This document shows, piece after piece, positions 1 through 64,000 of a stretch of 64,000 nucleotides of DNA. The DNA comes from Halalkalibacillus sediminis (GTDB taxonomy: Bacteria; Bacillota; Bacilli; Bacillales; Alkalibacillaceae). Below the pieces are notes generated by a model. The model made no database searches, had not been told where the DNA came from, and saw only the letters and a list, made by a program, of their open reading frames with translations. How positions within the stretch are numbered: position 1 is the stretch's first letter; each line of letters begins with the position of its first letter. The stretch lies in the NCBI RefSeq assembly GCF_002844535.1, contig NZ_PJNH01000002.1, forward strand, positions 248,001-312,000, given 5' to 3'. The position numbers and the translations under genes are program-made.

Positions 1-171
1 GTCCATTAACATATCTAAATAATAATTCATTTCATTCTCACCATGATAACCTGCAGATAATACCCCGACTTCATTACGAATAAGTGATGTTCTAGGGTGA
101 TTACCCTTCAAGTTTTTCTCGATTGCTAACAATTTCAATAACCCTGATGGGACCCCCTGAGCATCTTTCAA
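1..171 (-). CDS. NERD (nuclease-related) domain protein, N-terminal part
   Basis: A reverse-strand reading frame runs off the left edge, so only the first 57 residues are visible. It begins with TTG at 169-171 behind a good ribosome site (AGGAGAG on the reverse strand, near 178-184). The visible protein has a short leucine-rich helix, then a HPRTSLI stretch and the sequence GYHGENEMNYYLDML. A basic 'HPR..LI' segment followed by 'GY.GE..ldyyL' is the usual opening of Bacillus NERD proteins, whose role is unknown but nuclease-like. The assignment rests on that N-terminal pattern only; the catalytic part lies outside the window. Confidence 0.62.
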   Translation of the reverse strand, partial: MKDAQGVPSGLLKLLAIEKNLKGNHPRTSLIRNEVGVLSAGYHGENEMNYYLDMLMD

Positions 172-392
172 TCAAAATCTCTCCTGTCATAATCAATTGA
201 TACTAGTAAACAACACCACTCAATCCCCGTCAAACCACCCTTTTTTCAAAAGGAGATAATCCCATTATCAATAACAGATAATCGAATTACCTCCCAGGCA
301 AAACAAGTTTTTCAAACACTCGTAAAAATTTTTCGAAGAATATATGCGTATAACAGTGTCCATAATGGTATTAAAAAAGAGATGTGTTTACG

Positions 393-1490
393 ATGAGACG
401 ATTGATCAAAAGAATCCTGTCTATTTTTTGTTCGTTAATAAAGATTAAGCCTTCTACATTTCTAATTATAGAATCATCTTTTCCGTCTGGCTCTAACACA
501 AAAATATTGGCGGAAGAATTGTGGAAGCATTACACAGTTGATACTATCCATATTGACGAGCTCTATTACAAGAAGAGAGACTATATAAAATTCCTCAAAC
601 AGATCATTAAAATTTCCCAATATGAATTCATTGTCACGTCGCATGGCTTTAAAAAGTATAATCCGAAACAAATCGTCATTGATTTGTGGCATGGCACGCC
701 TTTGAAAGCAATGAGGTACATGGAAAAAAATGAGCAGGTTTACGAGGAAGAGGGGTTTGATCCAGACCACCTAATCACTTCCTCAAAACTGGAGTCCTCA
801 TTACTGGCAGCTTGTATGCATGTCCATTTCTCGAAGCATGAAATACTAGGAAGCCCAAGGAACGACTATTTATTTAAGAAAACAGAGAACGAGTTTACCA
901 ATAAGCTCTCTGACTTCAATAAAGTTCTTTTATATATGCCGACTTTCAGAAGCGGTTATTTAAATCGGAAGGAGGGGGAGGTGGACCAATCATTTTTAGA
1001 GGAAAAAGAGTTCATTTCTTACCTTGAAAGTAATAACTACTTATTAATCACTAAATTTCACCCGTTAGAGGAAAAATCCATAAAGTACTCGAGTGACCAT
1101 ATAATGAACCTGACTTCAGAAACGTTACTAAGTCTTAATATAGATTTGTATCAAGTACTACCGCATACTGACTTGCTAATCACTGATTACTCAAGTATTT
1201 ACTTTGATTACTTATTATTGGATCGACCGATCATTTTTTTGAACAAAGATATCGATCAATATCGAAAAACTCGAGGTCTTTTACTTGAACCATACGACTT
1301 CTGGACACCTGGAATCAAAGTCCAAAATGATCAGTTGATCTCCTCTGCGATTAATCAATCGTTTGATAAAGACGAATATAAAAAAAGAAGGGAAGAATTA
1401 CGAAGTGTGTTTCATTTGCATCAGGATGGAAAATCAACTGAAAGAGTGGTCGACTTTATTAGTGATCTAGTTGCGAAGAGAGGACGCTGA
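393..1490 (+). CDS. CDP-glycerol glycerophosphotransferase family protein (TagB/TagF-like)
   Basis: The protein is about 365 residues with the teichoic acid glycerophosphotransferase domain (PF04464 family). Visible marks are [11 protein letters not shown] with the catalytic-type histidine, [16 protein letters not shown] with the second histidine, and the nucleotide-binding [14 protein letters not shown]. The N-terminus is basic and hydrophobic, suited to membrane contact. The ATG at 393 is preferred over the GTG at 384 because GAGATG at 379-384 lies 8 bases before it. Such enzymes transfer glycerol phosphate (or ribitol phosphate) from a CDP-activated donor to a lipid-linked teichoic acid chain on the inner face of the membrane. 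Which step this copy performs cannot be told. Four family members occur in this window, so a side-branch or second polymer is possible. Confidence 0.85.
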
Positions 1491-1543
1491 CCTTACCAAA
1501 TCAACCCATCCCAATCAAAAATCTTCCTGAAAAGGTCAGCGTC
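1483..1543. repeat. 12-bp perfect inverted repeat at a convergent gene end
   Basis: GACGCTGACCTT at 1483-1494 is repeated in perfect inverse as AAGGTCAGCGTC at 1532-1543, separated by 37 bases. It covers the stop codon of the forward gene ending at 1490 and the last codons of the small reverse gene. There is no T-run on either strand, so it is not a normal intrinsic terminator. It may form a stabilising 3' hairpin on either transcript. Confidence 0.6.
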
Positions 1544-1630
1544 AGTAGTCGTGAAATATAAATATGTAATGATGATTCCAAATAGTATGTAACCCAGACA
1601 ACCTAGGGTTACTTTTTTCTGTTTATCCAT
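1493..1630 (-). CDS. small single-pass membrane protein, 45 residues
   Basis: A reverse-strand frame starts at ATG 1628-1630, with AAAGGGGATG about 6 bases upstream, and stops at 1493. It encodes 45 residues: a short basic start (MDKQKK), one hydrophobic segment of about 18 residues (CLGYILFGIIITYLYF) and a polar tail ending in FDWDGLIW. The good ribosome site and clean membrane segment argue for a real gene. I do not recognise a family. It converges on the teichoic acid polymerase-like gene and is divergent from the LCP gene that follows. Its function is unknown. Confidence 0.5.
   Translation of the reverse strand: MDKQKKVTLGCLGYILFGIIITYLYFTTTDADLFRKIFDWDGLIW
1589..1618 (+). terminator. 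possible intrinsic terminator, forward strand
   Basis: GTAACCC at 1589-1595 pairs with GGGTTAC at 1606-1612, followed by six T. It would end transcription from the gene stopping at 1490. It lies inside the coding region of the small reverse gene, whose lysine codons supply the T-run, so it may be coincidental. Confidence 0.4.
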
Positions 1631-1752
1631 CTCAACATCCCCTTTGTACTCCATTCATATTTTAAGAGAATTCCTCACTGATGTCGAGTTTCTCATGGAT
1701 TTCTAATGAAACTCTAACATTGTTTAAATGGCATTCAAGTAGCAGAACATAG

Positions 1753-1758
1753 TATAAT
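1753..1758 (+). promoter_or_regulatory. -10 element of the first LCP gene
   Basis: TATAAT lies about 35 bases before the start codon at 1793. No convincing -35 box is seen. The stretch from this hexamer to the start (TATAATA.ATTT...TTTAAACA) recurs upstream of the second LCP gene at 3836 onward, which supports a shared, conserved promoter. Confidence 0.45.
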
Positions 1759-1792
1759 AAATTTGTAGAATTTAAACAAAATGAGGGATTTT

Positions 1793-2728
1793 ATGGAGTC
1801 TAGAAAAGAACGTCGTGAACAACATACCGAAAAAAAATCACGCAAAAAGAAGATTATCGCAATTATAATTATACTCCTCTTGATTATCGGAGGACTATTG
1901 GCTTATTTATATTATAAGGTCGGCCAAACAGTTGATGAAATGCATACCCCTGTAGAAGCAATCAATCAAGAAGAAGTGAAAGATGCAATCGATAATAAAG
2001 AGACAATCAACATCCTATTACTTGGAGTTGATGAACGAGAAGGGGATGTAGGACGATCAGATACGATGGTATTGGCATCACTGAATCCACACACCAACGA
2101 AATGCTGAGATTTAATATCCCAAGAGATACCTTTGTTGAAATCCCAGGTCGAGGAATGGATAAGATCAACCATGCATATGCATTCGGAGGTTCTGATCTT
2201 TCCGTTCAGACAGTTGAGAACTTCTTAGACACTGAAGTCCACTTTTATTCACGAATCAATATGGAAGGATTACAAGATGTAGTGGATGCAATTGGTGGAG
2301 TAACAGTGACCAACGATCAAGCATTCAGTCACGGGGGTCATGATTTCCGTGAAGGTGAAATTGATTTGAATGGCGAACAGGCACTGATATTTTCAAGAAT
2401 GAGAAAACAAGACCCTGAAGGTGATTTAGGTCGTAACGACCGTCAGCAACAAATCATAGACGCATTTATGGATGAAGCGGCTTCATTTGACTCTGTCGCA
2501 AGAGTGAATCCATTGTTAGATGCTGCGGGTACGAATGCTGAATCCAATGTAGAGATGGACGATATGCGCAATCTTTTCCTACATTATCGTGGGGCTCGTG
2601 ATGAGACCATTAAGGAAGAAATTCAGGGATCAGGCCAGAGAATGAACGGCCTTTGGTATTACGTCGTTTCAGATGAAGAACAACAGCGTATTCGGTCGCT
2701 ATTGTCCGAACATATGGAAGCTAGATAA
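1793..2728 (+). CDS. LytR-CpsA-Psr (LCP) family cell-wall glycopolymer ligase
   Basis: About 311 residues: a short basic cytoplasmic start (MESRKERREQ), one membrane helix at roughly residues 20-42, then an extracellular LCP domain. Family motifs are INILLLGVDEREGDVGRSDT, FNIPRDTFVEIPG with the phosphate-binding arginine region, KINHAYAFGG, and the RMRKQDPEGDLGRNDRQQ loop with conserved arginines. LCP enzymes move undecaprenyl-linked teichoic acid or other glycopolymers onto peptidoglycan outside the membrane. The ATG at 1793 is chosen over 1781 because TGAGGG lies 5 bases before it and the paralogue at 3890 begins with matching codons. A terminator follows at 2745. The paralogue lies about 1.2 kb downstream, so this is a local duplication. 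Confidence 0.92.
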   Translation: MESRKERREQHTEKKSRKKKIIAIIIILLLIIGGLLAYLYYKVGQTVDEMHTPVEAINQEEVKDAIDNKETINILLLGVDEREGDVGRSDTMVLASLNPHTNEMLRFNIPRDTFVEIPGRGMDKINHAYAFGGSDLSVQTVENFLDTEVHFYSRINMEGLQDVVDAIGGVTVTNDQAFSHGGHDFREGEIDLNGEQALIFSRMRKQDPEGDLGRNDRQQQIIDAFMDEAASFDSVARVNPLLDAAGTNAESNVEMDDMRNLFLHYRGARDETIKEEIQGSGQRMNGLWYYVVSDEEQQRIRSLLSEHMEAR

Positions 2729-2744
2729 TATATTTATCTTAATA

Positions 2745-2773
2745 GAGGGTGTTCCAGTGGAGCACCCTCTTTT
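2745..2773 (+). terminator. intrinsic terminator after the first LCP gene
   Basis: GAGGGTG at 2745-2751 pairs with CACCCTC at 2763-2769 around a short inner stem (TTCC/GGAG region), followed by TTTT. Confidence 0.85.
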
Positions 2774-2795
2774 CCTATATACTCTATTCAAGAGA

Positions 2796-2804
2796 TGATA
2801 TAAT
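2796..2804 (+). promoter_or_regulatory. extended -10 promoter of the GNAT-like gene
   Basis: TGATATAAT at 2796-2804 is a perfect extended -10 element about 32 bases before the TTG start. It follows the terminator of the preceding gene, so this gene appears to be its own transcription unit. No good -35 box is seen. Confidence 0.5.
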
Positions 2805-2835
2805 CTACCTAATAACTTGAGCAAGGGTGACATAA

Positions 2836-3783
2836 TTGATAAGAAAATATGAACTAGAAGATCAACCAAAACTGATAGACCTCATAAAAGAAAATAGCGA
2901 TTACTCCGTAGAGTACATCAAATGGAAGTATTTCGGAAAACGAATGTCTCACATCTTTATATATGAAAAAAACGATCATATCGTCTCAGCCATTTTTACT
3001 TGGGAAGAAGAGATGACCGCTGTTAATGAGAAGATGAAGGTTCTCGTTAGAAATGAAGTGTTTAATTTTACTTCTGAGGAATTAACGTACTTGTTGAAAG
3101 ATTGTATTAAAGAGTATGCCGAAAAGAACAAAATTGAATATATTTTAAATACAGAATCAGAGCAAGGAACAGAAATATCCACCTTTGACCGTTCTGCCAT
3201 TATTTATCGACCGATCAAGCTACTAGCGAAAAAAATGTTCATTTTATGGCCTCTGACACCATTTGACCGAATATTTGTCCGTCACAAACGTATCCAAGCA
3301 GAAGCTGTTCAACCAAAAGACGACACCTATCAACTCAAGAACATAGATCAATTCGATAGCGAGGCAGATAATCTTCAAGAGAACCCCGAAGAAATAAGAA
3401 TAAAAAAAGACCATCATTATCTCAATTGGCGTTACATGAATCATCCTACTCAAAAATATGAAGCCTCAGGGATCTATGAAGATAGTAAATTGAAAGGGTA
3501 CGCGATCATACAAATCAATAACAAAAAAGTAACGATTGTGGATTATCAAGCCGTTCCTGAAGAGGATATATTACTTAGCCTGCTTACTAATATAGTTATT
3601 CAATATAAGAAATATGATTATCTCCAGGCGAAGATATCATCCAATCCAGATATCAACGAACAGCTATTCAAAGTGGGATTCATAGTCAAAGATCAGCCAT
3701 CACAGCTTTTTGATGAACTGGCTAATTCTGCGACGAATAAAACTTCTAACTGGTTCATAAACTTAGGTGATATTTACTTCTAA
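2836..3783 (+). CDS. GNAT-fold acetyltransferase-like protein
   Basis: A 315-residue soluble protein starting at TTG with AAGGGTGA 5 bases upstream. The opening, MIRKYELEDQPKLIDLIKEN then YIKWKYFGK, and the HYLNWRYMNHPTQKYEASGI segment at about residue 195 followed by GYAIIQ resemble two-domain N-acetyltransferases of the GNAT superfamily often found near surface-polysaccharide genes. I do not see a textbook acetyl-CoA loop, so the call is by overall pattern. It sits alone between two LCP ligase genes, which suggests a cell-envelope role, but its substrate is unknown. Confidence 0.45.
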   Translation: MIRKYELEDQPKLIDLIKENSDYSVEYIKWKYFGKRMSHIFIYEKNDHIVSAIFTWEEEMTAVNEKMKVLVRNEVFNFTSEELTYLLKDCIKEYAEKNKIEYILNTESEQGTEISTFDRSAIIYRPIKLLAKKMFILWPLTPFDRIFVRHKRIQAEAVQPKDDTYQLKNIDQFDSEADNLQENPEEIRIKKDHHYLNWRYMNHPTQKYEASGIYEDSKLKGYAIIQINNKKVTIVDYQAVPEEDILLSLLTNIVIQYKKYDYLQAKISSNPDINEQLFKVGFIVKDQPSQLFDELANSATNKTSNWFINLGDIYF

Positions 3784-3835
3784 AATAAGTACAAAAATTT
3801 CCACATTCTCTACTTAAATTAATTGTCGTTTGTTG

Positions 3836-3841
3836 TATAAT
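3836..3841 (+). promoter_or_regulatory. -10 element of the second LCP gene
   Basis: TATAAT lies about 48 bases before the ATG at 3890. The region up to TTTAAACA matches that before the first LCP gene. No clear -35 box is seen. Confidence 0.45.
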
Positions 3842-3889
3842 AGATTTATTACACATTTAAACATGTTTTTTTATAGAGAGGGAAATTAA

Positions 3890-4828
3890 ATGGGATCGAG
3901 AAAAGAACTAAGAAAACAAAAAAGCGGGAAGAAAAAATGGCTATGGATCATCCTTAGTCTGCTTGGGCTAATCATATTAGCTTTAGGTATTTACTTCATT
4001 TATTTATACGATAAAGTTGGAGACACTGTAGAAACGATGTATACACCTTTGGAATCTGATTTAGAGAAAAAGGATGAAATTGACACGCGTTTAGACAATG
4101 AAGATCCGATAAACATCCTATTACTTGGCGTAGATGAGCGAGAAGGAGATGTTGGTCGATCAGATACGATGATATTAGTTTCTCTGAATCCAAACACTGA
4201 TAAGATGTTGATGTTCAATATTCCTAGAGATACTTATGTAGAGATTCCAGGTAGAGGAATGGATAAAATTAACCACTCATATGCATTCGGTGGCTCAGAA
4301 CTATCCGTAGAGACAGTAGAACAGTTTTTAGATACTACCGTACACTTTTATTCCAGAATTAATATGGAAGGCTTACAAGACGGAGTAGACGCTTTAGGAG
4401 GCGTTACCGTCAACAACGATCAGGCTTTCAGTCATGGAGGTCACGATTTTCCGACTGGAGAAATTACTTTAAATGGTGAGCAGGCACTGATCTATTCCCG
4501 AATGAGAAAAGAAGACCCTCGGGGGGATCTTGGACGTAACTCAAGGCAACAGGAAATCATCGATGCCATGATTGATGAAGGTACTTCATTCGATTCGTTT
4601 ACCAAAGTAGATAACATGTTAGACGCAGTAGGGTCGAATGTACAGACAAATATGCAGATGCCTGAAATGCGAAAAATGTTTTCAGACTATCGAGATACTA
4701 GAAATGAAACCATCAAAGAAGAAATAGATGGCTCGGGGCAGATGATGGATGGTGTTTGGTACTACATGGTTCCTGATGAAGAAGTGAACAGAATCAGAAC
4801 ATTACTAGATGAACATATGAAAGAATAA
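3890..4828 (+). CDS. LytR-CpsA-Psr (LCP) family cell-wall glycopolymer ligase, paralogue
   Basis: A 312-residue paralogue of the protein at 1793-2728, closely similar through the whole LCP domain. It has a basic start (MGSRKELRKQ), a membrane helix at about residues 17-40, then INILLLGVDEREGDVGRSDT, FNIPRDTYVEIPGRGMDKIN and RMRKEDPRGDLGRNSRQQ. A GAGAGGGA ribosome site precedes the ATG. It probably attaches teichoic acid or another glycopolymer to peptidoglycan outside the membrane. Two adjacent copies could serve different polymers, for example teichoic acid versus the exopolysaccharide made further right. It ends at a bidirectional terminator shared with tagB. Confidence 0.92.
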   Translation: MGSRKELRKQKSGKKKWLWIILSLLGLIILALGIYFIYLYDKVGDTVETMYTPLESDLEKKDEIDTRLDNEDPINILLLGVDEREGDVGRSDTMILVSLNPNTDKMLMFNIPRDTYVEIPGRGMDKINHSYAFGGSELSVETVEQFLDTTVHFYSRINMEGLQDGVDALGGVTVNNDQAFSHGGHDFPTGEITLNGEQALIYSRMRKEDPRGDLGRNSRQQEIIDAMIDEGTSFDSFTKVDNMLDAVGSNVQTNMQMPEMRKMFSDYRDTRNETIKEEIDGSGQMMDGVWYYMVPDEEVNRIRTLLDEHMKE

Positions 4829-4831
4829 TTG

Positions 4832-4874
4832 AAAAAGGAAGTAGAACTGAAAATCAGTTGCTACTTCCTTTTTT
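4832..4874. terminator. bidirectional terminator between LCP gene and tagB
   Basis: AAAAAGGAAGTAG at 4832-4844 pairs with CTACTTCCTTTTT from 4861; the inner AACTG/CAGTT extends the stem around an AAAAT loop. It has a T-run on both strands and lies at the meeting point of two converging genes. Confidence 0.9.
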
Positions 4875-6023
4875 ATAGATTTCACTTATTAATTTTTGAG
4901 AAGCATGCCCGTCGTTATACTGATTCCACTTATCTGAGAAGTGTCGAAGCTCCTCCAAGTCGAAATCATTCTCTTTGATTAGACGTATGATATCGTCAGT
5001 GTTATCTGCAATGGGCCCAGGTACAAGAAGGTCATAGTCCTCCCAAAATCCTCTGGACTGTTTGTATTCATCTAAATCGTATGGGTAGAAAATCATTGGC
5101 TTCTCTAACAGTGAGAATTCAAAAGGAATAGATGAATAGTCCGTAATTAAATAATCCGTTATAAATAATAAATGATTCGCATCCGGATATTCTGATACAT
5201 CAATGATAAAATCAGGATAATTGTTATTGTAACCTTTTAAAATGGCTGGATGAAGCCGAATGAGTAGAACGTGATCTTCCTTAAGTTCTTGGTAAATCTT
5301 CTTAATGTCAAGTTTTATTGAATGCTTCTTGAGCTGTTGATCTCTAAAGGTGGGAGCGTATAAAATCACTTTATTGCCTGAAATCATTGGATATTTTTCA
5401 TTTAACTCTTCACTAATTTTCTCTTTCAAAGGTTCATCATAAAAAATATCAGTTCTAGGTATACCTGTTTTCAGCATTACTTCTTTTTCTACATAAAAAG
5501 CTTCTCTGAAAATGTCTTCCATTCTGTCCGACCCCACGGTAATATAATCGAATCTTTTGTATACGCTGCGAAACCTCTTGTAAGCCTTCTCACTTCGAAA
5601 TCGAATGGAAGGATCCTTTAACCCAAACCGTTTAATGGCTCCATTAGCATGCCACAATTGAATACACTTTACATTTTCTTTGAATGGAGTAGCAGCTAAT
5701 AAACCATAGTAGTTATCAATAAATACAACTTTGCAAGTGGCTAAATGATAGACCCCCTTGATGAAGCCTCTGAAGTTCTTTGCAAAATCAAATTTAATTA
5801 CTGAAGTACGCCTATCCTCTTCAAATTCACCCTTGGTTCCAGGCAATTGTAAAATTACAGTTTCATGATCTGTTTCTCTTAATACTTTTTCCCAAACGAA
5901 AAAAACATTATCCCCAAAAGAAGAAATGAAGACAGTCTTCTTCCTCTGAGGGGATAATTTAAATAGTATAAACGTTATTTTCACTGAAAAAAGATATAAG
6001 ATTATAGCTAACTCTCTAACCAT
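4854..6023 (-). CDS. tagB: TagB-type teichoic acid primase (CDP-glycerol glycerophosphotransferase)
   Basis: A 389-residue protein with a hydrophobic N-terminal segment (about residues 1-25) and the glycerophosphotransferase domain. Key marks are CIQLWHANGAIKRFG, YAPTFRDQQ, LLIRLHPAIL with the second catalytic-type histidine, and [16 protein letters not shown]. The 'WHANGAIK.FG' form is characteristic of TagB/TarB, which adds the first glycerol phosphate to the ManNAc-GlcNAc lipid disaccharide made by TagO and TagA. The length matches B. subtilis TagB (about 380). It overlaps the tagD end by 8 bases, so the two are translationally coupled and TagD's CDP-glycerol feeds this enzyme directly. 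Confidence 0.9.
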   Translation of the reverse strand: MVRELAIILYLFSVKITFILFKLSPQRKKTVFISSFGDNVFFVWEKVLRETDHETVILQLPGTKGEFEEDRRTSVIKFDFAKNFRGFIKGVYHLATCKVVFIDNYYGLLAATPFKENVKCIQLWHANGAIKRFGLKDPSIRFRSEKAYKRFRSVYKRFDYITVGSDRMEDIFREAFYVEKEVMLKTGIPRTDIFYDEPLKEKISEELNEKYPMISGNKVILYAPTFRDQQLKKHSIKLDIKKIYQELKEDHVLLIRLHPAILKGYNNNYPDFIIDVSEYPDANHLLFITDYLITDYSSIPFEFSLLEKPMIFYPYDLDEYKQSRGFWEDYDLLVPGPIADNTDDIIRLIKENDFDLEELRHFSDKWNQYNDGHASQKLISEIYKKGSSN

Positions 6024-6417
6024 TGTTCACCTTATTATTTAAGTCATCTTTTATTTTAGTAGTAGAAATTCCGTCAGTACGTGGTAGATAGATAACTTCA
6101 CAATGTTCTTTAAGGAAGTCGAATTTCCCCTCCCAGTCATGTCCCATTACAAACAAGTCAATATTGTGTTTACGGACGTCATCAATCTTTTGCTCCCAGT
6201 TATGTTCAGGGATGACTTCGTCCACATATTGCACTGCTTCAAGAATAGTTTTTCGATCTTCAAATGAGTAGTAAGCTTCTTTGTTTTTAAGAGCGTTGAA
6301 TTCGTCTGATGAAACTGCGACGACAAGGTAATCTCCAAGCTCTTTAGCTCTTTTTAATATATTTATGTGACCTACGTGTAATAAGTCAAACGTTCCGTAG
6401 GTAATTACCTTCTTCAT
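6016..6417 (-). CDS. tagD: glycerol-3-phosphate cytidylyltransferase
   Basis: A 133-residue nucleotidyltransferase with GTFDLLHVGHINIL (the HxGH signature) at the start, MGHDWEGKFD, and RTDGISTTKI near the end, which is the second nucleotide-binding signature. It converts CTP and glycerol 3-phosphate to CDP-glycerol, the donor for poly(glycerol phosphate) teichoic acid. The start has a strong AGGAGG ribosome site. A promoter with a 17-base spacer lies just upstream at 6461-6489. It is the first gene of a tagD-tagB operon, the order known from B. subtilis divergent tag operons. Confidence 0.96.
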   Translation of the reverse strand: MKKVITYGTFDLLHVGHINILKRAKELGDYLVVAVSSDEFNALKNKEAYYSFEDRKTILEAVQYVDEVIPEHNWEQKIDDVRKHNIDLFVMGHDWEGKFDFLKEHCEVIYLPRTDGISTTKIKDDLNNKVNNG

Positions 6418-6460
6418 TAAGACTTCCTCCTAGGATAATGGAAATATTTTTGTTAATCTT

Positions 6461-6489
6461 ATTCTAATCATTTTACATTGGTTTAGCAA
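6461..6489 (-). promoter_or_regulatory. promoter of tagD-tagB
   Basis: On the reverse strand, TTGCTA (6484-6489) and TAGAAT (6461-6466) are separated by exactly 17 bases, about 45 bases before the tagD start. It resembles a housekeeping sigma-A promoter. Confidence 0.65.
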
Positions 6490-6531
6490 ATTACACACGA
6501 GTTTTTCACGCATTAAAATTATAAATTCATC

Positions 6532-6559
6532 AAAAAAGGAGTGGATATATATCCACTCC
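6532..6559 (-). terminator. intrinsic terminator after the glucosaminidase gene
   Basis: A perfect palindrome at 6538-6559 (GGAGTGGAT, ATAT loop, ATCCACTCC) is followed on the reverse strand by six T (6532-6537). It sits just after the stop codon at 6577. Confidence 0.88.
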
Positions 6560-6576
6560 AAAAATTATCTAGTAAA

Positions 6577-9153
6577 CTATTTAACTATATTCACAAATTC
6601 CCCTGCTACCCAAACAGTTTCATTTTTGTATTGAATTTTGTACCAAGTATATTCAGTTCCGCTTAATTCAGCTTTTTCAGTGATGAAATTATTATCAGAA
6701 TCTAGTTCTGCAACTACCAAATCACCATCAGAAAGTTTTTCCCCTGTTTTTTCACCAGCTGGGGCATTTCTGACAGTTAAAGTAGGATCAACATCTACCT
6801 CAAGTAGATTCATAATCTCTACGTAATTTCCATGTACCCAACCTTCAGTGCCATCATAAACGATTTTTAACCAGCTACCTCCATTATCACCAATTATAGA
6901 GATATTTGATCCATTAGGAATTTTACCAATAGGGTCTTTCGTTGTATTTGTTTCAGACCTTATGTTTAAATTACCATCGGTATTGGTTACACCAAACGTG
7001 TTTTTAGGGTATTCAGTCTGTAACGTGTCACTTTCGCTACTGCTATCACCACTACCTGAAGACGGTTGACTTGGCTCACTTCCTCCGTCAGGTTGACTTG
7101 CGTATTTTGGTACATCGTAAATTTGAACATAATCGTTCAAAATTTTGTAATAGTCAGCAATTAAATCAGTTTGAAGTTCCGCCCAGCGAACATGTGTTGC
7201 ATATTGATGAACTCCGGGGTTATCAGGGTTCCATCTCATTTTATAAAGAGTGTCTTGCCCGCGGTGAATCCAATTTTGACCAATAAATTTCGCGCCACCA
7301 ATAATTGCTTGTTGTGGAGTGAACCAACCTTCGTTGTAGGCTTTTTCGGATCCGCAAGACAATGGACAAGAATCAAAAGCATGAATCCCGTACATGTTAT
7401 ATACGGTTTTGCCTTTGTATTCCACACCTTGAGCCAGTTTTGATGTACCATTGCCGGTCTCATGTACCGCATGAGCTATTAAATACAATTCGTTAACCCC
7501 GTAGTCTTTCGCCCCTTGGATGAATGCTGAACCGGTGCTATCTAAAGTTCCTTTATTAGCTAGGATTTTTTGGTTAAGTTCATTTGCATTTACGCCTGTC
7601 GGTTGTGAAAGGACGAGGAATTGCAAGTATTCATCAGTTCCTCGTTCAAAGTTTGATGGATTTGAATAATATTCAACTTGTTCACGTGTGGCACTTATTG
7701 TTCCTGAACCATTTGCTTTTGGAGTGCGTGTCATTTGAATATCAACCATATTATTAAAAGTAATATCGTAATTAGTAGTCTGGTATAAAATATCAGTGTT
7801 TATATCATCGTGGTGAAAATAAGCCTTGCGTTTCTTCCCACCAGTAATCACATCAGCTTCATACCAGCTTTCAGAAAAAGTCTTAATTCTTAAAGCAGAA
7901 CCTTTGTCATAGGTTTTTAATGCTTTTGAATTTCTTGATGCTCTAGGATAAGCATTTGTTGGTTGTTTCAGTGAGATGCCATTCAAGCTTTTCTGTTCTT
8001 TAAAGGCATTTTCAACTTGATCCCTGTGAATGTATACCTTTTTACTTTTTCCATTGACTATATTAATTGCTTCATTCCAATTTGTACTTAATGACTTGTA
8101 TATTAATACGGTACCTTCACTATAAGTTTTTACCTTATTTGAATCTAATGAAGGGCTCTCATAAGTGCTTGTCTTACCATTTACAGCGATACCTCTTAGA
8201 CTTTCAGGTTCACTTACTAGATCGTCTACGGCGTTTACTGGTAAATACCCAGTACGAGGCTTGCCATTCAAATACACTATCGCTTTATGCCAACTATTAC
8301 TATAAGTCTCGTATTTGAGAATAGTACCACCTGAATAAGATTTAAGGGCATTCGAACTTTCGTTTGGTTGAGCAAAAACGGAAGTACGTTTTTTTGCAAC
8401 ACCTTCTAACTTAGTCGGTGATTTTAATAGTCGGTCGACATCATTCTTACTAATATAACCTGTTCGAGGTTTGTTATTAAGAATTACGGTTGCTTTATAC
8501 CAGCCAGAAGTATAGGATTGGAACTTCAGTACACTCCCCGAATCATAGGATTTGAGTGGCCTTGACTCTTTAGATGCTTCCGAAAATACTTTAGTACTGG
8601 TTTTAAGTGCAACACCTTCGTAATCTGACGGTTCTTGTGTAGCATTTTCTACATGTGATTTATGTATATATCCAGTACGAGCTTTATTATTTAGGATAAC
8701 GGTCGCTTTGTACCAGTCAGATGAGAAGGTTTCATATTTTAATATAGTGCCTTTATCGTAAGATTTAAGGGCATTAGAGTTTGTGGATGCTCTCGAGAAG
8801 ACGCTTGTTGTGCTTTGAAGTGCAACACCTTCTAAGCTTTCAGACTCAGCGTTGGCATTCTCTACATCACTTTTATTGATGTAACCAGTAACTCTATTAT
8901 TATTAATAATTACTGTCGCTTTATACCAATCTGAAGAATGAGATTCGTATTTTAGGATAGTGCCTTCCTCATAATCCTTTAATACACTAGAATTTCTAGA
9001 TGTATCTTCGTAAACATTGGTCTTGTCCTTTGAAGCTATTCCTTGATAATTTTCTGTATCCGCAGCTGTTGGCATAACGATCATGATTGTTGATAATAGG
9101 GTGAATAAGAAAGCTACACACATTGTAACGGACACTCTTGAAAATTTATTCAC
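6577..9153 (-). CDS. secreted SH3-repeat N-acetylglucosaminidase (autolysin)
   Basis: An 858-residue secreted protein. A signal peptide covers about residues 1-31 (ends PTAAD). Six SH3-like repeats of about 70 residues follow (about 36-455), each with the pattern G[VI]A..-T.VY..-S..LK.Y..G..LKY.-WY.A.V-GYI...DVE. A LytD/LytG-type glucosaminidase domain spans about 470-700 and contains LIAHAVHETGNGTSKLA, where the glutamate is the expected catalytic acid, and NMYGIHAFD. Two more divergent SH3 domains end the protein. It would cut the glycan strand of peptidoglycan outside the cell, with the repeats binding the wall. The start is GTG with TTAGGAGGA upstream. The same repeat unit occurs in the carboxypeptidase at 54998. 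It lies in the teichoic acid island, as lytD does in B. subtilis. Confidence 0.9.
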   Translation of the reverse strand: MNKFSRVSVTMCVAFLFTLLSTIMIVMPTAADTENYQGIASKDKTNVYEDTSRNSSVLKDYEEGTILKYESHSSDWYKATVIINNNRVTGYINKSDVENANAESESLEGVALQSTTSVFSRASTNSNALKSYDKGTILKYETFSSDWYKATVILNNKARTGYIHKSHVENATQEPSDYEGVALKTSTKVFSEASKESRPLKSYDSGSVLKFQSYTSGWYKATVILNNKPRTGYISKNDVDRLLKSPTKLEGVAKKRTSVFAQPNESSNALKSYSGGTILKYETYSNSWHKAIVYLNGKPRTGYLPVNAVDDLVSEPESLRGIAVNGKTSTYESPSLDSNKVKTYSEGTVLIYKSLSTNWNEAINIVNGKSKKVYIHRDQVENAFKEQKSLNGISLKQPTNAYPRASRNSKALKTYDKGSALRIKTFSESWYEADVITGGKKRKAYFHHDDINTDILYQTTNYDITFNNMVDIQMTRTPKANGSGTISATREQVEYYSNPSNFERGTDEYLQFLVLSQPTGVNANELNQKILANKGTLDSTGSAFIQGAKDYGVNELYLIAHAVHETGNGTSKLAQGVEYKGKTVYNMYGIHAFDSCPLSCGSEKAYNEGWFTPQQAIIGGAKFIGQNWIHRGQDTLYKMRWNPDNPGVHQYATHVRWAELQTDLIADYYKILNDYVQIYDVPKYASQPDGGSEPSQPSSGSGDSSSESDTLQTEYPKNTFGVTNTDGNLNIRSETNTTKDPIGKIPNGSNISIIGDNGGSWLKIVYDGTEGWVHGNYVEIMNLLEVDVDPTLTVRNAPAGEKTGEKLSDGDLVVAELDSDNNFITEKAELSGTEYTWYKIQYKNETVWVAGEFVNIVK

Positions 9154-9378
9154 TTTAAAATCCTCCTAAGTTGTTTTGTATGGGTTTTAGGAATTTTTTA
9201 AAATGTGAATATAATAGTTAACTAGTTTTATTCTGTTTTATAAATGACCGACTACTAAGTAAAGGTTGGCAGTTCCAAAAAACACCTCCAATTGATTTAT
9301 TTACTTATCCTAATTCAGATTATAATAGCATAATTATTCGACGTTTCATACCAATTTTAGCTAAAATATGCCAATAGT

Positions 9379-10557
9379 CTAGGAATTTTTAATACTTGTA
9401 CTAACCCCTATTGAAATAAGGAACCAGTGCAAAAGGCCAATGGATGGCATGTTAAAAAACAACGAAATTTCAGTATTTTGATAAACTAATAGTCCTAGAA
9501 AGATGAAGGCGGACCATTGAACTATTTGCAAGTGGATATTTTTCAATAGATATCGCCATATAACGATAATAAGAAAGATAAATAATGCTAAACCTATAAA
9601 TCCACTCTCTAAAAAGATTTGCAAATATTGATTGTGTACATGAACATAGTGACTTTCAGGGAGAAAATCTTGTGGTGAAACTCCCACGCCATGCCCGAAA
9701 AAAGGAGATTCCAAACCATATTCAATGGCTTTATTCCAAATGGTTTCTCTTCCTGAAAAGAAGTTCTTATTAAAATATTCTCTTGATAGTTCATTCAGGT
9801 AATTTGCTTGTTCAGAATTAGCTAATAGACCATAGCCATATAAAAATACAAGATTGAATAACAATACTATATAAATAAGGTAGGGAAACAGTTTCCTTGA
9901 AAGTTTGAACAGTACCCAAGATGCTATAATAGTTAATATAGCAAGTAACACTGTTCTGCTTGAAGTTACATAGGCGAGCAATAAACTCATCAGTATCCCT
10001 GCAATAAAAACTATTTTCAGAACTATAGATTTACGGTTAACAGCATATATTTGAAAGCAGAGAAGGGTGAAAAAATAGACTCCTGCCAAATTTGTGTTTG
10101 TAAACAGTCCGCTATATTTAATCATTGGCTGGCCATTAATCGACCAATGATAAATATACAAACAGTTCATAATGAAAGTGACGAATCCAATTCCAGTAAT
10201 TAATTTTTGGTTCCATTTCAAATGAATAATTGCTAACATAAAACATAGTGTAAGTATAAAAAGTAGTAAGTCTTGATTATGTGCGAAATTATTATTTATG
10301 AAATGAGATAGCACGTATAAAAGGACAAATAACGAAATACATAAATATAAAAAATTATATTTATTCCAAACATCCTTGTTGATGTAAACCAAAGTCATTA
10401 AGATGAAGAATGAGATATAAAGGGTCCAATGATCCGTTATTCTCCCGTAACCTCTGAAAGGCTCTGCAGTCATCAACCCTAGGGTGTTGAAAAATAAGAT
10501 TAATATAATGAAAATAGCTATCAAATAAGTAATATTTAATTTATAGTTTTGATTCAT
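9379..10557 (-). CDS. O-antigen ligase/polymerase family membrane protein
   Basis: A 392-residue integral membrane protein with about ten hydrophobic segments. A large loop near residues 275-320 carries GHGVGVSPQDFLPESHYVH and VHNQYLQIFLESGFIGL, the pattern of O-antigen ligase/Wzy_C proteins (histidine-rich loop before an 'E.G' turn). Such proteins polymerise lipid-linked sugar units or join them to an acceptor outside the membrane. It has a GGAGA ribosome site and is divergent from the TarF-like gene, 63 bases away. Its substrate is unknown; teichuronic-acid-like or teichoic acid side polymers are possible. Confidence 0.8.
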   Translation of the reverse strand: MNQNYKLNITYLIAIFIILILFFNTLGLMTAEPFRGYGRITDHWTLYISFFILMTLVYINKDVWNKYNFLYLCISLFVLLYVLSHFINNNFAHNQDLLLFILTLCFMLAIIHLKWNQKLITGIGFVTFIMNCLYIYHWSINGQPMIKYSGLFTNTNLAGVYFFTLLCFQIYAVNRKSIVLKIVFIAGILMSLLLAYVTSSRTVLLAILTIIASWVLFKLSRKLFPYLIYIVLLFNLVFLYGYGLLANSEQANYLNELSREYFNKNFFSGRETIWNKAIEYGLESPFFGHGVGVSPQDFLPESHYVHVHNQYLQIFLESGFIGLALFIFLIIVIWRYLLKNIHLQIVQWSAFIFLGLLVYQNTEISLFFNMPSIGLLHWFLISIGVSTSIKNS

Positions 10558-10620
10558 ATAGGTTCTCCTTAATCGCTTTATTCAAATAATATTATTATAT
10601 CAAAAGATAGGATTGATTTA

Positions 10621-11817
10621 ATGAATTTCCTAAAGAAAAAAATTTTCAATTTTCTCAGAAGTAAACGAGCATTAAAATATTTTAAGTTAGTTTTTAAAAC
10701 AGTAGGGAAGTTACCTAAAAAGAAAGACTTAGTTGTGTTCGAAAGTTTCCATGGGAAACAGTATAGCGATAGTCCACGGGCAATTTATGAATATATGAGG
10801 GAATACAATAAAGAAGCAATACTTATTTGGAGCGTTGATAGGAGGAGTTTGAAACTATTCGAGGAATTGGGCTTACCTCATGTTCGCCGTTTTTCTATCA
10901 AATGGTTCTTAACTATGCCAAGAGCGAAGTATTGGGTTAACAATGTAAGACTTCCGAACTGGTTACCAAAACCTAATGATACGATTTATGTACAGACTTG
11001 GCACGGGACGCCTCTAAAAAGATTAGGGATCGATATTGAGGAAGTGCATATGCCCGGTACGAATACTGATAAATATAAAAGGAATTTCACGAATGAGTCT
11101 AAGAATTGGAACTACTTGATATCTCCCAACAGGTATTCTACTGAAATTTTCAAACGAGCTTTTGACTACAGTGGGAAGGTTATTGAAAGTGGTTACCCAA
11201 GAAATGACTTTCTTTCGAACCATACTGACCAAGACATTTATGAAATAAAAAGTAACTTGGGTATCTTCGAAGATAAAAAAGTTATTTTATACGCCCCTAC
11301 ATGGAGAGATGACCAATTTTATAGTAAAGGTAAATACCGTTTTGATATAAAATTAGATTTGTCGTTACTTCAAAAGGAATTAGGTAATGATTATGTAGTG
11401 TTATTGAGAATGCATTATCTTATTGCTGAAAATTTAGACTTAGCTGATTTTGAAGGTTTTGCATTCGATGTATCCAAACACCTAGATATAAGAGAGCTAT
11501 TTGTCATTTCAGACCTATTGATCACAGATTATTCTTCGGTATTTTTTGATTTTGCGAATCTAAGAAGACCGATTTTGTTTTATGTATATGACTTGGAAAG
11601 ATACGAGAACACTTTGAGAGGGTTCTACTTTGACTTTAAAAATGAAGCTCCTGGTCCGTTAACAATGACCACACGGGAAACTATTGATGCAATAAAAGGT
11701 TATGAAGCAAATGGTTTTGAGCTGGAAACTCATTTCGAGGAATTTTATAAACGTTTTTGTTACTTAGAAGATGGAAAAGCGACTGAACGTGTAGTTCAAG
11801 AATTTTATCAGTACTAA
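10621..11817 (+). CDS. CDP-glycerol glycerophosphotransferase (TarF/TagF-like)
   Basis: A 398-residue single-domain polymerase-family enzyme. It shows TWHGTPLKRLGID with the first histidine, YAPTWRDDQFYSKG, LLRMHYLIA (histidine present but the usual following proline is replaced by tyrosine) and [17 protein letters not shown]. The form 'TWHGTPLKRLG' is typical of TagF/TarF/TarL enzymes that extend poly(glycerol or ribitol phosphate). The N-terminus is strongly basic, as in peripheral membrane members. It sits 87 bases before tagG, so polymer extension and export are probably co-transcribed. Acting on the main chain or adding a short primer are both possible. Confidence 0.87.
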   Translation: MNFLKKKIFNFLRSKRALKYFKLVFKTVGKLPKKKDLVVFESFHGKQYSDSPRAIYEYMREYNKEAILIWSVDRRSLKLFEELGLPHVRRFSIKWFLTMPRAKYWVNNVRLPNWLPKPNDTIYVQTWHGTPLKRLGIDIEEVHMPGTNTDKYKRNFTNESKNWNYLISPNRYSTEIFKRAFDYSGKVIESGYPRNDFLSNHTDQDIYEIKSNLGIFEDKKVILYAPTWRDDQFYSKGKYRFDIKLDLSLLQKELGNDYVVLLRMHYLIAENLDLADFEGFAFDVSKHLDIRELFVISDLLITDYSSVFFDFANLRRPILFYVYDLERYENTLRGFYFDFKNEAPGPLTMTTRETIDAIKGYEANGFELETHFEEFYKRFCYLEDGKATERVVQEFYQY

Positions 11818-11904
11818 AATCACTTGAAAAAGCTTTGAAAATGTTAGATAATACAGTTTGCTAAACTTATGAAATGTTTTATATGCGAGAAAGAAGGAGT
11901 TTTA

Positions 11905-12711
11905 ATGCGTTCAGCAATAACAGTCTTTTCCGAACAGATCAAGTACTTTTATTTAGTGAGAAGGTTATCTGCATACGAGCTTAAAAGTAATAATTCAAGT
12001 AATTATTTAGGAATTTCTTGGGAGATAATACAACCAGCTATTCAAATAGCAATATTCTGGTTTGTTTTTGGGTACGGTATCAGGCAAAGAGCCGATGTAG
12101 GAGACGTTCCATTCTTCCAGTGGATGCTTGCGGGTATTGTAGTTTGGTTTCTGATTAGCCAAGGAATATTGAAAGGTACGAAATCGATCCATCAAAAGGT
12201 TAAAGTTCTATCTAAGATGAACTTTCCAATGAGTGTTATTCCTAATTATGTAATATTTGCTCAATTTTATCCACACCTTCTTTTACTAGTAATTGTGTTG
12301 ATACTAATGCAGTTCATCGGTTATCCGATTAGTATATATTATTTGCAATTGCCTATATATACATTTGGTGTGATAGCAATTTTATTCAGTGTTACGTTAA
12401 TTACCTCTACACTGGCGACAATTGCTCAAGATGTTCAAATGTTCATTCAATCTATAATGAGAATGCTTCTTTACTTATCACCGATTCTATGGCCACCTCA
12501 GGTTTTACCAGATTGGTTATTAACAGTTATGAAAATCAATCCATTCTTTTATGTTGTAGAAGGGTATAGACAATCCATATTAGGTGGGGAATGGTATTTC
12601 ATCACTAATTGGGAGTATTCGATTTATTTTTGGTCCATGGTAATAGTTCTCTTTATAATGGGCTCATATTTACACGTGAAGTTCAGAAAACATTTCGTGG
12701 ATTTCTTATAA
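11905..12711 (+). CDS. tagG: teichoic acid ABC exporter, permease subunit
   Basis: A 268-residue ABC-2 type permease with about six membrane segments. The sequence SNYLGISWEIIQPAIQIAIF and the cluster YLSPILWPPQVLPDW then INPFFYVVEGYRQSIL are typical of TagG/TarG and polysaccharide exporters. With TagH it moves completed lipid-linked wall teichoic acid across the membrane. The ATG at 11905 has AAGAAGGAG 5 bases upstream; the longer frame from 11869 would add an unlikely cysteine-rich tail. It is followed 16 bases later by tagH. Confidence 0.93.
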   Translation: MRSAITVFSEQIKYFYLVRRLSAYELKSNNSSNYLGISWEIIQPAIQIAIFWFVFGYGIRQRADVGDVPFFQWMLAGIVVWFLISQGILKGTKSIHQKVKVLSKMNFPMSVIPNYVIFAQFYPHLLLLVIVLILMQFIGYPISIYYLQLPIYTFGVIAILFSVTLITSTLATIAQDVQMFIQSIMRMLLYLSPILWPPQVLPDWLLTVMKINPFFYVVEGYRQSILGGEWYFITNWEYSIYFWSMVIVLFIMGSYLHVKFRKHFVDFL

Positions 12712-12727
12712 GAAAATAGGTGTAAGC

Positions 12728-13507
12728 ATGTCAAAAGCAGTTATAGTGGAAAATATATCAAAGAAATATAAGTTATATGGAAGAAAGTTGCATAGGTTAT
12801 TAGATTTAATTATCCCTGGTAAATCTTATGGTGACGATTTTTATGCGCTTAGGGACGTATCCTTCGACGTAGATAAAGGTGATATAGTTGGTTTTATAGG
12901 TGTGAATGGATCTGGTAAATCAACTTTATCTAATATAATCGCTGGAGTAGTGCCACAAACATCAGGGGAACTTACAGTTAATGGCCAAACAGCTTTGATA
13001 GCTGTGAATGTAGGCCTCGATCGTAAGTTGACTGGTAGGGAAAATATTGAGCTTAAGCTTCTGATGCTAGGTTTCAGCATGAAAGAAGTAAAGCAGATGC
13101 AAGACTATATTATTGAGTTCTCTGAACTAGGAAAATTCATTGATCAACCAGTAAAGACATACTCTAGTGGTATGAAATCGCGTTTGGGATTCTCAATATC
13201 TGTAAGTATCGATCCTGATATATTAATCATCGACGAGGCATTATCGGTTGGAGATAAAGCTTTTTCAGAAAAAAGCTTTGCCAAAATGAGAGAATTTAAA
13301 GAGGCTGGTAAGACGATGTTCTTTGTCAGTCACTCGATGGGACAGATGAAAAAGTTCTGTGAGAAAATTGTGTGGCTCGAATTTGGTAAAATCAAAATGT
13401 ACGGAGATGCCTCAGAAGTATTACCAAAGTACGAAGCTTTCTTAGATGACTATAAAAATATGAGTAAAAAAGAGAAAAAAAAGTATAGAAAGAAAGCCGA
13501 AAATTAA
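12728..13507 (+). CDS. tagH: teichoic acid ABC exporter, ATP-binding subunit
   Basis: A 259-residue ATPase with Walker A GVNGSGKST, signature YSSGMKSRLGFS, Walker B ILIIDEALSVGD and the switch histidine in FVSHSMGQM. The short form matches S. aureus TarH rather than the 527-residue B. subtilis TagH. The lysine-rich tail (MSKKEKKKYRKK) is unusual. It powers export of wall teichoic acid with TagG. The next gene on the same strand is a sulfotransferase, about 50 bases on, with no terminator between. Confidence 0.94.
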   Translation: MSKAVIVENISKKYKLYGRKLHRLLDLIIPGKSYGDDFYALRDVSFDVDKGDIVGFIGVNGSGKSTLSNIIAGVVPQTSGELTVNGQTALIAVNVGLDRKLTGRENIELKLLMLGFSMKEVKQMQDYIIEFSELGKFIDQPVKTYSSGMKSRLGFSISVSIDPDILIIDEALSVGDKAFSEKSFAKMREFKEAGKTMFFVSHSMGQMKKFCEKIVWLEFGKIKMYGDASEVLPKYEAFLDDYKNMSKKEKKKYRKKAEN

Positions 13508-13559
13508 ATTGATTGCATTTAGATTCTAATTTCTAATGAGAGAAATGAGTGTAGTGAAA

Positions 13560-14474
13560 ATGAGGAAAACAATTTATCTGCATTTGGGATATCATAAAAC
13601 TGCAACGACCTTTTTACAGAAAAAGATATTCTCCAAATTAAAAGAAGTTAGATATATTAAGCATAAGCCAATCAAACAAGAGCTTTATGATTTAAGAGTG
13701 AGAAAACTAAGTGAAGATCGAGTAAAAGAAATACGAAATAAGTTTGACTCTTTAGGCAAAGAAAATCGCCCTACCTTAATTTCTTATGAGGGGTGGTCTG
13801 GAAGTCCCTTTAAAAGAGCAAAACCCAAAAAAAGCGTTAAAATATTAAAAGATCTAAGAAGAGTTTTCCCTGAAGATTTATATGATGTCAGAATCATTAT
13901 AGGTATCAGAGAACAAGTCCAGTTAATTACATCTTTATATATCCAACACTTGCACATGGGTGGAACACAGAAAGTAGAAGATTATATCCAGAAACTAGAA
14001 GATCATGAGGTGTTGGACCAATATAAATATAACGAATACTTGAATAGTGTTGAAAAGGTATTTGGTATGAAGCCTTATGTACTCATATATGAAAATCTAA
14101 GAAAAGATGAAAATGAGTATCTACTGCAGCTCCTTAATTATATGGGTGTCAATAAAATACCCAAATATACTCAGGATGAAGTGAATAAAAGTTATGGTGT
14201 TCTGCAGGCAAAGCTAGCAAGAAGACTGAACAAAGTTTTCAAAACTAAACAAAATCCGGATGGGAAAATTAGAGTAAAAAAATCTAAGCGCTTTGGCAAA
14301 AAAATCTCTCCTAGGACTTTGTTGCAAAATAAGATCAGTTTTAAAATCCATTATAAAAGATATACACTTCCAAAAGAAATACAAGGAGATTTAAAAGCTA
14401 GATACTTGGAAGATAACCTTAAGCTTAACGAGAGAGATGAGATAAGTTTACCGGGAAATTACTTTCATAATTGA
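13560..14474 (+). CDS. PAPS-dependent sulfotransferase-like protein, teichoic acid locus
   Basis: About 304 residues, cytosolic, no signal peptide. The N-terminus IYLHLGYHKTATTFLQK is a clear 5'-phosphosulfate-binding loop of the sulfotransferase superfamily. The later stretch VRIIIGIREQVQLITSLYIQ matches the 3'-phosphate-binding strand with arginine and serine. The C-terminal third is very basic (KKSKRFGKKISPR). The start is uncertain (13536, 13545 or 13560); 13560 puts the binding loop near the N-terminus, as is usual. It follows tagG-tagH on the same strand and ends at a terminator, so it probably belongs to their operon and could sulfate teichoic acid or its linkage sugars before export. 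PAPS would come from the sat-cysC operon at 25.7-29.3 kb. Confidence 0.78.
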   Translation: MRKTIYLHLGYHKTATTFLQKKIFSKLKEVRYIKHKPIKQELYDLRVRKLSEDRVKEIRNKFDSLGKENRPTLISYEGWSGSPFKRAKPKKSVKILKDLRRVFPEDLYDVRIIIGIREQVQLITSLYIQHLHMGGTQKVEDYIQKLEDHEVLDQYKYNEYLNSVEKVFGMKPYVLIYENLRKDENEYLLQLLNYMGVNKIPKYTQDEVNKSYGVLQAKLARRLNKVFKTKQNPDGKIRVKKSKRFGKKISPRTLLQNKISFKIHYKRYTLPKEIQGDLKARYLEDNLKLNERDEISLPGNYFHN

Positions 14475-14482
14475 AAGGTGTG

Positions 14483-14512
14483 AAAGAACCAGTTAGATTA
14501 CTGGTTCTTTTT
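14483..14512. terminator. bidirectional terminator after the sulfotransferase gene
   Basis: AAAGAACCAG at 14483-14492 pairs with CTGGTTCTTT from 14501 around an 8-base loop, with T-runs on both strands. It separates two converging genes. Confidence 0.88.
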
Positions 14513-15658
14513 GTATGCGAATAAATATTCCTCAGCCACTTTTTCAACGGTATGATTAGATAATACATGTTCATATGCATTGTGAGTTAATTTTTCCCTC
14601 AGTTCTTGATCATTCAATATTGAACGGATATGAACAGCCAACTCTACAATGTTTCTGTCTGAGAATAGCAGGCCATTCTCATTGTGAGTTATTAACTCCT
14701 TCAACCCTCCGACAGCTCCCGCAATTACTGGAGTTTTTGAAAGCATCCCTTCTAGTGCTGAGATCGATGTGGCTTCCTCTACACCCTTTGAATGTATGCT
14801 CGGCACTACCACGATGTTTGATAATTGGTATAGACTGGGCATTAATTGATGAGGGACGGAGCCTAGTAAACGTACTTGTTGTTTTAAATCCAACTGGAAA
14901 GTTAGTTGTTTAAGTTTATCCATCATTTCACCTGTACCAGCATAGACTAGCAATATATCCGGGTATTCGGTAATCAACTTTTCTAATGCTAGTAACGGGT
15001 AAATCACCCCGTTCTTTTCAGTCAATCTTCTCGGTACAAGAATGATTTTTTTGTTGTCAGGGAGGTTGTATTCGACCCTTAATTTGTTTGTTACATTGTT
15101 AGTTGATGTAAAACCTGATGGATCTATGAAGTTCTTTATTACGGTTGGTTCAATCTTAGTATTTCTTTTAACATGCTCCTTGAGTCTGTTGTCTACACAG
15201 ATAATTTCACCAGCTGATTCATAGGCTTCTTTTTCATAGTCGATTGCTTTCTTGAAAAATGGACTTCCTTCTTTCAGTGCCCCTCTGCTCGTTGCTTCAT
15301 ACGAGTAATACCCGTGAAGAGTCAGCACGACATTGTCATGAATTCTTTGCGCAGCAATTGTCGCGAAGATATCTTGAGTGTTAATCACATCATAGCTTCC
15401 AGCGATTTTTCTCAAGGCAAGTTTCAAGGCATTCATTCTGCCTAGGTCTCCATATAGTTGACCTGCACCAACAGACAGTCTGTTCATAAGATAACCACAG
15501 CCTTTAATAGAGGTTTGAATAACCTTATTTATGTCACTCGAAGATAAGACAGTTACCTGATGGCCGGATTTTTCCAATCCCTTTTTTAACATGGAAATAT
15601 GCGTGGACATTCCACCTTCATGTGGATACTGGAAAATAGTGGTTAATAATATTTTCAT
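14498..15658 (-). CDS. glycosyltransferase family 4
   Basis: A 386-residue GT-B glycosyltransferase. The N-terminal FQYPHEGGMSTHISMLKKGL acceptor-side motif, VPRRLTEKNGVIYPLLAL at the start of the donor domain, and the nucleotide-sugar motif EATSISALEGMLSKTPVIAG are GT4 features. It lies three bases from the MurJ-like gene upstream on the same strand, and with the O-antigen-ligase-like gene beyond forms a three-gene set for building, flipping and polymerising a lipid-linked glycan. The sugar is unknown. Confidence 0.85.
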   Translation of the reverse strand: MKILLTTIFQYPHEGGMSTHISMLKKGLEKSGHQVTVLSSSDINKVIQTSIKGCGYLMNRLSVGAGQLYGDLGRMNALKLALRKIAGSYDVINTQDIFATIAAQRIHDNVVLTLHGYYSYEATSRGALKEGSPFFKKAIDYEKEAYESAGEIICVDNRLKEHVKRNTKIEPTVIKNFIDPSGFTSTNNVTNKLRVEYNLPDNKKIILVPRRLTEKNGVIYPLLALEKLITEYPDILLVYAGTGEMMDKLKQLTFQLDLKQQVRLLGSVPHQLMPSLYQLSNIVVVPSIHSKGVEEATSISALEGMLSKTPVIAGAVGGLKELITHNENGLLFSDRNIVELAVHIRSILNDQELREKLTHNAYEHVLSNHTVEKVAEEYLFAYKKNQ

Positions 15659-15660
15659 TA

Positions 15661-17154
15661 TTATATACCTCTCAATTCATGGATAGTGTTATGAATTTCA
15701 TTCTTGAATGTGAGATAAAAAAAGGCTGATATAGCTATTCCTGTCAAAATAATGGAATAGTAGGCTGGAAATGAGATCATCGCTTTTAATCCGGTTAAAG
15801 TCACCGTTACAGAAAGAGTATATACACAAACCTTCAAGAAGAACCTATGACGGTAAAACGTCAAAAAATGGGTTGTGCTAAAGAAGTAGTAAATAACTTG
15901 AATAGCCATTGAAACTGATGTTGCCAATGCTACTCCTTTAATAGCAAAAAATTGTGCTAACGTTATACTTAATATCAGATTAGAAATCAGACCCAAAACA
16001 CACCCAGCCAATAGAACTTTGTAAAGTTTGTATGCATAGAAATGCTGGGTAAAAAATTCTCTCAAAGCAATGAATACAATTCCGAACGCATAGTAGAACA
16101 ATGCTTTACTTGTAAGTGTTGTGGCATCAGTATCAAAGCTTCCTCTTTCATAAATGAGAGTAACTAAAGGGGTCGCTTCAATCAGTAAGAATATTGAAGT
16201 TGGAATTGACAGAAGAACGATAAGCTTTACTCCAACTTTAATTAATTTTTTATATAATGCATTTGCCATCCGGTTTTTAGCAAGCTTAGGGAAGAATATA
16301 GTTGATATTGGTATCATCACTATACTGAGAGGTAGCCATAACAATCGATAACTATAATTCAATGCAGAGACGCTTCCTGGATCTAGTGTTGATGCAACCA
16401 TCCTGTCAATGATCATATTCAGCTGAATTAATAATGCTGCTATTATAATCGGGTAGGAGGGTTTTAATAATTTAGCCACTAACTTAAAAGCATCCATATT
16501 AATTGTAGGTAAATAGCTTTTGCTTTCTATAGGTGAAAATGCTAGTTGAAATACCATTTGATTGAGCACCCCAAGTAATATTGCAAAAGGAAAGGCATAG
16601 TAACCCAAATGTGGGAAGCCCAAGATTATAAAGCAAATCACACTCAAGTTATTGATGACTAACCCAAAAGCTGGTGAAGCGAACTTCTCATTGGCGTGAA
16701 AAACTAAAGTTGATAGAGATATCCCTGTCATGAATAATATATTTGGAGCTAAAATTGCAACGATGAAGCTGGCTGTTTCCTTTTCAGTCTGGTTAAAACC
16801 AGGGGCGACCAGCTGAATAAGTGGAAGTGAAAAAACAATCAGTAATAATACAATTATTGATGATAATGAGAAGAAAAAACCTGTTAATTTACTAAGAAGC
16901 TGTTTATGTGATGAATCTTTTGTCTTATCTATATAAATAGGTAATAACCTACCGTTAATTACTGTTCCAATCAAAGTAAAAGATAATGTAGGTATGATTA
17001 AAGCGATGTAGAAAATGTCTGCAACGCTTGAGGTACCTAAGTAATTTGCTATAAGTGCTTCTCTCGCAAACCCCAAAATCTTACTTAAAATGATAAACAA
17101 AGCCATAGCTGAAAAGGATTTTAAAAACAATGGCTTACCAGTCATGGTCAGCAC
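15661..17154 (-). CDS. MurJ/MviN-like lipid-linked oligosaccharide flippase
   Basis: A 497-residue membrane protein with about 14 hydrophobic segments. The opening SKILGFAREALIANYLGTSS followed by ADIFYIALIIP is a hallmark of the MviN/MurJ branch of the MOP superfamily. Family members flip undecaprenyl-linked precursors across the membrane; MurJ itself moves lipid II. Placement between an O-antigen-ligase-like gene and a GT4 suggests a dedicated role for a surface polysaccharide rather than housekeeping lipid II transport. The start overlaps the preceding gene by 20 bases (or 11 with the second methionine at 17145), so translation is probably coupled. Confidence 0.85.
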   Translation of the reverse strand: MLTMTGKPLFLKSFSAMALFIILSKILGFAREALIANYLGTSSVADIFYIALIIPTLSFTLIGTVINGRLLPIYIDKTKDSSHKQLLSKLTGFFFSLSSIIVLLLIVFSLPLIQLVAPGFNQTEKETASFIVAILAPNILFMTGISLSTLVFHANEKFASPAFGLVINNLSVICFIILGFPHLGYYAFPFAILLGVLNQMVFQLAFSPIESKSYLPTINMDAFKLVAKLLKPSYPIIIAALLIQLNMIIDRMVASTLDPGSVSALNYSYRLLWLPLSIVMIPISTIFFPKLAKNRMANALYKKLIKVGVKLIVLLSIPTSIFLLIEATPLVTLIYERGSFDTDATTLTSKALFYYAFGIVFIALREFFTQHFYAYKLYKVLLAGCVLGLISNLILSITLAQFFAIKGVALATSVSMAIQVIYYFFSTTHFLTFYRHRFFLKVCVYTLSVTVTLTGLKAMISFPAYYSIILTGIAISAFFYLTFKNEIHNTIHELRGI

Positions 17155-18556
17155 CTAATTGAATGAGGAAACCCAATAAGCTGTAATAAAATATCATAAA
17201 GGTTTTATCTTCCAAGGTATTATAAAAGAGCGACGAAATCAGAAGCACTATTGTGGATGAAATAAAAACATTCACATAAAGTCTAGGTAAAGTTAAAATC
17301 AATTTTTTAGTTAAACTGACTATGAACCAAATTAAAAGAAAGTAACCGATGACACCAGTAGAAACAAGTAAGTAAATATACTGGTTATCAGCATATACCT
17401 TTTCGGGAATACCATACTTTTCATATATAGGAGAAGAATATTTTAACGTAGCGGCATCACCGAAAGTAGCAAGTCCAACGCCAGTTAGTGGATGATCTTT
17501 GAAGATCTCAATTCCTTTTAAGATGATATAAATTCTACCCCATTCAGTACTATCACTTATAGTTTCTTCATCAATGGCCGAACGTATTCTTTCTAGAAAG
17601 CTTTTATTATTTGGTGAGTGTTCAGGTTCATAAGACACTTCTTCTTTACTGTCAGTCGATGCGCTTTGGTCTGCTATCATGTTGGTAGGATAGTAAATCA
17701 TAACTATTGAAATAACCCCAACCAACAATACCCGTACGAGAAACTTCCAATTTTTTGATACTATGATGTATACTATTAACCCTAATAAATATGCTAAAAA
17801 TGCCCCCCTAGAGTAAGTCAATAGCGCGGTTCCTAGGATGACTGTTCTTGAGATATACAGTAGAACTTTGTTAGGTTTTGTGGCATAGTGTTCAAAAGCG
17901 AAAGTCAGGAAGAAAATGAAGAGAAGATACATAGCTAGTACATTCGGGTTACCGACCATACCGTAAACTCTATCAGTGTTCACATCTGATAATTTCCAAT
18001 TTGTCCAAGCATTTGGTACAAGCATAGTCCTGTGGAAGGTTTTTTCTATAATTCCGTGTAAACTAAGAATCATACCTACTATAATAGATGTAACCAATAA
18101 GTACATCTGTTCAATTCGTTCCCACTTAATCGTCAAGAATAAGAAAACCATTAATAAAAGTAATCCGAGAGAACGTAACTGAGTAACTACAGCCACTGGT
18201 CTTACTTCATTTATCAGAGCAATTATCGCACCTAGAAGGAAGACTCCTCCAAAGTAAAAGAATGGCTTCAGTTCTAGTAGAATTTTTGTGAACCTAGATT
18301 TGTTCTTCCAAATCATTATGAGTGAAGATAGTATGATGATGAGATCACCTAACCAAAGTAAAGTAGGATTTAACTCAACTATCAAAGGTCGCATAGGAAA
18401 ATATAAAAATAAAAAAACAATGTTTGTTTTAAGGAAATAAAAATTCATTGTCGTAACGAATAGTATGAAAAGAAAAGAAATTAATGGGTCAGAATAGAAA
18501 AAGTTTATGATTAGTAATAAAGTATATATTGATAAAATTACAACTGAAAATCGCAT
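17135..18556 (-). CDS. O-antigen ligase/polymerase family membrane protein
   Basis: A 473-residue protein with about 11-12 membrane segments. The large outer loop near residues 315-400 contains STEWGRIYIILKGIEIFKDH, GVGLATFGD and NQYIYLLVSTGVIGY, the Wzy_C/O-antigen ligase layout. It heads a reverse operon with a MurJ-like flippase and a GT4. It may polymerise or ligate a lipid-linked glycan outside the cell, comparable to TuaE in teichuronic acid synthesis. It is divergent from tagA with only 37 bases between starts, so promoters must overlap. Confidence 0.82.
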   Translation of the reverse strand: MRFSVVILSIYTLLLIINFFYSDPLISFLFILFVTTMNFYFLKTNIVFLFLYFPMRPLIVELNPTLLWLGDLIIILSSLIMIWKNKSRFTKILLELKPFFYFGGVFLLGAIIALINEVRPVAVVTQLRSLGLLLLMVFLFLTIKWERIEQMYLLVTSIIVGMILSLHGIIEKTFHRTMLVPNAWTNWKLSDVNTDRVYGMVGNPNVLAMYLLFIFFLTFAFEHYATKPNKVLLYISRTVILGTALLTYSRGAFLAYLLGLIVYIIVSKNWKFLVRVLLVGVISIVMIYYPTNMIADQSASTDSKEEVSYEPEHSPNNKSFLERIRSAIDEETISDSTEWGRIYIILKGIEIFKDHPLTGVGLATFGDAATLKYSSPIYEKYGIPEKVYADNQYIYLLVSTGVIGYFLLIWFIVSLTKKLILTLPRLYVNVFISSTIVLLISSLFYNTLEDKTFMIFYYSLLGFLIQLGADHDW

Positions 18557-18593
18557 TTAAACACACTCCAAACATAAATGAAGGGATTTTCTT

Positions 18594-19322
18594 ATGGAAA
18601 AACTAAACCATGTTGAAATATTAGGTGTCCCATTCCTAAAAAGTACTAAAAATCATTTTCTAGAAAATGAAATAGTACCTGCTATCAAAAGTGATGAAAA
18701 ACGTTTCATCATTACTGCTAATCCGGAAATCGTCATGCATGCATATAATGATGAGAGCTACAAAACCATTATGAATCAGGCTGATTATGTAATTGCTGAT
18801 GGAATTGGTATTATTATTGCCTCAAAAATCAAAAAAAATCCCTTACCGGAGCGGATTCCTGGTTTTGAATTAATGAATGATTTGTTGATTTTCGCTAATA
18901 AGGAAAAGCTAAAAGTATACTTCTTCGGTGGAAAAGAGAAAGTTCTCAATCATTCAGTTGAAAATATAAGAAATAAATTTTCAGATCTTAAGGTGGTAGG
19001 GTCTCATCATGGATATGTAGATTTGGATGATGAAGAAGTTATAAACCAAGTAATGGATGCGAGGCCAGACATTGTTCTAGTAGCCCTGGGGTGCCCAAAG
19101 CAGGAAGAATGGATAGATCAAAACAAGGACAAACTACAAAAAGGGATTTTGATGGGAGTTGGAGGAAGTTTTGATGTTTGGGCTGGAGAAACACGAAGAG
19201 CGCCTGAATTTTGGATTAAGCTGAACTTGGAATGGTTATACAGATTGATCAAACAACCAAGTAGGATGAGGAGAGTGCTCAAACTGCCACAATTCATCAT
19301 ACATGTTTTAAGGGGAAAATAA
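18594..19322 (+). CDS. tagA: N-acetylmannosaminyltransferase of the teichoic acid linkage unit
   Basis: A 242-residue WecG/TagA/CpsF family enzyme. Conserved features are RFIITANPEIVMHA, YVIADGIGIIIASK with the catalytic-type aspartate, RIPGFELMNDLL, YFFGGKEKV, LVALGCPKQEEWI and GVGGSFDVWAGETRRAPEF. It transfers ManNAc from UDP-ManNAc onto undecaprenyl-PP-GlcNAc, the second step of wall teichoic acid synthesis, at the inner membrane face. AAGGGAT precedes the ATG. UDP-ManNAc epimerase (mnaA) is not in the window; its product would also be needed by the WecC-like dehydrogenase at 42653. Confidence 0.95.
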   Translation: MEKLNHVEILGVPFLKSTKNHFLENEIVPAIKSDEKRFIITANPEIVMHAYNDESYKTIMNQADYVIADGIGIIIASKIKKNPLPERIPGFELMNDLLIFANKEKLKVYFFGGKEKVLNHSVENIRNKFSDLKVVGSHHGYVDLDDEEVINQVMDARPDIVLVALGCPKQEEWIDQNKDKLQKGILMGVGGSFDVWAGETRRAPEFWIKLNLEWLYRLIKQPSRMRRVLKLPQFIIHVLRGK

Positions 19323-19341
19323 TTCAAAAAGGAAGACCTTA

Positions 19342-20466
19342 ATGCGTGTATTACATTTAAATGCAGGAAATGAGACAGGAGGCGGTATGGTTCATATCCT
19401 CAACTTATTTTCTCATTTTGATCAAAGTGAAATTACATTAGGATTGTTTCAAAAAGGTGAATTTTATCAAAATGCGTTAAAAAAACAAATTCCAGTTAAA
19501 TTGTTTTCGAGTAAAAACACCAAGGATTTAAAGGTGTTACACAAGCTCATTAGATATATCAATGATTCGGAATTCGATTTCATTCATACTCATGGACCAA
19601 GAGCAACTTTTTTCTTAGCTATTATTAAGCCATTCATAAATACTCCTGTAATAACTACTATTCACAGTAATCCTAGCGAAGACTTTGTGGGGAAAGGGTT
19701 TAAGGGGAAGATATACCACTCTCTACACCGTTTTTCATTTCGTTATGTAGATCATTTTGTAGTCGTGTCAGAGGAGTTTACGCGGATGATGAAGAGGAAC
19801 TTCAACCTAAACGACCATCAACTTAATACTATATATAATGGTATTGATTTTGACCAACATCTTTTATCTGTTAGTAAGGAAAAATACGGGTACAATAGAG
19901 ATGATTTTTTAATTATGATGCCTGCTAGGCTAGAGAAAGTGAAGCAACATCATTTAGCGATTAAAGCGGTGAAGAGTTTAGTGTTAAAGTATCCACAAGT
20001 TAAATTGCTTCTCCTAGGTGATGGAAGTGAAATGGGTAATGTTAGCCGACTTATTTCCGATTTAGGGCTATCTGAGAAAGTTCACCTTTTAGGCTATAGG
20101 GAAGATATTCAAGAATTCCTCTCATGTGCGGACCTTGTATTGTTAACATCCAAAAGTGAAAGCTTCCCTCTTGTTCTACTTGAAGCAGCAAGAGCCAAGG
20201 TCCCGATTGTTACGACAGATGTAGGTGATGTTTCTAAACTTATTCCTGATAAGAAGTTTGGATGGGTTGTAAAAGATCATTCTATAGATGGAATCGAGGC
20301 TGCAATTATCGAGGTTATAAATGAGAGCAAAAAGGGTATATATAAGCCACAGTGCATAAAATTATATGAGTATGCATCAAAACGTTTTTCGATGAAACAT
20401 TTTTGTGATTCATATCGTCATATATACAGGGAACTCCACTCTCATTATAACAAGAAATTACTTTGA
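19342..20466 (+). CDS. glycosyltransferase family 4
   Basis: A 374-residue GT-B enzyme. Marks are HLNAGNETGGGMVHILNLF at the acceptor side, NTIYNGIDFDQH, MMPARLEKVKQHHLAIKAV starting the donor domain, and SKSESFPLVLLEAARAKVPI with the conserved E..L.E motif. It lies 19 bases after tagA and before tagO on the same strand. It may decorate the teichoic acid or work with the neighbouring reverse-strand glycan set. The sugar is not identifiable. Confidence 0.85.
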   Translation: MRVLHLNAGNETGGGMVHILNLFSHFDQSEITLGLFQKGEFYQNALKKQIPVKLFSSKNTKDLKVLHKLIRYINDSEFDFIHTHGPRATFFLAIIKPFINTPVITTIHSNPSEDFVGKGFKGKIYHSLHRFSFRYVDHFVVVSEEFTRMMKRNFNLNDHQLNTIYNGIDFDQHLLSVSKEKYGYNRDDFLIMMPARLEKVKQHHLAIKAVKSLVLKYPQVKLLLLGDGSEMGNVSRLISDLGLSEKVHLLGYREDIQEFLSCADLVLLTSKSESFPLVLLEAARAKVPIVTTDVGDVSKLIPDKKFGWVVKDHSIDGIEAAIIEVINESKKGIYKPQCIKLYEYASKRFSMKHFCDSYRHIYRELHSHYNKKLL

Positions 20467-20557
20467 AAAATGTTAAGACATTGTAAAGAAATATATACAG
20501 AAATCGACATTTATTGTGATAGAATGTTCCTTAGGACTGAAAATTGAGGTGACACAC

Positions 20558-21619
20558 ATGTCCTTTTTAGATATGATCATTGCATTTATAATTACATTCA
20601 TAATTACTATTATCATTACCCCCTTGATAATCAAGGCTAGTAAGAAATTTGGGGTAGTCGACAGACCTAATGATCGGAAAAAGCATAATGGTGAAATTCC
20701 TTTATTAGGAGGCTTAGCCCTAATTCTGCCGATAACCATTGGGCTTATTTGGTTACAGCCAGAACACCCTCAATTATTTGCTATTTCATTAGGCGCCTTG
20801 TTAATCATAACGATAGGTGTAGTTGATGATTTATATTCAGTTAAACCAGTTGTTAAATTATTTGCTCAGATTACAGCTTCTATAATGGTGATTGCTGCTG
20901 GGTTAAAAATTGAATTTTTAACGATCCCTTTTATGGGGAGTGTGGACTTGGGAGTCTGGAGCTACATCATTACCGTACTTTGGATTGTCGGAATCACTAA
21001 TGCAATCAATTTAATAGACGGATTAGATGGTTTGGCTGGGGGAGTATCTGCAATTGCCTTCCTAAGTATGTTCGTTATGGCCATCACTGATGGTGTAACC
21101 ATTGTCATAATCCTAAGTATCTTATTCATTGCTGCATTATCCGGTTTTCTAATATATAATTTTTATCCTGCAAAAATCTTTTTAGGGGATACTGGTTCTC
21201 TTTTTATAGGTTATTCGATTGCGGTAGTGTCCATGTTGGGACTATTTAAAAATGTAACGCTTTTCAGCTTCATTATTCCAATTGTTATGCTATTAATTCC
21301 GATTTGCGACACAATTTTTGCGATCATACGAAGAGCTATTAATAAACAGCATATAATGACGGCAGACAGGAAACACATTCATTACGTATTATTGGAAATG
21401 GGCTTTAGCCACCGGGCCACTGTCCTAATGATGTATGCATTTAGCGCGTTTTTTGGGGCTATGGCAATAATCTTTACCAATGCTACGATGATTCTGTCGT
21501 TATTCATCATGGCCTTTGTGATACTAGCTTTACATCTTTTGGCTGAGCTGACGGGTGTAGTCCAAGGGGGCAGGACACCAGTTCTTAACCAGCTGAAAAG
21601 GTTGCTTAACCCAAAATAA
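20558..21619 (+). CDS. tagO: undecaprenyl-phosphate GlcNAc-1-phosphate transferase
   Basis: A membrane enzyme of about 353 residues in the MraY/WecA/TagO family, with about ten or eleven membrane segments. It shows VDRPNDRKKH, the magnesium-binding VVDDLYSVKP, NAINLIDGLDGLAGGVS, FLGDTGSLFIGY and the cytosolic ADRKHIHYVLLEMGFSHR histidine loop. It starts wall teichoic acid by placing GlcNAc-1-phosphate on undecaprenyl phosphate. The ATG at 20558 with TTGAGGTG upstream is preferred over the longer frame from 20516. A hairpin with a weak T-run follows. Confidence 0.95.
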   Translation: MSFLDMIIAFIITFIITIIITPLIIKASKKFGVVDRPNDRKKHNGEIPLLGGLALILPITIGLIWLQPEHPQLFAISLGALLIITIGVVDDLYSVKPVVKLFAQITASIMVIAAGLKIEFLTIPFMGSVDLGVWSYIITVLWIVGITNAINLIDGLDGLAGGVSAIAFLSMFVMAITDGVTIVIILSILFIAALSGFLIYNFYPAKIFLGDTGSLFIGYSIAVVSMLGLFKNVTLFSFIIPIVMLLIPICDTIFAIIRRAINKQHIMTADRKHIHYVLLEMGFSHRATVLMMYAFSAFFGAMAIIFTNATMILSLFIMAFVILALHLLAELTGVVQGGRTPVLNQLKRLLNPK

Positions 21620-21655
21620 GAATAGAATTTATATTTGAATTACCCATATAATTTA

Positions 21656-21687
21656 GGGGCTATCTGTTTTAGTACAGATAGTCTCTT
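21656..21687 (+). terminator. probable terminator after tagO
   Basis: CTATCTGT at 21660-21667 pairs with ACAGATAG at 21674-21681, followed by a T-rich tail (TCTCTTT). The stem is good and the tail weak. Confidence 0.6.
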
Positions 21688-21728
21688 TAGGTTAAAAGGA
21701 TATTTGTTAAATTAAGGAGAGAACACCA

Positions 21729-24542
21729 TTGAATATCAAAACAATTTTGAAGAGAGTTTACAGAAAAGCCGTTGCCTTAAAAAAATCTAGAAATCAAATC
21801 TCAGTTGAAAATGTCTACCTTGAAAATGGTATATATTTTATTCAAGTCAAAAAAAATAAATTCAATGGAAAGATTTTTAAGAAGAATTCTTCACTTATTT
21901 TTTCCGACAAAGTAAAAGAGGTAGAGTTGCCGCTTATTCTAAAACACATTAAAGATAATTCATACGTACTTCCGGTCAAATTGAAAGATTTACCTGAAAT
22001 AAAAAAAGACGAGACAAATTGGCATATAAAATTACTTTATCAAAAGTCTAAACCTAAGAAATTCTCATTTGTAGTAGGTAAAAAATTGAAGCGGTACTTG
22101 CATACACAAAAATTCTTTGAGGATGGACAAACCTATTCATTAAAAGCTACACGCCATAATAAATTGATGATTAATCATTTTGATCAGAAAAATACAGAAG
22201 ACATCAAGCACCTAATCAACAATGTCCATAATTTGAGGGAGGAAGAGGGTTATCTATTAATAAGTGGAGACTTCATCGGGGAACAATTCCTGTTCACTCA
22301 ACCATTTGACGGAATCAAACTAGTTTCTCATTCCAGAGGATCCAGAATGAAACAGGAGTATAGAGTAGAAATGATTGGTGATGCCCAGTGGACGGTAAGA
22401 ATCCCTTATGAAGATTTTCCTAGTTCTAAAACTATTCTGGATTTTTATTTCCTTTTATTCAAAAATAATCAGGAATTTAGGTTCAGGGTGAAACTGATTG
22501 ATGATTTTGGTGTCTCAGATAGAAAGTTCATAGTCGACCACGATAAAAAAGGAGCTATTGAATATACACCTTATCAAACAGAGCTCTACTCATTGTCCAT
22601 CAAATCTGATGTTAAAACGATAAAACTTAACAGCCTCGAGGTAGATGAGAGCCCTGATTCATATATTATTACTGGGCGTATCAAGAAGAAGTACAATCTG
22701 GTTCGACCAGAAGTAGTATTTAAAAACCGCGATAGCGAAAACTTCATCAGCTTTACTGCTGAATTAAGAACTGATCAGAATTTTCATTATTTCTCTGCGG
22801 AAGTATCTAAAGAAGTACTGTTTAATGATGAATTAGTTATATATGATATATACATGTCAGATTTTGTTGAAGGGAACAGGATTAAATTCCGTTTAAAACG
22901 AAAGTCCACAAATTTAAAATGGGACACTATCAAAGAGTTTTTCGACGGCAACAACTTTTATCAATCTTTTTTCTATTCCACTGAATTCGGAAACCTTTCA
23001 TATGGGATAGTGAAACCTTCAATATCTAAAAAGGTAGATCATGCAATTATAAAAGATAACAATGTAAAGATTAAAGGTGAAGCGTATATAGAACGTGAAA
23101 ACGTGGAAGATATTTCTCAACAGCAGCTAATGGTAGTCTTTATGAATAGGGAATCTGAAAGAGAAATAATATGTACTCAAGAAGGAAATAAAATTGATGT
23201 CTCCTATCCATTAGAAAAGATATCTGATCTTATCGCACAACCCAAGGATATTGTTGACATTTATATAAGGGTACAAATCAACGGGTTCATGAATCAAAGA
23301 AAACTTGGCTTGGACGAGTATGATTACTTAAAGGATGATTACCTTGCAAAGGGTTTTATTGAGGGTGCTACAAACTCAATTCAAATGTTCATGACACTGA
23401 CTCCCTACGGGAACGTTAAATTAGAAACTCAAAGCTATCCTAATGAGTATTTCCAATTACTCGAGCAATCATCTTTAGATGGCACATCAGGTGATATTTG
23501 GTTGATAGGGGAACGACCGGATACCGCTCAGGATACAGGTTATCATTTCTTTAAGCATTTGAGAGAACACCACCCTGAGATTGAAGCTTATTATGTAATT
23601 GAACAGGATTCTGAAGATGAAAAGAATGTTGCTCGCTTTGGTAATGTATTACACCTCGGAACTGATGAGCACATCAATAAGAGCCTTCAGGCTAGTGCGT
23701 TCTTCTGCTCGCATGACATTGAATACATTTTGCCGTTCAAGGGCAAAGACATGGTCAATTACAGAAACGGATTGAGAGTCTTCTTACAACACGGTGTCTT
23801 AGGTAGAAAGAATGTTGAGTATCATAAAATTTATTATAAATACCCTTTTAATATGGTGTGCGTCAGCTCGGAACCTGAGAAAGACCTTGTAGTCGAAAAA
23901 TTGAAATATGAAGAAGAAGAAGTTGTTGTAACTGGATTGTCAAGATTCGACAACTTATTTGAAACCACTGAAGAGAATAGAATTCTTTTGATTCCGACAT
24001 GGAGGCAGTGGCTTAATACCACTGAGACATTCAAAGAATCGGAGTACTGGTCAAGATATCTTTCGCTATTAGCGAATGAGAGGTTGTTATCACTGTTAGA
24101 GAAACATGATTTAATTCTTGATTTTTACCCTCACTACCGAATGCAACAATTCATTGAGGAGAGTAACATAGTTCTCGATTCCAAAATTAATTTAATAAGA
24201 TTGGGTGAGGTTAATGTTCAAGATCTATTAAAGCGGAGTGAACTAATGATTACTGACTTTTCTAGTGTGTCATTTGATTTTAATTTCATGCACAAACCTG
24301 TCATGTTCTATCATTTTGACTTCAGAAGGTTTTTCGCAAGAGGGATTCTTCGTCCTAAAAATGAAACATTTCTAGGGGATATTGCTACTTCAGAGGAAGA
24401 GTTAGTGGACCGAATTCAAGAGAGTATTGAAAAAGGTTTCCAGGAAAAAGAAGAAGTTGAAACAAAAAGGGATCAGATTCTTGCGCATACAGATAATGAA
24501 AACAGTGAAAGAATATTTCGAGCAGCAAACAAATATTTATAA
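21729..24542 (+). CDS. large TagF-like CDP-glycerol:poly(glycerophosphate) glycerophosphotransferase
   Basis: A 937-residue protein. The first ~590 residues are mostly beta-rich and charged with no recognisable catalytic motif, probably substrate-recognition or membrane-binding modules. The last ~330 residues are the glycerophosphotransferase domain: GDIWLIGERPDTAQD, FLQHGVLGRKNV (HG kept, but the tryptophan of the usual WHG is absent), LIPTWRQWLN, LDFYPHYRMQ and LMITDFSSVSFDFNFM. It is longer than B. subtilis TagF (about 746). It begins with TTG behind AAGGAGAG and ends at a strong terminator. It probably builds or modifies the main teichoic acid chain; a different polyol phosphate donor is possible. 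Confidence 0.82.
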   Translation: MNIKTILKRVYRKAVALKKSRNQISVENVYLENGIYFIQVKKNKFNGKIFKKNSSLIFSDKVKEVELPLILKHIKDNSYVLPVKLKDLPEIKKDETNWHIKLLYQKSKPKKFSFVVGKKLKRYLHTQKFFEDGQTYSLKATRHNKLMINHFDQKNTEDIKHLINNVHNLREEEGYLLISGDFIGEQFLFTQPFDGIKLVSHSRGSRMKQEYRVEMIGDAQWTVRIPYEDFPSSKTILDFYFLLFKNNQEFRFRVKLIDDFGVSDRKFIVDHDKKGAIEYTPYQTELYSLSIKSDVKTIKLNSLEVDESPDSYIITGRIKKKYNLVRPEVVFKNRDSENFISFTAELRTDQNFHYFSAEVSKEVLFNDELVIYDIYMSDFVEGNRIKFRLKRKSTNLKWDTIKEFFDGNNFYQSFFYSTEFGNLSYGIVKPSISKKVDHAIIKDNNVKIKGEAYIERENVEDISQQQLMVVFMNRESEREIICTQEGNKIDVSYPLEKISDLIAQPKDIVDIYIRVQINGFMNQRKLGLDEYDYLKDDYLAKGFIEGATNSIQMFMTLTPYGNVKLETQSYPNEYFQLLEQSSLDGTSGDIWLIGERPDTAQDTGYHFFKHLREHHPEIEAYYVIEQDSEDEKNVARFGNVLHLGTDEHINKSLQASAFFCSHDIEYILPFKGKDMVNYRNGLRVFLQHGVLGRKNVEYHKIYYKYPFNMVCVSSEPEKDLVVEKLKYEEEEVVVTGLSRFDNLFETTEENRILLIPTWRQWLNTTETFKESEYWSRYLSLLANERLLSLLEKHDLILDFYPHYRMQQFIEESNIVLDSKINLIRLGEVNVQDLLKRSELMITDFSSVSFDFNFMHKPVMFYHFDFRRFFARGILRPKNETFLGDIATSEEELVDRIQESIEKGFQEKEEVETKRDQILAHTDNENSERIFRAANKYL

Positions 24543-24557
24543 TCACAGATTTTATAT

Positions 24558-24617
24558 GCTCCTCTTTGAGTAGCCAGATTAAAACTAAGATCTGTTACTT
24601 AAGGGGAGTATTTTTTT
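24558..24617 (+). terminator. long intrinsic terminator after the TagF-like gene
   Basis: GCTCCTC... from 24558 pairs with ...AAGGGGAGT ending at 24609 (one bulge, several G-U pairs), with CAGAT/ATCTG stacked inside, then seven T at 24611-24617. Confidence 0.8.
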
Positions 24618-24659
24618 ATTTTCGGCTCTAGAATAATTGTTGGGGTAAGGTCGTTTTCT

Positions 24660-25640
24660 GACAATAAAAAACACGCAAACTCCTACTTTTGTTAAACTTC
24701 ATTTGGAGTTGGAACGTCAACCTCATCACTGTCCTTCTTGTGGGACATTGACAACGAAGGTTCATGATTATCGACAACAGAAAATCCGACATATTCAGAT
24801 TTTTGGTCTCGAAACAAAGACTTTTTATTGAAAACGACGCTATATATGCATTGATAGTGACTGAGGTAAACGCTTCTATGAAGGGAATCGGTTGGTGGAA
24901 AGGTACCAACGGCAGTCAAGAGAGTTTAACCAAGCTGTTGGGATCGGTCTAATTATTGGAAGAATTTTGAATGTGAGGCTACTATATTTGTTACTTCTTC
25001 TGCCACCGTGATACGCGAGTTTGATGAAGTTTCTTCGAAAAAATTAATGCAAGCCAAGGAATTACTAGAGGTGCCTGCCATTTATCAATACAATGGTGAT
25101 GAAGGGGGAGAAAAAAGTATCAGACTGTTATTGCAGATCCGGTGAATCGTCAACCTTTAGATGTTTTTAAGGGCCTTAAGAAAGAGTATTTACGCAAGCA
25201 TGGTTCGAAGGTCTAGACTGTCGTCATGGATATGAGCCAATCATTTAAAGCAGCAATGAATCAAGCCTTAAGGCGACCCATTGTCGTAGCCGATCGTTTT
25301 CATTTTTGTCGTTTATACTTACTGAGCCCTTGAAAAGGTTCGACGCTCTGTACAAAACGAATTTGATAACTATGATCGTCAATTAAAAGAAGCCTACCGA
25401 AATGGTTTGAGTCTACTAAACAAACTGGTCCAGAGGACCTTGATGATACAAGGAATCGTTTATATGGCTACTATGAGTTAGTTCAATCATCAGGAATCCA
25501 TGAATTTGCAGCAGCGATTAAAACGTTTAAAAACTGGCAAAAAAATATCATGAGCAGCTTTGAATTTGACTTACACAATGGCTATGTAGAAGGCATCAAT
25601 AACCATGGAATTGATTATCGACAAATAACACATTTATAGA
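24660..25640 (+). pseudogene. decayed ISL3-family transposase
   Basis: The stretch is broken by frameshifts and stops. In changing frames it reads KLHLELERQ then HCPSCGTLTTKVHDYR (the ISL3 zinc-finger start), IRHIQIFGLETKTFYW, ATVIREFDEVSSKKLM, VIADPVNRQPLDVFKGLK, VMDMSQSFKAAMNQAL, PIVVADRFHF and GYVEGINN. These follow the order of an ISL3 transposase, ending short of its C-terminus. A possible left terminal repeat (GGCTCTAGAATAATTG) lies near 24624, but no matching right end is seen before the sat promoter. The element is dead and truncated at its right side. Nothing else is seen between 24618 and 25660. Confidence 0.82.
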
Positions 25641-25660
25641 TGAATTACTCTTAAAAGAAA

Positions 25661-25689
25661 TTGTAATAAAGAGGGAAAAGTATTATAAT
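25661..25689 (+). promoter_or_regulatory. promoter of the sat-cysC-cysQ operon
   Basis: TTGTAA at 25661-25666 and TATAAT at 25684-25689 are separated by exactly 17 bases, 34 bases before the sat start codon. The promoter lies immediately after the transposase remnant. No riboswitch or T-box-like structure is seen in the short leader. Confidence 0.7.
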
Positions 25690-25722
25690 TGACAACAGAG
25701 TTCAGAGATGGGGAGGCATATA

Positions 25723-26880
25723 ATGACACAAACAATCAAAGCTCACGGTGGCTCATTAGTTAACCGTGAAGTAAAAGGAACTAAGAGAGATAAAGCATTA
25801 AATGATGCTAAGAATCTTAAATCATTAACAATTTCAAACTGGGCAATCTCAGATTTGGAATTAATCGGTATAGGCGGGTTTAGTCCACTTGAAGGTTTTA
25901 TGGGAGAGAGAGACTACAAAAGCGTAGTCAATAACATTCGTCTTGCAGATGGTTCTGTATGGAGTGTTCCTATTACATTATCCGTAACAAATGAGCAGGC
26001 TAAAGAATATGGTCTAGGCGAAGAAATCTCACTTAAAGGTGAAGATGGGATAACATACGGTACTATGGTTGTCGAAGAAAAATATACTTATGACAAAAAA
26101 TTAGAAGCAAATAATGTGTACGGAACTACAGATGAAGCTCATCCCGGTGTGAAGAAATTGTATGAGCGTGGAGACATTTATCTAGGGGGACCTATCACAT
26201 TATTGAACCGTCCAGACCATGGGGATTTTGATGAGTTTTACATGGACCCAGAAGAAACACGAAATATGTTCAAGGATCTTGGGTGGAAAACGGTTGTAGG
26301 TTTCCAAACGCGTAATCCGGTTCACCGTGCCCATGAACATATTCAGAAAACGGCTTTAGAAGCGGTAGATGGCTTACTTCTTAACCCATTAGTGGGGGAA
26401 ACTAAATCTGATGATATCCCGGCTGACGTTCGCATGGAAAGCTATCAGGTTATTTTAGATAACTATTATGTTAAAGACCGTGTACGCTTAGTAATCTACC
26501 CTGCAGCGATGCGTTATGCCGGGCCTCGTGAAGCGATTCTACATGCGATTGTGCGCAAGAATTATGGTTGTACACACTTCATTGTTGGTCGTGACCATGC
26601 TGGTGTGGGCGATTACTATGGAACATATGATGCACAAGATCTGATTGCTCAGTTTGAAGAGGAATTAAATATGACGATTTTTAAATTTGAACATGCTTTT
26701 TACTGCACAGTTTGTGAGAACATGGCTTCAGCTAAGACATGCCCACATGATAAAGAGAATCACGTTCACCTGAGTGGTACAAAAGTTCGTGAATTACTAC
26801 GTAATGGAGAGCGTCCACCGAAAGAATTTTCTCGCCCAGAAGTGGCTGATGTTTTAATTAAAGGTATGGAACAAAACTAA
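25723..26880 (+). CDS. sat: sulfate adenylyltransferase (ATP sulfurylase)
   Basis: A 385-residue homo-oligomeric-type ATP sulfurylase. It has the N-terminal PUA-like part ([27 protein letters not shown]) and the catalytic part with [15 protein letters not shown] (the QxRNPxHxxHE signature), [12 protein letters not shown] and the [11 protein letters not shown] tail; [17 protein letters not shown] provides metal-binding cysteines. It makes adenylyl sulfate from ATP and sulfate. The ATG at 25723 follows GGGGAGG. The gene leads an operon with a transporter, APS kinase and PAP phosphatase, so the product is PAPS. No PAPS reductase or sulfite reductase is nearby. Confidence 0.96.
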
Positions 26881-26893
26881 AGGGGATTCTCCC

Positions 26894-28678
26894 ATGACTT
26901 TCGAGATGGTATTCGTATCAATCATCATACTAACCATGTTAGTCGGGCTGCTGTTAGAGGTTGCCCGACCTGACATGGTTGTTTTTTCAGCATTGACATT
27001 ATTTTTGCTAACTGGAATTTTAACACCTGAGCAAGCCCTTAAAGGTTTTTCTAATGAAGGGATGCTGACGATCGCACTATTGTTCATAGTTGCTGGAGCA
27101 GTTCAAAAGAGTGGAATGGTGGACCGGTTGATGAAGAATTGGCTGGTGAATACAAAGTCAATTAAGGGCATGACTGGTAGGTTTTTTGCGCCGGTTTCAA
27201 TGTTTTCAGCATTTTTGAATAACACACCGATTGTTGTGACATTCACTCCGATTATTAGAGATTGGTGCGAGGAAAAGGGAATAGCTCCTTCAAAGTTTCT
27301 CATTCCTTTATCTTATGTGACTATACTAGGTGGAACGATCACTTTAATGGGGACCTCAACGAACTTGGTCGTCCATGGCATGTTAAAAGACTATGGATTT
27401 GAAGGTTTTGCATTTTTTCAGTTAGCTATAGTAGGAGTCCCGATTACACTTGTGGGTTTAGTCTACTTATCTACAATTGGCTATAAGTTGTTGCCATCGT
27501 ATAAAGGTTTTCATGAAAGAGTGAAAGAGGATTCTAGAAAATATATAGCAGAGCTAACTGTGGAAGATGATTTTCCCTACCTGAATCAATCTGTAAAAAA
27601 AGCGGGATTAAGAGATTTAAAAGGCTTGTACTTAATTGAAATTATGCGATCAAACGAAATTGTTTCTCCTGTCAGATCAACAACAATCATTCAATCTGGA
27701 GATCGATTAATTTTCACCGGTCTAATTTCAACAATTGCAGACCTAGAAAAAATCAGAGGTCTTCATTTAGAAACTGGCTCACATTTGAAATTAGAAGATT
27801 TGAAGAATGGTAATGGGGAAACGCAATTGGTTGAAGCAGTGGTCTCCCATCAATCATCCTTACTAAGTAAAACGATTAAAGAATCCAAGTTTCGATCAAA
27901 GTTTGATGCAGGGGTTATAGCTGTGCATCGAAATAATGAGCGAATCAAAAGTAAGATCGGTGATATTCGGTTAAGACCTGGCGACACACTTTTACTGTTA
28001 ACAGGGGCGGATTTTGTAGCTAAAAACCAACAATCAAATGATTTTTATGTGATATCTTCTCTTGATACTCCCAAAGAGTTGAATGAAGACCCCCTTAAAG
28101 GTTGGCTTGCAATAGGCGTCCTCATTAGTATGATTTTGTTAGTGACGCTTGGTTTCTTGAGCATGTTCAAAGCGATGGTCTTAGCAGTTTTGATTCTTTT
28201 AGTTGGTAAGATTATAAGTCCTGAAGAAGCGAAGGGCTACATCCAATTTCACGTCTTATTACTGATTGCAAGTGCAATAGGTGTTGGAGCTGCAATAACT
28301 AGTACTGGATTAGCAGACTTCGTAGCTGAGAATGTTTTATCTTTTGTCCAACCACTAGGGATATTAGCTGTTATTCTTGTCGTATATTTCTTGACGAATA
28401 TCTTTACTGAAATGATTACAAACGTTGCAGCTGCAGTTTTAATGCTGCCAATAGGATTAGAAATGGCTAATCAGTTAAATGTGGACCCTATGGGTTTTGC
28501 TGTTACTATAGCCATCGCTGCTTCAGCTAGTTTCATCACTCCCATTGGCTATCAAACCAACCTAATAGTGTATGGTCCGGGAGAATATAAATTCTTAGAT
28601 TACTTTAAAGTGGGGTTCCCTTTAAGTATAATAGTAATGGTAGTAACTACATTAATAATTTACCAAGTATGGTTTTAG
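26894..28678 (+). CDS. SLC13/DASS-family transporter with TrkA-C domains, likely sulfate importer
   Basis: A 594-residue membrane protein. An N-terminal block of membrane segments contains the SNT-type signature ([18 protein letters not shown] and [14 protein letters not shown]). Two soluble RCK_C/TrkA-C domains follow at about residues 212-290 and 305-375. A second membrane block carries [18 protein letters not shown] and [20 protein letters not shown]. This architecture is used for sodium-coupled sulfate or dicarboxylate uptake. Position 13 bases after sat and 10 before cysC makes sulfate the obvious cargo. Confidence 0.85.
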
Positions 28679-28688
28679 GAGGATTAAA

Positions 28689-29294
28689 ATGAGTAAAGCA
28701 TCAAATATAGTGTGGCACGAATCAAACGTAACAAAGGAAGAAAGACAGAAAATGAAAGGTCATAGTAGTGCAGTGATTTGGTTTACAGGGCTCTCTGGGG
28801 CTGGGAAATCCACTGTATCAGTTGATTTAGAAAAAGAGCTTCATAAATTAGGGGTACATACATACCGTTTGGACGGAGATAATGTACGTCACGGATTGAA
28901 CAATAACTTAGGGTTCAGTGCAGAAGACCGTGCGGAAAACATCCGTCGAGTAGGTGAAGTATCAAAACTCATGGCTGATGCCGGCCTGGTAACTCTATCT
29001 GCATTTATTTCTCCATATCGAGAAGACCGTGATAATGTTCGAAAAATGATGAACGAACAAGAATTTGTTGAAGTATACGTAAAGTGTGATTTAGGTGTCT
29101 GTGAGGACCGTGACCCTAAAGGCCTCTATAAGAAAGCACGTGCTGGTGAAATTAAAGGGTTTACAGGGATCGATGACCCATACGAAGAACCGAATAAACC
29201 CGAAATAACTGTTGAAACAGACAAGCATTCCGTAGAAGAATGTGTGAAACAAATTGTCGATTATTTAAAACAAAACGGATATTTGGGAGAATAA
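28689..29294 (+). CDS. cysC: adenylyl-sulfate kinase
   Basis: A 201-residue kinase with P-loop [48 protein letters not shown] and [13 protein letters not shown], all signature regions of APS kinase. It phosphorylates APS at the 3' position to give PAPS, the sulfate donor of sulfotransferases. AGGAGG precedes the ATG. It sits between the transporter and cysQ with spacings of 10 and 2 bases, so all four genes form one transcription unit. Confidence 0.97.
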
Positions 29295-29296
29295 CC

Positions 29297-30100
29297 ATGA
29301 AAGACAGTATTCAGTTAGAGAAATTATTCCATGTTGTTTTAAAAGCAGGGCAAGAGATCATGGGGATCTATCAAAAAGATTTCAATGTGGAGTACAAAGA
29401 AGATGACTCTCCATTGACAGAAGCTGATCAAAAAGCTCATCAAGTGATTGAATCAGAGTTGAAACAACATTACCCAAGTATACCTATATTGAGCGAGGAA
29501 GGGGCCAGTGTCCCTTTTAGTGAAAGAAAAGAATGGAGTCAATTCTGGTTAGTCGATCCTTTGGATGGAACGAAAGAATTCATTAAAAAGAATGGTGAAT
29601 TCACTGTAAATATTGCCCTGATTGAAGAAGGTTACCCTTCAATTGGATTTATCTATGCTCCCGCATTAGATACTGCATATTTTGGGGTGGTTGGCCGAGC
29701 TTCATTTAAACTCGAACAAGCATCTAAACATAACGTTCTTTCAGAGTTAGATTTAATTGAAAAAAGTACAAAACTACCGTCCGTTCAAAACAAAGATGAA
29801 GTCTTTGTTGTTGCTAGCCGATCACATATGTCTAAAGAAACAGAGGACTTCGTTAATCAATTAAAGGAAGAGCACCCATCAGTTAATACGATTTCATCAG
29901 GTAGTTCACTTAAATTCTGTTTAGTTGCTGAAGGGAAAGCGGATTTTTACCCAAGATACGCTCCTACGATGGAATGGGATACAGGTGCTGGCCAAGCAAT
30001 AGCAGAAGCAGCTGGAAAAGAAGTTGTTCGCTATGAAGACGGAGAACGTTTTTATTACAATAGAGAAAACCTGACAAATGGTTGGTTTTTAGTGAAGTAA
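29297..30100 (+). CDS. cysQ: 3'(2'),5'-bisphosphate nucleotidase (PAP phosphatase)
   Basis: A 267-residue magnesium phosphatase of the inositol monophosphatase superfamily: LSEEGA, VDPLDGTKEFIKKNGEFT and WDTGAGQAIAEAAGKEV are the metal and substrate motifs. It hydrolyses PAP, the inhibitory by-product of sulfotransferases (or PAPS reductase), to AMP. The ATG at 29297, two bases after the cysC stop and behind GGGAGA, is preferred over the overlapping longer frame from 29240. Its presence with cysC fits a cell with heavy PAPS use. Confidence 0.95.
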   Translation: MKDSIQLEKLFHVVLKAGQEIMGIYQKDFNVEYKEDDSPLTEADQKAHQVIESELKQHYPSIPILSEEGASVPFSERKEWSQFWLVDPLDGTKEFIKKNGEFTVNIALIEEGYPSIGFIYAPALDTAYFGVVGRASFKLEQASKHNVLSELDLIEKSTKLPSVQNKDEVFVVASRSHMSKETEDFVNQLKEEHPSVNTISSGSSLKFCLVAEGKADFYPRYAPTMEWDTGAGQAIAEAAGKEVVRYEDGERFYYNRENLTNGWFLVK

Positions 30101-30161
30101 GAGCTAGAATCTAATGAAATTAACAAAAAGTGGCAGAATCATTTTATGCCATTTGGTACTG

Positions 30162-30206
30162 CACCGCAAGAGTTAGAGTAAAAAATCTAACTCTTGCGGT
30201 GTTTTT
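30162..30206 (+). terminator. perfect 16-bp hairpin with T-run at the IS left end
   Basis: CACCGCAAGAGTTAGA at 30162-30177 pairs perfectly with TCTAACTCTTGCGGTG at 30186-30201, followed by TTTTT. It overlaps the IS left terminal repeat. It would stop transcription entering from the sat operon. Confidence 0.85.
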
Positions 30207-30208
30207 AT

Positions 30209-31564
30209 ATGGCCAAATATAGTAAAGAATTTAAATTGAAAATTGTAAAAGAATACCTGAAGGTCCCTTGGCTTCCCCATTGTTGGCTAAAAGATATGGG
30301 GTTCCCAATTACGAACAAATAAGAAGATGGGTGAATGCCTGTAAGGGCTTTGGTAAAGAAGGGTTAAAGAGAAAGCGTTTGAATCAGTTTCCCCTGTTCA
30401 ATTTAAGTTATGTATTAAACTTTATGAAACAAACGGGCGCTTCTTACCGAGACACCGCAATAGAGTTTAAGTTGAATAATCCATCTCTAATTGCGACATG
30501 GAACATCACTTTTCACCAAGAAGGGATTGAAGTGCTCAAAGAAAAACCGAAAGGACGGCCCCAAATGTCTGGAAAAAGAAAATCAAAACCATCTAACCAA
30601 GAAAAAAGATGGCCCTTGTGGAACTATTAGCCCATGAAGATGAGCTACTTCGCTTAGAAAATGCTTACTTAAAAAAGTTAAAAGCTTTTCAGGAGAACCC
30701 GGATGCCTTCCTCGAAAAGCACAAGTAGTGCTGGAGTTCTAACTCAAAGAAGAGGGATTCAAATTAAAAAATGTTCTATTGATTGTAGGCATACCAGAAG
30801 CCACTTATCACTACCACATTCATCAATTGCGAAAGGATGAAGATTCTGATGCCTGATGGTGAATTAATAGAAACAACTCATGAGTTGTTTAAGAAACACG
30901 AAGGAAAATTCGGCTATCGTCGTATCCATTTAGAATTACAAAAAAGGGTAATCAAGTGAATCATAAAAAGGTTCAACTTACCATGAGGGAACAAGGTCTG
31001 AAATGCACGCAGATCCCGTTACAAATCGTATAAAGGGACTATCGAAAAGGTCGAGAAGAATCGTTTGAATCGTCGATTCAATACATCTATCCGATTACAA
31101 AAGCTGGTCACAGACCTAACGGAATTCAAGTGCGTAGGAAAAGAAAAGTTTATTTAAATACGATGTTAGACTTATATAAGGGCGAGATCATATCTTATGG
31201 TATTTCGAATAAACCAACATTAGATATGGTCCTCCAACCACTTGATCAAGTGGTTGACATAATCAAACATGAAGCCGAGTATCGAACAACCAGCCATTCG
31301 GACCAAGGGTGGCATTAACAACATCATAAATGTGTGAAAACCTTAAAAAAGAACAGAATCTTTCAAAGTATGTCTAGGAAAGCAACCTGTCTAGATAATG
31401 CAGTGATAGAGAACTTTTTTGGCATTATGAAGCAAGAAATGTATTACGGGGAACCCTTAGTATCTTACACTGAATTAAAGAAGCAAATAGAGAGGTACAT
31501 AGATTATTACAATCACTAACGCATAAAAGAAAAATTGGCTGGTTTAAGTCCAGTGCAATATTGA
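30209..31564 (+). pseudogene. IS3-family transposase orfA/orfB, multiply frameshifted
   Basis: OrfA begins MAKYSKEFKLKIVKEYLK at 30209, is shifted near 30262, then resumes as PLLAKRYGVPNYEQIRRWVN (helix-turn-helix). OrfB pieces include HYHIHQLRKDEDSD, KKHEGKFGYRRIHLELQK, YLNTMLDLYKGEIISYGIS, TSHSDQGWH and CLDNAVIENFFGIMK, covering the second aspartate and the glutamate of the DDE triad. At least five disruptions make it non-functional. Confidence 0.85.
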
Positions 31565-31620
31565 ACTCAAACCAGCCAAACAATTGCATAAATCAAAACT
31601 CTGACTTTTGGGGGTCACTA

Positions 31621-31924
31621 CCCTTTTGCATTTTTTAACAATACTCATTTTTGTTTTATGTGACAACTAGTTAATCGAATGATTCATTTGTTGAAAAACG
31701 CTAAGGAAGTCGAACGACTCGGAGATGATATTAAAAAGTGTGAAGAAGCCCATCGGTTGGCTTCTTCACCTAAAGAACAATTAAGGGATTAGAACCGATC
31801 CAACAAATTTACTTTAAATCCTGAATGTTAAACACTTTGCGACTTATCAGCTTCTATATTCGTTTGATATTAACCTAGGTGAGTATTTGGCTCATTCCTA
31901 ATCTTGACTCAAAACGAATTTACT
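31621..31924. other. intergenic remnant between IS and ywqE
   Basis: About 300 bases without a convincing gene. A 37-codon forward frame at 31679-31792 has no ribosome site and overlaps the terminator of the reverse ywq operon; it may be the tail of a lost gene. I recognise no family in it. Confidence 0.5.
31733..31769 (-). terminator. terminator of the first ywqC-D-E operon
   Basis: GTGAAGAAGCC at 31740-31750 pairs perfectly with GGCTTCTTCAC at 31759-31769. On the reverse strand the stem is followed, after two bases, by five T (31733-31737). It lies about 155 bases after the ywqE stop. Confidence 0.7.
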
Positions 31925-32698
31925 CTAAAATAACCCTAAAAACTTTTTTTTGGTTTTTATTACTTCAGGTGGATCACCGATCACCATCTCACTGTTCATC
32001 AAAATCTCAGCGTTCTCTTTCAGCATGATAGAAAGGTAAGCACCATACTCTTTTTCAATATAATCATAAGCTTCCTGCATAAAAAAGCCTCTTGAGGTAA
32101 TGTTATGGGCGTCTGAAGCTAAGAAGTGAACTAGGTTTGCTTCTAGTAACTGATGACTGACTTCTTGTACTTTTTTTCCAAATTTTCCTAACAGGCTTCC
32201 TGCAGTCAATTGTGCTAAGCAGCCGTTATTAACAAGATCAAAAAGCTTGTTGGGTTCTTCCATTATTTCTTTGTTCCGCTCAGGATGCACGATTATCGGA
32301 GTGTATCCGTTCCTTCTCAAATCAAATAGTAATTTATTGGAAAAACGTGGAATATGACTGTGAGAGAACTCTATCAACAGATACCCTCCACCATTTCCCA
32401 GTGTCATAGAGTCTCCATCATGCATCAACTCTAATAGGTCACCGTTAATTCTTAATTCTTGTCCTGCTATGACGGTGAGTGGGATATGGTTGTGTTTTAG
32501 ATGTGCGTTAAGCTTCTCAACTTCATTCAAGACAAATTCTTTGTCATTTTCATAATGACCGTTCAAATGGTGAGGTGTAGCATAAATGTGGGTGATTCCT
32601 TCTTCTACAGCTTTTTCAGCCATCATTAAGCTATCTTCAATTGAACGGGCGCCGTCATCGACGTTGGGTAGAATGTGACTATGTATATCAATCACCAT
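31925..32698 (-). CDS. ywqE: PHP-type protein-tyrosine phosphatase (YwqE/CpsB family)
   Basis: A 257-residue metal-dependent phosphatase. The PHP-fold motifs are DIHSHILPNVDDGA, ATPHHLNGHY, AGQELRINGDL, VHPERNKEI and FLASDAHNITSRGF. It removes phosphate from the tyrosine cluster of the partner BY-kinase YwqD and thus sets polysaccharide chain length and export. It is the last gene of a reverse operon with ywqC and ywqD, behind a hairpin at 32721-32750. A paralogue is encoded at 58164-58931. Confidence 0.93.
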   Translation of the reverse strand: MVIDIHSHILPNVDDGARSIEDSLMMAEKAVEEGITHIYATPHHLNGHYENDKEFVLNEVEKLNAHLKHNHIPLTVIAGQELRINGDLLELMHDGDSMTLGNGGGYLLIEFSHSHIPRFSNKLLFDLRRNGYTPIIVHPERNKEIMEEPNKLFDLVNNGCLAQLTAGSLLGKFGKKVQEVSHQLLEANLVHFLASDAHNITSRGFFMQEAYDYIEKEYGAYLSIMLKENAEILMNSEMVIGDPPEVIKTKKKFLGLF

Positions 32699-32720
32699 GA
32701 TTCCTCCTTACATAAATAAA

Positions 32721-32750
32721 CATCTCATGATGGTAGTATATCATGAGATG
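32721..32750. terminator. intra-operon hairpin between ywqD and ywqE
   Basis: CATCTCATGAT at 32721-32731 pairs with ATCATGAGATG at 32740-32750. On the reverse strand it is followed by TTTATTTATG, a weak T-tail, and on the forward strand by TTTTAATTTTT. Lying between ywqD and ywqE it could reduce read-through into the phosphatase gene. The second ywq module has only 15 bases at this junction and lacks it. Confidence 0.6.
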
Positions 32751-32766
32751 TTTTAATTTTTATCAA

Positions 32767-33456
32767 TTAATTTCCGTAATAATATTCTTTGCCTTCCATG
32801 TCTTTGTCATTCAAGACAACACCTAATATATTAGCGTTCGCTTGTTCAAGTAATTCTTTCGATTTTATAGCAGATTCGTTTTCGGTTTGTTTACTTCTAA
32901 CAACCAGCAAAGCACCATCCACATAATTTGATAGTACCTGGGAATCTGTCACTGCAAGTACTGGGGGTGTATCGAAAATGATTAAATCATATTTGCTTTT
33001 CGCATCCTCTAACAACCTCTTCATTTGTTTAGAACCTAGCAACTCGGATGGGTTAGGTGGAATTGGACCACATGAAAGTACATCGAGACCAGGTATTTTA
33101 ACGTCTTGCACTAATTTTTCAAGCGGATGTTCACCAATCAAGTAATTACTTAGCCCGAAGGTATTATTCATCTTGAATGTGTAATGAACAGTCGGTTTTC
33201 TTAAATCAGCATCTACCAACAAGACGCTTTTTCCTTGTTGAGCGAATACTACCGCTAAATTCGCGGTGGTCAAACTCTTTCCTTCACCTGGACCAGAAGA
33301 GGTTACCAACATTGAACGCAAGTCTTTGTCCACTGATGAAAATTGTAAATTCGTACGGATCGTACGGTATTGTTCAGAAGTCGGTGACTTAGGCTGATCT
33401 CTTGTAATTAATGAACGATGCTGATTGGTGCGATTAATGGTAGATTTACGAGCCAT
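32767..33456 (-). CDS. ywqD: bacterial tyrosine kinase, cytosolic ATPase part (YwqD/CpsD family)
   Basis: A 229-residue BY-kinase: substrate-like start RDQPKSPTSEQYRTIRTNLQ, Walker A SGPGEGKSLTTANLA, Walker A' LLVDADLRKPTVH, Walker B DLIIFDTPP, and a C-terminal tyrosine cluster EYYYGN. It phosphorylates itself and other proteins when activated by YwqC. The start at 33456 follows AGAGAGG and lies inside the end of ywqC (11-base overlap); the longer frame from 33528 is unlikely and the paralogue has the same 229 residues. It controls synthesis of the adjacent exopolysaccharide. Confidence 0.94.
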   Translation of the reverse strand: MARKSTINRTNQHRSLITRDQPKSPTSEQYRTIRTNLQFSSVDKDLRSMLVTSSGPGEGKSLTTANLAVVFAQQGKSVLLVDADLRKPTVHYTFKMNNTFGLSNYLIGEHPLEKLVQDVKIPGLDVLSCGPIPPNPSELLGSKQMKRLLEDAKSKYDLIIFDTPPVLAVTDSQVLSNYVDGALLVVRSKQTENESAIKSKELLEQANANILGVVLNDKDMEGKEYYYGN

Positions 33457-34189
33457 ATTGTACACCTCTCTTCGATTTAATTGTTTCCTTTTTCGGTGTA
33501 GTAGTCGAAGGCATGTCGATTGTTGCAACTACCCCCATAACGGGTAACCCTAATTGTTTATCTATGTCTTGCTCAGTTTTAATGGTTTTATCGAGAAATT
33601 CTAGCAAGAATGCTATACCAACACCGATCATCAAGCCTAGAAATAATGCAATGGCAACATTAAGCATCAAGTTCGGACTGACTGGAGATGGACTAGGTCC
33701 AACAGAAGCCGGTGATAAAATACTAACGTTATCAATGCTCATCAAGTTAGGGATTGTTTTTTCGAATACATCAAATGTTGTATTCGCAATGTTTGCTGCA
33801 TGATTTGGATTCGCATCAGTAACTACTACATTTACTACTTGTGAATTTTGTGCGTTAGATACTTCTATTTGATTAGACAATTGGCCACTAGATTGATCTA
33901 ATGAAAGTTCCTGAATAACTTGTTTCAAAATTGCAGGGCTTTTAATAATGACATTATATGTATTGATCATTTCTACATTCGTTCGAATACTATTGACATT
34001 ATAATCAAACTCTTGAGCATCGTCTTGTTGGTTTACGATGAATTGCGTCGAAGCCTCGTACTTAGGTGTAATAAAAAAACTTGTAATAATGATACTTAAT
34101 AAAACGACTGTGATGGTTATAACCGATATTATTTTCAACCGTTTTTTAAGCACTGCAAATATCTCCCGCAGCGAAATGGTATCCTCCAT
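33446..34189 (-). CDS. ywqC: polysaccharide co-polymerase / kinase activator (YwqC/CpsC, Wzz domain)
   Basis: A 247-residue membrane protein with helices at about 19-40 (VITITVVLLSIIITSFFI) and 175-197 (NVAIALFLGLMIGVGIAFLL) around an outer Wzz domain. The C-terminal cytosolic tail after the second helix activates the BY-kinase. It regulates chain length in Wzx/Wzy systems. The operon is divergent from the epsC-like gene, and an extended -10 promoter lies at 34229-34237. Confidence 0.92.
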   Translation of the reverse strand: MEDTISLREIFAVLKKRLKIISVITITVVLLSIIITSFFITPKYEASTQFIVNQQDDAQEFDYNVNSIRTNVEMINTYNVIIKSPAILKQVIQELSLDQSSGQLSNQIEVSNAQNSQVVNVVVTDANPNHAANIANTTFDVFEKTIPNLMSIDNVSILSPASVGPSPSPVSPNLMLNVAIALFLGLMIGVGIAFLLEFLDKTIKTEQDIDKQLGLPVMGVVATIDMPSTTTPKKETIKSKRGVQYGS

Positions 34190-34228
34190 TTAATTCCCTC
34201 CAATTAAATTATATAAAAATATAGAAAC

Positions 34229-34237
34229 ATTATATCA
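34229..34237 (-). promoter_or_regulatory. extended -10 promoter of ywqC-D-E (first copy)
   Basis: On the reverse strand the sequence reads TGATATAAT, a perfect extended -10, about 40 bases before the ywqC start. The -35 region is weak. Confidence 0.55.
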
Positions 34238-34388
34238 CAAGAAAAAATAGAATAAATAGGTAGTTCGACAAATTCCCCCCCTACAAAATCTTGTCTGAAT
34301 ATGGTAACATATGTACAAATACTAAAAAATATCCTTAACAAGTCTAACATAAACACTTTTGTACTTCAGCAAAGTTTGTAAAGTTTTG

Positions 34389-34417
34389 TTGGAAGTGTAC
34401 AGATATGCCTTTATAAT
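34389..34417 (+). promoter_or_regulatory. promoter of the exopolysaccharide locus
   Basis: TTGGAA at 34389-34394 and TATAAT at 34412-34417 are spaced by 17 bases. The start point would be near 34424, giving a leader of roughly 95 bases that contains the terminator at 34457-34487. Confidence 0.6.
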
Positions 34418-34456
34418 GTATGCAAATAAAAACATTCCAAGAAGACACCGTAGACA

Positions 34457-34487
34457 AAAAAAGAGGTGGATATATAGCCTCTTTTTT
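34457..34487 (+). terminator. leader terminator (attenuator candidate) before the epsC-like gene
   Basis: AAAAAAGAGG at 34457-34466 pairs with CCTCTTTTTT at 34478-34487; outer bases AAGAAGACA (34439-34447) can also pair with TGTTTTCTT. It lies between the promoter and the start of the first exopolysaccharide gene, so most transcripts may stop here unless an antitermination mechanism acts. Confidence 0.65.
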
Positions 34488-34517
34488 GTTTTCTTCAATA
34501 GAAAGGAGTGAAAAATC

Positions 34518-36332
34518 ATAAAATATCATCAAAGATTATCTTTATTAATATTATTAGATTCAGTAATTGTACTCTCAGCTATATACATAAGCTCCTATTT
34601 ACTCTACAGTTCGCCGACACTTACTACAAATATCGTTTTTTTATCATCTATTATTCTAGTTCTAGCGCATCATCTGTTTGCAATTTATCTGAAGCTCTAC
34701 CAAAAAGCATGGGAATACGCAAGCATCGGTGAATTAATCACGATTTTCAATGTCGTCACTTATTCGGTGGTCCTTACAGTGATCGCTCAATACATCTCTT
34801 TCGGAATGGTCATGACAAGGGCTATGGTCATCACGTGGATGCTTCACATTTTGTTGATTGGTGGTTCAAGGTTTGCATGGAGAGTATTCCGAGACCATTA
34901 TTGGAACCCGACACAAGGGAAAAAACGCACACTCATCATAGGTGCGGGTTCTGCAGGTGTCATGGTAGCGAGGCAATTATTCAATAGTATTGATACAGAA
35001 TTGAAACCTATCGCATTCCTTGATGATGATCCTGCGAAAAAGAAGATGCAAATATACGGAGTGTCTGTTGCAGGTAAGATCAAACACCTTGAAAAAGTAG
35101 TCGAAGAGATGAGCATTGAACATATCATCATTGCCATCCCTTCTTTAGATAACAAAAGGCTGAAAGAAATCTTCAGTCATTGTTCAAAGACGAAAGTGAA
35201 AACACAGATCATCCCGATGTTAGAAGATATCGTCACGGGTCGGGTGTCGATGAATGAGGTTCGCGACGTGCAAGTGGAGGACCTACTTGGACGAGACCCA
35301 GTAGAACTAGATATCCAAGGCATATCCGAATATATTACGGAAAACACCGTTCTCATTACGGGTGCTGGTGGTTCGATCGGTTCTGAAATCTGTAGACAAA
35401 TATCAGTTTTCGAGCCTAAACAATTGATTTTACTCGGACACGGTGAGAACAGCATTTATCAAATCGAGAGAGAGCTTCGAGGACGCTACCAGAATCGTTT
35501 CGAAATTATCCCGATTATAGCTGATGTACAAGACCGAAAGCGCATTTTCGAAGTCATGGAAACGTACCAACCACACGTCGTTTATCACGCAGCAGCACAT
35601 AAACACGTTCCATTGATGGAGTACAACCCGATGGAAGCTGTAAAGAACAATATCTTTGGAACAAAGAATGTGGCAGAAGCAGCGAAAGCTATTGAAGTCA
35701 ACACATTCGTGCTCGTCTCCACAGATAAAGCAGTTAACCCAACGAACGTTATGGGGGCGACTAAACGAATTGCAGAAATGGTAATACAAAGTTTGGCACA
35801 AGATTCCAAAACTAAGTTCTTAGCGGTTCGATTCGGCAACGTCCTTGGAAGTCGAGGAAGTGTAATCCCGCTGTTTAAAGAACAGATCAAGATTGGTGGC
35901 CCGGTAACGGTTACCCACCCTGAAATGACACGTTATTTCATGACTATTCCAGAAGCCAGTCGATTGGTGGTTCAGTCAGGACCCCTAGCTCGTGGAGGAG
36001 AAATATTTGTGCTTGATATGGGGGAACCAGTTAAAATAGTGGACTTGGCAACTAATCTAATTAAGTTATCAGGTCATTCGTTAGACGATATTGAAATCGA
36101 GTATTCAGGTATACGCCCTGGAGAAAAAATGTACGAGGAATTACTCGGTGACGATGAAATTATGAAGAAACAAGTCTTCCCTAAGATCCATATCGGTAAG
36201 TCTACATTCGATGAATTTCAAGGCATATTAGATGAGGTCAATTCTTTACCTAAAATAGAGCAAAATAGATTGAAAGAGCACTTATTCAAATTAATATCAA
36301 CAGAACATAAACAGGCAAAAGAAACAGTATAA
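34518..36332 (+). CDS. epsC: UDP-N-acetylglucosamine 4,6-dehydratase (EpsC/WbpM/FlaA1 type), apparent AUA start
   Basis: The open frame from 34518 gives 604 residues, the normal EpsC length (about 600). Four membrane helices are followed by a CoA-binding-like Rossmann domain (TLIIGAGSAGVMVARQLF, about residue 135) and the dehydratase domain (VLITGAGGSIGSEICRQI, VSTDKAVNPTNVMGATKR, RPGEKMYEELLGDDE). It makes the 4-keto-6-deoxy sugar for N,N'-diacetylbacillosamine. The only codon suitably placed after AAAGGAGTG (34502-34510) is ATA at 34518; the frame is closed by TGA at 34509 and has no ATG, GTG or TTG until GTG at 34767, inside the membrane region. So it either uses AUA or has lost its ATG by one change. 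A truncated product from 34767 would lack the first membrane helices. Confidence 0.85.
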   Translation: MKYHQRLSLLILLDSVIVLSAIYISSYLLYSSPTLTTNIVFLSSIILVLAHHLFAIYLKLYQKAWEYASIGELITIFNVVTYSVVLTVIAQYISFGMVMTRAMVITWMLHILLIGGSRFAWRVFRDHYWNPTQGKKRTLIIGAGSAGVMVARQLFNSIDTELKPIAFLDDDPAKKKMQIYGVSVAGKIKHLEKVVEEMSIEHIIIAIPSLDNKRLKEIFSHCSKTKVKTQIIPMLEDIVTGRVSMNEVRDVQVEDLLGRDPVELDIQGISEYITENTVLITGAGGSIGSEICRQISVFEPKQLILLGHGENSIYQIERELRGRYQNRFEIIPIIADVQDRKRIFEVMETYQPHVVYHAAAHKHVPLMEYNPMEAVKNNIFGTKNVAEAAKAIEVNTFVLVSTDKAVNPTNVMGATKRIAEMVIQSLAQDSKTKFLAVRFGNVLGSRGSVIPLFKEQIKIGGPVTVTHPEMTRYFMTIPEASRLVVQSGPLARGGEIFVLDMGEPVKIVDLATNLIKLSGHSLDDIEIEYSGIRPGEKMYEELLGDDEIMKKQVFPKIHIGKSTFDEFQGILDEVNSLPKIEQNRLKEHLFKLISTEHKQAKETV

Positions 36333-36341
36333 TGAATTACT

Positions 36342-36990
36342 TTTGGACATCGAGGTAAACCACTTAAACATGGGGAAAGATACCTTTATCAAAAAAGGAA
36401 GTTCGATAATTTGAAACACGTACAACAATCTTCTGATATAAGCGTCCATTACATTTGTCAGAAAGAACCAGAAGGGTTAGGGCATGCAGTATGGTGCCCA
36501 CGTAAATTCATCGGGGGGACACCGTTCCGTTTGCGGTATTACTTGGTGATGATATTCTAAGAGCGGATAAACCGGACCTTAAACAATTAATTGAATAGTA
36601 TGAACGACACGGGGAAATTGTCGTTAGTGTGCAATCGGTTGCGAAGGGAGAAACGGACCGTTATAGAATCATAGATCCATTGAGCAGGATGGCGTGTTTT
36701 GTAAGATAAAAATTTTTGTTGAAATGCCAAAGCTAATCAAGCCATTATGGAATGATATGTTTTTAACTCTGAAATCATGGTTTAGAGTACCAGAAAATTG
36801 GTACAAGATATAAATTCGGTTCAAGGATGCATTTCAAATGTTGAGCGGTATACAAGAAGTCTTTGAGTATGACTTTGAAGGTCGCTGTTATGATGTAGGA
36901 GGATATAAAACCAACGCTTGAAATGGTTTTGTAATGAGAAGACTTACTAAGCGACATGCTGGAGTACATGAGAACTATTTTAGAAAAAGA
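36342..36990 (+). pseudogene. galU: decayed UTP-glucose-1-phosphate uridylyltransferase
   Basis: Read across changing frames the DNA gives VHYICQKEPEGLGHAVWCPR, KFIGG, an LLGDDILRADKPDLKQLIE segment, VSVQSVAKGETDRYRIIDPL, AFQMLSGIQEVFEYDFEG and RCYDVGG. This is the order of motifs in GalU/GtaB enzymes. Frameshifts and stops occur throughout and the N-terminal glucose-1-phosphate site is missing. It lies between the epsC-like and epsN-like genes and fills the whole gap of about 720 bases. Loss of this copy means UDP-glucose, if needed, comes from elsewhere. Confidence 0.85.
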
Positions 36991-37055
36991 AGTGATACGT
37001 TTGCTTCAAAATTTAATATAATAATGAGGATTTAATTGGGGAAGGAATTTTAATA

Positions 37056-38171
37056 ATGGCAGATCGAATTTTTCTTTCATCGCCACATATGAGTGATGAA
37101 GGTTATGAAATGGAATATGTTAAAGAAGCTTTTGATACGAACTGGATTGCCCCACTTGGGGAAAACGTAAATGGGTTCGAAAGAGAATTATCAGAAAAGG
37201 TTGGTTCTAAGGCAGCGGCAGCGCTTTCTTCCGGAACAGCAGCAATCCATCTAGCATTGAGAGCCGCAGGAGTTAGTGATAACGACCAAGTATTCTGCCC
37301 AACCCTTACATTCTCAGCTACAGCTAACCCAATCATTTACCAGAATGCTAAACCTGTTTTTATAGATAGTGATTATGAAACGTGGAACATGTGCCCTAAA
37401 GCTTTAGAAAAAGCGTTTCAATTGTATCCAGAAGTTAAGGCAGTAATTGTGGTACACCTCTATGGTTTGTCAGCTGATATGGATAAAATAGTAGAACTCT
37501 GTAAGAAGTATAATGTTGTTTTAATAGAGGATGCTGCAGAAAGTTTGGGTACTTACTATAATGGTAAGCATACTGGGACTTTTGGTGATTATGGCGTATT
37601 CTCTTTTAATGGAAATAAAATTATCACTTCTTCTGGGGGTGGTATGCTAGTTTCTAATAATGAAGATAAAATTGCAAAAGCTAGATTTTGGGCTACTCAA
37701 TCCAGAGATCAAGCAAGGCATTATCAACATAGCGAATTAGGGTTTAATTATCGTATGAGCAATGTGATTGCTGGGATTGGCAGAGGACAACTAAAAGTGT
37801 TAAATCAAAGAGTTGAGAAGAAGAGGTGTATTTTTGAATTCTATAAAAGAGAACTCAGTGAGCTTGAGGGTGTTGAGTTCATGCCAAGTAATGACTGGGA
37901 TGCACCGAATTATTGGTTAAGCTCGATGACTTTGACGGGCAAGATAAGGCCAATTGACATTATGGAGGCTCTTGAGAAAGAGAATATTGAGTCAAGGCCA
38001 GTATGGAAGCCGATGCATATGCAACCATTCTTTGAGAAATATGATTTCGTTGGTACTTGTATATCGGAGAAGTTGTTTGAGAATGGTGTATGTTTGCCAT
38101 CTGACACAAAGATGACCACTGAGGATTTGGAGAGAGTTGTAAAGATTATTAAAGGGTTGTGGTTGAAATAA
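37056..38171 (+). CDS. epsN: PLP-dependent UDP-4-keto-sugar aminotransferase (EpsN/PglE type)
   Basis: A 371-residue DegT/DnrJ/EryC1/StrS aminotransferase: LSSPHMSDEGYEMEYVKEAF and TNWIAPLGENV at the start, SSGTAAIHLALRAAGV (phosphate site), DAAESLGTYYNGKHTG, and FSFNGNKIITSSGGGMLV with the PLP lysine. It converts the 4-keto sugar made by EpsC into a 4-amino sugar. The ribosome site is GGGGAAGG. It overlaps the next gene by 13 bases, forming a coupled set with the sugar transferase and acetyltransferase. Confidence 0.92.
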   Translation: MADRIFLSSPHMSDEGYEMEYVKEAFDTNWIAPLGENVNGFERELSEKVGSKAAAALSSGTAAIHLALRAAGVSDNDQVFCPTLTFSATANPIIYQNAKPVFIDSDYETWNMCPKALEKAFQLYPEVKAVIVVHLYGLSADMDKIVELCKKYNVVLIEDAAESLGTYYNGKHTGTFGDYGVFSFNGNKIITSSGGGMLVSNNEDKIAKARFWATQSRDQARHYQHSELGFNYRMSNVIAGIGRGQLKVLNQRVEKKRCIFEFYKRELSELEGVEFMPSNDWDAPNYWLSSMTLTGKIRPIDIMEALEKENIESRPVWKPMHMQPFFEKYDFVGTCISEKLFENGVCLPSDTKMTTEDLERVVKIIKGLWLK

Positions 38172-38815
38172 TACAAAATTCTAAAGATGGTATTTATAGA
38201 AGATTTTTAAAAAGACTAATGGATTTCACACTTTCTTTAATCGCTATTATCACACTTAGTCCAGTCCTTTTGATAATGGCTATTCTTGTAAGGATTAATA
38301 TTGGTAGCCCAGTGCTATTTAAGCAAAAAAGACCAGGGCTAAATGAGAATATCTTTATGATGTATAAATTTAGAACGATGACGGATGAAAGGGATGGGAA
38401 TGGAGATTTACTTCCTGACAGTCTTAGGTTAACGCGGTTTGGAAGGTTCCTACGTTCCACATCGCTAGATGAATCTCCGGAGCTTTTTAATATTCTTAAG
38501 GGTGATATGTCTATTATAGGACCAAGGCCATTATTGGTTCAGTACCTTCCTCTTTATAATGAGCATCAAAAACGACGTCATGAGGTTAGACCAGGTTTAT
38601 CTGGCTTGGCTCAAGTGAGCGGTAGGAATGCTATTAGTTGGGAAGAAAAATTTAATCTCGATGTAAAATATGTTGATAGTGTCAGTTTTATTGGAGATTG
38701 GAAGATTATTCTTATAACTATGAAAAAGGTTTTTGTTAGAGAAGGAATTAACTCAGTGACTACGGCAACAATGGAGCCGTTTAAGGGAAGTAAAAAGGAA
38801 AGAATAGAACCATGA
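38159..38815 (+). CDS. epsL: initiating phosphoglycosyl transferase (EpsL/PglC type)
   Basis: A 218-residue monotopic phosphoglycosyl transferase. It has a single N-terminal re-entrant hydrophobic segment (about residues 19-42) and catalytic features MYKFRTMTDERDGNGDLLPD, LRSTSLDESPELFNILKGD with the D-E dyad, MSIIGPRPLLVQYLP and RHEVRPGLSGLAQVSGRN. It transfers a sugar phosphate, probably diacetylbacillosamine-1-P, to undecaprenyl phosphate and so starts the repeat unit. The start is GTG inside the previous gene; it overlaps the next by 4 bases. Confidence 0.93.
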   Translation: MVEIIQNSKDGIYRRFLKRLMDFTLSLIAIITLSPVLLIMAILVRINIGSPVLFKQKRPGLNENIFMMYKFRTMTDERDGNGDLLPDSLRLTRFGRFLRSTSLDESPELFNILKGDMSIIGPRPLLVQYLPLYNEHQKRRHEVRPGLSGLAQVSGRNAISWEEKFNLDVKYVDSVSFIGDWKIILITMKKVFVREGINSVTTATMEPFKGSKKERIEP

Positions 38816-39432
38816 AAAACAAACTTCTTATTATTGGTGCTAGTGGACATGGTAAAGTTGTAGCTGATATCGCATTGAAAATGAATAAATGGCAGAGTAT
38901 TGCTTTTTTAGATGATGACGAAAATGTCAAATCATCAATGGGATTAGAAATTGTTGGAAAGTCTAATGAAACTATTAAATATATAAATGATTACGACATT
39001 TTTGTAGCTATTGGGAATAACGAAACCCGTAAAAAAGTTCAAGAAAGGCTTGAAGAGGAAGGTGCTAAAATACCCACATTAATTCACCCAAATGCAGTAC
39101 TTGGAGAAAAAGTAGAAGTTGCATCTGGAACTGTGGTCATGGCCGGTGTAGTGATTAATTGCTGTACCAAAATTGAAAAAGGATGCATTATCAATACGGG
39201 GTCTACGTTAGATCATGATAATATAATTGAGGAATTCGTTCATATATCACCTGGTGCCCATTTAGCTGGGACGGTGAGAGTTGGTAAAAAGTCTTGGTTA
39301 GGTATTGGTAGCGTGATAAGTAATAATGTCGATATCGCTAGCAGTTGTATGTTTGGTGCAGGAGCCGTAGTCATTAGAGATATAAATGATTCTGGAACTT
39401 ATACAGGTATTCCAGCAGAAAAGGTAGATTAA
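38812..39432 (+). CDS. epsM: UDP-amino-sugar N-acetyltransferase (EpsM/PglD type)
   Basis: A 206-residue two-part protein: an N-terminal Rossmann-like sugar-binding domain (LLIIGASGHGKVVADIA) and a left-handed beta-helix acyltransferase with hexapeptide repeats, including GSTLDHDNIIEEFVHISPGA and the catalytic-type histidine in LDHD. It acetylates the 4-amino group to give UDP-N,N'-diacetylbacillosamine. It overlaps the transferase gene through ATGA, so translation is coupled. Confidence 0.93.
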   Translation: MKNKLLIIGASGHGKVVADIALKMNKWQSIAFLDDDENVKSSMGLEIVGKSNETIKYINDYDIFVAIGNNETRKKVQERLEEEGAKIPTLIHPNAVLGEKVEVASGTVVMAGVVINCCTKIEKGCIINTGSTLDHDNIIEEFVHISPGAHLAGTVRVGKKSWLGIGSVISNNVDIASSCMFGAGAVVIRDINDSGTYTGIPAEKVD

Positions 39433-39466
39433 TAAAAAAAATGGATGCGTTTGAGGTGGGTTCAGG

Positions 39467-40729
39467 GTGAAGAAAAAAAATATTTGGTTATGGAATCACT
39501 ACGCAACTGATATGTATAAAAATCGTGGCGGGCGTCATTATTGGTTTGCGGAGAACTTAATTAAACAAGGATATAAAGTTACTGTATTTTGTGCAAACAC
39601 ATTTCACAATAATTTAGATAGTATTGATACTGGAAAAAGGAAATATACTACCGATATTGTTGATAATATCCCGTTTGTGTTTGTAAGGACTACAACTGCT
39701 CTTGGAAATGGATTTGATAGACTTAAAAATATGAGTCTTTTTTATTTTAATTTGTTTTCAGTGGCAAAAGAATATGAAAAGTCATGTGGAAAACCAGATG
39801 TCATTCTTGCCTCCAGCGTACATCCCCTCACGATGGTTGCAGGGATACAAATAGCTAAAAAACTTGGCATTCCTTGTATCTGTGAAATACGAGATTTATG
39901 GCCGGAAGCTATTTTCGCCTTTAACAAAGCAAAAGAAAAAAGTCTACTAGGACGTGGGCTTAAAGCAGGTGAACACTGGATTTACAAAAAATCAGATGCT
40001 ATAATTTTTACAAAAGAGGGAGATACCGATTATATAAAAGAAAAGAAATGGAATACAGAACAAGGTGGAAGTGTAAACCTTGAAAAATGTTACTATATTA
40101 ATAATGGTGTAGATATAGAATCCTTTGAAAAATTAGCTTCTGAAAATAACTTAAATGATCCGGATTTAAAATATGATAAGTTCAATGTAGTTTATGTTGG
40201 AGCTATTCGCCCAGTCAATAATGTAGCTAACCTTCTTGATGCTGCTTCAATATTGAAAGGCGAAAAAGATATCCAGTTTTTAATATATGGTGATGGTAAT
40301 CAAAAGAATATGTTAGAAGAAAGAGTTATTGAGGAGAACCTGACTAATGTAAAGTTAAAAGGTTTTGTGAATAAAAGTTTAATACCGAATATACTGAGTA
40401 AATCATCTGTTAATATCCTTAATTATTCACAGACTCAGTATAACTGGACTAGGGGAAATAGCTCAAATAAATTATTTGAGTATATGGCTTCAGGGAAGCC
40501 GATTATTTCCACTGTAAAAATGGGTTATTCAATACTAGATAAATACAAATGTGGAATAGAACTTGAAAACAGTACACCTCAAGAATTGGCTAATGCAATT
40601 TTACAGATTAAAAAAAGTTCAGAGGAACAGTATGAATTGATGGCGAAAAACGCAAAAAAAGGTGCAGAAGATTTTGATTTTAAGTATTTAACAACAAAAT
40701 TAATTAATGTTATTGAAAGTGTTAAATAA
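39467..40729 (+). CDS. glycosyltransferase family 4 (WbuB-like)
   Basis: A 420-residue GT-B enzyme. The start NIWLWNHYATDMYKNRGGRH, then CEIRDLWPEAIFAFNKA, VVYVGAIRPVNNVANLLDAA and SSNKLFEYMASGKPIIST are typical of the WbuB-like GT4 group that often adds the second sugar in O-antigen or exopolysaccharide units. The start is GTG with GAGGTGG upstream. It is the first glycosyltransferase after the bacillosamine set. Confidence 0.88.
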   Translation: MKKKNIWLWNHYATDMYKNRGGRHYWFAENLIKQGYKVTVFCANTFHNNLDSIDTGKRKYTTDIVDNIPFVFVRTTTALGNGFDRLKNMSLFYFNLFSVAKEYEKSCGKPDVILASSVHPLTMVAGIQIAKKLGIPCICEIRDLWPEAIFAFNKAKEKSLLGRGLKAGEHWIYKKSDAIIFTKEGDTDYIKEKKWNTEQGGSVNLEKCYYINNGVDIESFEKLASENNLNDPDLKYDKFNVVYVGAIRPVNNVANLLDAASILKGEKDIQFLIYGDGNQKNMLEERVIEENLTNVKLKGFVNKSLIPNILSKSSVNILNYSQTQYNWTRGNSSNKLFEYMASGKPIISTVKMGYSILDKYKCGIELENSTPQELANAILQIKKSSEEQYELMAKNAKKGAEDFDFKYLTTKLINVIESVK

Positions 40730-40751
40730 TTATAGAAATTGAGGTATTGCA

Positions 40752-42656
40752 ATGATTAAAGCACTAATAAATGAATATGGGTTGTCGTGGCTCATTAATC
40801 GCTCACTTTATTCAGCAAAGCTGAAAATGTTGAGAGCAATACCAACCAGTGATAGATTGTTTGAAAAAAGAGTCAATGTTAATAGGGTTAATATTTTTGA
40901 TTTGAATGTAATGTGGATTGAAGAATTCATAAGAGGACTTTCAAGTGAAAAGAAAAAAGAAATTGAATCGATTGCTGACAAGGCTTTGATTGGAAAAATT
41001 ATGGGTTTTTCTTCAGTTGAGCTGGACTATGGAAATCCGATCAACTGGCATATAAATCCAATAACAAAATTTGAGGTTAGTAAAGCATTAAAATGGTATC
41101 AAATTCCTGACTTTGACCCTCAGCGTGGAGATATTAAAGTGGTTTGGGAAGCATCACGCTTTACACATTTTTTCTATTTTACAAGAGCTTTTATGATAAC
41201 TAAGAATACAAAGTATTATGACGGATTTTCACAACAACTTGAAAGTTGGTTGCAGAATAATAGTTATTCGTTTGGGTCGCATTATAAATGTGGTCAAGAG
41301 GCAACATTAAGAATGATTAATGCAATAATAGCGTTTGAAATTTTCAAGTCTTATAAATTAACATCGAAAAAAGATGAATTAAACATAAAGAAACTTATAG
41401 AAGGTAGTTATAAAAAAGTCCTTTCAAATTTTTTCTATGCCCATAAGTGTATAAAAAACAATCACACACTTACAGAAATAGTGGGTCTAATAATTGGTGC
41501 ATGGAGTTGTAATGATCAAAAACGATTAAAAAAAGCGTACGAATTGTTAGATAAAGAGATTCAAAAACAATTCCTTTCTGATGGTGGTTATATTCAATAT
41601 TCATTTAATTATCAAAGGTTTGCCCTTCAAATTTTAGAGTTAGTGATGAAAATTAGTGAAAAAACGCAATTAGCCATTTCAGATAGAAGTAAAAGTTTAA
41701 TAAGAAACAGTGCTACTTTGATGTATCAAATGCAAGATGAATCAGGAGATGTACCTAATTTTGGCTCTAATGATGGAGCACTGATATTCCCTGTAACCAC
41801 TTGTGGGTATAGAGATTTTAGAGCTGTAGTTAATACGATTTTTGTATTGGTTGATAGCAAGAGAGTATACAATCCTGGAGATTATGATGAAGAGCTGCTC
41901 TGGTTTGGAGATAAAAGACTAGAAGAAATACCGGTATCCATAATGGAGAAAGAATCCTCGGCATTTAATGCATCAGGATTTTATTCATTACGTACAGACA
42001 CTAGTTTTATAATGACAGCCCTACAAAATTTTAATACTCGGCCAGCACAGATGGATCAGTTTCATATAGACCTTTGGCATAAAGGAAAAAATATTTTTTG
42101 CGATAGTGGGACATATTCCTATGCAACAGATATTGGGAAAGAGATGGCTTTAACAGCTGCACATAATACAGTTAAGGTCGATGGAAAGGAACAAATGAAA
42201 AAGTTTGGTCCTTTCCTTATATATGATTGGACTAAACGTAAATATGCCCTTTTAAGTAATGGTTTATTCAAAGGGAAAATGGTGTCTCAAAACGGTTATG
42301 AACATACAAGGCATATTGAAAAAAACGAGCAAGGATTTATTATTCTAGATGAAATATCAAGTGAAGGTGAACATTGTGAATTTTTTTTCCATACCCCATG
42401 CGAAGTAAAAAGAATCGAAAATGGTTTTGAACTATTTGATAAAGATAAGCTGATTTGCTTCGTTTCTATAGATGGAGATGCAGATATGGATGTGGAGTTT
42501 AAAAAATCCTATAGAAGCTTATTTTACCTTAACAGAGAAGAGATTAATTGTGTGATTATTAGAGGTTCACTAAACAAAAAATGCAATATTCAATTTAACA
42601 TTCGATTGAAAAATTTAAATACGAATGGTGAAGTAGAAGGGGCGAATACTAAATGA
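40752..42656 (+). CDS. heparinase II/III-family protein without signal peptide
   Basis: A 634-residue protein. The helical toroid part (about 60-350) contains FGSHYKCGQEATLRMINAII, CIKNNHTLTEIVGLI and DGGYIQYSFNYQRFALQILE, followed by DESGDVPNFGSNDGALIFP. The beta-sandwich part (about 400-634) contains MDQFHIDLWHKGKNIFCDSG, TAAHNTVKVDGKEQ and the lyase-like N/H/Y positions. Enzymes of this fold cleave uronic-acid polysaccharides. No signal peptide is seen, so the protein looks cytosolic, which is odd for a degradative lyase. It overlaps the UDP-sugar dehydrogenase gene by 4 bases, tying it to uronic acid supply. Its role in synthesis is not established. Confidence 0.85.
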   Translation: MIKALINEYGLSWLINRSLYSAKLKMLRAIPTSDRLFEKRVNVNRVNIFDLNVMWIEEFIRGLSSEKKKEIESIADKALIGKIMGFSSVELDYGNPINWHINPITKFEVSKALKWYQIPDFDPQRGDIKVVWEASRFTHFFYFTRAFMITKNTKYYDGFSQQLESWLQNNSYSFGSHYKCGQEATLRMINAIIAFEIFKSYKLTSKKDELNIKKLIEGSYKKVLSNFFYAHKCIKNNHTLTEIVGLIIGAWSCNDQKRLKKAYELLDKEIQKQFLSDGGYIQYSFNYQRFALQILELVMKISEKTQLAISDRSKSLIRNSATLMYQMQDESGDVPNFGSNDGALIFPVTTCGYRDFRAVVNTIFVLVDSKRVYNPGDYDEELLWFGDKRLEEIPVSIMEKESSAFNASGFYSLRTDTSFIMTALQNFNTRPAQMDQFHIDLWHKGKNIFCDSGTYSYATDIGKEMALTAAHNTVKVDGKEQMKKFGPFLIYDWTKRKYALLSNGLFKGKMVSQNGYEHTRHIEKNEQGFIILDEISSEGEHCEFFFHTPCEVKRIENGFELFDKDKLICFVSIDGDADMDVEFKKSYRSLFYLNREEINCVIIRGSLNKKCNIQFNIRLKNLNTNGEVEGANTK

Positions 42657-43873
42657 TTAATATTGTTGGACTTGGCTATATTGGTTTACCGACAGCTCTC
42701 ATGTTTGCAAAAAGTGGAATTAAGGTAATAGGAACTGATTACAATGCAAATTTAGTAGACACATTGAACGATGGAAAATTAACTTTTGAAGAAAATGGAT
42801 TAGAAGAACTTTTTCAAGAAGCACGTTCTAAGGGCATTGAGTTTTCAACAAAATATCAAAAGACACATACATATATTCTTGCAGTTCCAACTCCATATAT
42901 AAAAAATAGTAAAAAACTCGATCCCAAGTATGTTATTTCAGCAATAAGTAGTGTCCTCGATGTTTGTGAAAAAGGTGCAGTAATAATTATTGAATCGACC
43001 ATATCACCAGGTACAGTTGATAAGCATATTCGACCATATATAGAAAAGAGAGGCCACATTATTGGAAGCGATATACATTTGATGCATGCTCCTGAGAGGA
43101 TTATTCCGGGGAATATGATTTACGAACTTGAAAACAATTCAAGGACCATTGGGGCGGATAATTTAGAAATAGGTGAAAAAGTAAAGGGTTATTACTCGAG
43201 CTTCTGTAAAGCAGATATCGTTGTAACTGATATTAGGTCAGCTGAAATGTCTAAAGTTGTAGAAAATACTTATAGAGATATCAATATTGCATTTGCTAAT
43301 GAATTAGCTAAAATATGTCGAACTGATAATATGGATGTCTATGAAATTATCAAAACTGCTAATATGCACCCAAGAGTAGATATACTACAGCCAGGACCAG
43401 GGGTGGGGGGGCATTGTATTTCGGTAGATCCATGGTTCTTAGTTGGAGACTATCCGGATCTAACAAACCTTATTTTAACAGCAAGAAAAATAAATGATTC
43501 TATGCCAAGACATGTACTGGGACGTATTAGAGATATTATGAGAGAGCATGGTATTAAGGATATATCAAAAGTAGGCCTTTATGGATTAGCGTATAAAGAA
43601 AATGTTGATGATACAAGGGAGAGTCCATCACTTCAACTACTAGAAAGAATGGACGAGCATTTGGCTTTTGGCGTTAAAGTGTTTGATCCATTCGTAAAGG
43701 AAAGAATGGTAGATCACCAGTTTATGAATTTTGAGGATTTTATAAATGAAATAGAGATAGTTGTTGTCATGGTAGGGCATGATCATATCAAAAATAATAT
43801 GGATCTCATTAAGAACAAACTTGTACTTGATACTAAGAATATATGTACTATTGACGCCGCGTATAAATTGTAA
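42653..43873 (+). CDS. wecC: UDP-N-acetyl-D-mannosamine dehydrogenase
   Basis: A 406-residue NAD-dependent UDP-sugar 6-dehydrogenase: nucleotide-binding IVGLGYIGLPTALMFAKSG, VVENTYRDINIAFANELAKI, and GPGVGGHCISVDPWFLVGDY with the catalytic cysteine. The 'TYRDINIAFANELA' and 'GPGVGGHCI.VDPWF' forms fit WecC, which makes UDP-ManNAcA. UDP-ManNAc would come from an epimerase outside the window, shared with TagA. It begins inside the previous stop (ATGA overlap). Confidence 0.9.
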   Translation: MINIVGLGYIGLPTALMFAKSGIKVIGTDYNANLVDTLNDGKLTFEENGLEELFQEARSKGIEFSTKYQKTHTYILAVPTPYIKNSKKLDPKYVISAISSVLDVCEKGAVIIIESTISPGTVDKHIRPYIEKRGHIIGSDIHLMHAPERIIPGNMIYELENNSRTIGADNLEIGEKVKGYYSSFCKADIVVTDIRSAEMSKVVENTYRDINIAFANELAKICRTDNMDVYEIIKTANMHPRVDILQPGPGVGGHCISVDPWFLVGDYPDLTNLILTARKINDSMPRHVLGRIRDIMREHGIKDISKVGLYGLAYKENVDDTRESPSLQLLERMDEHLAFGVKVFDPFVKERMVDHQFMNFEDFINEIEIVVVMVGHDHIKNNMDLIKNKLVLDTKNICTIDAAYKL

Positions 43874-44017
43874 AATGAATAATATAATCATTAGATCATT
43901 GATAATTGGAATGCTTTTAAATGGGCTAAATGTAGTCTAAAAGATAAGCTTTTCATGAAAATTTATAACGAAGAATTTATTCTATTTAGTGACTATAGTT
44001 CCTAAAGTGTTTAGTAG

Positions 44018-45157
44018 GTGAAAATGTTGAAAAAAGCAACCATATTATTGTCACATATTCCTAATCCAAGAATGCTCAAAAGAATCAAAGCTGTGGAAAA
44101 TGATTTTAATGTAGTATTAATTTATTGGGATAGAGGACAATTAGAAAATGAAACATTTGAAATTAACCACAATCATAAAGTTTTAAAGGTAAGCATAAAA
44201 GCTCCTCAAGGAAAGCCAATTAAAAAGTTAATACCGTTAGTGAGATATATGTTTAATGTCTTAGCTAAATTAAAAAATGAAAAACCTGATATAGTCCATG
44301 CAGGGAATTTAGATATGTTAATGATAGCTGCAATTTATCAAAAACATTTTAATAAGAAAACCAAGATTATATATGAAGTAGCCGATCTTCCTAAGTATTC
44401 CTTTATAAAGAAGGCTAATTCTCCTAAGACTATTCTAGCTAAACTATTACAAAGTCTAGAAAAAAAGCTTACATCTAGAGTATCTAAGATAATTTTAACA
44501 TCTCCGTATTTTTGGGAGGAATATTTTTCAAAGTTTATTAAATTAGATAAATATCTATTTATACCAAACTCCCCCTCAAAAAAATTGTTTAGCAAATATG
44601 TAAAAAAGAAACATGATAACTTCACAATAGGATATATTGGATCAGTTAGATATATTGAACAACTTAAAATGTTAATTGATGTTGTAGAAGAAATGGACAA
44701 AAATATAAAAGTATTAATTGCTGGGAGCGGTCCGGGATACAGTGAAATTAAAGAGTATTCAAAAGATAAGAAATTTGTAGAAGTGTATGGCCCATATAAC
44801 TACGAAGAAGAAATTGTTAGATTATATGAAAAGGTTGACTGCACATATGCTGTGTATAATACTAAGTTAAATAATGTAAAAATCGCTTTACCAAATAGAC
44901 TATATGAGTCAATTGTGTGTGAGATACCTATAATAGGAACCAAAAATACTGAGCTTGGAAGTTTTATAGAGCAAAACCAAATTGGAATCAATATCAATGA
45001 GGATAAGCAAGAATTGAAAGAGGCGTTAATTATGCTGAAAAATTCCTCCGAACTTAACAATTTATATCAGAAAAATTGCAATAAGATAAAATCAGACTAT
45101 TATTATGAAAAGGATAGTGAAAGACTACTGAATGAATATATAAAACTTACATCATAG
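44018..45157 (+). CDS. glycosyltransferase family 4
   Basis: A 379-residue GT-B protein. SHIPNPRMLKRIKAVEND at the start, KIIYEVADLPKYSFIKK, TIGYIGSVRYIEQLKMLIDV beginning the donor domain, and LPNRLYESIVCEIPIIGTKN are consistent with GT4. The exact start is unclear: GTG 44018, ATG 44024 or TTG 44027, the last having the best distance from TAGTAGGTG. It is more AT-rich than the teichoic acid genes, like the rest of this locus. Confidence 0.8.
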   Translation: MKMLKKATILLSHIPNPRMLKRIKAVENDFNVVLIYWDRGQLENETFEINHNHKVLKVSIKAPQGKPIKKLIPLVRYMFNVLAKLKNEKPDIVHAGNLDMLMIAAIYQKHFNKKTKIIYEVADLPKYSFIKKANSPKTILAKLLQSLEKKLTSRVSKIILTSPYFWEEYFSKFIKLDKYLFIPNSPSKKLFSKYVKKKHDNFTIGYIGSVRYIEQLKMLIDVVEEMDKNIKVLIAGSGPGYSEIKEYSKDKKFVEVYGPYNYEEEIVRLYEKVDCTYAVYNTKLNNVKIALPNRLYESIVCEIPIIGTKNTELGSFIEQNQIGININEDKQELKEALIMLKNSSELNNLYQKNCNKIKSDYYYEKDSERLLNEYIKLTS

Positions 45158-45371
45158 ATGGTGAACTAAATTATATGTCTATTTCGCTAAATTAGATATA
45201 GAGTAGGTTATAAAAAAATATTAAGAGAGACATTGATTTATAGATATGGTTAGTTAATTACAATAATAGAATAAATGTCTAAAAGTAATTAAACTAATAA
45301 GGATCGAATATGTCACTATTCCAAATTATCAGACAAGATATCAAATCAGATTAGTCGGAGGGAATAATTAA

Positions 45372-46685
45372 ATGAACTTTACTAAAATAACCAACAAGGA
45401 AGAAGCAATTTCTATTATTGGTTTAGGTTATGTAGGACTTCCTCTTGCCATAGAGTTTGCAAAAAAGTTTGAAGTTGTTGGCTTTGACACTAATGATAAC
45501 AAATTGGACAAGTACCTAAGTGGAATTGATGTAACAAATGAAGTTGGGGATGAGGCGGTCAAAAATACAACACTAGAATTTACTAATGAAGAAAGTAGAA
45601 TAAGAAATTGTAAGTTTCACATAGTTGCTGTCCCTACCCCAATAAATAGTGATAAAACCCCTGACTTGAACCCTGTAATTAGTGCAAGTAAGACGGTGGG
45701 ACGAAATCTGACTAAAGGGTCTGTAGTAGTATTTGAGTCAACTGTTTATCCTGGAACAACTGAAGAGATATGTATCCCTATCCTAGAAAAAAATTCTGGT
45801 TTAAGGTTTGGAATTGATTTTAAAGTAGGCTTTTCGCCTGAACGTATAAACCCAGGTGATAAAGTTAATACATTAACCAAAATTATTAAAGTTGTTTCTG
45901 GATCCGATCAGGACGCTCTTGAAATTATTTCGAATGTATATGAATCAATTATAGAAGCTGGTGTTCATAGAGCTGAATCAATAAAAGTAGCAGAAGCTTC
46001 AAAAGTTATTGAAAACTCTCAAAGAGATATAAATATTGCTTTTATGAATGAACTCTCTATGGTTTTTAATAAAATGAATATTGATACAAAAGCAGTATTA
46101 GAAGCGGCTGGTACTAAGTGGAACTTCTTGAATTTTACACCAGGTCTAGTAGGCGGTCATTGTATTGGTGTAGATCCATATTACTTCACATATAAGGCTG
46201 AACAACTGGGTTATAATTCACAAATAATTCTTGCTGGTAGAAAAATCAATGATGATATGGGTAAATATGTTGCAAGTAACATTATAAAAAAATTAATTAA
46301 AGCAGACCAGCCAGTTAAAGGAGCAAAAGTGGCAATATTAGGGATTACCTTTAAAGAAGATTGCCCAGATGTTAGAAATACAAAAGTAATAGATATTATT
46401 AATGAATTAGAAGATTTCGGAGTAGAAGTTCTAGTTCATGACCCAGTTGCTAATAAAGAAGAAGCTTGGGATGAGTATCGAATTAATTTAGTTGAAAAAG
46501 ATACTTTAACAAGTTTAAATGGTATAGTACTTGCCGTTTCACACAAAGAGTTCAAAGAAGGTTATGGATTAGATTTCTATAACGACATATATGCAGATGA
46601 TAATAATAAAGTTATGGTTGATGTAAAAAGTGTATTGAATAGAAAGGAATATGAAGGTAACGGTTTTACTTATTGGAGGTTGTAA
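45372..46685 (+). CDS. UDP-N-acetylhexosamine 6-dehydrogenase (WbpO/TviB type)
   Basis: A 437-residue UDP-sugar dehydrogenase distinct from the WecC-like one. SIIGLGYVGLPLAIEFAKKF binds NAD, VAVPTPINSDKTPDLNPVIS is the form typical of WbpO/TviB/CapL, SPERINPGDKVNTLTKI follows, and LVGGHCIGVDPYYFTYKAEQ carries the catalytic cysteine. It probably makes UDP-GlcNAcA or UDP-GalNAcA. With the WecC-like enzyme it predicts two kinds of uronic acid in the polymer. A leader of about 200 bases without an obvious gene precedes it. Confidence 0.88.
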   Translation: MNFTKITNKEEAISIIGLGYVGLPLAIEFAKKFEVVGFDTNDNKLDKYLSGIDVTNEVGDEAVKNTTLEFTNEESRIRNCKFHIVAVPTPINSDKTPDLNPVISASKTVGRNLTKGSVVVFESTVYPGTTEEICIPILEKNSGLRFGIDFKVGFSPERINPGDKVNTLTKIIKVVSGSDQDALEIISNVYESIIEAGVHRAESIKVAEASKVIENSQRDINIAFMNELSMVFNKMNIDTKAVLEAAGTKWNFLNFTPGLVGGHCIGVDPYYFTYKAEQLGYNSQIILAGRKINDDMGKYVASNIIKKLIKADQPVKGAKVAILGITFKEDCPDVRNTKVIDIINELEDFGVEVLVHDPVANKEEAWDEYRINLVEKDTLTSLNGIVLAVSHKEFKEGYGLDFYNDIYADDNNKVMVDVKSVLNRKEYEGNGFTYWRL

Positions 46686-46854
46686 CATTTATTCAATCTT
46701 TTAAATTATAAATAGGGGTGTTTTACTTGGACGACGAGTGTTTCAAATTGTAATAAAGGTTATAAATGGTAAGTATAATGGAATTCCTTTTAGTGATTAT
46801 CTGGAAATATAAGTAATAAAACTAATTAAGTGCAATCAATCAAGGAGATTAGCT

Positions 46855-48060
46855 ATGGATCGAGCCCTTTATTATAAGGAAAACCAAATATCGACAAGAC
46901 TGTTGAATACTCTATTTACATTAGTAGTTTTAATGACATTTTTCGCACCAAATTTATTCGGAAGAGATTATTTAGGGATCATATCATTAATAGGTTCGTT
47001 TTTAATAGTTTTGTTATTCGGGAGAATTAATATAAATAAATTAACAATCATGATTTTCTTATATGTAATATTTACAATATTTGTTGATCTTATTAATAAT
47101 TTTATTTACCCAACATCGACTGTTTCTATTTTAAGAACGTTTGTTTATAGCTTGATCCCTTTGATGGCATTTTTATTAGGAAGTTACTTTAATAATCGTT
47201 TAAACAAAAACCTAGTAAATAAATTAATTCTAATTACGGGGTTTGGTCAAGTTTTAATAGGGATAGCACAAGTTTATAATAAGCCCTTTAGAATCGCTAG
47301 TTTAACTTATTACTCTGATTTCGAAAAATACAATTATGGGTTTGAAGCGTGGGAAGTAGGAAGAATTGTTGGTACAATTGGAAACCCCAATACTTTTGGT
47401 GTTTTTGTGGTGATATTTATTACTTACATATTAACAACATTGCTTTCAAATTATAAATATAGTACCAAATATAATATTATATTGATATTTATTTTATTGA
47501 CTTCTTCATACGCAATAATTCTGTCTCAGTCAAGAACTGCATATTTATTGCTTGCTGTTAGTGTAGTGTTATCTTTACTATTAAGTAAAATAAACATCTT
47601 AATAAAATCAATGTTATTGTTAGCAGTTGTACTATCTTTTATATTAATTTTTACTAATAGTCTTTTGGGTACGCAAAGGTTTTTGGCGGAAAATACCAGT
47701 ACGTTGGGTGGCAGAATACATATATGGACTACGTTTATAGAAAATCACCTTTCACCATTTACAATTCAAAACCTATTTGGTTATGGATTCTTTTATGTGC
47801 GTGATATTGGAAAAGCGGTAGATAATTATTATCTGCAACTTGTATTACAGTATGGGTTGATTGGTTTATTACTATATCTAAATATATTCTTGTATGCTAT
47901 AAAGTCATTTTTGTCTACAGTAAGAGTTTCGGAAAATAGTATATTCATAATTGTTTCTATAATTATTATATTGATTTCAGACATCACAGGAACAATAAAT
48001 ATGTCTCTTAATATATCTATCTTCTTTTTCTTAATAATGGGATATTTCTTCAAAAAATAA
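46855..48060 (+). CDS. O-antigen polymerase-type (Wzy) membrane protein
   Basis: A 401-residue protein with about 10-11 membrane segments. An outer loop contains GGRIHIWTTFIENHLSPFTI, GYGFFYVRDIG and NYYLQLVLQYGLIGLLLYL, the Wzy/O-antigen ligase pattern. AAGGAGAT precedes the ATG. Within this locus it is the likely polymerase of the repeat unit, controlled by the YwqC co-polymerase. Confidence 0.85.
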   Translation: MDRALYYKENQISTRLLNTLFTLVVLMTFFAPNLFGRDYLGIISLIGSFLIVLLFGRININKLTIMIFLYVIFTIFVDLINNFIYPTSTVSILRTFVYSLIPLMAFLLGSYFNNRLNKNLVNKLILITGFGQVLIGIAQVYNKPFRIASLTYYSDFEKYNYGFEAWEVGRIVGTIGNPNTFGVFVVIFITYILTTLLSNYKYSTKYNIILIFILLTSSYAIILSQSRTAYLLLAVSVVLSLLLSKINILIKSMLLLAVVLSFILIFTNSLLGTQRFLAENTSTLGGRIHIWTTFIENHLSPFTIQNLFGYGFFYVRDIGKAVDNYYLQLVLQYGLIGLLLYLNIFLYAIKSFLSTVRVSENSIFIIVSIIIILISDITGTINMSLNISIFFFLIMGYFFKK

Positions 48061-48078
48061 TTAATGGGAAGTGCTAAT

Positions 48079-49311
48079 ATGAAAATATTGATGATTACAA
48101 CTTTATTCCCTAGTTACGATGGGCAGTCGAGAAAAGAAATATCATATGCATTACATTATTTTGCAAAAGATTGGGTCAGTATGGGGCATGATGTAAGTGT
48201 AATGAAGATTCATCCGAAATATCCAACTCTGTTTAATATTACAACAAAAGGTCAAGAAGCTAGAAGGTATGGTGAAGATACTACTTTTAAATTACAAGAC
48301 GTAGAAGTGAATAGATTAACAATAAATAAATACCCAAAAATTGATTATTTTCAAAAAGATTTACGACTATTATATAGTAAGTTGCTAGAGAATATTAATA
48401 ATTCTCCTGATATTATTGTTTGTCATATGATAAACCCTTCTCTTTATATATCTAAAATGTTAAAAGATAAATTGGATATTCCTTTGATTTTAACACTTCA
48501 TCAGTCAGACATCTCTCAATTAACTAATATGAAGAAAAGGCTCAAAAAATATTCAGAGGTTGAGTCATTTATTGATAGGATTGGTTTTAGAAGTCAAAAT
48601 CTAATGAATAAATACAAAAAATTACACCTTGCTTCAAAAAGTAACTTTATAATCCCCTCTGGAATAAATAGGGATTTAATTATTTCGGATTGCAAGCTTC
48701 AAAAGAAAATAAAGTCCAAATCGCAAGTTATTTTCATTGCATCCAGTATGATAGCGTTGAAAAATATAGATATAGTTATTAAGGCTTTTGAAAAAATAGC
48801 AGTTAGTAAAGAAGTGTATTTAAAGATAGCCGGCGATGGGCCAGAGAAAGATAGACTAAAAAAATTAGCTAAGGCTTCTAGGGTGAGCTCTCAGATAGAA
48901 TTCCTGGGATATATTACACGAGAGTCAGTAATTGAGAAAATGGAGGAAAGTGATATTTTTGTAATGGTCAGTTCCCCTGAAACTTTTGGATTAGTATATA
49001 TTGAAGCGATGTCTAAGGGCTGTATAACTATTGGTTCTATTGGAGAGGGGATAGATGGTGTTATAAAAGACAATCAGAATGGCTATTTATGTGAACCTAG
49101 AGATTTAGACGGATTAGCAAATAAGTTAACTAAAGTCTTAAATTTAAATAGGGATCAAAAAGAAAAGATAATTACTAAAGCTGTTGAAACTGCTCGGGGT
49201 ATGACACAAGAAGCGTTGTCGAGGAATTACTTGGATGTATTGCAAGAAACCATTACTAGGTATCCAAAGAAAAGCAATATAAATGAGGTTCATATTAAAC
49301 AACAAGAATAA
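48079..49311 (+). CDS. glycosyltransferase family 4
   Basis: A 410-residue GT-B enzyme. ILMITTLFPSYDGQSRKEIS at the start, LILTLHQSDISQL, VIFIASSMIALKNIDIVIKA beginning the donor half, AGDGPEKDRLKKLA, and SSPETFGLVYIEAMSKGCIT with the E..(7)..E motif are GT4 signatures. The ATG at 48079 is preferred because GGGAAG lies 7 bases before it; the frame opens at 48064. It follows the polymerase gene closely. Confidence 0.88.
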   Translation: MKILMITTLFPSYDGQSRKEISYALHYFAKDWVSMGHDVSVMKIHPKYPTLFNITTKGQEARRYGEDTTFKLQDVEVNRLTINKYPKIDYFQKDLRLLYSKLLENINNSPDIIVCHMINPSLYISKMLKDKLDIPLILTLHQSDISQLTNMKKRLKKYSEVESFIDRIGFRSQNLMNKYKKLHLASKSNFIIPSGINRDLIISDCKLQKKIKSKSQVIFIASSMIALKNIDIVIKAFEKIAVSKEVYLKIAGDGPEKDRLKKLAKASRVSSQIEFLGYITRESVIEKMEESDIFVMVSSPETFGLVYIEAMSKGCITIGSIGEGIDGVIKDNQNGYLCEPRDLDGLANKLTKVLNLNRDQKEKIITKAVETARGMTQEALSRNYLDVLQETITRYPKKSNINEVHIKQQE

Positions 49312-49738
49312 GGTAACTGGAAAACTACTAAGAATGAAGTACAACCAAGTATACAAAGATCACTGTAATAAGCAAAGAACCTATATTAGCCTTCTCATAA
49401 TAAGCAGTGTCTCAACCTTGTTCCTTATGAGAAGGCTAGCAAGCGAAATGCAGGAAAAATAGCACGCTATTAAATAATTGAAGTACGAAAATTATTTTGC
49501 CAAACACCGTAAATCTGGTTTGTAATGAATAGGTACACTTTATTAATGGTTACGCTATTAAAATTATTGGCTCACTAGAGTTCCATGATTATTTTAAAAT
49601 CTCGGTATAATATGAAGTGCTCTAGATGTATGAATTAAAGTAGTGTTGAACACTTCTCTAATTATCTCTGTAATGGGATATATTTGCAGGTGAAAACATA
49701 ATGCTTGAAAGGTAAACTCAAAAAAGAGTGGGGATTAT
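49312..49738. other. 427-base gene-free interval with a large inverted repeat
   Basis: No supported gene. It contains the 14-bp inverted repeat at 49387-49438 and a TATAAT at 49606-49611 that could be the -10 of the next gene (no good -35). The rest looks like unconstrained AT-rich DNA. Confidence 0.5.
49387..49438. repeat. 14-bp perfect inverted repeat with 24-base loop
   Basis: TAGCCTTCTCATAA at 49387-49400 and TTATGAGAAGGCTA at 49425-49438 are exact complements. There is no T-run on the forward side, so termination is unlikely. It could be an RNA stabiliser, a regulatory site or an element remnant. Confidence 0.7.
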
Positions 49739-50938
49739 ATGAATATTTTTTTCATTACGAACATGGATATTGACAAAAGTAGTGGTGGTTTATTTAATGC
49801 GACGTACGAGCGTATTAAAAGGCACAAGAAAAAAGTTAACCAGATTTTTATTATTAACAATAATGTGTACCACAGCAAATTCATAAGATTTTCAGCTAAA
49901 TATTTGTTTAAGAAAAATATTGAAAAAAAATCTTATGTTTATAAATGGAAGTACTATAATGACAACATTATATATAATCTCAATTTTAAGCATAGTGTAT
50001 CTAGCTATTTTAAAAGGTACGTGTTAAAACAAAAAATAGAAGGTCTACTGTTAGAACAATATATCAATCGTTTTGATAATTTTCTTAAAAATTCAGATGC
50101 TATTCATGCGCATTGGGGGTGGCCTAATGGTTACATTGCTTACAGACTAAGTGAAAAGTACTCAATTCCCTATTATATTACATTCCATGGTAGCGACTTA
50201 AATTATTTAAGTGGAGAAAGGAAAGAAAAAGCACTGAGCGCCATGAAATTTGCCGAGAAATGTTTTTTTGTAAGTGAAGGTTTATATTCTACTGCATTGC
50301 AAATTGGTTATTCAGGACAAAATGCTGCAATTACTTACAACGGCGTTGATTTGGGAGCATTTCGGATCATGGACAGTAAAGTAGGTAAAAAAAAGACTGT
50401 CGGATATGTTGGCACACTTGAAGAAAAAAAAGGTGCGGATTATCTTATTGATATTTTTAGTGAGATTAATAGAAGGAAAGATGGGGTCGATTTCTTAATC
50501 GTGGGTGAAGGCAAACTGTTGTCTTACCTAAGAGGACAATTTAACCGTAGAGATTCAAATATTGATGTTAGATTTACAGGAGGACTCCCTCCTGAAGAAA
50601 TTCCTGGTATAATGAACCAGTTAGACATTTTAGTAGTTCCAAGTAGAAATGAAGGCTTTGGTATGGTGGTACTTGAAGCGAATGCTTGCGGTGTACCTGT
50701 TGTTGGTTCTAATGTTGGTGGTCTTCCAGAAGCAATTGGGTACACTGAAAATATTATAAATATAGATGATCGATTTGCTTTTAATATAGCTAATAGAATC
50801 ATTCAAATTCTTGAAGGAGATTGTCTAAGTAAAGAAGAATATCGAGAGAGAGTCGGAAAAAAATTTAATTGGGATCATATAACTGATCATGAATTTAAAA
50901 TATATAACTCCGGAAAAATTAGTGATAAGGACATTTAA
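49739..50938 (+). CDS. glycosyltransferase family 4
   Basis: A 399-residue GT-B enzyme. FFITNMDIDKSSGGLFNATY at the start, HAHWGWPNGYIAYRLSEKY, YITFHGSDLNYLSG, VGYVGTLEEKKGADYLIDIF and PSRNEGFGMVVLEANACGVP are clear GT4 marks. It is the fourth GT4 of this locus. With the initiating transferase this suggests a repeat unit of about five sugars. Confidence 0.9.
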   Translation: MNIFFITNMDIDKSSGGLFNATYERIKRHKKKVNQIFIINNNVYHSKFIRFSAKYLFKKNIEKKSYVYKWKYYNDNIIYNLNFKHSVSSYFKRYVLKQKIEGLLLEQYINRFDNFLKNSDAIHAHWGWPNGYIAYRLSEKYSIPYYITFHGSDLNYLSGERKEKALSAMKFAEKCFFVSEGLYSTALQIGYSGQNAAITYNGVDLGAFRIMDSKVGKKKTVGYVGTLEEKKGADYLIDIFSEINRRKDGVDFLIVGEGKLLSYLRGQFNRRDSNIDVRFTGGLPPEEIPGIMNQLDILVVPSRNEGFGMVVLEANACGVPVVGSNVGGLPEAIGYTENIINIDDRFAFNIANRIIQILEGDCLSKEEYRERVGKKFNWDHITDHEFKIYNSGKISDKDI

Positions 50939-51156
50939 TTTTAATGAGTGTTGATCTGTGAATAAAGAAAAAAATCTCCAATAAGCCTATTTTTTCTATA
51001 ATAAGGCAAACAAAGGTAGGTATGTGACATATTTGAGGGTGACGATACTTAAAGTGAATTATATGTTTATGCTTTATAATTATTCTTCTATATAGGAAAA
51101 ATGCTAGAAAATGACGAATCAGTTTTTAGTGAATTAATGTTAATAGGGATGTTAAA

Positions 51157-52644
51157 ATGGATAAAGAACTAACAAATGTTACAAAACAGTCGGGTATAAT
51201 ATTTATTGGGAAAATAATTGGCCTTACATTTGGTTTGCTTTTTAATTTTGTAGCAGCCCGATTTTTGGGGGCAGAAGTATATGGGCAATTCATTTTTATT
51301 TTTTCGTTTATAGGCTTTTTCCCACTTTTAGTTTTATTGGGTTTACAACAAGGGTTAGTATACTTTATACCGAAATTTAACGAGAATGAAGAAAAAGATA
51401 AACGAAATAGTATAATTACCTTTAGCTTCCTATTGGTTCTTTTTTTCAGTTGCGCAATATCAATATTAATATTGATGAAGAGTGATTTTATTGCGAAAAC
51501 TATTTTAAACAAGCCTGAATTGAACAACCTAATTAAGTTATTGTCTCCATTGATAATATTTACAGCTCTTAATCAGCTTTCTAAAGGAGTTTTTCAGGGG
51601 ATAAAGAGGATAAATTATTTTGTTTTTAGTCAGGATTTATTAATACCTGTAATAAAACTTACAGTACTTTTAATCACTGTTTTGATTGGATATGAAATTT
51701 ATAGTTTAGCTTTAGCAAGTTACATCGGTACTATCATAGGCACCGTATACTTGGTAACTGTAATCTATAAAGAGGGTCTATTTAGTAGGATTAGATTCAG
51801 GAAGCCAAGTCAATATAAAGAATTGATTAAGTTCTCTCTTCCGTTATTACTCACTGGTTATTTAGGCTTAATAAGTAATAAGACTGATATTATTATGATC
51901 GGCTATTTTCACAGTGAAGACCAGGTAGGTATATATAATATAGCATTAAGAATTGGAACTTTAAGTAGTTTTATTCTTGTTGCGTTTAATACTATGTTTG
52001 CTCCTACAATATCATCTTTGTATAGTAAGCGTGATATGGATACATTAGCAAATATGTATAAAGTTATTACAAAATGGATAGTCGGGGTAAATCTAATTGC
52101 TTTTGGTTTAATCCTAATTTTCAGTGAAGAAATTATGAGGGTTTTTGGTAGTGAATTTATTGTAGGCTCAACAACATTAATTTTAATAACGATAGGGCAG
52201 GTTATGAATGCAGGTGTGGGATCTGCGGGTTATATACTTATTATGACGGGTAATTCCCTTTATGCATTGTACATTAATTTTATGGCTGTAATAATAAATA
52301 TTACTTTGAATTTTTTGCTTATACCAATATATGGAATAGAGGGTGCAGCATTTGCATCATTGATTTCAGTATTTGTTATAAATATATTAAGGTTACTATT
52401 AGTTTATAAACTACATAAAATTCATCCTTACGATGTTAGCTACTTTATATTATTAAAGACATTTATTATCTCTTTTGTAATTGTGTACTTATTAAATAAC
52501 TGGATAAGTTTAATTTGGATTAGCCAACTAATCGGATTATCAATTACTTTTATAATATTATTTTGCCTAATTTATTATTACTTTGGTTTAACTAAACAGG
52601 ACAATATCATTTTAAATGCGGTGTTAAAAAAAATAAAGAAATGA
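51157..52644 (+). CDS. Wzx-type polysaccharide flippase
   Basis: A 495-residue protein with about 14 membrane segments. The opening KQSGIIFIGKIIGLTFGLLF followed by VAARFLGAEVYGQFIFIFSF is the polysaccharide_synt family start, and LLLTGYLGLISNKTDIIMIG is also typical. It would flip the undecaprenyl-linked repeat unit outward for polymerisation. It is followed 13 bases later by a sulfotransferase, so sulfation probably happens before flipping. Confidence 0.92.
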   Translation: MDKELTNVTKQSGIIFIGKIIGLTFGLLFNFVAARFLGAEVYGQFIFIFSFIGFFPLLVLLGLQQGLVYFIPKFNENEEKDKRNSIITFSFLLVLFFSCAISILILMKSDFIAKTILNKPELNNLIKLLSPLIIFTALNQLSKGVFQGIKRINYFVFSQDLLIPVIKLTVLLITVLIGYEIYSLALASYIGTIIGTVYLVTVIYKEGLFSRIRFRKPSQYKELIKFSLPLLLTGYLGLISNKTDIIMIGYFHSEDQVGIYNIALRIGTLSSFILVAFNTMFAPTISSLYSKRDMDTLANMYKVITKWIVGVNLIAFGLILIFSEEIMRVFGSEFIVGSTTLILITIGQVMNAGVGSAGYILIMTGNSLYALYINFMAVIINITLNFLLIPIYGIEGAAFASLISVFVINILRLLLVYKLHKIHPYDVSYFILLKTFIISFVIVYLLNNWISLIWISQLIGLSITFIILFCLIYYYFGLTKQDNIILNAVLKKIKK

Positions 52645-52657
52645 GGCTTTTAATTAA

Positions 52658-53500
52658 ATGAATTTAATTAGTAAACAAGTTAGGAATATCCCATTCAAAG
52701 CAAAAAGGGTAGCTTGCACTTTCGGTTTAGGAAATCATCCTGATTTTCTCATTATTGGTGCTCAAAAGGCAGGAACTACATCTCTATTTAATTATATTAA
52801 TGAATATGCACAAAACTTTATTTCACCAAAAACAAAAGAATTACAATTTTTTAGCGAAAAATATCAAAAAGGCGATTCGTGGTATAAAGCGCAATTTCCT
52901 TTAAAAATTAAAAATGGTTGTCTAACAGGTGAAGCTACTCCTGATTATTTGTTTTATCATAGATGTCCCGAGAGAATCTATGCCAAATATCCTAATGTAA
53001 AGTTTATTGTACTTTTAAGGAATCCAATTGACAGGGCATACTCTCAATATAATTTTCAACGAAACTCTAATAAAACAAAAGCATATAACCCTCTATCTTT
53101 TGAAGAAGCACTTCAAGAAGAACTTCAAGAAGAACTTCAAGAAGAACAAAGTCAAACTATAACAGAAGAATTCACTTACAAGTATAAGTATAGGTCCTAT
53201 TTAAAAAGAGGGCACTATTATGAACAACTGCAAAAATGGCTCGAGTACTATCCTAAAGAACAGTTCCTCTTTATAGAATCCGAAGATTTTTATAAGAACA
53301 CCGAAACTCATCTAAATGAAGTTTTCAGTTTTTTAGGTTTAGAATTTAAAGAAGGGATTGAACTTAATCTCAAAGCTCAGAACAAGACAGGTTACTCTGA
53401 GAGACTCAAAGGGGACACAAGAGAGTATTTACAAAACTATTTTAAACCACATAATGAAAAATTGTATTCATTAATACAGCGTAATTTTGATTGGGACTAA
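52658..53500 (+). CDS. PAPS-dependent sulfotransferase, heparan-sulfate-type
   Basis: A 280-residue cytosolic protein. FLIIGAQKAGTTSLFNYI is the 5'-phosphosulfate loop, KTKELQFFSEKYQKG the substrate lysine region, TGEATPDYLFY, and KFIVLLRNPIDRAYSQYNF the 3'-phosphate site with arginine and serine. The end HNEKLYSLIQRNFDWD matches bacterial and animal heparan sulfate sulfotransferase domains. It lies directly after the flippase and before a third sulfotransferase. It would sulfate the lipid-linked repeat unit inside the cell. A 12-bp triplicated repeat inside the gene encodes LQEELQEELQEE. Confidence 0.92.
   Translation: MNLISKQVRNIPFKAKRVACTFGLGNHPDFLIIGAQKAGTTSLFNYINEYAQNFISPKTKELQFFSEKYQKGDSWYKAQFPLKIKNGCLTGEATPDYLFYHRCPERIYAKYPNVKFIVLLRNPIDRAYSQYNFQRNSNKTKAYNPLSFEEALQEELQEELQEEQSQTITEEFTYKYKYRSYLKRGHYYEQLQKWLEYYPKEQFLFIESEDFYKNTETHLNEVFSFLGLEFKEGIELNLKAQNKTGYSERLKGDTREYLQNYFKPHNEKLYSLIQRNFDWD
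53111..53146 (+). repeat. three tandem copies of a 12-bp in-frame repeat
   Basis: CTTCAAGAAGAA occurs three times in a row inside the sulfotransferase gene. Each copy adds LQEE without shifting the frame, so copy number could vary without loss of the protein. Confidence 0.85.
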
Positions 53501-53534
53501 GTAATATTAAATTAATATAAGGGATTGAGAAAAT

Positions 53535-54512
53535 ATGAATCAAGAACCTATTTTTATTTTGGGTGCACATAAATCAGGAACTAGCTTATTAAGAAACTTA
53601 TTTGACGGTCATAGTGAGCTTTTTGTTGTCCCTATAGAATCTCATTTTTTTCAGCATAATGGATATTGGGTTGATTATGGTATTAGAAGAAAGCTTCCGA
53701 AAGCCCTAGTTGGAAATGAAATAATAGAAAATTATATAAATTGGATAAAATATGTTAATTCATTGTCAGATCAGTATGCTGATAGTGACACCAAGGGTTT
53801 TTGGAACATTGAAAAATTTATAAATGAAATTAAAAGCTATTCTGATTATATGTATTTGAAAACATCAATCGAAAATTATATTCATGCTATGTATTATTCA
53901 CTTAATAATAAGAAATTGGCTGACAATCTGAGAGTAATTGAAAAATCAGTTGAGAATGCAGAATTCGCAAATATTTTAAAAAAATTGTATCCAAATGCGA
54001 AGTTCATTCATATCATTAGAAATCCTTATTCAAATATTGTTTCAATGAGAAAGTTTAAATCTAGAAGTGGTTATCCTTTTTTAAAGCCAATAATTCAATC
54101 CCTTTATAACAATTATTATTACTTAGAAAAAAATCAGGTAACATTAGATAAAGATTATCTAGTAATTAAGTATGAAGACTTAGTTATGAAACCTAAAGAA
54201 AAGATTAAAGAAGTCATAGAATTTGCTGGAATTTCTAATGAAGAAATTACTTATACCCCCACTGTTAATGGTGAAATATGGGGAGGTAATAGTACAACAG
54301 ATGTTAAATTTAAGGATCTTTCTAGCAATGGATTGTCTAGATGGATAACTGAAATAGAACCAATAGAGGTAAACTTGGTAAATAAGTTATTTAAATATAC
54401 GTTAGACCGATATGGTTATGAAACGATTGAAAATAAGAGTTTGGTTAAGTTTGCAAAAGCAGAAAAGGTTAAGGTGTTTATTGGTAATAGACTTTTGATT
54501 AAATATTTATAA
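53535..54512 (+). CDS. PAPS-dependent sulfotransferase
   Basis: A 325-residue cytosolic protein of the broader sulfotransferase family. PIFILGAHKSGTSLLRNLFD is the phosphosulfate loop, KFIHIIRNPYSNIVSMRKF the 3'-phosphate site, and LVIKYEDLVMKPKEKI the conserved segment after it. It differs clearly from the preceding sulfotransferase, so the two likely modify different positions. It is the last intact gene of the exopolysaccharide run, before a pgcA remnant and terminator. Confidence 0.92.
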   Translation: MNQEPIFILGAHKSGTSLLRNLFDGHSELFVVPIESHFFQHNGYWVDYGIRRKLPKALVGNEIIENYINWIKYVNSLSDQYADSDTKGFWNIEKFINEIKSYSDYMYLKTSIENYIHAMYYSLNNKKLADNLRVIEKSVENAEFANILKKLYPNAKFIHIIRNPYSNIVSMRKFKSRSGYPFLKPIIQSLYNNYYYLEKNQVTLDKDYLVIKYEDLVMKPKEKIKEVIEFAGISNEEITYTPTVNGEIWGGNSTTDVKFKDLSSNGLSRWITEIEPIEVNLVNKLFKYTLDRYGYETIENKSLVKFAKAEKVKVFIGNRLLIKYL

Positions 54513-54679
54513 CATATTGTAAAAAAATACATAAATGTTGTCCTCCATCGAATTGAATTGATGGAGAAAGACGAAATCTACTCAGCAGAATTGATTCGAT
54601 GGGTGAATGAGGAAGTCGATCTTCCTTATATGGAAAAAAGTGGAGTAAACGAAGTGGGGTTAAAGCGGGTGAATCAGAA

Positions 54680-54871
54680 GTTATGGATATACCTAAAGCA
54701 AATGTAATGGAATTCAACGAAGATTGCTGGTGCTGCTTGCGCCCTTCTGGAACTGAACCGAAAATAAAATTTTATATCGGCGTTAAGGGAGCAGACAAAA
54801 AAGAAGCAGAGAATCGGCTGATCTCTTTAAAATCCTGTTTACTTCAGCGCATCGACAACATATTGAATTAA
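54680..54871 (+). pseudogene. pgcA: C-terminal remnant of phosphoglucomutase
   Basis: DIPKANVMEFNED then WCCLRPSGTEPKIKFYIGVK followed by KKEAENRLISLK is the phosphate-binding end of the PgcA-type phosphoglucomutase family. The other ~500 residues are missing. Just before it, an open stretch at 54561-54707 encodes MEKDEIYSAELIRWVNEEV, which I do not recognise and which runs into this remnant in another frame. The interval 54513-54679 holds nothing else clear. The remnant is followed by its own terminator. Confidence 0.85.
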
Positions 54872-54873
54872 AG

Positions 54874-54905
54874 ATTAGCGCCTAAATAAAGGTGCTAATT
54901 TTTTT
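54874..54905 (+). terminator. terminator at the end of the exopolysaccharide run
   Basis: ATTAGCGCCT at 54874-54883 pairs with AGGTGCTAAT at 54890-54899 (one G-U), followed by a six-T run. It was probably the original pgcA terminator and now closes the sulfotransferase transcript. Confidence 0.8.
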
Positions 54906-54955
54906 GAAGTTCATTTGAAGTTTTTTACTATTATTCTTTTTATCTACTAAATTAT

Positions 54956-54964
54956 TGATATACT
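54956..54964 (+). promoter_or_regulatory. extended -10 promoter of the SH3-carboxypeptidase gene
   Basis: TGATATACT at 54956-54964 lies 33 bases before the TTG start. No clear -35 box. Confidence 0.45.
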
Positions 54965-54997
54965 AGTATTAATTAAATATTTTTAAGGAGGATTCGT

Positions 54998-57900
54998 TTG
55001 TACTCTAAATTATGTAAGATTTTTATTGGATTATTGCTTCTTAGCACGATATTTTCTAACGATTCTCATATTCAAGCTGAAGCTGACATGCGAGCGGTGG
55101 TCCAACAAGAGGGAACGGAAGTTTATGAGGAGAAAGATAACAAGTTTACTGTATTACAAGAGTATGAAGTAGGAGACATCATACAATATAAACAAGATTC
55201 TGAGGATTCAGAGTGGCTAGTTGTCAATCTAGATAATGATGAATCGACAGAAGGTTACATACATAGTGAGAATGTGGATGTTGTATCCGATGAGAGAGCT
55301 TCTTTTGAAGGGGCGGCTGTGGATGGTGAAGTCCAAGTTTTTAATAAGCCGAGTAGTAATGGAGACGTAATTAAAACTATTATCCAAGGTTCTGTGCTCG
55401 AAGTTCAAACTTTTGTCTCTGGATGGTACGAAATCAATGTAGATGTAGAAGGCGAACAGATCAAAGGTTATATCTCTCAAGGAACTATTGAGATTGCTGG
55501 TGATGACCAAGTCAGCTTAAGTGGAATAGCACAACAAAATCAGACCCATGTATATTCTCAAGTTTCTGGATCATCTGATGTTATAAAAAGTTACCCTAAA
55601 GGTAGTAAGTTATTGTACCGTTCATTCTTGTCTGGATGGTATGAAGCAATTGTTTACGTAGACGGTACTAAACACACAGGTTATATCTCTCAAAACGATG
55701 TAGAGGAACCAGTGGAGAAACAGGCCTCCTTGACAGGGGTGGCTTTAGGGAAGACTTCTGTTTATTCAAGTACGAATAAAAATAGTTCAGAAATAAAGAA
55801 TTATAGTAAAGGTTCAATTCTAAAATACAAGACGTTTATCGAAGGTTGGTATGAAGCAACAGTTTTTGTTGACGGTGTGAAGTACACCGGGTATATACAC
55901 TCTGGTGATGTCGAAGAACCAACGAGTAATCCTAAATCTTTAAGTGGTGTCGGAACTAAGCAAAAAACGAAAGTCTATGCAAAAGCTAGTGAAAGCTCGA
56001 GTGTTCTAAAAGACTATGGACAAGGAAGTACATTAAAATATAAGACATTTATCAATGACTGGTATGCAGCAGAAGTCATTTTAGATGGGAAGCGCCACAC
56101 TGGTTATATTCATGTGAATGACGTACAAGAACCAACAAACGATCCTGTGTCTTTAAAAGGAGTAGCATTAAAAAATAAAACAAATGTATATGTTAGTGCC
56201 AACAAGGACTCAAGAGTTCTTAAAGATTACTCCCAAGGAAGTACACTGAAGTATAAGACATTCATAGATGGCTGGTATCAAGCGAGAGTAATTTTGGATG
56301 GCGAAGCACAGACAGGCTATATTGCAGCGTCTGATGTTGAACAACCAGTTGAGGACTCCGAAAACCTTCGAGGAGTATCAGTAAATTCTTCAACCAAGGT
56401 TTATGTCAGACCAAGCAAAACAAGCTCTGCTCTAAAATCATATAATGCAGGTAAAGTCCTTTATTATGAAACTTATTTAAATAACTGGCATGTCGCAGAG
56501 GTGATCCTGAATGGAAAACGCCAAACGGGTTATATACATGAAAAAGATGTGGAAGAGCCAGTGGCGGAACAAAAAAAATCATCAGGATATGCTTTGAAGA
56601 GTGAAACAGAAATATACTCAAACCCAACAAAGGATAGTAACGCTATAAAATCCTATGAACAGGGACAATTGCTATACTATAAAACATTTTTGAATAATTG
56701 GTATGAAGCGACAGTATATACTAATGGAAAAAAACGAACTGGATATATTTACGCTGGAGACGTGGAGGAGCCAATTAAGGATCAAGAGAACCTTAAAGGT
56801 TACTCCTATCACTCAAAAATCAATGTTTATTCCGCACCGAGCAAGAGACAGACGGTGCTCAAATCTTATGGAGAGGGCAGACTTTTAAAATACAAATCTT
56901 TTATGGATGATTGGTATGAAGCCGAAATTATCGTAAATGGTAATAGAAAAACAGGGTTTATACACAAAAATGATGTAATTGATCAGAATGCTTCTCAAGA
57001 GAGCTTTGACGGAATGGCTTACAGAGATGAGACATTTGTGTATTCTGCTACTAGTAGAGACTCAAAAAAGCTTAAAGGATATAGTTTTGGGTCTAGGATG
57101 GTTTATAAGACCTTTACATCAAATTGGTATGAGGCGACAGTATATGTAGAAGGTAAAAAACGTACTGGTTACATTCATAAGAACGATGTGATAAATGCAA
57201 TGAAAGATTTAGGACCAATCGTTAATCCGAAAAGTGTTTATTCTTATAATCAAATGGTAAAAGACATCAATAAGCTTAAAAATGCTTATTCAGGGATTAT
57301 TCGAACTGAAGTTATTGGCCAATCTCTACAAGGTCGAGACATTCATGTCGTGAAAATTGGAAATGGAGATAAGAAAATCACAATTAATGCTTCTCACCAT
57401 GCTCGGGAGTGGATTTCTACTAATCTAGTTATGAATCAGATTGATGAATATAGTCGAGCATATGTGAACGGTTCTAAAATAGACGGTTATAATGTTCGTG
57501 ATATCTTGGAAAAAGTAACAATTTACTATGTACCTATGGTTAATCCAGACGGTGTTACTTTAAACCAGTTCGGGCCGGATGGTTTCAGCAATCGGTCACA
57601 GTTAATTCGTTTGAATAATGGAAGTACAGATTTTACCTCTTGGAAAGCAAATGCTAGAGGGGTGGACCTGAATAGGCAGTACCCAGCTGACTGGGAAAAT
57701 ATCACGAAAGTTGCGTCAAACCCAGGTCCATATAATTATAAAGGGACTAACCCTTTAACAGAACCAGAAGTTAAAGCTTTATATAACTTCACAAAAAATA
57801 ACAATTTTGAATCACATGTAGCATATCATTCATCTGGTGAAGTCCTTTATTGGGCATATAACTCGACAGGTAAGAAGAGAGAGGAGTATAGGCAGTTAGC

Positions 57901-58126
57901 CGATAAGGTTAGTAATAAAACAGGTTACAGCCTCGTACATCCTTCTTCTAACCCTAGTGGTGGAGGTTATACCGACTGGGTCATAGATTCAATTCAAAAA
58001 CCTGGATTGACACCCGAGTTATCACGACATGTAGGGAGCCGCCCGGTACCGTTAAGTAATTACGAACGTATATGGAGACAAAATGATTCAGTAGGGCTCA
58101 TGTTGGCAAAAGAAGCTTTGAATTAG
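54998..58126 (+). CDS. secreted ten-repeat SH3 protein with M14 zinc carboxypeptidase domain
   Basis: A 1042-residue secreted protein. A signal peptide covers about residues 1-28. Ten SH3-like repeats of about 70 residues (30-738) share the pattern seen in the glucosaminidase at 6577. The last 304 residues are an M14 metallopeptidase with HxxE zinc ligands in SHHAREW (about 801 and 804), substrate-binding ARGVDLNRQYP, third zinc histidine in HVAYHSS (about 944) and catalytic glutamate in GLTPELS (about 1007). Related Bacillus enzymes cleave D-glutamyl-diaminopimelate bonds in peptidoglycan. The start is TTG behind AAGGAGGA. A bidirectional terminator follows. Its position at the end of the exopolysaccharide locus suggests wall remodelling during polymer attachment. 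Confidence 0.92.
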   Translation: MYSKLCKIFIGLLLLSTIFSNDSHIQAEADMRAVVQQEGTEVYEEKDNKFTVLQEYEVGDIIQYKQDSEDSEWLVVNLDNDESTEGYIHSENVDVVSDERASFEGAAVDGEVQVFNKPSSNGDVIKTIIQGSVLEVQTFVSGWYEINVDVEGEQIKGYISQGTIEIAGDDQVSLSGIAQQNQTHVYSQVSGSSDVIKSYPKGSKLLYRSFLSGWYEAIVYVDGTKHTGYISQNDVEEPVEKQASLTGVALGKTSVYSSTNKNSSEIKNYSKGSILKYKTFIEGWYEATVFVDGVKYTGYIHSGDVEEPTSNPKSLSGVGTKQKTKVYAKASESSSVLKDYGQGSTLKYKTFINDWYAAEVILDGKRHTGYIHVNDVQEPTNDPVSLKGVALKNKTNVYVSANKDSRVLKDYSQGSTLKYKTFIDGWYQARVILDGEAQTGYIAASDVEQPVEDSENLRGVSVNSSTKVYVRPSKTSSALKSYNAGKVLYYETYLNNWHVAEVILNGKRQTGYIHEKDVEEPVAEQKKSSGYALKSETEIYSNPTKDSNAIKSYEQGQLLYYKTFLNNWYEATVYTNGKKRTGYIYAGDVEEPIKDQENLKGYSYHSKINVYSAPSKRQTVLKSYGEGRLLKYKSFMDDWYEAEIIVNGNRKTGFIHKNDVIDQNASQESFDGMAYRDETFVYSATSRDSKKLKGYSFGSRMVYKTFTSNWYEATVYVEGKKRTGYIHKNDVINAMKDLGPIVNPKSVYSYNQMVKDINKLKNAYSGIIRTEVIGQSLQGRDIHVVKIGNGDKKITINASHHAREWISTNLVMNQIDEYSRAYVNGSKIDGYNVRDILEKVTIYYVPMVNPDGVTLNQFGPDGFSNRSQLIRLNNGSTDFTSWKANARGVDLNRQYPADWENITKVASNPGPYNYKGTNPLTEPEVKALYNFTKNNNFESHVAYHSSGEVLYWAYNSTGKKREEYRQLADKVSNKTGYSLVHPSSNPSGGGYTDWVIDSIQKPGLTPELSRHVGSRPVPLSNYERIWRQNDSVGLMLAKEALN

Positions 58127-58134
58127 AGTTAAGC

Positions 58135-58165
58135 AAAAACCCATCCAAACATTGGATGGGTTTTT
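58135..58165. terminator. bidirectional terminator
   Basis: AAAAACCCATCCAA at 58135-58148 pairs with TTGGATGGGTTTTT at 58152-58165 around a three-base loop; T-runs on both strands serve the carboxypeptidase gene and the converging ywqE copy. Confidence 0.93.
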
Positions 58166-58931
58166 AAAATAGATTGAAAAACTTGTTCGATGCAACTTTT
58201 TCCGGAATATTTCCAACGACTAATTCACTATTATGGAGAAGATTAGCATTTTCAATTAATTCTTCTTTTTTATACATTCCAAATTTCTGTTCAATCAAGC
58301 TATAAGCTTCTGGTAAGTTAAAGCTTCGAGAATTAGAGTTGTGAGCGTCTGATGCAATAAAGTGAGCCAAATTAGATTCAATCAATTTAAAACAAAACTT
58401 TTGAATCTTTTTTCCAGCGTATCCGCAAACACTTGAGGCAGTTAGTTGAGTTAATGCTCCGTTTTTAACTAACTGATAAAGCTTACTTGGATCTTGAATG
58501 ATATCTTTATTTCTTTCGGGGTGGGCAATGATAGGTCTATGATTGTTTACTTGTAATTCGAAAACAATTTTTGATGTAAAACGGGGTACATTGTTTGATG
58601 GAAATTCAAGTAGTAGGTAGCTGGATTTATTATTTAAAAACAAAATTTCATCACGGTCGATTCTTTCTATTAAATCTCCGACTATACGAACTTCTTGTCC
58701 AGGTCTGACGGTAAGTGGAATCTGTTCGTTTTCTAAGTGTATTTGGAACATCTCTATTTCTTTTAAAATCTTGTCCTTTGGATTTTCAAATTGCGGGTTT
58801 AAATGGTGCGGCGTGACGTAGACCGTGTTGATTCCCATGTTTACAGCATCTGTTGCAAGCGATAAACTTTCATAAAGAGAAGAGGGTCCGTCATCAATGT
58901 TGGGTAATAAGTGATTGTGAATATCAATCAA
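58164..58931 (-). CDS. ywqE: PHP-type protein-tyrosine phosphatase (YwqE/CpsB family), second copy
   Basis: A 255-residue paralogue of the protein at 31925. Metal-binding motifs are DIHNHLLPNIDDGPSS, VTPHHLNPQF, PGQEVRIVGDL, AHPERNKDI and FIASDAHNSNSRSF. It starts with TTG behind GGAAGGA. It dephosphorylates the partner kinase encoded 15 bases upstream. The two copies could serve two different polymers, for example the exopolysaccharide and the glycan built by the 14.5-18.5 kb genes. Confidence 0.93.
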   Translation of the reverse strand: MIDIHNHLLPNIDDGPSSLYESLSLATDAVNMGINTVYVTPHHLNPQFENPKDKILKEIEMFQIHLENEQIPLTVRPGQEVRIVGDLIERIDRDEILFLNNKSSYLLLEFPSNNVPRFTSKIVFELQVNNHRPIIAHPERNKDIIQDPSKLYQLVKNGALTQLTASSVCGYAGKKIQKFCFKLIESNLAHFIASDAHNSNSRSFNLPEAYSLIEQKFGMYKKEELIENANLLHNSELVVGNIPEKVASNKFFNLF

Positions 58932-58946
58932 TATAATCGTCCTTCC

Positions 58947-59636
58947 CTATCTTCCATAGTAGTAATAATAATTGTCTTTTTTTACTTCGACATCATTTAA
59001 TACTGTGCCTAATATGTTGGCATTGGCCTGATCAAGAAGCTCTTTTGCTTTTACTGCTACCTGTTTATTAGTTTGGCCGCTTCTGATAACTAATAATGCG
59101 CCATCAACATAGTTTGCTAAAAGCTGTGCATCCGTAACTGCAACCACAGGCGGAGTATCAAATAATACTAGGTCATAGGTTTTAGTAGCCTCCTCGATGA
59201 ATCTACTCATTCTTCTGGAACCAATTAGTTCTGAAGGGTTGGGTGGGATAGGTCCACTTGGAAGTAAGTCCAGGTTAGCAATATGATCATGTTCAACTAC
59301 TTCATCTAGCGATTGCTTTCCAATCAATAGACTACTTAAACCAGAAGTGTTACTTAAACGAAAGGTATAGTGCATAGTTGGTTTTCGAAGGTCTGCATCG
59401 ACGAACAGAACCTTTAAACCTTGTTGTGCATATACAATTGCTAAATTGGCTGAAGTGATACTTTTACCCTCTTCTGGAGCAGTAGAAGTGACAATCATAC
59501 TTCTTAATTCATTGTCGACAGAAGCAAATTGAAGGTTCGTTCGTAATGTTCTGAATTGCTCTGAAATAGGGGATTTTGGTTGATCTTTAGCAATTAGTGT
59601 TCTCTTCACATTCTTTTTTTTTCTTTTTCCAAACAT
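58947..59636 (-). CDS. ywqD: bacterial tyrosine kinase (YwqD/CpsD family), second copy
   Basis: A 229-residue BY-kinase with KDQPKSPISEQFRTLRTNLQ, Walker A TAPEEGKSITSANLA (the usual glycine before EGKS is E here), Walker A' LFVDADLRKPTMH, Walker B DLVLFDTPP and tyrosine cluster NYYYYYGR with five consecutive tyrosines. It lies one codon after ywqC. It should control a Wzy-type polymerase together with YwqC. Confidence 0.94.
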   Translation of the reverse strand: MFGKRKKKNVKRTLIAKDQPKSPISEQFRTLRTNLQFASVDNELRSMIVTSTAPEEGKSITSANLAIVYAQQGLKVLFVDADLRKPTMHYTFRLSNTSGLSSLLIGKQSLDEVVEHDHIANLDLLPSGPIPPNPSELIGSRRMSRFIEEATKTYDLVLFDTPPVVAVTDAQLLANYVDGALLVIRSGQTNKQVAVKAKELLDQANANILGTVLNDVEVKKDNYYYYYGR

Positions 59637-60362
59637 TTATAAGATCCCCCTTCTATGCTTTTGATTCCGCTTCCTAATCTCTCTCTCATTAATTGTAGAA
59701 ATACGCCCCATAATAGGTAGAGCCAATGTTCTTTCTATATCTTGTTCCTCTTTTAATGAAGTATCTAGAACCTCTTGCAAAAATGCTATACCCATGCTAA
59801 TCATGAGTCCTAAGACAAATGCAATTGCAAGATTCAACTGAGTATTTGGACTTACTTTGTTAGGATTGGAGGTGTATTCAGCCTTGGAGAGAACGCTGAC
59901 ATTATCAACATTCAAAATATCTGGAATTTCGTCGCGAAAAGTTTCCACAGTTAAGTTTGCGATATGAGCGACTTGAGCCGGATCTGAGTCAGTAACTCTT
60001 ACATTAACAACTTGGGACCCACTGGCGCTCGATACATTGATTTTAGAAGCTAGTTGGTTGCTAGTAATATCTAAATCTAGTTTGTTTATTACTTCGTTCA
60101 GAATAACTGGACTAGTAAGGATTACATTATAAGTATTTATTAGTTCAACGCTGGATCTTATTTCATTGACATCATAACGAGTAGATTCCTGTTCGACTGA
60201 CTGGTTGACGATGAATTGTGAAGATGCTTCGTACTGAGGAGTTGTGAAAAATAAAGTATAGACTAAGCCTATTAATACAAAACTTAAAGTGATGATTATG
60301 ATAATACCTAGTCGTTTCTTTAATGCTGCAAAAATCTCTTGAAGTGAAATTGATTCTTCCAT
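59637..60362 (-). CDS. ywqC: polysaccharide co-polymerase / kinase activator (YwqC, Wzz domain), second copy
   Basis: A 241-residue protein with helices at about 19-40 (GIIIIITLSFVLIGLVYTLF) and 174-196 (LNLAIAFVLGLMISMGIAFL) bracketing an outer Wzz domain. The tail is arginine and lysine rich (RKRNQKHRRG). It heads the second ywqC-D-E operon, with TTGGAGGC as ribosome site. Layout and orientation match the first module. Confidence 0.92.
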   Translation of the reverse strand: MEESISLQEIFAALKKRLGIIIIITLSFVLIGLVYTLFFTTPQYEASSQFIVNQSVEQESTRYDVNEIRSSVELINTYNVILTSPVILNEVINKLDLDITSNQLASKINVSSASGSQVVNVRVTDSDPAQVAHIANLTVETFRDEIPDILNVDNVSVLSKAEYTSNPNKVSPNTQLNLAIAFVLGLMISMGIAFLQEVLDTSLKEEQDIERTLALPIMGRISTINEREIRKRNQKHRRGIL

Positions 60363-61145
60363 TTTATGCCTCCAATTCTATGTTAGATATTAATTGTAAC
60401 ATATTGTCATTATAAGTGGTGCTATTTATCTACTTATTTCATAATTTACCTTTTTAAGTGGTTAAATAGTATTTTTGGGTTTTATACGTAAAGAATATTC
60501 TTAATTAAGAGACAGAGAATTCTATGTTGCAAGTTATAGAGTTTAGTCTGAATACTAAATTCTTATGATCATGACCACTTGATATCGAAAAACAGAGCCA
60601 TAGTTCTCCTGATGAAAAATTTCAGTCGGCTTGCATGTCGTCTTATATTCCCTTCCTTAACGTGGCAAAAACTAAAGGTCCTTTCTGTGTTCGGTTTTGA
60701 ACAAATATTGATTAACCATACAAAGGCTACCTTTGATTGAATAATGTTTTCAAAGGAGATATTGAAATTGCTAATAACTGTAATATAGATACAATTGGTA
60801 TCATGCAGAAAATCTTAATGAAATTACAGAGAATACTGTTTGTCGGCCATTGGGGTCTTATTAAGTGTGGTAAGAGATTCATAGTTGATTGAAATCAGGG
60901 GCATTAACAGCCTCTTTAAGTGACCCCATAAACTATGAAATAGAAAACGAAAAGAAATACGGAAGCAAGATATTTTTACTGAGAGGGAAGAAGCGAATCA
61001 ATTAAGCAAAGCAGAAATCCAGGACGTTAGCGGAAGAGAATTTAACTTTAGTGCTGTGGGGAACCCGTAGGATTTTTTCGGTTTTAAAGTTGCATGTTTA
61101 AACTTCACCACAAGAAAAGCCTAACAAATAGTTTTCAAAATTTTG
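60363..61145. other. gene-free interval, probably decayed DNA
   Basis: Almost 800 bases with no supported gene on either strand. Short reading stretches such as LSKAEIQDVSGREFNFSAV near 60998-61060 and a reverse-strand NRTQKGPLVFATLRKG near 60660-60710 look like pieces of former genes, but I recognise none. GGGGTC near 60854 and GACCCC near 60922 are inverted copies. Confidence 0.45.
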
Positions 61146-61174
61146 TTGCAATTATATTTAAGATGATTTATATT
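61146..61174 (+). promoter_or_regulatory. promoter of the ROK regulator operon
   Basis: TTGCAA at 61146-61151 and TATATT at 61169-61174 are spaced by 17 bases. The inverted repeat at 61202-61226 lies just downstream, a natural operator position. Confidence 0.6.
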
Positions 61175-61201
61175 ATACATATACTTTATTCGTTCAATGA
61201 A

Positions 61202-61226
61202 AGAAGTAAGTTTGAATAACTTCTTG
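61202..61226. promoter_or_regulatory. palindromic operator candidate for the ROK regulator
   Basis: AAGAAGT at 61202-61208 and ACTTCTT at 61220-61226 form a 25-base palindrome with AAG/ (A)ACTT continuing inward, between promoter and start codon. Repressors of this family usually bind such AT-rich palindromes. Confidence 0.45.
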
Positions 61227-61242
61227 AGTCAGGAGTGATCGT

Positions 61243-62460
61243 TTGCGTGTACTTAGAAATGGCAGTAAAAAACTAATTAAGGAAATCAACCGCTTCAAGG
61301 TGCTGAACATCATTCGGCATCAGCATCCTATCAGTCGAGGGGAAATATCTAAACAGTACAAATTGGGTGTTTCAACGTTGTCGTACATAATCGAAGATTT
61401 GAAAAGCAGTGGCTTAATTTATGAAGTGGGTGAATCCACTTCTACAGGTGGAAGAAGAGCGAAGTTGATTGAATTTAATAAAGACTTTGGATCGATCATC
61501 AGTGTAAAAATTGAAGAAAAGCAAGTTTTGTTAGCGCTTACAAATATGGATGCAGAGATAATTGCTGAAAAAGAAATCTCTTTTGGTGACGATTCATCAC
61601 CGGAATCAGTAGTAAATATTCTTGAAAAAGGTATCCATAAGGTTTTTGAAAGCTGTGATAAAGATATCAACAACTTATTAGGAATAGGGATTTTATCTTC
61701 TGGTTTAGTTAGTCAAAACGATGGAAGCATCATCCGCTCTTCCATGCTTGGCTGGAGTAATGTACCAATCACCAATATGCTTCAAGAGAAATTTGAAGAT
61801 GTTCAGATTTTTGTTGATAACAATATCAACGGCTATACATTGGCTGAATTGTCTAATGGCGAAGGGCAAAAAAGTAATAATTTTCTAGTGGTTTCAGTAG
61901 GGGCTGGTATTGGTTTATCAGTAGTGATTGACCGGAAAATTTACTACGGTGCATTAGGTGGTGCAGGTGAATTTGGTCATACAAGCATCGTAATAGACGG
62001 ATATGATTGCCATTGTGGACAAAGAGGTTGTTTGGAGATGTATGCTTCGGAGTTTTATTTTGAGAACAAGGGCAGAGAGTTAATTGAAAAATATCCAGAT
62101 TCAAAAATAGAGAACTTTAATTTTTCAGAAGTTGCTGAAGTTGCAGAACAAGACGATGAACTTGCGAAAGTGTTGGTTGGTGAAATGAGCCACTACCTGG
62201 GGTATGGCGTACGCAACCTGATCAATACATTCAATCCTGAAAAGATTGTTATAGCTGGTGAAGGAATGAAATATGGTCATTTGTTCATGGACCATGTACA
62301 AGAGATTGCTCAAAAGAACTTTTTCTCGAAAGTTGACATGCCGACACAAATCGTAGCTTCCAAACTTTCGAAAGAATCTTGGCTCACTGGTGGGGCACTG
62401 TTGGCGATTAATCATATTTTTCAAGAGCCAGTTTATGAGAAAGAACAGACAATTATTTGA
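61243..62460 (+). CDS. ROK-family transcriptional repressor (XylR/NagC type)
   Basis: A 405-residue protein. An N-terminal winged helix-turn-helix (about 15-75: GEISKQYKLGVSTLSYIIED, GLIYEVGESTSTGGRRAKL) is followed by an ATPase-like sugar-binding domain with VVSVGAGIGLSVVIDRKIYY, GGAGEFGHTSIV and the zinc motif CHCGQRGCLEMY. It starts with TTG behind CAGGAGTGAT. It probably represses the downstream sugar ABC transporter until its sugar ligand binds. The sugar is unknown. Confidence 0.92.
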   Translation: MRVLRNGSKKLIKEINRFKVLNIIRHQHPISRGEISKQYKLGVSTLSYIIEDLKSSGLIYEVGESTSTGGRRAKLIEFNKDFGSIISVKIEEKQVLLALTNMDAEIIAEKEISFGDDSSPESVVNILEKGIHKVFESCDKDINNLLGIGILSSGLVSQNDGSIIRSSMLGWSNVPITNMLQEKFEDVQIFVDNNINGYTLAELSNGEGQKSNNFLVVSVGAGIGLSVVIDRKIYYGALGGAGEFGHTSIVIDGYDCHCGQRGCLEMYASEFYFENKGRELIEKYPDSKIENFNFSEVAEVAEQDDELAKVLVGEMSHYLGYGVRNLINTFNPEKIVIAGEGMKYGHLFMDHVQEIAQKNFFSKVDMPTQIVASKLSKESWLTGGALLAINHIFQEPVYEKEQTII

Positions 62461-62481
62461 TTCAACCAGGGGGTGCTTTAA

Positions 62482-63357
62482 ATGGTAGGTATGACTAAGA
62501 AGAATACAATCTTTTGGTTGTGTATTTTCTTGTTACCAAATCTATTAGGATTTCTGATATTTATCGCAATCCCTATTGCGTCTTCTCTTGTTGTTAGTTT
62601 TACAGACTGGGATTTAGTAGGGTCGATCAATTTTACCGGTCTGGATAATTATATCAGGTTAATGGGAGATTCTGAGTTTTGGATTGCTCTTAGGAATACA
62701 TTCTTCTTTATTTTGGGATACATACCACTTGTGATGATTTTTGGGTTACTATGTGCTCTTCTTTTAAACAAAAAGATGAAATTCAGAGCTTTTTTCAGAG
62801 CTACATACTTTTTACCGGTAATTACAAGCTGGGTTGCTGTTTCACTTGTTTGGAAATGGTTATACAACCCAAACTTCGGTTTAATCAATTACTTTTTATC
62901 GTTAATCGGAATAACAGGTCCAGAGTGGTTGAACGATCCTAATACTGCGATGATTGGGATTATTCTCACAAGTGCATGGAAAGATATTGGATTTGTGATG
63001 GTCCTTTTCCTAGGTGGGCTGCAGAATATATCTCCTACCTATTATGAAGCTGCATCGATTGATGGGGCGAGTAAAATTAGGGAGCTATGGAGCATAACGA
63101 TTCCATTACTTGCTCCGACAACATTCTTTGTCACGATTATTTCTCTGATTAATTCTTTTCAAGTTTTCGATCAGGTGATGATTATGACGGAAGGAGGGCC
63201 AGGTGGTTCAACGACGGTTCTCGTTCAGAACATTTACAACTATGCCTTCCGCTATTATGAGATGGGTTATGCATCCGCGATGAGTTGGATTTTGTTCTTG
63301 ATTATTTTCATAGTGACCCTGGTTCAAATGAAGTTTCAGAGCAAGGGGGTTAACTGA
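62482..63357 (+). CDS. sugar ABC transporter permease (MalF/UgpA type)
   Basis: A 291-residue permease with six membrane segments. The cytosolic EAA loop reads YYEAASIDGASKIRELWSIT with the conserved EAA...G. The N-terminus LCIFLLPNLLGFLIFIAIPI is typical of carbohydrate uptake family 1 permeases. It shares one base with the next permease start (ATGA-type junction). It follows the ROK regulator by 21 bases. Confidence 0.93.
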   Translation: MVGMTKKNTIFWLCIFLLPNLLGFLIFIAIPIASSLVVSFTDWDLVGSINFTGLDNYIRLMGDSEFWIALRNTFFFILGYIPLVMIFGLLCALLLNKKMKFRAFFRATYFLPVITSWVAVSLVWKWLYNPNFGLINYFLSLIGITGPEWLNDPNTAMIGIILTSAWKDIGFVMVLFLGGLQNISPTYYEAASIDGASKIRELWSITIPLLAPTTFFVTIISLINSFQVFDQVMIMTEGGPGGSTTVLVQNIYNYAFRYYEMGYASAMSWILFLIIFIVTLVQMKFQSKGVN

Positions 63358-64000
63358 TGAATGAACAACAATTGAAGAGACGAAATCTAATTAAGAAAAT
63401 CTTATTTTATTTGGTTCTTATTGGAGGCGCTTTCATCATGTTGGTGCCGTTTCTCTGGATGTTGTCCACTTCCTTTAAACCGAGTGGAGCTACCATGGTT
63501 TTCCCTCCAGAGTTCATACCGGAAAATCCGACTACAGAAAATTATAAAGAAGTGACTGAAGTGTTCCCGATGATGCGGTTCTTGTGGAACTCCATATTCG
63601 TTGCCGTTCTTACAACCATCGGACAGATTATATTAAGTGCAATGGCAGCTTACGCTTTTGCTAGGATGCATTTCAAAGGTAGAGATAAGTTATTCCTATT
63701 GTATTTAGCGACTATGATGGTTCCTACGCAGGTGACTATGATCCCGCAATTTATCTTAATCAAGGAATTTGGTTGGTTGGATTCGTACCAAGCATTGATT
63801 ATCCCGACGATGTTCGGGGTGTTTGGAACATTCTTAATGCGACAAGCCATGTTGAGTGTCCCTAGAGAACTAGAGGAGGCGGCATTTATGGATGGTGCCA
63901 ATCATTTCAAAGTGTTTTTGAATGTTTGTTTACCAGCAGTCAAACCGACGATTGCAACTTTAGCTATATTTACTTTTATGCAATCCTGGAATAATTTCTT
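63357..64000 (+). CDS. sugar ABC transporter permease (MalG/UgpE type), cut by window end
   Basis: About 214 residues are visible before the edge. MLVPFLWMLSTSFKPSGATM near the start, MAAYAFARMHFKGRDKLF, MMVPTQVTMIPQFILIK and the EAA loop LEEAAFMDGANHFKVFLNV identify a MalG-type partner of the preceding permease. The solute-binding protein gene is not seen and may lie further right. Confidence 0.92.
   Translation, partial: MNEQQLKRRNLIKKILFYLVLIGGAFIMLVPFLWMLSTSFKPSGATMVFPPEFIPENPTTENYKEVTEVFPMMRFLWNSIFVAVLTTIGQIILSAMAAYAFARMHFKGRDKLFLLYLATMMVPTQVTMIPQFILIKEFGWLDSYQALIIPTMFGVFGTFLMRQAMLSVPRELEEAAFMDGANHFKVFLNVCLPAVKPTIATLAIFTFMQSWNNF

Follow-up and report, generated by a model that had tools for sequence, protein, structure and literature searches.

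A putative PAPS-type sulfotransferase encoded beside the teichoic acid exporter genes tagGH in Halalkalibacillus sediminis suggests sulfation of wall teichoic acid

The stretch of DNA analysed here (64,000 nucleotides of contig NZ_PJNH01000002.1, hereafter the window) comes from Halalkalibacillus sediminis, a salt-loving relative of Bacillus. An initial annotation had placed a TarF-like polymerase, tagG, tagH and a sulfotransferase-like gene in a row closed by a single terminator. Open reading frames, family matches and hairpin statistics bear this out: the four genes are consecutive, all lie on the + strand, and they end at a strong hairpin terminator.

10621..11817, + strand: TarF-like CDP-glycerol glycerophosphotransferase, 398 aa (PF04464, 436.8 bits; NCBIfam NF041712 TarF, 481 bits, under its cut-off of 550)
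11905..12711 (ORF listed from 11869, 280 aa), + strand: TagG-like permease of the teichoic acid exporter (PF01061 ABC2_membrane, 58.5 bits, and gene position)
12728..13507, + strand: TagH, ATP-binding subunit of the teichoic acid exporter, 259 aa (NCBIfam NF010066, 348.2 bits, over its cut-off of 320)
13560..14474 (ORF listed from 13536, 312 aa), + strand: ST1, predicted PAPS-type sulfotransferase (homologs, profiles, motifs, AlphaFold model)
14483..14510, strand ".": terminator hairpin (perfect arms and folding energy)

TagG probably starts at ATG 11905, with a AAGAAGGAG-like ribosome site ahead of it, and ST1 probably at ATG 13560, the same place as the starts of its homologs; the spacing between tagH and ST1 is 28 or 52 bases, depending on whether 13536 or 13560 is taken as the start. 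The hairpin has perfect 11-nt arms (14483-14493 and 14500-14510) followed by a T run, and its folding energy of -15.9 kcal/mol (z -4.6) was equalled by 1 of 200 shuffles. Missing from the consensus terminator scan, it was picked up by the arm and folding analysis. Because the convergent gene 14498-15658 ends there too, the two genes share it.

Further wall teichoic acid genes are found elsewhere in the window:

3890..4828, + strand: LCP (TagU-like) glycopolymer ligase (TIGR00350, 148.1 bits, cut-off 62.3; TagU model 365.6, cut-off 441)
4854..6023, - strand: TagB/TarB-like glycerophosphotransferase (PF04464, 275.7 bits; NF041711, 205.5 bits, cut-off 500)
6016..6417, - strand: TagD, glycerol-3-phosphate cytidylyltransferase (TIGR01518, 197.9 bits, cut-off 165.4)
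18594..19322, + strand: TagA-like ManNAc transferase (TIGR00696, 200.1 bits, cut-off 69; TarA model 258.6, cut-off 350)
20516..21619, + strand: TagO/WecA-like GlcNAc-1-phosphate transferase (PF00953, 143.6 bits, cut-off 27; TIGR02380, 160.1 bits, under its cut-off of 326)
21729..24542, + strand: large TagF-like protein of 937 aa that carries a glycerophosphotransferase domain at its C-terminal end (PF04464, 108 bits, residues 589-932); it has no NCBIfam match at 1e-10

CDP-glycerol supply and glycerophosphotransferases are represented by TagD, over cut-off, and by the proteins at 10621, 4854, 21729 and 384, all over the PF04464 cut-off, with the TarB and TarF equivalogs matched under theirs. 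For linkage and ligation, PF00953, the TagA superfamily and the LCP domain are over cut-off, and the WecA, TarA and TagU equivalogs under theirs. The TagGH exporter is recognized by the TagH equivalog, over cut-off, and by PF01061 and gene place for TagG.

The initial annotation took the product of the fourth gene for a sulfotransferase. By itself, window ST1 matches no family in Pfam (E 0.1), NCBIfam (E 0.01) or PHROGs within the limits used, and scores only 13.3 bits against PF13469, below the cut-off. The ortholog L003, which shares 71% identity with it, exceeds the PF00685 cut-off (25.5 bits against 22), and homolog L032 passes both PF13469 (36.9, cut-off 27) and PF00685 (30.3); with L036, this makes three of the ten homologs scanned that pass one of the two cut-offs, seven falling under. 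Sulfotransferases accounted for 16 of the 17 matches at E<=10 when a 16-row ST1 profile was compared with PDB sequences (best 0.0068), and hhalign aligned the ST1 and ST2 alignments with a probability of 85.5 (E 5.7e-6), versus 0.5 for the single control, CysC. The sequence HKTAT is present in all 16 aligned ST1 rows, and five unaligned close copies begin with it too; we take it to be the 5'-phosphosulfate loop, with Lys and Thr positioned as in SULT enzymes. The 3'-phosphate motif, given as RXXXDXXXS in PMC11625862, is conserved as R-x7-S in 16/16 rows, its D being kept in 9/16 and replaced by Q in window ST1. The PAPS-contact motifs, on which the initial reading depended, are thus kept throughout this alignment (A2), whose 16 rows are the 21 intact close copies less G176, G094, G290 and one copy each of G310 and G386. 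The ST1 tree includes all 21 and the two distant copies; G072 and G078 (29% and 27% identity) were excluded from close-ST1 counts.

The AlphaFold model of ST1 (pLDDT 70, pTM 0.66) was built from a shallow alignment of eight rows, three of them partial; an earlier five-row model (pLDDT 47.9) was discarded and not used for structure searches. Foldseek ranked first the Alicyclobacillus acidocaldarius sulfotransferase 3rnl, a Bacillota enzyme (E 4.3e-5, modest TM-scores of 0.45/0.54, Z 16.3, 15% identity to ST1); only 2 of the 620 matches at E<=10 reached E 0.001. In VIA-align, sulfotransferases made up 50/50 of the matches listed. The best was heparan sulfate 3-O-sulfotransferase 5 (3bd9; Z 17.5, rmsd 3.6, 223 aligned), and the NDST domain 1nst reached Z 15.7. 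These two are animal enzymes acting on glycosaminoglycans, with 12-13% identity to ST1, and the likeness is that of the overall fold; heparan sulfate 2-O-sulfotransferase (4ndz) reached only Z 9.6, level with small-molecule enzymes. Homolog Pfam matches, profiles, motifs and model fold together make a PAPS-type sulfotransferase the very probable identity of ST1. The alternative that ST1 does not work as a sulfotransferase, being a degenerate copy or a P-loop enzyme of another kind, would fit the lack of a Pfam or NCBIfam match for window ST1 and the P-loop kinases found further down the Foldseek matches. It is extremely improbable given the family evidence above and a reading frame that is intact and 49-71% identical over its full length to four orthologs. 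ST1 is very basic (calculated pI 9.9), and a Kyte-Doolittle scan found no hydrophobic stretch of membrane-helix grade (best 19-residue mean 1.07); ST1 should therefore act in the cytosol, before export, as initially proposed.

How far is the association with tagGH conserved? Eight ST1 rows from seven genomes of two families form one clade (99/95). ST1 lies on the tagGH contig in 7/7 testable clade genomes, at distances of 0.03-0.05 kb in the window, 2.2 kb in both G302 and G379, 4.5 kb in G006, 9.6 kb in G017, 10 kb in G009 and 44 kb in G003. The tagGH-ST1 pair of the initial annotation thus holds as a neighbourhood but not as an operon: only in the window does ST1 immediately follow tagH, and in 10 of 18 ST1-bearing genomes tagGH is either on a different contig or hundreds of kilobases away from ST1. 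In drafts, 'unlinked' means another contig, with no tagGH ortholog labelled in the fetched stretch (no more than about 20 kb on either side). ST1 of G035 and of G176 sits close to the end of its contig, and linkage may exist beyond it. G015 (Piscibacillus) does not enter the linkage counts: its ST1 copy is broken, split over two frames at the end of a contig, and its tagGH is on another contig.

Members of the clade sit among genes for wall teichoic acid, frequently accompanied by PAPS genes. The gene order is TarF-TagG-TagH-PQQ-ST1 in G302 and G379, ST1 immediately follows a TagF relative in G017, and cysQ adjoins ST1 in G006 and in 4/4 sampled genomes of genus g69. A GT2-TarF fusion (~700 aa) accompanies ST1 in six other clade genomes (G006, G009, G017, G003, G379 and G302) and partially in G015, as identified by BLAST label and length, with domains checked in G006; none was seen in the window, so the fusion is not a required ST1 partner. 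The linked members form one clade in which the same tag genes accompany ST1 in several different orders, a pattern that speaks for selection acting on the neighbourhood.

A TagG relative is present in 17/17 ST1-bearing genomes searched, and TagH in 16/16 close-ST1 genomes versus 152/381 others in the order sample, a comparison uncorrected for descent (Fisher p 7e-7 by genome, 8e-4 by genus, both ignoring descent). G329 and G368 (family f35) have TagH without ST1. As proof of a link, tagGH presence is weakened by the occurrence of TagH in 168/397 genomes anyway. These data bear on the idea that ST1 acts on a small molecule, a lipid or the glycolipid of lipoteichoic acid, and that its proximity to tagGH is only inherited. 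The ten genomes with ST1 away from tagGH, four of them pairing it with cysQ, speak for such a substrate; the rearranged tag gene orders within a single clade and the TagH co-occurrence speak against it, and we consider it quite unlikely.

Genes for PAPS supply lie downstream in the window:

25708..26880, + strand: sat, ATP sulfurylase (NF003166, 591.4 bits, cut-off 387)
26894..28678, + strand: SLC13/DASS-like anion permease with TrkA_C domains (PF03600, PF00939, PF02080; TIGR00785 DASS, 121.7 bits, under its cut-off of 198.6), a probable sulfate importer as judged by sequence
28689..29294, + strand: cysC, APS kinase, which makes PAPS (TIGR00455, 294.1 bits, cut-off 138.7)
29294..30100 (ORF listed from 29240), + strand: cysQ, PAP phosphatase (TIGR01331, 285.2 bits, cut-off 228.8)

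The window genome gave no match for PAPS reductase, with control matches in 14/14. APS kinase is present in 16/16 other ST1 genomes, but also in 11/14 control genomes; it was not found in G015, whose genome is 82% complete. A strong PAPS reductase occurs in 13 of the 16 other ST1 genomes, so that the PAPS genes there also fit assimilation. Two further sulfotransferases are encoded in the window (52658 and 53535), inside an exopolysaccharide cluster; the PAPS genes therefore need not serve ST1, and ST1 as sole PAPS user of its genome is rejected for the window. The PF00685 scan gave no match in G302, G152, G176 and G290, where it missed ST1 as well; judged by this model, ST1 may be the sole PAPS user in these four genomes only.

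Does ST1 then act on another surface polymer of the region? The main rival acceptor to wall teichoic acid is the neighbouring Wzy-type polymer, from this set:

14498-18556, - strand: Wzy-MurJ-glycosyltransferase set (17135-18556 has a Wzy_C domain; 14498-15658 is a glycosyltransferase)

Its product would be teichuronic-acid-like by guess. The teichuronic TuaC model gives 14498 a score of 101.5 bits (cut-off 550). Another candidate acceptor is the exopolysaccharide made by the cluster at 32-60 kb. In G009 and G015, ST1 is co-directional with a Wzy-MurJ-glycosyltransferase set and follows it, rather than tagGH, at 82 and 33 bases from the 14498 ortholog, and in G003, where tagGH is 44 kb away, ST1 is closer to exopolysaccharide genes. 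Five clade genomes, that of the window among them, carry additional sulfotransferase genes at 11-38 kb from ST1 (11 kb in G017, 18 kb in G003, 19 kb in G006 and 21 kb in G379), and the region may therefore be devoted to a different sulfated polymer. Enzymes whose acceptors are long glycans are among the top structural matches. However, G017, G302 and G379 have no labelled ortholog of 14498 or of Wzy 17135 in the 34-40 kb examined, and their ST1 stands among tag genes. Flippase- and Wzy-type genes do occur there, however: G302 has a flippase 7.5 kb to one side of ST1 and an O-antigen-ligase-type gene ~16 kb to the other, and G017 a flippase relative ~10 kb away. Also against this rival, the Wzy-MurJ set of the window is convergent with ST1, and the exopolysaccharide cluster has two sulfotransferases of its own. 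We regard another regional polymer as unlikely, though a contender to be reckoned with.

ST1 very probably sulfates a polymer of the cell surface, a putative activity deduced from family and fold. Its position beside tagGH suggests, and does not prove, sulfated teichoic acid; on balance we favour wall teichoic acid, before TagGH export, as the acceptor. ST1 would be a soluble, very basic, PAPS-dependent glycan sulfotransferase, acting in the cytosol on PAPS supplied by the neighbouring sat, permease and cysC genes. It would sulfate a hydroxyl of undecaprenyl-linked glycerol-phosphate wall teichoic acid, on a chain sugar, glycerol or the linkage sugars. The sulfated chain would then be exported by TagGH and joined to peptidoglycan by an LCP enzyme, CysQ removing the by-product PAP, and may have a role in salty habitats. 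Catalysis by ST1, the acceptor, the order of steps and the salty-habitat role are what we infer. More broadly, we give even chances to the proposal that at least two families of halophilic Bacillales produce sulfated wall teichoic acid by means of a module set into the teichoic acid locus (sulfate import, PAPS synthesis, ST1, PAP removal), yielding a polyanion with phosphate and sulfate, modified in the cytosol before TagGH export.

Known tailoring of teichoic acid includes D-alanylation, which takes place outside the cell, and glycosylation; D-alanine and sugars mostly lower or mask charge. Sulfate would also modify teichoic acid, but it would add negative charge, and in the cytosol. The literature matches listed, from a coverage outside which subscription journals and preprints fall, contain no description of sulfated teichoic acid. 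The sulfated capsule cluster of Cobetia marina KMM 1449 is similar in that an ABC-exported glycan is encoded together with PAPS and sulfotransferase genes; its report describes cysN/C, cysD, cysQ, a sulfate permease and the capsule structure (PMC11766843). That system is a Gram-negative Kps-type capsule, whereas the window has a Gram-positive TagGH and a single-subunit sat, known from genes alone. The wps-1 cluster of Actinoplanes missouriensis likewise combines Gram-positive surface-polymer genes with predicted sulfotransferases, but it is of Wzx/Wzy type and, in the part of PMC13390465 available, no teichoic acid genes are named and sulfation is only predicted.

If our reading is right, pre-export sulfation would add a new class to the known teichoic acid decorations. 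It would raise the question of whether TagGH and LCP enzymes accept a sulfated chain, and could account for some of the wall chemistry of brine bacteria. Since most ST1 homologs scanned fall under the Pfam cut-offs and NCBIfam does not see window ST1, annotation may miss this family. Elsewhere, a scan of viral contigs for ST1 gave one distant relative, L077, and a plasmid tblastn gave seven distant records, two of them annotated as sulfotransferase.

The gene that we call ST1, a predicted sulfotransferase of the type that uses the sulfate donor PAPS, is the last of four in a run on the forward strand. The coordinates and gene calls given for this run in the initial annotation were correct:

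10621-11817, forward strand: TarF-like glycerophosphotransferase
11905-12711 (likely), forward strand: TagG
12728-13507, forward strand: TagH
13536-14474 as listed, likely 13560-14474, forward strand: ST1
14483-14510: terminator hairpin with perfect 11-nt arms and a T run (-15.9 kcal/mol, z -4.6)

The hairpin closes the four-gene run and is common to a convergent glycosyltransferase gene. Genes for TagB/TarB-like, TagD, TagA, TagO-like, large TagF-like and LCP proteins surround the run. A further glycerophosphotransferase-family protein is encoded at 384-1490 (PF04464, 194.9 bits), bringing the members of this family in the window to at least four.

ST1 is almost certainly a sulfotransferase, an assignment to superfamily that draws on profiles, motifs and an AlphaFold model. 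The window protein had no Pfam match at E 0.1 and scored 13.3 bits against PF13469; three of the ten homologs scanned (L003, L032 and L036) passed a sulfotransferase cut-off. Close homologs (at least 43% identical) were aligned in 16 rows, of which 14 matched PF13469 and eight PF00685 (E<=1). When the profile of this alignment was compared with PDB sequences at E<=10, 16 of 17 matches were sulfotransferases (best E 0.0068), and hhalign gave 85.5% (E 5.7e-6) for ST1 against an alignment of the second sulfotransferase in the window with a relative, versus 0.5% for a CysC control. The loop HKTAT and an R-x7-S motif, which we take to be PAPS contacts as in SULT enzymes, are conserved in all 16 rows. 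For R-x7-S, this role is backed by a figure legend of PMC11625862.

Structure prediction also points to a sulfotransferase. A second AlphaFold model (pLDDT 70.0, pTM 0.66), built from an alignment of eight rows, three of them partial, retrieved 3rnl with Foldseek at E 4.3e-5, with modest TM-scores (0.45/0.54) and P-loop kinases further down the list. All 50 matches listed by VIA-align were sulfotransferases, with the two entries Teg12 and Teg14 counted as such. Heparan sulfate 3-O- and N-sulfotransferases and 3rnl lay at Z 15.6-17.5, the best being heparan sulfate 3-O-sulfotransferase 5 (Z 17.5, rmsd 3.6, 223 aligned). Protein-tyrosine and small-molecule sulfotransferases ranked lower (Z <=12.2), and heparan sulfate 2-O-sulfotransferase (Z 9.6) fell among these.

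PAPS-related genes, sat, an SLC13-type permease, cysC and cysQ, lie 11 kb downstream of the run on the same strand. PMC11766843 describes a sulfated-capsule gene cluster that has counterparts of all four: an ATP sulfurylase, a sulfate permease, an APS kinase and a PAP phosphatase. A short helix-turn-helix frame behind cysQ (30268-30630, PF13518) is possibly a transposase remnant. The PAPS reductase model, which matches 14 of 14 control genomes, had no match at E 0.001 in the window's own genome (99% complete); the PAPS pathway there is therefore unlikely to feed a sulfate reduction that depends on this enzyme. Of 16 other genomes that carry ST1, 13 have a strong PAPS reductase, G009 and G379 have none, and G006 has only a weak match. 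APS kinase turned up in all 16 of the further ST1 genomes that were searched. It is not confined to them, being present in 11/14 controls and in 15 of the 22 genomes of the window's family, with or without ST1; none was found in G015, whose genome is 82% complete. The end of ST1 is 42 bases from a convergent cysQ in G006, and cysQ lies about 1 kb from ST1 in G009. In genus g69, cysQ follows ST1 on the same strand in all four sampled genomes (L066, L067-L068, L071-L072 and L073-L074), with no tagGH ortholog near the pair in any of the four. A MocA-like oxidoreductase follows ST1-cysQ in both g69 genomes tested, G201 and G176.

Is the association of ST1 with tagGH conserved? ST1 matches occur in 6 of 22 genomes of the window's family and in 18 of 397 genomes sampled evenly across the order (16 close and two distant, G072 and G078). 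Adding G009 and G015, which came from the search of the family, brings the close-ST1 genomes to 18. In seven of these, ST1 shares a contig with tagGH (the window, G003, G006, G009, G017, G302 and G379); in ten, ST1 is on another contig or some 300 kb or more away (G035, G094, G152, G176, G201, G269, G290, G310, G322 and G386); G015 stands outside this tally. The linked members form one clade (support 99/95), so the link probably dates from a single ancestral association that was retained through several rearrangements. ST1 directly follows tagH in the window and a TagF relative in G017, while PAPS genes stand between tagH and ST1 in G006. A PQQ/BamB-like beta-propeller gene occupies this place in Virgibacillus litoralis (G379) and G302 (L063:200-1438, L064:17575-18945), and G302 has two tandem ST1 copies (L064:19256 to L065:1219), which share 56% and 54% identity with ST1 of the window. 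A viral contig (L077:2983-3675) also carries a small frame for an ST1-like sulfotransferase.

We favour, with moderate confidence, wall teichoic acid or its linkage unit as the acceptor, based on the properties of the protein, co-occurrence with TagH and the G302 setting. ST1 is basic (calculated pI 9.89 in the window, 9.39-9.79 in 20 close copies), and no membrane-like segment was found in ST1 proteins; judged from sequence, this would be compatible with a cytosolic enzyme handling a polyanion, to which it weakly points. TagH is present in 16/16 close-ST1 genomes of the order sample versus 152/381 others, counts that ignore descent. In G302, ST1 lies among tag genes; a flippase is 7.5 kb away on one side, and on the opposite side, at about 16 kb, is an O-antigen-ligase-type gene. 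No further sulfotransferase of that genome matches PF00685; the same model misses ST1 itself there, so hidden sulfotransferases are possible.

Alternatively, ST1 may act on a Wzy-type polymer made by the adjoining Wzy-MurJ-glycosyltransferase genes (14498-18556, reverse strand), which we regard as unlikely. The strongest data for this come from G009 and G015, where ST1 stands behind such a set, and from G003, where it is 44 kb from tagGH, near exopolysaccharide genes. Other sulfotransferase genes also lie near ST1 (11 kb away in G017, 18 in G003, 19 in G006, 21 in G379 and 38 kb in the window), whereas the only other one found in G009 is on a different contig, beside its own APS kinase; weighing these against each other left our view of the acceptor unchanged. 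Other acceptors appear quite improbable.

No relevant report of a sulfated teichoic acid was among the literature matches listed. Among the publications found, the closest systems are a Gram-negative capsule that is sulfated and has PAPS genes in its cluster (PMC11766843) and, in Actinoplanes, a polymer predicted to be sulfated (PMC13390465). The superfamily of ST1 is already known; what is new is the place of a sulfotransferase gene in a teichoic acid locus.

Tandem Pfam-positive sulfotransferases (52658-53500 and 53535-54512) lie in an exopolysaccharide cluster and likely reflect a second sulfated polymer in the same genome. Two similar modules (31925-34189 and 58164-60362) flank this cluster, each with a CpsB/CapC phosphatase, a tyrosine-kinase-like ATPase of the ParA type and a Wzc-like protein; PF19567 identifies the CpsB/CapC phosphatase in the module at 31925, and the Wzc-like proteins and the module at 58164 were recognized by eye. 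Two large SH3-repeat proteins (54998-58126 and 6577-9153), one with a terminal M14 zinc carboxypeptidase domain and the other with a glucosaminidase domain, are likely wall-acting.
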